DNA from: Alphaproteobacteria bacterium
GTDB lineage: Bacteria; Pseudomonadota; Alphaproteobacteria; UBA8366
Reading direction: 5' to 3'
NCBI GenBank assembly: GCA_029861675.1
Contig: JAOTYV010000071.1
Coordinates: 1 to 17,543, forward strand
Length of the DNA: 17,543 bases
The notes under the pieces were generated by a model, which made no database searches, was not told the DNA's origin, and saw only the letters and a program-made list of their open reading frames with translations. Positions 1 through 17,543 of the stretch are shown here, piece by piece (positions within the stretch are counted from its first letter, which is position 1; every line of letters starts with the position of its first letter). The translations under genes and the position numbers were made by a program.

Positions 1-769
1 CGGACAACACGCCGGCCATATAAAGGGCCGTCGCATTCAGGGTGGGAATTACGGAGGCCGGCAGGACGTGCCGGAAAACGATGCGGTGTTCCGGAACCCC
101 CGACAGGCGCGCGCGTTCGACGAAATCGCTGTTCATCGTCTCGATAAATCCCGCCCTCAACAATCGGCTCAAATGGGCGACATGTCCGATGATCACGGTT
201 ATGGCGGGCAGCAGGGAAACCGCCAGAAGTTCAAACGGCGATGCGTTATTGAAAGCGGTAATAACCGCGGGAAACAGCGGGATCCAAACGGCAAAAACGA
301 TAATCAGCACCGTTCCAATGACAAAGTCGGGAATGGAGTATCCGATGATGGAGGTGGTCGAAACCACCGCATCCGTCCGCCGGCCGCGCCAATATCCCGC
401 CGCGGCGCCAATGGCAAACGCGACCGGCATGGTGATCAGGGTGATCGCGGCGCCGAGCTGTAGAGAGTTGAGAAGCGGATTGAAGATAATCTCGCCTATC
501 GGGATCTTATCGACAATGGTCACGCCAAAATCACCGACGACGGCGCCCGACAACCATGCGAAAAATCGAATTGGCGCCGGCACGTCGAGGCCAAGCTCAT
601 GCCGCATTTCCTCGATATCCGCCTGCGTCATGACGCTGACGTCGTCCTCGGTCAGATAGACGTCGAGCGCGTCTCCCGGCAGCACTTCCGTTGCCAGGAA
701 AACGAATACAGCGACCAGGAAAAGGACGAGGACGGACAGCAACGTGCGCCGCAGTATCGCGTTCAGCAT
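1..769 (-). CDS. DppB-type ABC transporter permease, partial (C-terminus off the left edge)
   Basis: The minus-strand frame runs open from an ATG at 767-769 to the window edge, giving 256 codons; family members are usually about 310-340 aa, so the last part is missing. The protein starts with a membrane segment (about residues 9-27), then the periplasmic stretch with ATEVLPGDAL typical of DppB/OppB permeases, then more hydrophobic segments. The cytoplasmic EAA-type loop that docks on the ATPase is visible near the left edge (SDFVERARLSGVPEHRIVFR, then HVLPASVIPT). GAGAGTGAT about 5-13 nt upstream can act as ribosome site. It lies 89 nt downstream of the solute-binding protein gene on the same strand, so the two probably form one operon. 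Family 5 transporters carry peptides, nickel, opines, sugars or phosphorus esters, so the substrate is not settled. Family confidence is high. Confidence 0.9.
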   Translation of the reverse strand, partial: MLNAILRRTLLSVLVLFLVAVFVFLATEVLPGDALDVYLTEDDVSVMTQADIEEMRHELGLDVPAPIRFFAWLSGAVVGDFGVTIVDKIPIGEIIFNPLLNSLQLGAAITLITMPVAFAIGAAAGYWRGRRTDAVVSTTSIIGYSIPDFVIGTVLIIVFAVWIPLFPAVITAFNNASPFELLAVSLLPAITVIIGHVAHLSRLLRAGFIETMNSDFVERARLSGVPEHRIVFRHVLPASVIPTLNATALYMAGVLS

Positions 770-800
770 CGGATCACTCTCACAATCACGGCGAACGGAG

Positions 801-846
801 GGGAGAGGGACGGCCGGCGAAGCGGCGCGCCCTCATCCCGTCTCCC
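801..846 (-). promoter_or_regulatory. Intercistronic hairpin between binding-protein and permease genes
   Basis: In the minus-strand transcript GGGAGA pairs with TCTCCC (841-846 with 801-806) and, after one bulged base, GGGA pairs with TCCC (836-839 with 807-810). A small inner GCCG/CGGC stem is also possible. The structure starts about 12 nt after the binding-protein stop codon and has no U-tract, so it is not a classical terminator. A 3' hairpin that stabilises the message or partly terminates it after a binding-protein gene would raise that protein above the permease. Its role here is inference. Confidence 0.5.
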
Positions 847-858
847 GGTCCCGAAATG

Positions 859-2436
859 CTACGACTTCCAGACGGTGTCGAACTTGCCCGACCAACTTTG
901 GGAGTGCGCCTTCCAGCCATGCACGTTCGATCGATGGACGTCGATCGTGCGCCGGCCAACGATAAACAGGGTCGGCACCTCTTCATGGAGGATGCGCTGC
1001 ATTTCGTGGTAGATCGCCCGCCGTTTCGCGGCATCGCCGGTCGTCATCGCCTTCTTATAGAGCGCAATATATTCGTCGCCCTTCGGGCTGGGATGCCAGT
1101 AGCCGCTTTCGTTGTAGGTTGGGCGCGCCATGCGGAATAGATTGGCGGCGGGGTTCCGTGGCCCGACCGGGCCCATGGCGAAGCGGTGTTTGCGCGTCTT
1201 CTTCTTGTCCTCGACGCGCCATTTGCGGTAGCCGCTCTTCTGTCGTGCCTCGATCGGCATCGTGATGCCTGCGTCTTTGACCGACTCCGCCATCACCTGG
1301 AACACCCGATCGATTTCCGGGTAATAGCCCGAATAGTACAACGTCGGGAGGGTAATGCCGTTCGGGTGTCCGGCCTCCGCCAACAGCTTCTTTGCCTTGG
1401 CAACATCGCGAACGGTTTTCCTAGGCAAGAAATCTTGATTGAAATTCGCCATGTGCGAATCGTTGGTCACCCATGCGGACTTGCCGCCATAGACGATGTC
1501 GATGATCTTCTGGCGATCGATGGCCAATGTCAGCGCTTGGCGGATGCGCTTGTCCATGAAGGGCGAGCCTTCATACTTGGGCAGCACGGCCAGCATTTGC
1601 GATCCCGCCTTGGCGATATCGACGACGGTGCCGGGCAATTTCTCGAATTGAGACACCAGGGCCGGATCGACGGCCATAATCATATCGAACTGCTTCGACC
1701 GGTAGCCGTTCATCGCCGGGCCCATGGGCTGGACGACAACTTCCAGCGTGTCCAGATAGGGGCCGTCGCCCCAATAATTCTCGTTCGCTTCGTAAATGAC
1801 ACGCCGCTGCGGATCGATCTTGGCGAATTTGAACGGACCGCTGCCGATACCGTCCATACCGATCGTATCGATCGATGCCGCCGGCATGATTGCCTGGCGG
1901 TATTCGGCCGCCCACCACCCAAACTCACTGTTGGGTGTTTTTAGGATAAAGCGCACTTTGTTGGCGCCGGCCTTCTCGACCTTGGCCAGCATCTTTTTGG
2001 CGAAGGACGTGCCCTTCTTCTTGTGGCGGTGGAAATCGTAAGAGGAGATCACGTCCTCGACGGTGAGATCGCGGCCATCGTGGAACTTGATGCCCTCGCG
2101 GATATCGACTTCCCAGACTTTTTGATCGTCGCTGACGGATTCCCACTTGGTGGCCACTTCCGGCCGCACATTCAGATCCTGGTCGACCCAGGTCAGCGCG
2201 TTGTAGACGTTCTTGGTTCGGATCTCGATACCGCTATACGGATGCTTCGCGGTCTTCTTGCTTTTGTGTTTCGAATTGTGCCCTAAGACCGCATAGACCA
2301 GCTTGCCGCCTTTTTTCGGCTTACCCGCTGCTAAGCCGGCGGCGGGAAAAATAAGATCTCCGAGGGTGAGCGCAACGGCGGTGCCTCCGGCGCCAGCGAT
2401 AACGAAGCGACGTGTGAACAACGATTTTGGGTCCAT
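859..2436 (-). CDS. Family 5 ABC transporter solute-binding protein, Tat signal
   Basis: This 525-aa protein is a periplasmic binding protein of the SBP_bac_5 (DppA/OppA/NikA) family. The N-terminus carries a twin-arginine motif (TRRFVIAGAGG, residues 8-18), a hydrophobic core and an Ala-rich cleavage region ending near residue 37, which predicts Tat export. Family landmarks are NALTWVDQDLNVRPEVATKW, the REGIKFHDG segment (about residues 112-120), GSGPFKFAKIDP, and FMDKRIRQALTLAIDRQKI. The ATG at 2434-2436 has a good AGAGGAG ribosome site. The mature protein is rich in lysine, with KPKKGGK just after the signal. It is the first gene of a minus-strand operon with the DppB-type permease, and is divergent from the PMH-like gene. 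That pairing suggests uptake of an ester or phosphorus-bearing compound, but the ligand cannot be read from sequence. Confidence 0.92.
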   Translation of the reverse strand: MDPKSLFTRRFVIAGAGGTAVALTLGDLIFPAAGLAAGKPKKGGKLVYAVLGHNSKHKSKKTAKHPYSGIEIRTKNVYNALTWVDQDLNVRPEVATKWESVSDDQKVWEVDIREGIKFHDGRDLTVEDVISSYDFHRHKKKGTSFAKKMLAKVEKAGANKVRFILKTPNSEFGWWAAEYRQAIMPAASIDTIGMDGIGSGPFKFAKIDPQRRVIYEANENYWGDGPYLDTLEVVVQPMGPAMNGYRSKQFDMIMAVDPALVSQFEKLPGTVVDIAKAGSQMLAVLPKYEGSPFMDKRIRQALTLAIDRQKIIDIVYGGKSAWVTNDSHMANFNQDFLPRKTVRDVAKAKKLLAEAGHPNGITLPTLYYSGYYPEIDRVFQVMAESVKDAGITMPIEARQKSGYRKWRVEDKKKTRKHRFAMGPVGPRNPAANLFRMARPTYNESGYWHPSPKGDEYIALYKKAMTTGDAAKRRAIYHEMQRILHEEVPTLFIVGRRTIDVHRSNVHGWKAHSQSWSGKFDTVWKS

Positions 2437-2458
2437 GATTTTCTCCTCTGCCTGGATT

Positions 2459-2473
2459 GGGCGTGCAACGCCC
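2459..2473 (-). promoter_or_regulatory. Small hairpin in the leader of the binding-protein gene
   Basis: GGGCGT and ACGCCC form a perfect 6-bp stem around a 3-nt loop, 22 nt upstream of the binding-protein start codon and just upstream of its ribosome site. It could affect translation of the leader. It is too short to be called a riboswitch, and no function is proven. Confidence 0.3.
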
Positions 2474-2501
2474 CATTCTTATTTATTCTTTTCCAGTCCA
2501 C

Positions 2502-2507
2502 TATAAT
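2502..2507 (+). promoter_or_regulatory. Possible -10 element (TATAAT) upstream of the PMH-like gene
   Basis: A perfect TATAAT lies in the 174-bp divergent region, about 100 nt before the PMH-like start. The sequence 17 bp upstream is TTATTT, a poor -35, so activation by a regulator would probably be needed. This is a suggestion only; AT-rich hexamers occur by chance. Confidence 0.3.
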
Positions 2508-2513
2508 GGAAAG

Positions 2514-2526
2514 CGCCACCGTGGCG
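2514..2526. promoter_or_regulatory. 13-bp palindrome in the divergent promoter region
   Basis: CGCCAC-C-GTGGCG is a perfect inverted repeat around one base, directly downstream of the TATAAT at 2502-2507. A 1-nt loop cannot form an RNA hairpin, so if functional it is more likely a protein-binding site. The regulator is unknown. Confidence 0.35.
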
Positions 2527-2549
2527 AATCCGGGCGATTTTATTTCATG

Positions 2550-2564
2550 CGAATATGAGATTCG
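2550..2564. promoter_or_regulatory. 15-bp inverted repeat (5-5-5) upstream of the PMH-like gene
   Basis: CGAAT-ATGAG-ATTCG is a perfect 5-bp inverted repeat with a 5-bp spacer, 46 bp before the PMH-like start codon. It has the same half-site and spacer lengths as the CTATG-AATCA-CATAG site at 15581-15595 but a different sequence. It may be an operator in the divergent region; no regulator is assigned. Confidence 0.35.
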
Positions 2565-2610
2565 ATACGCACAGGTTAACGTCCGTTCGTGACATCAGGA
2601 GGCATCGACA

Positions 2611-4164
2611 ATGGCGCAACGAACCGAAAAGAACGTTCTTTTCATTACCGCGGATCAATGGCGCGGCGATTCGTTGGGCGCCGTCGGACATCCTTGCGTC
2701 AAGACGCCGGCCCTCGATCGGCTTGCCGCCGACGGCGTGTTGTTTCGCAGGCACTATTCGCAAGGCGCACCCTGCAGCCCGAGCCGCGCCTCGCTGCTGA
2801 CCGGGCTCTACATGTTCAATCACCGGGTTGTCTATAATGGCGTGCCGCTCGATGCACGGTTCACCAACGTGGCGCTGGAAGCCCGCAAGGCGGGCTACGA
2901 CCCGGTGCTTTTTGGATACACCAGCACCGCCCCGGATCCGCGGACCCTCGCCGCGGGCGATCCGCGGCTTGAGACCTATGACGGCGTGCTACCGGGCCTG
3001 AACCAAATCGTCAATCACACCACGTCGTGGCTGAGATGGCTCAAGGGGCGGGGGTATAGCGGATGGTCGAGGCCGGCCGACGCGTATAAACCGGTTCCCG
3101 ACTACCCGGGCGCCGAAACGCGCGGAGACACCTATGCGCCGCCAGCCTATGGCGCCGAGGATAGCGACACCGCCTTCACCGCCGGCGAAACGCTGAACTG
3201 GCTCGCGGTCAATGGCGGACGCCCCTGGTTCGTCCACCTGTCGTTCAAGCGCCCGCACCCGCCCTGGGTGGCGCCGGAGCCGTATAACACCCTGTACGAC
3301 CCGGGCGATGTTCCGCCGCCGCGTCGCGCGGCATCGCCGGGCGCGGAAGCGGCGCAGCATCCTTATCTGGCCCTGATGATCGAGAACCACAGGCGCAAGC
3401 GATATTCGCTCGGCCATGAGGGCCGGGAAGCGGACATCGACGATGTTACGATCCTCCAGGCGCGGGCCACCTACTACGGGCTGATGAGCGAAGTCGATCA
3501 TCATGTCGGGCGGATCATCGACTATCTCAAGAATGCCGGACAGTACGACGACACCCTGGTTATCTTCACCTCTGACCATGGCGAACACCTCGGCGATCAT
3601 CATTTGCAGGGAAAGAGCGGATATTTCGACGAAGCATTTCACATCCCGCTCATCATCCGCGATCCGGACGGGGCGGCGAATGGGATGCGCGGGCGCGAGG
3701 TCGCCGCGTTTACCGAGCATGTCGACGTCATGCCGACCATCCTGGAATGGCTCGACCGCGACGTTCCGGCACAATGCGACGGCAGCCCGCTTCTTCCCTT
3801 CGTCCGCGGCGATACGCCGAAAAACTGGCGGCGCGAGGCGCATTGGGAGTTCGATTGGCGGCATGTGCCCGAGCTTTCGGGTGAGAATGGCCTCGAACTC
3901 CAACCCGATCAATGCCATCTCGCCGCAATCCGCGACGACGCGTACAAGTATGTACACTTTCCAGCCTTGCCGCCGTTGCTCTTTGACCTCAAAGGCGACC
4001 CGGACCAGTTCGTCAACCGCGCGGGAGACCCGGACTACGCCGGCGTTCGTCTCGCGTTCACCGAGAAAATGTTGTCGTGGCGCATGACCCACGCGGACCG
4101 CACCCTTGCTAATACGTTCCTCAATACCGGCGGTGTCCGTGAATGGCGGGGGCCGCGAACCTGA
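2611..4164 (+). CDS. Sulfatase-fold phosphonate monoester hydrolase / phosphodiesterase (PMH-like)
   Basis: This 517-aa alkaline-phosphatase-superfamily enzyme most resembles Rhizobium/Burkholderia phosphonate monoester hydrolases, which split phosphonate monoesters and phosphodiesters. I recognise shared blocks such as RASLLTGLY-NHR-V-N-VPLD, GYDP-L-GYT-T-PDPRT and RPHPP near residue 215. The metal and nucleophile set is in place: D15-Q16, Cys55 in CSPSR (the motif oxidised to formylglycine in this superfamily), R59, D322-H323 in FTSDHGEHLGDHH, and K335. Length matches PMH (about 514 aa). There is no signal peptide, so it should be cytoplasmic and need imported substrate. AGGAGG at 2597-2602 sets the start. 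It stands alone between a divergent family 5 transporter operon and a convergent lysR. Arylsulfatase side activity is common in this family. The PMH call is fairly firm; the natural substrate is unknown. Confidence 0.85.
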   Translation: MAQRTEKNVLFITADQWRGDSLGAVGHPCVKTPALDRLAADGVLFRRHYSQGAPCSPSRASLLTGLYMFNHRVVYNGVPLDARFTNVALEARKAGYDPVLFGYTSTAPDPRTLAAGDPRLETYDGVLPGLNQIVNHTTSWLRWLKGRGYSGWSRPADAYKPVPDYPGAETRGDTYAPPAYGAEDSDTAFTAGETLNWLAVNGGRPWFVHLSFKRPHPPWVAPEPYNTLYDPGDVPPPRRAASPGAEAAQHPYLALMIENHRRKRYSLGHEGREADIDDVTILQARATYYGLMSEVDHHVGRIIDYLKNAGQYDDTLVIFTSDHGEHLGDHHLQGKSGYFDEAFHIPLIIRDPDGAANGMRGREVAAFTEHVDVMPTILEWLDRDVPAQCDGSPLLPFVRGDTPKNWRREAHWEFDWRHVPELSGENGLELQPDQCHLAAIRDDAYKYVHFPALPPLLFDLKGDPDQFVNRAGDPDYAGVRLAFTEKMLSWRMTHADRTLANTFLNTGGVREWRGPRT

Positions 4165-4222
4165 ATCGGCGCGGCGCTACACGGCTTTGTTCAATATGGG
4201 GCCGGGCGGGAATTGTCCGAAT

Positions 4223-5107
4223 TCAAGCCGCCGAGTCGAACGCTTTCGCGCCGCGTTCGGCCAAGTCGATAAACCCGGCGATCAGCGGCCGGTTCCGGCG
4301 CTCCGCGAGGCAGACGACATGGGCATAGGTGTACATCTCGGCCGCCGGGATGTGAAAGGCGCGCAAGTCCGGATGTTCGGCGTATTCATTGCGTGAAATG
4401 GCGCCGATGCCGATGCCGCGGATGATCGCTTCCCGAATCGCCTCGCGGCTGTTGATTTCCATCACCGGGCGGATCGATACGTCGGCCTTGCGCAGCGCGC
4501 GCTCGAACGCCTGCCGGGTGGTCGATTCCGGCGGGCGCAACACGGTTGCCTGATCGGCAAGGTGGGCGAGGGTGATCGAATCTCGCGCGGCGAGGGGATG
4601 GCTGCGGTTGACGATGATCAGCACCGGATCGCGGTTGTAGAACACGCAATGGAACCGGTCGTCGTCGGGGGCAAATCCGGTGACTCCGACATCGGTCTCG
4701 AAGTTGATCAGCCGCTTGAAGACCTCGGTTTCACTGCCCAGGGTTACCGAGTACCGCACCCCGGCATGATCCAACCGGAACGCTTGTAACAGCTCCATCA
4801 CATCGTAGGGGCCGACCGCGCCCAGCCGCAGCTCGCCGGCCTGTTGCGCGCGCGCGGACCGCAGATACGCGATCGCCTCCTCTTCATGCCGGTATAGCCC
4901 CTGGGTAATCGTAAAAAGCGTGCGCCCCACCGGGGTCAGTTCGATCGTACGGCCGCGGCGGTGGAACAGCTCCACGCCGAAGGTTTCCTCGAGCAGATGC
5001 ACATGTGTCGATACCGTCGGCTGCCCGATACTGAGCGCGCGCGACGCGGCGGTGAAACCACCCTCGACGGCAACGGCGTGAAACGCTTTGAGTGGTTTTT
5101 CATACAT
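4223..5107 (-). CDS. LysR-family regulator, aminoethylphosphonate-catabolism type (LysR1)
   Basis: This 294-aa LysR transcription factor has an N-terminal winged helix-turn-helix (about residues 4-62, with GGFTAASRALSIGQPTVSTH) and a periplasmic-binding-like effector domain from about residue 90. The linker and effector-domain start (TITQGL, EEAIAYLRSA, GELRLGAVGP) are typical of the LysR group found beside phosphonate catabolism genes. It is clearly paralogous to the LysR at 15605-16480. It is divergent from phnA across 130 bp, the usual layout for a LysR activator controlling the neighbouring operon. No clear ribosome site precedes the ATG, which is also the edge of a palindrome at 5105-5121, so autoregulation and weak or leaderless translation are plausible. 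The effector is unknown, perhaps a phosphonate or pathway aldehyde. Confidence 0.9.
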   Translation of the reverse strand: MYEKPLKAFHAVAVEGGFTAASRALSIGQPTVSTHVHLLEETFGVELFHRRGRTIELTPVGRTLFTITQGLYRHEEEAIAYLRSARAQQAGELRLGAVGPYDVMELLQAFRLDHAGVRYSVTLGSETEVFKRLINFETDVGVTGFAPDDDRFHCVFYNRDPVLIIVNRSHPLAARDSITLAHLADQATVLRPPESTTRQAFERALRKADVSIRPVMEINSREAIREAIIRGIGIGAISRNEYAEHPDLRAFHIPAAEMYTYAHVVCLAERRNRPLIAGFIDLAERGAKAFDSAA

Positions 5108-5121
5108 CGATTAGATCAATG
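5105..5121. promoter_or_regulatory. Candidate LysR box overlapping the lysR1 start codon
   Basis: CATCGAT-TAG-ATCAATG is an inverted repeat with 6 of 7 paired positions, and contains the T-N11-A pattern of LysR boxes (T5107 to A5119). It overlaps the start codon of the minus-strand lysR and lies 117 bp upstream of phnA. Binding there would suit negative autoregulation. Confidence 0.4.
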
Positions 5122-5150
5122 GATACTCAATAATTTGCAATTTTAACCGA

Positions 5151-5167
5151 TAGTAATCACAGTGCTA
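5151..5167. promoter_or_regulatory. Candidate regulator site shared with the lysR2 promoter
   Basis: TAGTA-ATCACAG-TGCTA is an imperfect inverted repeat between lysR1 and phnA. Positions 5151-5165 match 15582-15596, upstream of the second lysR, at 11 of 15 bases, including an uninterrupted AATCACA. The lysR2 copy sits inside a perfect palindrome. The match suggests a motif read by one or both paralogous regulators, located about 71-87 bp before the phnA start, where an activator could bind. Confidence 0.4.
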
Positions 5168-5237
5168 CCGTCGCTCAAGCATCGGAAATCCGCGCAATTC
5201 AAAAAATGCGGCGATTGAGTCGGAGAAGGGAGACACC

Positions 5238-6509
5238 ATGAGCAAGCCAGCGGTTGAGCTGAACGGAATCGAGTATCAGTATCCGTCTCAACCTATTGTC
5301 GTCGTGTGCATCGACGGCGGCGACCCCGCCTATATCAAGAGCGGGCTGCGCGACGGCATCATCCCGAATATCGAACGCTTCATGCAAAACGGTTTCCATA
5401 CCGTCGCGGAGGGCACGGTACCGAGCTTCACCTGCCCCAACAACATGTCGATCGTGACCGGCAAGCCGCCCGCGGTGCACGGCATATCCGGCAATTTCTA
5501 CCTCGATCCGGCGACCGGCGAGGCGGTGGTGATGACCGGGCCCGAATTGTTGCGCACCCAGTCGGTCATGGCGTCGTTCTCGCAACACGGCGCGAAGGTG
5601 GTCTCCATCACCGCCAAGGACAAGCTGCGTCAGCAACTGGCGAAAAACCTGGACCTTAGCGGCGGCTCGGTCAGCCTTTCCTCGCAATATGCCGATCGTT
5701 GCACGATGGCGGAGAACGGTATCGAGGATGTGCTGGATTTCGTCGGTCAGCCGCTACCCGACATGTATTCGCAGGAATTGTCGCTGTTCGTGCTCGATGC
5801 CGGCATCAAGCTGCTGGAGACGCGGCGGCCCGATATTCTCTACCTCTCGCTCACCGATTTCGTGCAGCACGCGCATGCGCCCGGCACGCCCGAAGCGAAT
5901 GATTTCTACATCAACATGGATCAACGCTTCGGCCGCCTCGCCGAGCTTGGCGCGATCGTCGCGCTGACCGCGGACCACGGCATGAACGACAAGTCGAAAG
6001 AAGACGGCACGCCGAATGTCATCTGGTTGCAGGATGTCCTGGACGACCGGTTCGGCACAGGCAGCAGCACGGTGATCTGCCCGATTACGGACGCCTTCGT
6101 CGGCCATCACGGCGCGCTCGGCGGTTTTGTCCGGGTCTATTGCAAAAACGGGCTCGATCCGCGCGATGCCATTGCCGCCATCAAGGATATAGCGGGCATC
6201 GAAGGCGCTTACGCGAAATCCGAAACCGTCGAAAGGTTCGAGCTGCCCGCCGACCGCGAGGGCGATGTGGCGGTGATCAGCGACGCCGGCACCTGCATCG
6301 GCGCGCGCGAGCAGGATCATGATCTGTCCGCGCTCAAGGGACACCGCCTGCGGACTCATGGCGGCGTTTCCGAAGCGAAGGTGCCGATCATCATCAGCCA
6401 TCCGGTGGACGATCGCTACGCCGCCCGGGCCGAGGCCGGCGTGCTCAAGAGTTACGAAGTGTTCGACTTCGCGATCAACGGCACCGCTGCCGGAGCGGCC
6501 GGCGGATGA
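5238..6509 (+). CDS. phnA: Phosphonoacetate hydrolase
   Basis: This 423-aa alkaline-phosphatase-superfamily enzyme cleaves the C-P bond of phosphonoacetate to acetate and phosphate, using two metal ions and a threonine nucleophile. The full set known from the Sinorhizobium meliloti enzyme is present with near-constant offset: D26 in CIDGGD, nucleophile T65 in VPSFTCPNN, D207 and H211 in LTDFVQHAHAPG, D246-H247 in TADHGMN, and H374 in RTHGG. The block MSIVTGKPPAVHGISGNFY is also diagnostic. There is no signal peptide, so it is cytoplasmic. The start has AAGGGAG 5 nt upstream (5226-5232). It is the first gene of a seven-gene unit, divergent from lysR1, and its stop overlaps the next start (ATGA). 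The name follows the hydrolase literature; the unrelated E. coli phnA gene is not meant. Identity is very secure. Confidence 0.96.
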   Translation: MSKPAVELNGIEYQYPSQPIVVVCIDGGDPAYIKSGLRDGIIPNIERFMQNGFHTVAEGTVPSFTCPNNMSIVTGKPPAVHGISGNFYLDPATGEAVVMTGPELLRTQSVMASFSQHGAKVVSITAKDKLRQQLAKNLDLSGGSVSLSSQYADRCTMAENGIEDVLDFVGQPLPDMYSQELSLFVLDAGIKLLETRRPDILYLSLTDFVQHAHAPGTPEANDFYINMDQRFGRLAELGAIVALTADHGMNDKSKEDGTPNVIWLQDVLDDRFGTGSSTVICPITDAFVGHHGALGGFVRVYCKNGLDPRDAIAAIKDIAGIEGAYAKSETVERFELPADREGDVAVISDAGTCIGAREQDHDLSALKGHRLRTHGGVSEAKVPIIISHPVDDRYAARAEAGVLKSYEVFDFAINGTAAGAAGG

Positions 6510-7600
6510 GCCGCACTGCCAAGGCCGCCGTCTATAATGCGCCGAACACGCCGTTCGTCCTGAAGGAGTATCCGCTCCGGCCGGTCTTGCCGCGCGAGGC
6601 GCTTGTCCGCGTCACCATGTCGACCATTTGCCGGTCGGACATTCACTCCTATCAGGGCCACCGGCCGAATCCGTGCCCCGGCATCCTGGGGCATGAAATC
6701 ATCGGCGTGATCGAAGAACTGGGCAATGAGATCGAGCGGGATATGCGGGGCGATCCGCTGGGGACCGGCGACCGGGTCACCTGGACGGAATATTTTTTCG
6801 ACGGCGAGTGTCACTACCGCGACGTGCACGACATGCCGCAGAAATGCAAGGGCGTCCGCAAATACGGCCATGACCTGGCCGAGGAAGATCCGCATTTTCT
6901 CGGCGGGTTCGCCGAGTATTGCTACATCGTGCCCGGCACTGGAATCCTGAAACTGCCGGATGACCTGAGCGACGAGGAGGCGACACCGTTGAACTGCGGC
7001 GTCGCCACGATGGTCTCCGTCACCGAAGCGACACAGATATCCCTGGGCGACACGGTCGTGATTCAGGGCCTCGGCTTGCTCGGCCTCTACGGCTGTGCGA
7101 TGGCCAAGGCGCGTGGCGCGCGGCTGGTGATCGGCCTCGATGCGGTGCCGGACCGTTTGGAGATCGCGAAAAAATTCGGCGCCGACGTGACCATGAATGT
7201 CGCCGAGATGGACCAAGATGCGCTGATCGAGGCCATTCGCGGGCTGTGCCCGCCGGATGGCGCCGACGCGGTGATCGAGGTCTGCGGCGTGCCCGACGTG
7301 GTCGCCGCCGGGCTGCGCATGCTGCGGGTCGGCGGGCGGTATACGCTTGCCGGTTTGGTCAACCCGGACGCGTATATCAACATCGACGCCAATATTCTGG
7401 TGCGCCAATGGATCACCTTGCGCGGCATCCACAATTACCATCCGCGGCACCTCATTCAGGCGCTCGACTTCGTCATGGCGAACCGCGACCGCTTTCCGTT
7501 CAAGGATATCGTCGATTCGAAATTCGCCCTCGCCGATCTGGACGAGGCGTTCAAACGTGCCGCCGATCGCAGCGTGCTGCGCGCCGCAATCGTGCCGTAG
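6506..7600 (+). CDS. Zinc-type alcohol dehydrogenase, phosphonate-associated
   Basis: This 364-aa medium-chain dehydrogenase has a GroES-like N-terminal half and a Rossmann half with GLGLLG (about residues 192-197). Catalytic zinc ligands are visible: C42 in ICRSD, H63-E64 in GHE, and C164 in PLNCGVAT. It resembles the medium-chain dehydrogenases repeatedly seen beside phosphonate catabolism genes, including the HNYHPRHL segment near the C-terminus. Its start overlaps the phnA stop by 4 bp (ATGA at 6506-6509), so the two are probably translationally coupled. By context it may oxidise 2-hydroxyethylphosphonate, or a related alcohol, to phosphonoacetaldehyde with NAD(P). That substrate is inference. 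The usual four-cysteine structural zinc site is largely lost: the equivalent positions are G100, H103, D106 and C114. Confidence 0.9.
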   Translation: MSRTAKAAVYNAPNTPFVLKEYPLRPVLPREALVRVTMSTICRSDIHSYQGHRPNPCPGILGHEIIGVIEELGNEIERDMRGDPLGTGDRVTWTEYFFDGECHYRDVHDMPQKCKGVRKYGHDLAEEDPHFLGGFAEYCYIVPGTGILKLPDDLSDEEATPLNCGVATMVSVTEATQISLGDTVVIQGLGLLGLYGCAMAKARGARLVIGLDAVPDRLEIAKKFGADVTMNVAEMDQDALIEAIRGLCPPDGADAVIEVCGVPDVVAAGLRMLRVGGRYTLAGLVNPDAYINIDANILVRQWITLRGIHNYHPRHLIQALDFVMANRDRFPFKDIVDSKFALADLDEAFKRAADRSVLRAAIVP

Positions 7601-7632
7601 CGGCAGCCAACCAATTTGGGAGAAGAGATCAC

Positions 7633-9087
7633 ATGTCTGCCACACCCGATCTGAAGTTTTCGCCGAAGGGCTTGTATATCGGCGGCGAATGGCTGCCTGC
7701 CAAGGACAATGGCACGATCGAGTCGTTCAACCCGTCGAACGGGGATCGCCTTGGCGAAGTTCCGAAGGCGACCGAAGAAGACGTCGATCATGCGGTCAAG
7801 ACCGCCCATAATGCGTTTCAGGATTGGCGCCGCGTTCCGATCAAGGAGCGCGCCCGCTGCCTCGAGCTCTTCGCCGATAAACTTGCGGAGCATCGGGAAG
7901 AACTCGGCATGATGGACTGCGTCGATTCCGGCAATGCGCTGAGCGGCATGACCGGCGACGTCGACTGGACCGTCGACACGCTGCGCTATTTCGCCGGATT
8001 GATCACCGAAATCAAGGGCGAGACATCGTCCTTCGGCCCGCGGCACATGAATTTCACGCGGCGCCAGCCTTACGGCGTGGTGGCCAAGATCAACCCGTTC
8101 AACCACCCATTCCGGTTCTGCGCCGAGAAGGCGGCCGCGCCGCTGGCCGCCGGCAACACCGTCGTCATCAAGGGGCCGGAACAGGCGCCGCTCTCGAGCC
8201 TGCGCCTGGCCGAACTGTGCGACGGCATCTTTCCGCCGGGCGTCGTCAATGTCGTCACCGGCGACGCGGTTGCGGGGTCCGCAATGGTGCGCCATCCGCT
8301 GGTGCACCGCATCGGTTTCGTCGGCTCCGTCGCCACCGGCCGTATTATCGCGCGCGAAGCCGCCGATGGGCTGAAGAATGTGAGCCTCGAACTGGGCGGC
8401 AAGAACCCGATTATCATCTTCCCGGACGCGGATCCGGCGAAGGCGGCGCAGGCGGCGGTCAAGGGCATGAACATGAACCGCCAGGGTCAATCCTGCAGTT
8501 CGACGTCGCGCGTCTTCGTGCATAAATCGCTCCACGGACCTGTCCTGGAGGCGCTGGCCGCCGAGGCGGAAGCCCTGCCGATCGGCCTTCCCTGGGAGGA
8601 AGGCAAGGAAATGGGTCCGATCGTTTCTCAGGAGCAATACGACCGGGTCACCGGCTACATTGAGTCGGGCAAGTCCGAAGGCGCCGAGCTGATCACCGGC
8701 GGCGGCGCCCCGTCGGACCCCGCCCTGAAAGACGGCTTCTTCGTCGCGCCGACCGTATTCAATAATGTGAAGCCCGACATGCGGATCGCCCGCGAGGAGA
8801 TCTTCGGGCCGGTCATGTCGGTCATGCCGTGGGATGACTACGAAGATATGATCGGGCGCGCCAACGCGCTGGAATACGGCCTGACCGCGGCGATTGTGAC
8901 CAACGATCTCGACAAGGCGATGGAGACCGCCGAGCGGATCGAGGCCGGTTACGTTTGGATCAACACCAACGGGCGCTATATCGGCGCGCCCTATGGCGGC
9001 TGGAAGAGCAGCGGCATCGGCCAGGAGGAATGTTTCGACGAATTGCTGAGCTATACGCAGATCAAGAACATCAATATGCGCTGGTAA
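7633..9087 (+). CDS. NAD(P)-dependent aldehyde dehydrogenase, likely phosphonoacetaldehyde dehydrogenase
   Basis: This 484-aa protein is a complete member of the aldehyde dehydrogenase superfamily, close in style to betaine and semialdehyde dehydrogenases. Key residues are the Asn in KINPFNHPF, the cofactor-binding Lys in VVIKGPEQ, general base E253 in LELGGKNP and nucleophile C288 in GQSCSSTSR. The ATG at 7633 follows GGGAGAAGAG; the frame is open further upstream but no family sequence lies there. It sits 32 nt after the alcohol dehydrogenase and in the same unit as phosphonoacetate hydrolase. In S. meliloti the analogous enzyme, PhnY, oxidises phosphonoacetaldehyde to phosphonoacetate, the PhnA substrate. 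Family is certain. The substrate rests on context, and this protein may not belong to the same subfamily as PhnY. Confidence 0.93.
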   Translation: MSATPDLKFSPKGLYIGGEWLPAKDNGTIESFNPSNGDRLGEVPKATEEDVDHAVKTAHNAFQDWRRVPIKERARCLELFADKLAEHREELGMMDCVDSGNALSGMTGDVDWTVDTLRYFAGLITEIKGETSSFGPRHMNFTRRQPYGVVAKINPFNHPFRFCAEKAAAPLAAGNTVVIKGPEQAPLSSLRLAELCDGIFPPGVVNVVTGDAVAGSAMVRHPLVHRIGFVGSVATGRIIAREAADGLKNVSLELGGKNPIIIFPDADPAKAAQAAVKGMNMNRQGQSCSSTSRVFVHKSLHGPVLEALAAEAEALPIGLPWEEGKEMGPIVSQEQYDRVTGYIESGKSEGAELITGGGAPSDPALKDGFFVAPTVFNNVKPDMRIAREEIFGPVMSVMPWDDYEDMIGRANALEYGLTAAIVTNDLDKAMETAERIEAGYVWINTNGRYIGAPYGGWKSSGIGQEECFDELLSYTQIKNINMRW

Positions 9088-9157
9088 GGCGTGGGGGGAT
9101 CGCAGTAAGGCGGAACTGAAAAATCAAACCTGCAAGACAAAGGGAGGATCTCAAATA

Positions 9158-10111
9158 ATGACACATAATCGAGTATCTCGGTCAGTCGGAAATGGCCGGA
9201 CGAAACGCGCCGTCGGCAGCATGGCCCTAGCGGCCGGATTGCTGATGGGGACGGCCACGGTCGCCGCGTCCGCGGGTAAGTGCGAAAATCCCAAGGCGCT
9301 CACCTTCGCGATGGTGCCGACCGAGGAGACGGTCGCCGAACTCAAGCTCTACAAGCCGGTCACGGACCGCATGGCGAAGCTGACGGGCAAGAAAATCCAA
9401 TTCTTCATGCCGACCTCTTACGCCGCGGTGGTGGAAGGGTTGCTCGGTGGGTTTGTCGACGTCGCGGTGCTTGGACCGTATACCTATGTCATTGCGAATT
9501 CCAAGGACCCGAGTGTCGAGGTGTTCGCGACATACGCTAAACGGCCCGGCCATCTGCAGGAAGAAGGCCCCGGTTACAAGGGCGTGCTGGTTTCCAAGAA
9601 GGGAAGCAAGTTCAAGACCATCAAAGATTTGAAGGGATCGATTGTCGGCCTTACCGACCCCGGCAGCACGTCGGGCAATCTGGTGCCGCGCGTGGTTTTC
9701 TCGAAGGTGATCAATACGGACATCGATAACTACTTCAAAAAAGTCGTCTATACCGGCAGTCACGAACTCTCCACCGTGGCGGTTCACCAAGGCAAGGTCG
9801 ATGCCGCCTTCGTCGCATCGCATCGTTTCGACAATGTGGTGAACAAGGGAGAGGTCAAACTGGCGGATTTCAATGTCCTTTGGAAATCCCCGGCGATCCC
9901 GCAGGATCCCTTCGTCTATCGCAACACGCTGTGCAAGGATCTGAAGGCGAAAATCGCAGACACGTTTCTGGGCCTGAAAGGGCAGCCGGAAGCAAAGGCC
10001 TTCCTCAAAAACGTGAAGTCCAACACCTTCGTGCGTATGTCTTCCAAGGATTACGACGTCATCCGTGATCTGAAGAAGGCCAAGGACGCCCGCAAAAAGA
10101 AAAAGAAGTAA
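9158..10111 (+). CDS. phnD: Phosphonate ABC transporter substrate-binding protein
   Basis: This 317-aa periplasmic protein delivers phosphonates or related oxyanions to the PhnCE importer. A long Sec-type signal runs to about residue 40 (basic N-region, core MALAAGLLMGTATV, cleavage near ASA-G). PhnD landmarks follow: FAMVPTEETVAEL, PTSYAAVVEGL, the anion-binding loop DPGSTSGNLVP (S170-T171-S172), TGSHELSTVAV, and WKSPAIPQDPFVYR near the C-terminal third, matching the E. coli PhnD segment WKSPLIPGDPIVWR. The C-terminus is unusually basic (DARKKKKK). The start is set by GGGAGG at 9142-9147. It lies 70 nt after the aldehyde dehydrogenase. Phosphonate rather than phosphite or phosphate uptake is favoured by the neighbours. 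Confidence 0.94.
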   Translation: MTHNRVSRSVGNGRTKRAVGSMALAAGLLMGTATVAASAGKCENPKALTFAMVPTEETVAELKLYKPVTDRMAKLTGKKIQFFMPTSYAAVVEGLLGGFVDVAVLGPYTYVIANSKDPSVEVFATYAKRPGHLQEEGPGYKGVLVSKKGSKFKTIKDLKGSIVGLTDPGSTSGNLVPRVVFSKVINTDIDNYFKKVVYTGSHELSTVAVHQGKVDAAFVASHRFDNVVNKGEVKLADFNVLWKSPAIPQDPFVYRNTLCKDLKAKIADTFLGLKGQPEAKAFLKNVKSNTFVRMSSKDYDVIRDLKKAKDARKKKKK

Positions 10112-10134
10112 CCGGCGTCAGGTCGGCCGCGCAA

Positions 10135-10162
10135 GGGGCGGGACAATCCACTGTTTCGCCCC
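10135..10162 (+). promoter_or_regulatory. Intercistronic hairpin between phnD and phnC
   Basis: GGGGCGGGACA (10135-10145) and TGTTTCGCCCC (10152-10162) form an 11-bp RNA stem, two pairs being G-U, around the 6-nt loop ATCCAC. No T-run follows, so it is not a standard terminator. It begins 24 nt after the phnD stop and ends 27 nt before phnC, which itself lacks a clear ribosome site. It probably sets binding-protein excess by mRNA stabilisation or partial termination (inference). Confidence 0.6.
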
Positions 10163-10189
10163 GCCGCGGACGATCGCGCTGTCACGGCC

Positions 10190-10942
10190 ATGTCTATTCT
10201 AACCGTTACCGATCTCACCGCGCGCTATAGCCGGACCGGGCCCGAGATTCTTCAGGGAGTCAGTTTCGGCGTCGACGCGGAGGATTTTTTCGCGATCATC
10301 GGTCCCAGCGGCGCCGGGAAGTCAACGCTGATCCGGTGCATCAACCGCCTGGTGGAACCGACCGGCGGCAGCATCCGGCTCTATGACACCGAGGTGCTGA
10401 CGCTGTCGCAAGGCGATCTGCGCAAGCTGCGGCGAAATATCGGCATGATATTTCAGGAATTCAATCTGGTCGACCGGATGTCGGTGATGGACAATGTGCT
10501 GTCCGGCCGGCTCGGTTATGTCGGCAACCTGCGTAGCTTGTTCCGATTGTTCTCCAAGGATGACATCACGCGCGCGTTGCAAGTTCTCGATCGTGTCGGC
10601 TTGATCGACCATGTGGACAAGCGGGCCGATGAATTGAGTGGCGGCCAACGGCAACGGGTCGGCATCGCCCGGGCGTTGATGCAGGATCCAAAACTGTTGC
10701 TGCTCGATGAGCCGACCTCCAGCCTGGATCCGAAGATCTCGCGCGAGGTCATGGCGCTGATCAAGGAAATCGCCACCGAATTCGGGGTGCCGGTCCTGTG
10801 CAATATCCACGACGTTCAGCTCGCGCTGGAGTTCTGCAACAAGATCATCGGATTGCAGGATGGCGTCAAGATGTTCGATGGCCCGACCGACAGCATCGAT
10901 CAGGATAAGCTGAACGAAATTTATGCCATGGAGGTGCTGTGA
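10190..10942 (+). CDS. phnC: Phosphonate ABC transporter ATP-binding protein
   Basis: This 250-aa ABC ATPase powers the phosphonate importer on the cytoplasmic face. Walker A is GPSGAGKST (residues 38-46), the signature is LSGGQ (149-153), and Walker B is LLLLDEP with D173-E174, followed by SSLDP. The PhnC-type insert [16 protein letters not shown] lies between the Q-loop and the signature. The ATG at 10190 gives the normal PhnC length, but I see no good ribosome site; the hairpin at 10135-10162 lies just upstream. The stop shares its last base with the ATG of a 10-codon mini-ORF (TGATG at 10940-10944), and GGAGGT at 10930-10935 lies inside the end of phnC. Confidence 0.95.
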
Positions 10943-10974
10943 TGACGCGCCCATGGCGTCCGGCAAGGCGATGA
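10942..10974 (+). other. Mini-ORF of 10 codons bridging phnC and phnE1
   Basis: An ATG overlapping the phnC stop (TGATG) opens the reading frame [10 protein letters not shown], whose TGA (10972-10974) overlaps the ATG at 10971-10973 in the phnE1 frame (ATGA). GGAGGT at 10930-10935 is 6 nt from the mini-ORF start, ideal for it and too far (17 or 35 nt) from either in-frame phnE1 start. It may be a coupling minicistron that hands ribosomes to phnE1. It could also be a chance by-product of compact gene packing. Confidence 0.35.
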
Positions 10975-11792
10975 CCGGCGCGGCGGTCTACGGCGCCCTG
11001 CTCAACCGGATCGAGGCCGAGCGAAAGCGCAGCCGAATAATTCGATCCGTTTTGTATCTTGGCTTGCTCGGGCTGGTCGTCTGGAGCGTCAAGGTGACGG
11101 TCGTCGAGGATACGGATTGGGCGCGGATGGGATCCTTCGGGGCGATCCTGAAATCCGTCGACCGGTTTATCGGGTTTGATTTTTCCCTGCTGCCGAACCT
11201 AATCGGGCCGACCATCGAAACCCTGATGATCGCGTGCCTCGGCACGATGCTCGGCGTGATCATCTGCATACCGGTGATCTGGTTCGGCGCGCTCAACATT
11301 ACGCCCTTCAAACCTGTCACCTATCCGATCGCGCGCCTCCTGATGACGCTGAGCCGGTCGATTCACGAGATCGTCTGGGCCCTGTTCTTCGTTGCCGCGG
11401 TCGGCCTCGGTGCGCTTGCCGGTGTGCTCGCCATCGCCATGCGTTCGGTCGGTTTCATCGCCAAGATTTCCGCCGAAGCGATCGAGGACATCGACCCCGC
11501 GCCGGTCGAGGCGATTCGCGCGGTCGGCGGCAACGGATTTCAAGTGCTGATCTATGCGATCGTGCCGCAGATTTTGCCGGTGGTCATCGGCGTGATCATC
11601 TTCGAATGGGAAATCAATATCCGACGCTCTGCCATTCTCGGATTGGTCGGCGCCGGCGGGCTTGGCCTGATGTTTTTCCGACAGATGAACACCTTCAACT
11701 TTCCCGGCGTGACGACGGTAATCTTCGCAATTTTGTGCATCATCCTGGTGGGCGAGTTTCTCTCGCATTACGGCCGCAAGTCGGTGATTTGA
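10971..11792 (+). CDS. phnE: Phosphonate ABC transporter permease (first PhnE)
   Basis: This inner-membrane subunit has about 273 aa from the ATG at 10971, or 279 aa from the ATG at 10953. Hydrophobic segments include VLYLGLLGLVVWSV, IETLMIACLGTMLGVIICIP, ALFFVAAVGLGALAGVL, QILPVVIGVIIF and VIFAILCIILVGEF. The EAA loop that contacts PhnC reads EDIDPAPVEAIRAVG. RSIHEIVWAL and FEWEINIRRSAILGLVGAGG are characteristic of PhnE. I prefer the 10971 start because it overlaps the stop of the upstream mini-ORF, but 10953 cannot be excluded, and neither has a well-spaced ribosome site. The stop shares a base with the start of another mini-ORF. It pairs with the second PhnE as a heterodimeric permease. 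Confidence 0.93.
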   Translation: MTGAAVYGALLNRIEAERKRSRIIRSVLYLGLLGLVVWSVKVTVVEDTDWARMGSFGAILKSVDRFIGFDFSLLPNLIGPTIETLMIACLGTMLGVIICIPVIWFGALNITPFKPVTYPIARLLMTLSRSIHEIVWALFFVAAVGLGALAGVLAIAMRSVGFIAKISAEAIEDIDPAPVEAIRAVGGNGFQVLIYAIVPQILPVVIGVIIFEWEINIRRSAILGLVGAGGLGLMFFRQMNTFNFPGVTTVIFAILCIILVGEFLSHYGRKSVI

Positions 11793-11821
11793 TGGGGGGC
11801 GGCGGAAGCGCAGTTCGATGA
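11792..11821 (+). other. Mini-ORF of 9 codons bridging phnE1 and phnE2
   Basis: An ATG overlapping the phnE1 stop (TGATG at 11790-11794) opens the reading frame MGGGGSAVR, whose TGA (11819-11821) overlaps the phnE2 ATG at 11818-11820. This is the same stop/start/stop/start geometry as at 10942-10974. No strong ribosome site precedes it, and phnE2 has its own GGAAG at 11804-11808, so independent function is less certain here. Confidence 0.3.
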
Positions 11822-12663
11822 CGATGGGCAATAGCGATCATATCGGCGCGGTCGCGGTCGCACCGCAATGGCGACGCTTCAGGTTTCCGGCGTCGCTGAT
11901 TCGCTATGGCGTGGTGCTCGGCGTTTTTCTCTTGCTCGGATATTCGATCGAGTATCTGGAAATCCCGCTCGAGCGGCTGTTTCCGATGTTCGGAAAGATC
12001 GGCCATCTCGTCACCGACCGGTATTACCCGGCGGATATCGACTATATCCTCGACGCCACCTATCTGGGGTCGGTCGTGGACACCATCCAGATGGCGTATC
12101 TCAGCGCGCTGTTTGGATTGCTGATCAGCGTGCCGCTCGGCTGGTTCGCGAGCTACAACATGACGCCGCACCGGCGCTTCGTTTATCCGCTGGCGCGGTT
12201 GGTCACCATGCTTGGACGCGCCGTGCACGAAATGATCTGGACGATCCTATTCGTCAGCATCCTCGGCTTCGGCATGTTGCCCGGCGTCTTGGCCTTGACC
12301 GTGTTTTGCACCGGTTTCGCCGCAAAACTGTTTGCGGAGGAAATCGAGGCGATCGATATGGGGCCGGTGGAAGCGATCAAGGCGACCGGCGCCAGTTTGT
12401 TTCAGGTATTCGTCTATGGCGTGATCCCGCAAGTCCGCGTCGCCTTCACCGGCATTGCGATTTATACCTGGGATGTTGCGTTTCGCGCCGCCACCGTCGT
12501 GGGCTTCTTTGGTGCGGGGGGTATGGGGTGGTACCTCAAGCGCAATGTGCAGCAGATCGAGACGGAACGGGTGGCCGCGATCCTTCTGTCGATCGTTGTG
12601 CTGGTGCTGCTGTCCGAAGTCGTTTCCGCCTGGGCGCGGGCCAAAGTCGCCAAGAGCAAATAA
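11818..12663 (+). CDS. phnE: Phosphonate ABC transporter permease (second PhnE)
   Basis: This 281-aa membrane protein is homologous to, but clearly diverged from, the upstream PhnE. Segments include YGVVLGVFLLLGYSI near the N-terminus, DTIQMAYLSALFGLLISVPLG, LGRAVHEMIWTILFVSILGFG, and a hydrophobic C-terminal segment ILLSIVVLVLLSEVV. The EAA loop reads EEIEAIDMGPVEAIKATGAS, followed by FVYGVIPQV. The region that reads INIRRSAILGLVGAGG in PhnE1 is DVAFRAATVVGFFGAGG here. The ATG at 11818 has GGAAG 9 nt upstream; an alternative ATG lies two codons later. Two distinct PhnE genes after phnC are common in alphaproteobacterial phosphonate importers and imply a heterodimer. It is the last gene of the plus-strand unit. 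Confidence 0.94.
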   Translation: MTMGNSDHIGAVAVAPQWRRFRFPASLIRYGVVLGVFLLLGYSIEYLEIPLERLFPMFGKIGHLVTDRYYPADIDYILDATYLGSVVDTIQMAYLSALFGLLISVPLGWFASYNMTPHRRFVYPLARLVTMLGRAVHEMIWTILFVSILGFGMLPGVLALTVFCTGFAAKLFAEEIEAIDMGPVEAIKATGASLFQVFVYGVIPQVRVAFTGIAIYTWDVAFRAATVVGFFGAGGMGWYLKRNVQQIETERVAAILLSIVVLVLLSEVVSAWARAKVAKSK

Positions 12664-12693
12664 AGCCGGCGGCTACGACGCCGCGCGGGGGCC

Positions 12694-12733
12694 TGACCAT
12701 TTCTTGTTTAGATTGACTCAAGTGAAATGGTCA
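12694..12733. terminator. Long inverted repeat between convergent genes, probable terminator
   Basis: TGACCATTTC (12694-12703) is perfectly complementary to GAAATGGTCA (12724-12733). The inner TTG/CAA can extend the stem after a 2-nt bulge, leaving a 12-nt loop. It begins 31 nt after the phnE2 stop and is followed on the plus strand by a pyrimidine-rich CTCTCTTTACATTTT. Its place between convergent genes fits a terminator for the phn unit. The lack of a clean U-run, and the operator-like symmetry, keep confidence moderate. Confidence 0.5.
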
Positions 12734-12764
12734 CTCTCTTTACATTTTAGCCAAATACGTCGTC

Positions 12765-12783
12765 GCGAACCGTTTCGGTTCGC
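12765..12783 (-). terminator. Compact hairpin after the metallophosphoesterase gene
   Basis: GCGAACCG and CGGTTCGC form a perfect 8-bp stem with a 3-nt loop, 13 nt past the minus-strand stop codon at 12796-12798. On the minus strand it is followed by GACGACGTATTTGG rather than a U-tract. It may be a weak or Rho-assisted terminator, or an RNA-stabilising hairpin. Confidence 0.45.
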
Positions 12784-12795
12784 TCGGGATGTGCT

Positions 12796-14904
12796 CTAAA
12801 GGGAAACCAGCACGGGCCCTCCGATTGCCGTCGGCAGCGAAGCTTCCCCGGCTTGTTCCTTTTTGGACCAGGGAACCTCGGTAATTTCGCCGGTTGCGAG
12901 ATCGGCGATTTTTGCCTGGCCCTCTTGGCCGGCCGCCTCAATCGGCAGAGTCACAGTCCGGCCGTTTGCGGTCCCATGCGGCAAGAGCAGGGCGTGTGAG
13001 GCCGAGGCATCTGAAAAGCCGATAATCGTCATGGAATCGAGCGGATGGCAGTCGCCGAGATTGAGAGCGCCGTACATCTCGTTCAGCGCGGCATTCAGAT
13101 TCCTGACCACGTGACTGCCGAGCCTCGGATTGTAGAGGCGATCGACGACGCCGTTTCGAACGAAATAGCCCCGGTCGATATCGGCAAAAGTATCGATGAA
13201 GGAGCGCACATTCGGTTGCGTGGCGGACGCGACCATTGCCTCCGCGATCCGGTTGGCATGCAGCGCATCGTCGAGCGACTCAGCCGCCGGATTGGACGTG
13301 GCCAATCGGACGTGGATGGATGCTTTGGTATCGAGGTCCGCCGCCAATTGGCCGGCCGCCCGTATTTCGGCCGACAGGGGCTGCTCATTCAGCACCCGAA
13401 ACACGAAGCCGTCGATCAGCCCGGCCTTGGCGCTGTCGCCGAGAATATCGCGAATGATTGCGCGCTCGCCGGGAACGAACCCGTGATTGATGACGTGGTA
13501 ATATTTGTGAGCGTCGGTCTCCAGATCTTCTTTCGACCGGAGCTTGGTCAGGAATACCGAAATCTCCGCCTCGTCCTTGATGGCTTGGATGCCGCGGCAA
13601 ATGTCATCGAGATCGTCCCAAGCGAAACCGACCTCCCAGGCTTCGATCAGGTCGCAATGATCGATCAGGGTGCGCCGTTGCTTCGGATCCGGCAGCTCGA
13701 ACGAAAACACCGTGAATGCGTGGCCCATGCTCTTGAGATCGCGCATTCTCTGGCGGATTTCCGGGTTGACGAGGTCATGCAGCGGAATGCGCAAGCGACG
13801 GACGCCCATCTCCCATAAAGAGAGGAGGGGATAGTCGTTGCGGACGGATTTGCGCGCGAATTCGTCCAGACCGCCGCTCGGCGGTATCTCGACCAACTCC
13901 GTCCAGGGGTGGCGGAAATCGAATCCCACGGTGGCGCGGCGGGTCACACGCGGATGAACGAGCGGCAGGCGCCGAGGGGTGGGCGGGCTCGGTCCATCGG
14001 GTGCGAGGGTGCGTCCGAAGGTCCGCACGGGGTGGCACACATGGCCGTTCGCGTGAACGTGCACGACGAAATAACCGAGTTTCGGCGCATCGTTCCGGCC
14101 GGCCTCGGGCCCGGGCCCGACGCGGAACAACTCGCTGTAATCCTGGCGCACGAACGCGGTGGACGGCAGAAGATAACAGTGGGTATCGCCGTGTAAATTG
14201 TACCAGAAATTGTGGACGTGCCCGGCAAACAGCGCTTCCGCCTGGTATTTCTCCAGGAGGTCCAGCACCCATGTTCGCCCCGGCTCGCCGATATTGTCGT
14301 AATGCTCCGCCTCGTCCGGGGCGGTGAGATAGGGCGGATAGTGGATATTGACGAAAAGCCGCTTTCCGGCGTTCGCCGCAAGATCCTGTTCCAGCCACGC
14401 GCGCTGCGCTTTTTCCGAGGCGAGGCCGGAGTTGATGATCTGGGCATTGATCACCACGAAATGGCAGTCGCCATGGTCGAAGGCATAGTAATGATCGCCG
14501 AAATGCTTTTCCCACAGGGTCAGAAAATCGTCGCAGACGACGCCCGCCGGGCCCCATTTTATCGGCTTGTCGCCGACATCATGGTTGCCGGGCACCAAAT
14601 ATTGCGGGCAGTTGAGCGCGGCGGTTTGCTCGTGGAACCGGTCGGCCGCATCCGCATAAATCGGCATCACCGGCACCGGATGCACGAGGTCGCCCAGATG
14701 GATCACGAAATCCGGCGCAACGGCGTTGATTTCGTTGATCACATATCGCATGCGCGCGTTGGCCAACAGGTTGACTTCAAACGGTGCCATCGATTCCGAT
14801 TCATTCTGATTCAGATGCGTATCGGTGTAGACCACCATCGTGAACAGACGTTCGCCCAGTTCATCCGCCGTCTCTGCGTCAATCGGTCTTTCGCCCTGGG
14901 TCAC
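12796..14904 (-). CDS. Calcineurin-type metallophosphoesterase with large unrecognised C-terminal region
   Basis: The 702-aa protein begins with a complete two-metal phosphoesterase domain (about residues 20-290): D28-x-H30, G71-D72 in HLGDLVH, G106-N107-H108-D109, H188 in NIHYPP, and G228-H229-x-H231. Residues about 320-620 carry alternating helix and strand segments such as PLLSLWEMGVRRLRIPLHDL that look barrel-like. The last 75 residues look like a small beta-domain. I do not recognise this C-terminal half. There is no signal peptide, so it is probably cytoplasmic. The start is GTG at 14902-14904 with AGAGGA 9 nt upstream. It lies 21 nt downstream of the decayed sulfatase remnant on the same strand and is convergent with phnE2. 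By context it may hydrolyse organophosphate mono- or diesters; cyclic nucleotide or sugar-phosphate substrates are equally possible. Confidence 0.88.
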   Translation of the reverse strand: MTQGERPIDAETADELGERLFTMVVYTDTHLNQNESESMAPFEVNLLANARMRYVINEINAVAPDFVIHLGDLVHPVPVMPIYADAADRFHEQTAALNCPQYLVPGNHDVGDKPIKWGPAGVVCDDFLTLWEKHFGDHYYAFDHGDCHFVVINAQIINSGLASEKAQRAWLEQDLAANAGKRLFVNIHYPPYLTAPDEAEHYDNIGEPGRTWVLDLLEKYQAEALFAGHVHNFWYNLHGDTHCYLLPSTAFVRQDYSELFRVGPGPEAGRNDAPKLGYFVVHVHANGHVCHPVRTFGRTLAPDGPSPPTPRRLPLVHPRVTRRATVGFDFRHPWTELVEIPPSGGLDEFARKSVRNDYPLLSLWEMGVRRLRIPLHDLVNPEIRQRMRDLKSMGHAFTVFSFELPDPKQRRTLIDHCDLIEAWEVGFAWDDLDDICRGIQAIKDEAEISVFLTKLRSKEDLETDAHKYYHVINHGFVPGERAIIRDILGDSAKAGLIDGFVFRVLNEQPLSAEIRAAGQLAADLDTKASIHVRLATSNPAAESLDDALHANRIAEAMVASATQPNVRSFIDTFADIDRGYFVRNGVVDRLYNPRLGSHVVRNLNAALNEMYGALNLGDCHPLDSMTIIGFSDASASHALLLPHGTANGRTVTLPIEAAGQEGQAKIADLATGEITEVPWSKKEQAGEASLPTAIGGPVLVSL

Positions 14905-14925
14905 GCCAAAAGATCCTCTTCTAGG

Positions 14926-15390
14926 TTATCCCGACCGGTCATACGGGTTCTCGACCAATGCCTGTAACTTGCCGCGATCGTCGAAATCAATGCCGAGCGC
15001 GTCGTAATAGTGTTCCTTCGGACGGATGTCATCGCCGATCTGCGCCATGTGCCGCCGCATCTCGTCCTCCAGGTCTTTTTTCAGCCCTTTGAGGGAGGTG
15101 TCGTCGATTCGATTGACCAGTTGATAGGGATCTTCCTGGTTGTCGTATAGCAACCACGGCTCGTCGATCGTTCGCACATAGGTGTAGCGCGCCGTCCGCA
15201 CGCCACGATATTCCATGCGACGCCCCTTGAAATCCGGGACCTGATCATGGCCGCGCGGATCGCCGATGCTGAATGGACAGGGGTTCATCAAAAATACGGA
15301 CTCGGGTGCATCCGCCCGGTCGCCCTGGATAAAGGGCGACAGGTCGACGCCTTCCACGGTATCGGGTGAGGTAAACCCGTCCAGGCCGGC
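14926..15390 (-). pseudogene. C-terminal remnant of a sulfatase-family gene
   Basis: From about AGLDGFTSPDTVEGVDLSPF onward, the minus-strand frame encodes roughly 155 residues matching the C-terminal part of sulfatases, including GVRTARYTYVRT and WLLYDNQEDPYQLVNRIDD, ending at TAA (14926-14928). The whole N-terminal two thirds, with the metal site and the CxPxR nucleophile motif, is absent, so it cannot be an active hydrolase. The frame stays open upstream to 15492, but those residues are an out-of-frame reading of a phnE fragment. It is a different sulfatase subgroup from the PMH-like enzyme at 2611. It precedes the metallophosphoesterase by 21 nt and may survive as a transcribed leader for it. 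Confidence 0.8.
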
Positions 15391-15485
15391 TTCACCTGCG
15401 GAAAGATTCCGTACACGAATGTCTTGATGGGGCCGGCCCCGGTGGCCCGGATGGCCTCTATGGGATCCATCTCGATTGCCTCCAC
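15381..15485 (-). pseudogene. phnE: Fragment of a phnE-type permease gene fused to the sulfatase remnant
   Basis: In a different minus-strand frame, 35 codons read VEAIEMDPIEAIRATGAG, then PIKTFVYGIFPQVKPAW. This is the EAA loop and following segment of PhnE (compare IEAIDMGPVEAIKATGAS and FVYGVIPQV of the second PhnE). The match starts abruptly near 15485 and stops near 15381, exactly where the sulfatase homology begins in the other frame. Both ends of the permease gene are missing. The fragment is nearer to the second PhnE than the first but too diverged to be a recent copy of it. Homology is clear despite the short length. Confidence 0.75.
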
Positions 15486-15559
15486 CTGACAAACCCGCTT
15501 GATCCTAACGTCTTATTGTTCTTCGTTTAGGATACCCCAAAGGATGACAGGATTGAATG

Positions 15560-15607
15560 CATAGAGCTAATATTGAATTTCTATGAATCACATAGCGAAA
15601 TCCTATG
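15560..15607. promoter_or_regulatory. Cluster of CTATG/CATAG half-sites at the lysR2 promoter
   Basis: Four copies of CTATG or its complement lie at 15560-15564, 15581-15585, 15591-15595 and 15603-15607. The middle pair forms a perfect palindrome, CTATG-AATCA-CATAG, containing a T-N11-A LysR pattern (T15582 to A15594). The last copy includes the lysR2 start codon. The array should be the autoregulatory site of LysR2, and could also control the minus-strand unit to the left (inference). Confidence 0.6.
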
Positions 15608-16480
15608 TATTTCACGCAGCTTCGGTCGTTTCAGGCAGTCGCGCTCGAGGGAAGTTTTACCGGCGCCGCGGAGCGCCTCAACCTCAGTCAGCCGACGATT
15701 ACGCAGCAGGTCGGTGACCTCGAGGGTGTCTTCGACGTCGAGCTGTTTCATCGACAGGGACGGCGGGTCGAACTCAGCGAGGTGGGGAAATCGCTGCTGA
15801 CCATTACAGAGCGCATCTTTACGACGAACGAAGAGGCGATTGAGCTGCTGGAGGCGGCAAGCGGCAAGGGCACCGGTCATCTTCGAATCAGTGCCGTCGG
15901 TCCGCTTGACGTGATTCCCATCATCTCGCCGATTTCCGACTCCCATCCGGGTGTGAAAATATCACTGACGATTTGCAATTCGGAGGAGGCGCACAAATCG
16001 CTTCTGGATTTTCGCGCTGACGTCGCCATGCTTGCCTCGACGCAGATGGACCCCCGGCTTCACTACGTGGATTTTGCGTCGCGGCCGCTCGTTCTCTACG
16101 TCAACAAGCAACACCGCTGGGCAAATCGCAAACGCGTCAATTTGAAGGATCTGCAGGGCCAAAGGATGATCATTCGGGAATCCGGATCACAAACCCGCCT
16201 GATCTTCGAGAAAGCCTGCGCCAAGGCCAATATCGCACCGGGACAAAGGATCGAGATCAACAATCGGGATGCGTTTCGCGAGGCGGTGGCGCAGGGGCTC
16301 GGCATCGGCGTCATTGGCGATCGCGGCCTCGCACCCGATAGCCGCCTTCATCGAATTCCGCTTGGCGACGCCGGCATTCGGATGTATCGGCAACTCGCCT
16401 GCTTGAAGGAGCGGAAGGACGCGCGCCTGATAAAGGCGTTTCTCGATACCGGACAGGCGATGCTCGACCGTATACGGTGA
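15605..16480 (+). CDS. LysR-family regulator, aminoethylphosphonate-catabolism type (LysR2)
   Basis: This 291-aa LysR protein has a helix-turn-helix at about residues 3-60 (GSFTGAAERLNLSQPTITQQ) and an effector domain from about residue 90 (GHLRISAVGPLDVIP). It parallels LysR1 throughout: VELFHR-GR--EL--VG, TIT, EEAI-LL/YL, AVGP-DV, INNRDAFREAV against INSREAIREAI, and GIGI near residue 235. The ATG at 15605 lies within a CTATG half-site and lacks a clear ribosome site, as in LysR1. A class III PLP enzyme follows 76 nt downstream on the same strand and is its likely target or operon partner. On the left it faces the minus-strand scar and metallophosphoesterase. Confidence 0.92.
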   Translation: MYFTQLRSFQAVALEGSFTGAAERLNLSQPTITQQVGDLEGVFDVELFHRQGRRVELSEVGKSLLTITERIFTTNEEAIELLEAASGKGTGHLRISAVGPLDVIPIISPISDSHPGVKISLTICNSEEAHKSLLDFRADVAMLASTQMDPRLHYVDFASRPLVLYVNKQHRWANRKRVNLKDLQGQRMIIRESGSQTRLIFEKACAKANIAPGQRIEINNRDAFREAVAQGLGIGVIGDRGLAPDSRLHRIPLGDAGIRMYRQLACLKERKDARLIKAFLDTGQAMLDRIR

Positions 16481-16556
16481 CGCGGTGGACAAGCATTGGA
16501 TGCCGGCGGCCGCAATTGGTCAGGGCGCACAGGAAACCCGGATGGGAGGTTAGCGA

Positions 16557-17543
16557 ATGCCGCAGTTCAAGGATCGTGCGCTCGGCGTCTTTCCCGGCGG
16601 GATATCCAACGGAGAGTTCGGCCTGCCGGCCGAGGCGCTGGTGGCAATCGCCCGCGGCGAGGGGTGCCGTTTATGGGACACCAACGGCAAGGAATACCTC
16701 GATTTCTCGATGGGCTGGGGCTCCTGTCTCGTGGGCCATGCGCGCCCGGAGGTTGTCCAGGCGGTGCAACGGCAGGCGTCGCACGGGTCCAATTTCGCCT
16801 ATCTGAACGAACACGCGCTTGCCGTTGCCGAGGAAATTCAGCGGGTGAGCCCGGCCGTCGAACGGCTGCGGTTTTGCGCCTCGGGTACCGAGGCGACGAT
16901 GTATTGCCAGCGGCTGGCGCGCGGCTTTACCGGCCGGTCGAAGATATTGAAATTCGAAGGCGCGTATCACGGCGCCAATGAAGCCGGGGTGACGAGCCTG
17001 TTCCCCCATGAACTAAAGGATTTTCCGGAACCCGAATTGACCAGCGCCGGAACGCCCCTGGCGCGGGAACATCTTCTGGTGGCGCCGTTCAACGACTTGG
17101 CCAAAACGGAATCGATCATGCGCCAATACGCCGGCGATCTCGCGGGGGTCATCGTCGAGCCGTTGCAACGCTGTACCCCGCCGGAGCCGGGATTCCTCGA
17201 GGGGCTGCGCGCGGCCTGCACGCAGTTCGATGTGCCATTGATCTACGACGAAGTGGTCACCGGGTTCCGCCTGGCCTATGGCGGCGCGCAGGAATATTAC
17301 GGCGTCGTCCCGGATCTCGTCGCCTATGGCAAGGCGCTTGGCGGCGGCTATCCGATCGGCGCCTTTGGCGGGCGCGCCGACATCATGGAGATGGTGAACG
17401 AAAACCGTATCGGTCAGAAGGACTATGTGTGGATGGCCTCGACGCTTGGCGGCAATCCCATTTCCACCGCCGCCGCCCGGGCGACGCTCGACGTGTTCGC
17501 GCAACCCGGCACCTATGAAGGGCTTCATGCCTTGGGGAACTAT
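16557..17543 (+). CDS. Class III PLP-dependent aminotransferase / aminomutase-like enzyme, partial (right edge)
   Basis: The frame opens at ATG 16557-16559 behind GGGAGGT (16544-16550) and is open for 329 codons to the window edge; family members are about 420-460 aa, so the C-terminus is missing. It resembles glutamate-1-semialdehyde aminomutase: FPGGISNGEFG, the phosphate-binding segment CASGTEATMYCQRLARG, FEGAYHGANE, VIVEPLQ, cofactor D231 in YDEVVTGFR, and PLP lysine K259 in AYGKALGGG. Being next to a phosphonate-type LysR, it is unlikely to be the haem enzyme. Candidates are an aminoethylphosphonate transaminase-like enzyme, or a relative of PbfA, the class III family lyase that converts 1-hydroxy-2-aminoethylphosphonate to phosphonoacetaldehyde. 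Family is sure; function is open. Confidence 0.88.
   Translation, partial: MPQFKDRALGVFPGGISNGEFGLPAEALVAIARGEGCRLWDTNGKEYLDFSMGWGSCLVGHARPEVVQAVQRQASHGSNFAYLNEHALAVAEEIQRVSPAVERLRFCASGTEATMYCQRLARGFTGRSKILKFEGAYHGANEAGVTSLFPHELKDFPEPELTSAGTPLAREHLLVAPFNDLAKTESIMRQYAGDLAGVIVEPLQRCTPPEPGFLEGLRAACTQFDVPLIYDEVVTGFRLAYGGAQEYYGVVPDLVAYGKALGGGYPIGAFGGRADIMEMVNENRIGQKDYVWMASTLGGNPISTAAARATLDVFAQPGTYEGLHALGNY

Follow-up and report, generated by a model that had tools for sequence, protein, structure and literature searches.

The PhnWAY pathway of Sinorhizobium meliloti converts phosphonoacetaldehyde to phosphonoacetate and then to acetate and phosphate (PMC10574752). With respect to 2-hydroxyethylphosphonate (HEP), cultures with C-P lyase give off ethylene from this compound (PMC5649143), and its oxidation by PbfF was raised as a less likely option only (PMC12366243). 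We analyzed a stretch of alphaproteobacterial DNA of 17.5 kb, hereafter the window, which carries genes for a phosphonoacetate hydrolase (PhnA), a zinc-type (MDR) alcohol dehydrogenase (ADH), an aldehyde dehydrogenase (ALDH) related to betaine-aldehyde dehydrogenases (BADH), and a PhnDCEE transporter. With a probability of roughly 70%, this unit encodes a hydrolytic route for HEP that is complete in itself, in which PhnDCEE would import the phosphonate, ADH would oxidize HEP to phosphonoacetaldehyde, the BADH-like ALDH would convert phosphonoacetaldehyde to phosphonoacetate in place of PhnY, and PhnA would release acetate and phosphate from phosphonoacetate. In this scheme, we infer the substrates of both dehydrogenases, the direction of ADH, the cofactors, and the cargo of the transporter.

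The gene identities and the operon layout were observed. The phnA gene (5238..6509) overlaps that of ADH (6506..7600) by 4 bp (ATGA), and these are followed, all on the plus strand, by those of ALDH (7633..9087), the phosphonate-binding protein PhnD (9158..10111), the ATPase PhnC (10190..10942), and two PhnE permeases (10923..11792 and 11818..12663), with distances of 32 bp for ADH-ALDH, 70 bp for ALDH-phnD, 78 bp for phnD-phnC, -20 bp for phnC-phnE, and 25 bp for phnE-phnE. The start of ALDH was taken at 7633, and a longer open reading frame from 7246 would run into ADH. The gene order and the overlap reported in the sequence-only reading were thus reproduced in the open reading frames and coordinates. 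PhnC scored 307.1 bits against TIGR02315 (cut-off 266.1) and the two permeases 239.8 and 228.8 bits against TIGR01097 (cut-off 216.7), whereas PhnD just missed the equivalog model TIGR03431 (251.2 bits; cut-off 261.1) and passed the subfamily model TIGR01098 (222.4 bits; cut-off 112.05). A LysR-type gene (4223..5107, minus strand) is divergent from phnA, and several of the 80 related loci have homologues of it (45-56% identity) in the same place, preceding the phnA-ADH or phnD-to-ADH unit on the minus strand; judged by these sequences, it is likely the regulator of the phnA-ADH-ALDH-phnDCEE unit. A promoter and terminator scan gave counts similar to those of shuffled sequences. In the window, tblastn at 1e-3 gave no match to PhnX or PhnW, and the sole match to the PhnY query was the ALDH of the unit (32%). 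No C-P lyase component was present among the ten window proteins scanned by family models, so that the earlier remark that neither PhnX nor a C-P lyase gene is seen here holds within these searches.

PhnA scored 541.8 bits against the equivalog model TIGR02335, exceeding the cut-off of 407.55, and its closest solved relative is the phosphonoacetate hydrolase 3szy (397 bits, full length). In the alignment with 3szy, D26, T65, D207, H211, D246, H247, and H374, which we take to be those that bind metal or serve as the nucleophile in 3szy, are identical, and each of them reaches 97% conservation or more across 50 sequences, including the PhnA of the window. The release of acetate and phosphate is placed as the last step because the known PhnA family carries out this reaction.

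ADH contains the Pfam domains ADH_N and ADH_zinc_N, and C42, R43, H47, R53, H63, E64, and C164 each show a conservation of 97% or higher across 62 aligned sequences. TIGR03366 (HpnZ) was its best-scoring family by far, although the score of 302.9 bits was below the cut-off of 328.1; all nine relatives scanned were likewise below it (266-302 bits). ADH is, by sequence comparison, a sister of HpnZ. The genomic tie of HpnZ to phosphonate catabolism is also found for ADH, with phnA adjacent in 59 and a phnD-like gene in 51 of the 80 loci; since phnA lies 500 bp or less upstream in those 59, the phnA-ADH order is not due to chance. We propose that ADH may be a HEP dehydrogenase. A distant relative (L154; 41% identical), which is above the TIGR03366 cut-off, lies within a phnX-ALDH-ADH run; a link of HpnZ-like ADHs to phnX was seen in one of three loci (L154 but not L155 or L167). 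Three divergent loci (L156-L158) with no phnA or phnX match were set aside as other ADHs. An AlphaFold model of ADH was discarded as evidence, being based on 12 close sequences, with a mean pLDDT of 63 and values under 50 in the zinc-ligand region 40-63. No close ADH relatives were found on plasmid records, where every one of 24 records was below 60% identity; for HpnZ proper, there were two plasmid records. In a Streptomyces record, the stretch inspected carries no annotation. In a phylum-wide draw for HpnZ, members were found in one of 398 genomes (G044, the centre itself), which says little about the distribution because five candidates per genome were scored.

ALDH scored 248.5 bits against TIGR03250 (PhnY), far below the cut-off of 635.65, and its identification as PhnY was therefore rejected; the enzyme is BADH-like and not the PhnY that the sequence-only reading had cited from S. 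meliloti for this step. The score against TIGR01804 (BADH), 449.7 bits, was also below the cut-off (668.6), and ALDH is classified by sequence as a BADH-like subfamily distinct from PhnY. We propose that it may be a phosphonoacetaldehyde dehydrogenase recruited from a family other than that of PhnY. H158 and R448 are present in all 36 full-length sequences of the window type, and His and Arg occupy the same columns in 11 of 11 PhnY sequences; four of these genomes yielded 27 further ALDHs, none of which has H158 and three of which have R448. The His of the FNHP motif, the near-C-terminal Arg, and the Arg before the catalytic Cys of PhnY presumably bind the phosphonate. All 36 window-type ALDHs have Ser in place of the last of these, and a second alignment placed the PhnY C-terminal Arg one column off R448.

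The earlier reading had called for a search of other genomes for the phnA-ADH-ALDH triplet. Among the 80 related ADH loci, the 69 flanked on either side by 700 bp or more were used for counting; L035 and L059, which fall short of 700 bp on one flank, and a further triplet in L159 are outside the counts. The triplet was found in 34 of the 69 loci, representing 33 genomes as L042 and L074 are from one genome, and phnA-ADH without the window-type ALDH in 22. The conservation of the unit and the replacement of its ALDH by a true PhnY in relatives were observed. PhnY was found in 21 of these 22 cases, in the fetched locus in 13 and elsewhere in the genome in eight of the other nine, whereas it was in none of the 34 triplet loci and in 11 of the 33 triplet genomes (Fisher 2.6e-7 by locus and 3.3e-6 by genome, uncorrected for kinship). 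All ten PhnY-like ALDHs scanned, comprising nine of the 13 in-locus cases and L068, passed TIGR03250 (819-887 bits), and record titles place both ALDH types in alpha- and betaproteobacteria. Thus, the window-type ALDH and PhnY appear, from their sequences and distribution, to fill one step. This would identify the intermediate as phosphonoacetaldehyde and make HEP the likely alcohol.

It may be considered that ADH works reductively, forming HEP from phosphonoacetaldehyde either as overflow or for biosynthesis. In nine loci (L060-L062, L064, L065, L073, L077, L079, and L080), ADH is placed between phnA and phnW, and a role of this kind was suggested for phpC, a gene of some aminoethylphosphonate operons (PMC9381506). 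However, among 29 triplet genomes from L001-L050, which were checked for PhnW, PhnX, PhnJ, and PhnY, nine had no PhnW over the cut-off that could make phosphonoacetaldehyde. Furthermore, six loci have LysR-phnDCEE-ADH without adjoining phnA or ALDH (a seventh, L053, ends within ADH), and the presence of ADH as the only recognized enzyme gene behind a phosphonate transporter suggests an imported substrate. The reductive role is therefore unlikely, and oxidation of HEP is the direction preferred. Among the genomes in which phnA was not seen beside ADH, 11 of 14 tested have a PhnA over the cut-off, and this separate PhnA adjoins PhnY in nine of them, which favours the hydrolytic route. However, since PhnW is within about 3 kb of the pair in eight of the nine (the ninth was outside the PhnW search), these pairs belong to aminoethylphosphonate operons, and their co-occurrence with ADH could be general.

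In the 29 triplet genomes, nine had none of PhnW, PhnX, PhnJ, and PhnY over the cut-off, or eight when L002, the ALDH frame of which is just 102 aa, is left out; L041 and L043 among them are chromosome-size records and L005 is a 3.4-Mb contig. The alcohol-aldehyde-acid route to acetate and phosphate proposed in the sequence-only reading agrees well with these triplet-only genomes, with the ALDH/PhnY swap, and with L154 beside the phosphonatase gene, whereas the ALDH step is one that we infer because the enzyme fails the PhnY model. In G012 (L037; ADH 71%) and G004 (L023; 2.3 Mb), none of PhnA, PhnW, PhnX, PhnJ, and PhnY was over the cut-off. These genomes speak against the HEP route, as do the phnX link in one locus of three, the PhnY in 11 of the 33 triplet genomes, the Ser in place of the PhnY Arg, the one-column shift at R448 in the second alignment, and the scores of ADH and its nine scanned relatives below the HpnZ cut-off.

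HEP is a common natural carbon-phosphorus compound that is bound in nature as esters. Around the unit lie further genes for ester hydrolysis and transport, which the earlier reading had left out. The gene at 2611..4164 (plus strand) encodes a PehA-like member of the phosphonate monoester hydrolase/sulfatase family, with 4uph (524 bits), 2w8s, a phosphonate monoester hydrolase (488 bits), and 2vqr (479 bits) as solved relatives; the matches to 2w8s and 2vqr span nearly the whole length, and 2w8s and 4upk, both phosphonate monoester hydrolases, are among the best four. We take 2vqr, the entry of which is named putative sulfatase, to be the Rhizobium leguminosarum phosphonate monoester hydrolase. 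The protein keeps the C-x-P-x-R motif as CSPSR at residue 55, presumably of the formylglycine type, and scored 616 bits against the PehA equivalog NF045661, below the cut-off of 900. On the minus strand are a Dpp-type substrate-binding protein (859..2436) and a Dpp-type permease truncated at the edge of the window (2..769), both labelled by eye and 80% and 88% identical, respectively, to homologues in L022, where a Dpp-type cluster and ADH share one locus. A calcineurin-like metallophosphoesterase of 702 aa (12796..14904, minus strand; PF00149, 52.7 bits) has homologues of 44-47% in the ADH-bearing L027 and L034. A truncated gene (14926..15492, minus strand) for a C-terminal fragment of a sulfatase-type hydrolase is 58.5% identical over 164 aa to an L034 hydrolase, itself 34 bp upstream of ADH.

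This flanking of the unit by ester hydrolases suggests that the HEP used in nature may come from its esters. We tentatively suggest, as a possible but doubtful extension, that the region is an ester-to-phosphate system, in which the Dpp-type or PhnDCEE transporters would import HEP or its esters, the phosphonate monoester hydrolase, metallophosphoesterase, and sulfatase-type enzymes would liberate HEP, and PhnA would be supplied by a dehydrogenase dedicated to HEP together with a recruited aldehyde dehydrogenase. If so, this would be a C-P-lyase-free and ethylene-free HEP route, and phosphonate monoester hydrolases would gain a natural role. The same flanking hydrolases, the closeness of ALDH to BADHs, and the retention of ADH in G012 without recognized C-P cleavage genes would also fit the oxidation by ADH and ALDH of something other than a C2 phosphonate, such as an alcohol from PehA-like ester cleavage or another hydroxyalkylphosphonate. 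This is rather improbable in view of the PhnY found in 21 of the 22 phnA-ADH loci or genomes without the window-type ALDH and of the H158 and R448 shared with PhnY, H158 being absent from the 27 other ALDHs. Furthermore, a HemL-like PLP enzyme at 16557 might form most of the phosphonoacetaldehyde from an aminophosphonate, with ADH merely ancillary. Its relatives (E 1e-120 or better) occur in eight of 49 genomes, and in three of these eight they are next to phnX or phnA clusters, but the link to phosphonate genes is confined to those three, the other 41 genomes keep ADH with no relative at this E value, and the gene itself is located beyond the unit and follows another LysR gene, which makes such a source very unlikely.

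The hydrolytic route would let bacteria draw phosphorus and carbon from HEP with neither C-P lyase nor ethylene formation, and it could escape surveys limited to the genes of C-P lyase, PhnW, PhnX, or PhnY. It would also give HpnZ and its sister family a testable function and represent a case of two ALDH subfamilies at one step. Compared with PhnWAY (PhnW, PhnY, and PhnA), the last two chemical steps are alike and the PhnA of the unit is at the equivalog level, whereas entry would be through an alcohol dehydrogenase instead of the transaminase PhnW, which that pathway requires and which has no match in the window and is present in one of the 34 triplet loci (L036), and ALDH is from a non-PhnY subfamily. 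HpnZ, named a putative phosphonate catabolism associated alcohol dehydrogenase, shares the association with phosphonate genes, but its name assigns no reaction, and ADH is about 40% identical to the members above the cut-off. The phosphonate monoester hydrolases 2w8s and 2vqr resemble the 2611..4164 product, for which a role on HEP esters is proposed here, yet this protein stays under the PehA cut-off. The ancillary enzymes PbfA, PbfB-D, and PbfF, like the unit, let further phosphonates enter at phosphonoacetaldehyde; their substrates are amino- or N-methylaminoethylphosphonates, whereas HEP is proposed for ADH, a zinc MDR enzyme in contrast to PbfF of the pfam02826 family. Finally, C-P lyase breakdown has the substrate and the phosphorus release in common with the proposed route, the end product being ethylene in the former and acetate in the latter.

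The seven genes of the sequence-only reading were all found on a single strand of the window and in the order it gave (5238–12663), namely phnA (5238–6509), a zinc alcohol dehydrogenase gene (ADH; 6506–7600), an aldehyde dehydrogenase gene (ALDH; 7633–9087), and phnD-phnC-phnE-phnE (9158–12663). The coordinates confirmed the claimed 4-bp overlap of phnA and ADH; ADH and ALDH are separated by 32 bp, ALDH and phnD by 70 bp, and the transporter genes overlap or leave gaps of 25–78 bp. A LysR-type gene (4223–5107) lies divergently upstream of phnA. PhnA scored 541.8 bits in a TIGR02335-level family scan (cut-off, 407.55) and was similar along its full length to the solved enzyme 3szy, which we take to be that of S. 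meliloti, the positions that presumably form the metal site being identical in the alignment. The identity of the window PhnA, as judged by sequence, can be regarded as secure. Neither PhnX (phosphonatase) nor PhnW (aminoethylphosphonate transaminase) was matched by tblastn within the 17.5-kb window, bearing out the proposed absence of PhnX there.

The best family of the ALDH was betaine-aldehyde dehydrogenase, with 449.7 bits against a cut-off of 668.6. It scored 248.5 bits with the model of PhnY (phosphonoacetaldehyde dehydrogenase), far under the cut-off of 635.65, so that its assignment as PhnY was ruled out. All 36 full-length window-type ALDHs have H158 (in an FNHP motif) and R448, and PhnY has His and Arg at these columns in 11 of 11 sequences; a second alignment placed the Arg of PhnY one column off R448, the distance to the next P-F/Y-G-G motif being equal in both. 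The residue control drew on the ALDHs of four genomes, with 31 proteins (four window-type and 27 other ALDHs) recovered from 37 loci; 11 of the 41 search rows had no locus, including a PhnY of genome G047, which hence fell outside the control. Among the 27 other ALDHs, H158 was present in none and R448 in three. The Arg preceding the catalytic Cys of PhnY is Ser in all 36 window-type ALDHs. The H158/R448 pattern would support phosphonate binding by the ALDH, short of proof.

A search with an alignment of 12 ADH sequences gave 121 encoding stretches among genome contigs, and the window proteins were mapped onto all of the 80 loci built from the best of them (L042 and L074 being of one genome). 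phnA was located within 500 bp upstream of ADH in 59 of the 80 loci (58 of the 74 whose upstream sequence spans 700 bp or more). A window-type ALDH (50% identity or higher) followed ADH within 500 bp in 40 of the 75 loci with enough downstream sequence. The phnA-ADH-ALDH triplet, which the sequence-only reading had suggested seeking in other genomes, was indeed present in 34 of the 69 loci that extend far enough in both directions; 22 had phnA-ADH without a window-type ALDH, one (L014) had the ALDH only, and 12 had neither neighbor, with both phnA and ALDH some kb off in two of these (L048 and L049). PhnY was found by tblastn in the fetched stretch of 13 of the 22 phnA-ADH loci, and all 10 PhnY-like proteins scanned, from nine of the 13 and from L068, exceeded the cut-off (819–887 vs 635.65 bits). 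In eight of the other nine, PhnY was over the cut-off elsewhere in the genome, the exception being L033. By contrast, PhnY was present in none of the 34 triplet loci and in 11 of the 33 triplet genomes (Fisher p of 2.6e-7 by locus and 3.3e-6 by genome, uncorrected for kinship). According to record titles, triplets occur in alphaproteobacteria and in Burkholderiales/Betaproteobacteria (L042, L070, L074, L075, and L078), and one PhnY locus (L066) is from an Acetobacteraceae MAG. Because both arrangements cross these groups, the swap is not one of clade against clade. The simplest reading is that ALDHs of two subfamilies do the same job ahead of PhnA, the conversion of phosphonoacetaldehyde to phosphonoacetate.

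As for the ADH, its best family was TIGR03366 (HpnZ), with 302.9 bits against a cut-off of 328.1, the second-best scoring 128. R43 and R53, close to the zinc-ligand positions, are kept in 97% or more of 62 sequences and would suit an anionic substrate. In the searched genomes of L001–L050 (50 of the 80 loci), PhnW, PhnX, and the C-P lyase marker PhnJ were over the cut-off in 32, 5, and 6 of 50, respectively, and nine of the 29 triplet genomes among them (L002, L003, L005, L010, L011, L024, L032, L041, and L043) had none of these three or PhnY over the cut-off. Missing data are an unlikely explanation for L041 and L043, whose records bear chromosome titles (5.7 and 3.6 Mb), and for L005, on a 3.4-Mb contig, because of the size of these records; L002 is a weak member, with an ALDH frame of just 102 aa and a sub-cut-off PhnX-like fragment with stops. 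The ADH is the sole candidate source of phosphonoacetaldehyde recognized in the nine genomes by these searches, which were confined to PhnW, PhnX, PhnJ, and PhnY, to the exclusion of further feeders such as PbfA.

Phosphonate genes were also sought for the 21 loci without adjacent phnA, in 14 genomes (all but those of L007, L014, L031, L047, L048, L049, and L057). Six of the loci (L016, L017, L020, L023, L026, and L040) read LysR-phnD-C-E-E-ADH, and neither phnA nor a window-type ALDH comes next; L053 resembles them, its sequence stopping within ADH. PhnA was over the cut-off in 11 of the 14 genomes and adjoined PhnY in nine of the 11; the phnA of L084 had no PhnY alongside in the sequence available before its contig ends, and that of L091 is on the same contig as L030. 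PhnW was within about 3 kb in eight of the nine phnA-PhnY pairs (the ninth, in G007, was outside the PhnW search), which marks the pairs as parts of aminoethylphosphonate operons that the ADH could supply. G011 (L022) had no PhnA over the cut-off, yet had PhnX, PhnW, and PhnJ. Two ADH-bearing genomes, G012 (L037) and G004 (L023, 2.3 Mb), had no PhnA, PhnW, PhnX, PhnJ, or PhnY over the cut-off, and they count against a route from 2-hydroxyethylphosphonate (HEP). Separately, nine loci (L060–L062, L064, L065, L073, L077, L079, and L080) have the order phnA-ADH-phnW, seven with phnY in the same locus, and a TIGR03338-type regulator was confirmed by its model in L068 only.

Among 274 genomes of one class, two ADHs exceeded the HpnZ cut-off, and a third, partial match from the same order reached 268 bits, under it. 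The first (L154), a distant relative of the window ADH, lies in a run of phnX-ALDH-ADH, and phosphonoacetaldehyde is the substrate of PhnX (PMC10574752, PMC8154272). No phnX was seen around the ADH of L155 or L167 (the latter match spread over two frames), though outer neighbors are common to these loci; the link thus holds in one of three.

The unit is flanked by a Dpp-type transporter (2–2436), a phosphonate monoester hydrolase relative (2611–4164; 524, 488, and 479 bits with 4uph, 2w8s, and 2vqr), a 702-aa metallophosphoesterase (12796–14904), and, on the minus strand, the C-terminal part of a truncated sulfatase-type gene (14926–15492), whose product shares 58.5% identity with a hydrolase of L034 across 164 aa. 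Both L034 and L027 have a sulfatase-type hydrolase 34 bp upstream of ADH and, elsewhere in the locus, a homologue (44–47%) of the window metallophosphoesterase. L022 has Dpp-type genes that match those of the window at 80% and 88% identity, a hydrolase labeled by eye as alkaline phosphatase superfamily-like (no NCBIfam match), and a metallophosphoesterase ending 19 bp ahead of ADH; Dpp-type and PehA-like genes occur together in L042, L045, L056, L069, and L075. Across the 80 loci, the raw counts, which have no chance baseline, were 14 for Dpp-type, 7 for PehA/sulfatase-type, and 5 for phosphodiesterase-type genes. Marine organic matter contains HEP in ester form (PMC9381506), and Sosa and co-workers proposed that alkaline-phosphatase-like enzymes cut HEP esters and, in their own isolates, pointed to a phosphonate monoester hydrolase (PMC5649143). 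HEP esters are for these reasons an attractive but unproven natural substrate.

Beyond a second LysR gene (15605–16480), a HemL-like class III PLP enzyme is encoded on the plus strand (16557–17543, cut by the window end). Its relatives (E of 1e-120 or better) were found in eight of 49 genomes, in phosphonate clusters in three (L044, L036, and L169 of G011, there directly after phnX) and with no such link seen in the other five. The enzyme is possibly a further feeder of phosphonoacetaldehyde, from some aminophosphonate. The dense L169 cluster holds a phnS/T/U-like transporter, phnX, the HemL-like enzyme, LysR, a second class III PLP enzyme, phnW, and an oxidoreductase-like gene whose 816-aa product has a nucleotide-binding motif at its N-terminal end, the transporter and oxidoreductase being labeled by eye. 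In Burkholderiales-type phnA-ADH loci, a D-2-hydroxyacid-dehydrogenase-type gene (L067:6785–7810, the one scanned; relatives in L051, L052, L054, and L056) lies about 2.1–2.4 kb before ADH and presumably shares the broad family of the racemase PbfF through pfam02826.

In the literature searched, to which subscription papers mostly did not belong, neither a catabolic HEP dehydrogenase nor a reaction for TIGR03366 was found, and the terms "HEP," "hydroxyethyl," and "alcohol dehydrogenase" were not found in the retrieved text of a phosphonate-degradation review (PMC10574752). Taken together, the route proposed from the sequence alone, HEP to acetate and phosphate, stood in outline as the reading best supported by comparative genomics, except that its ALDH fails the PhnY model and belongs to another subfamily; we give a probability of 0.72 to the predicted route, in which the ALDH would replace PhnY and the ADH probably acts as a HEP dehydrogenase. 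The predicted unit would represent a new version of the known phosphonoacetate-hydrolase route, which uses PhnY, whereas the window unit has an ALDH of another subfamily.
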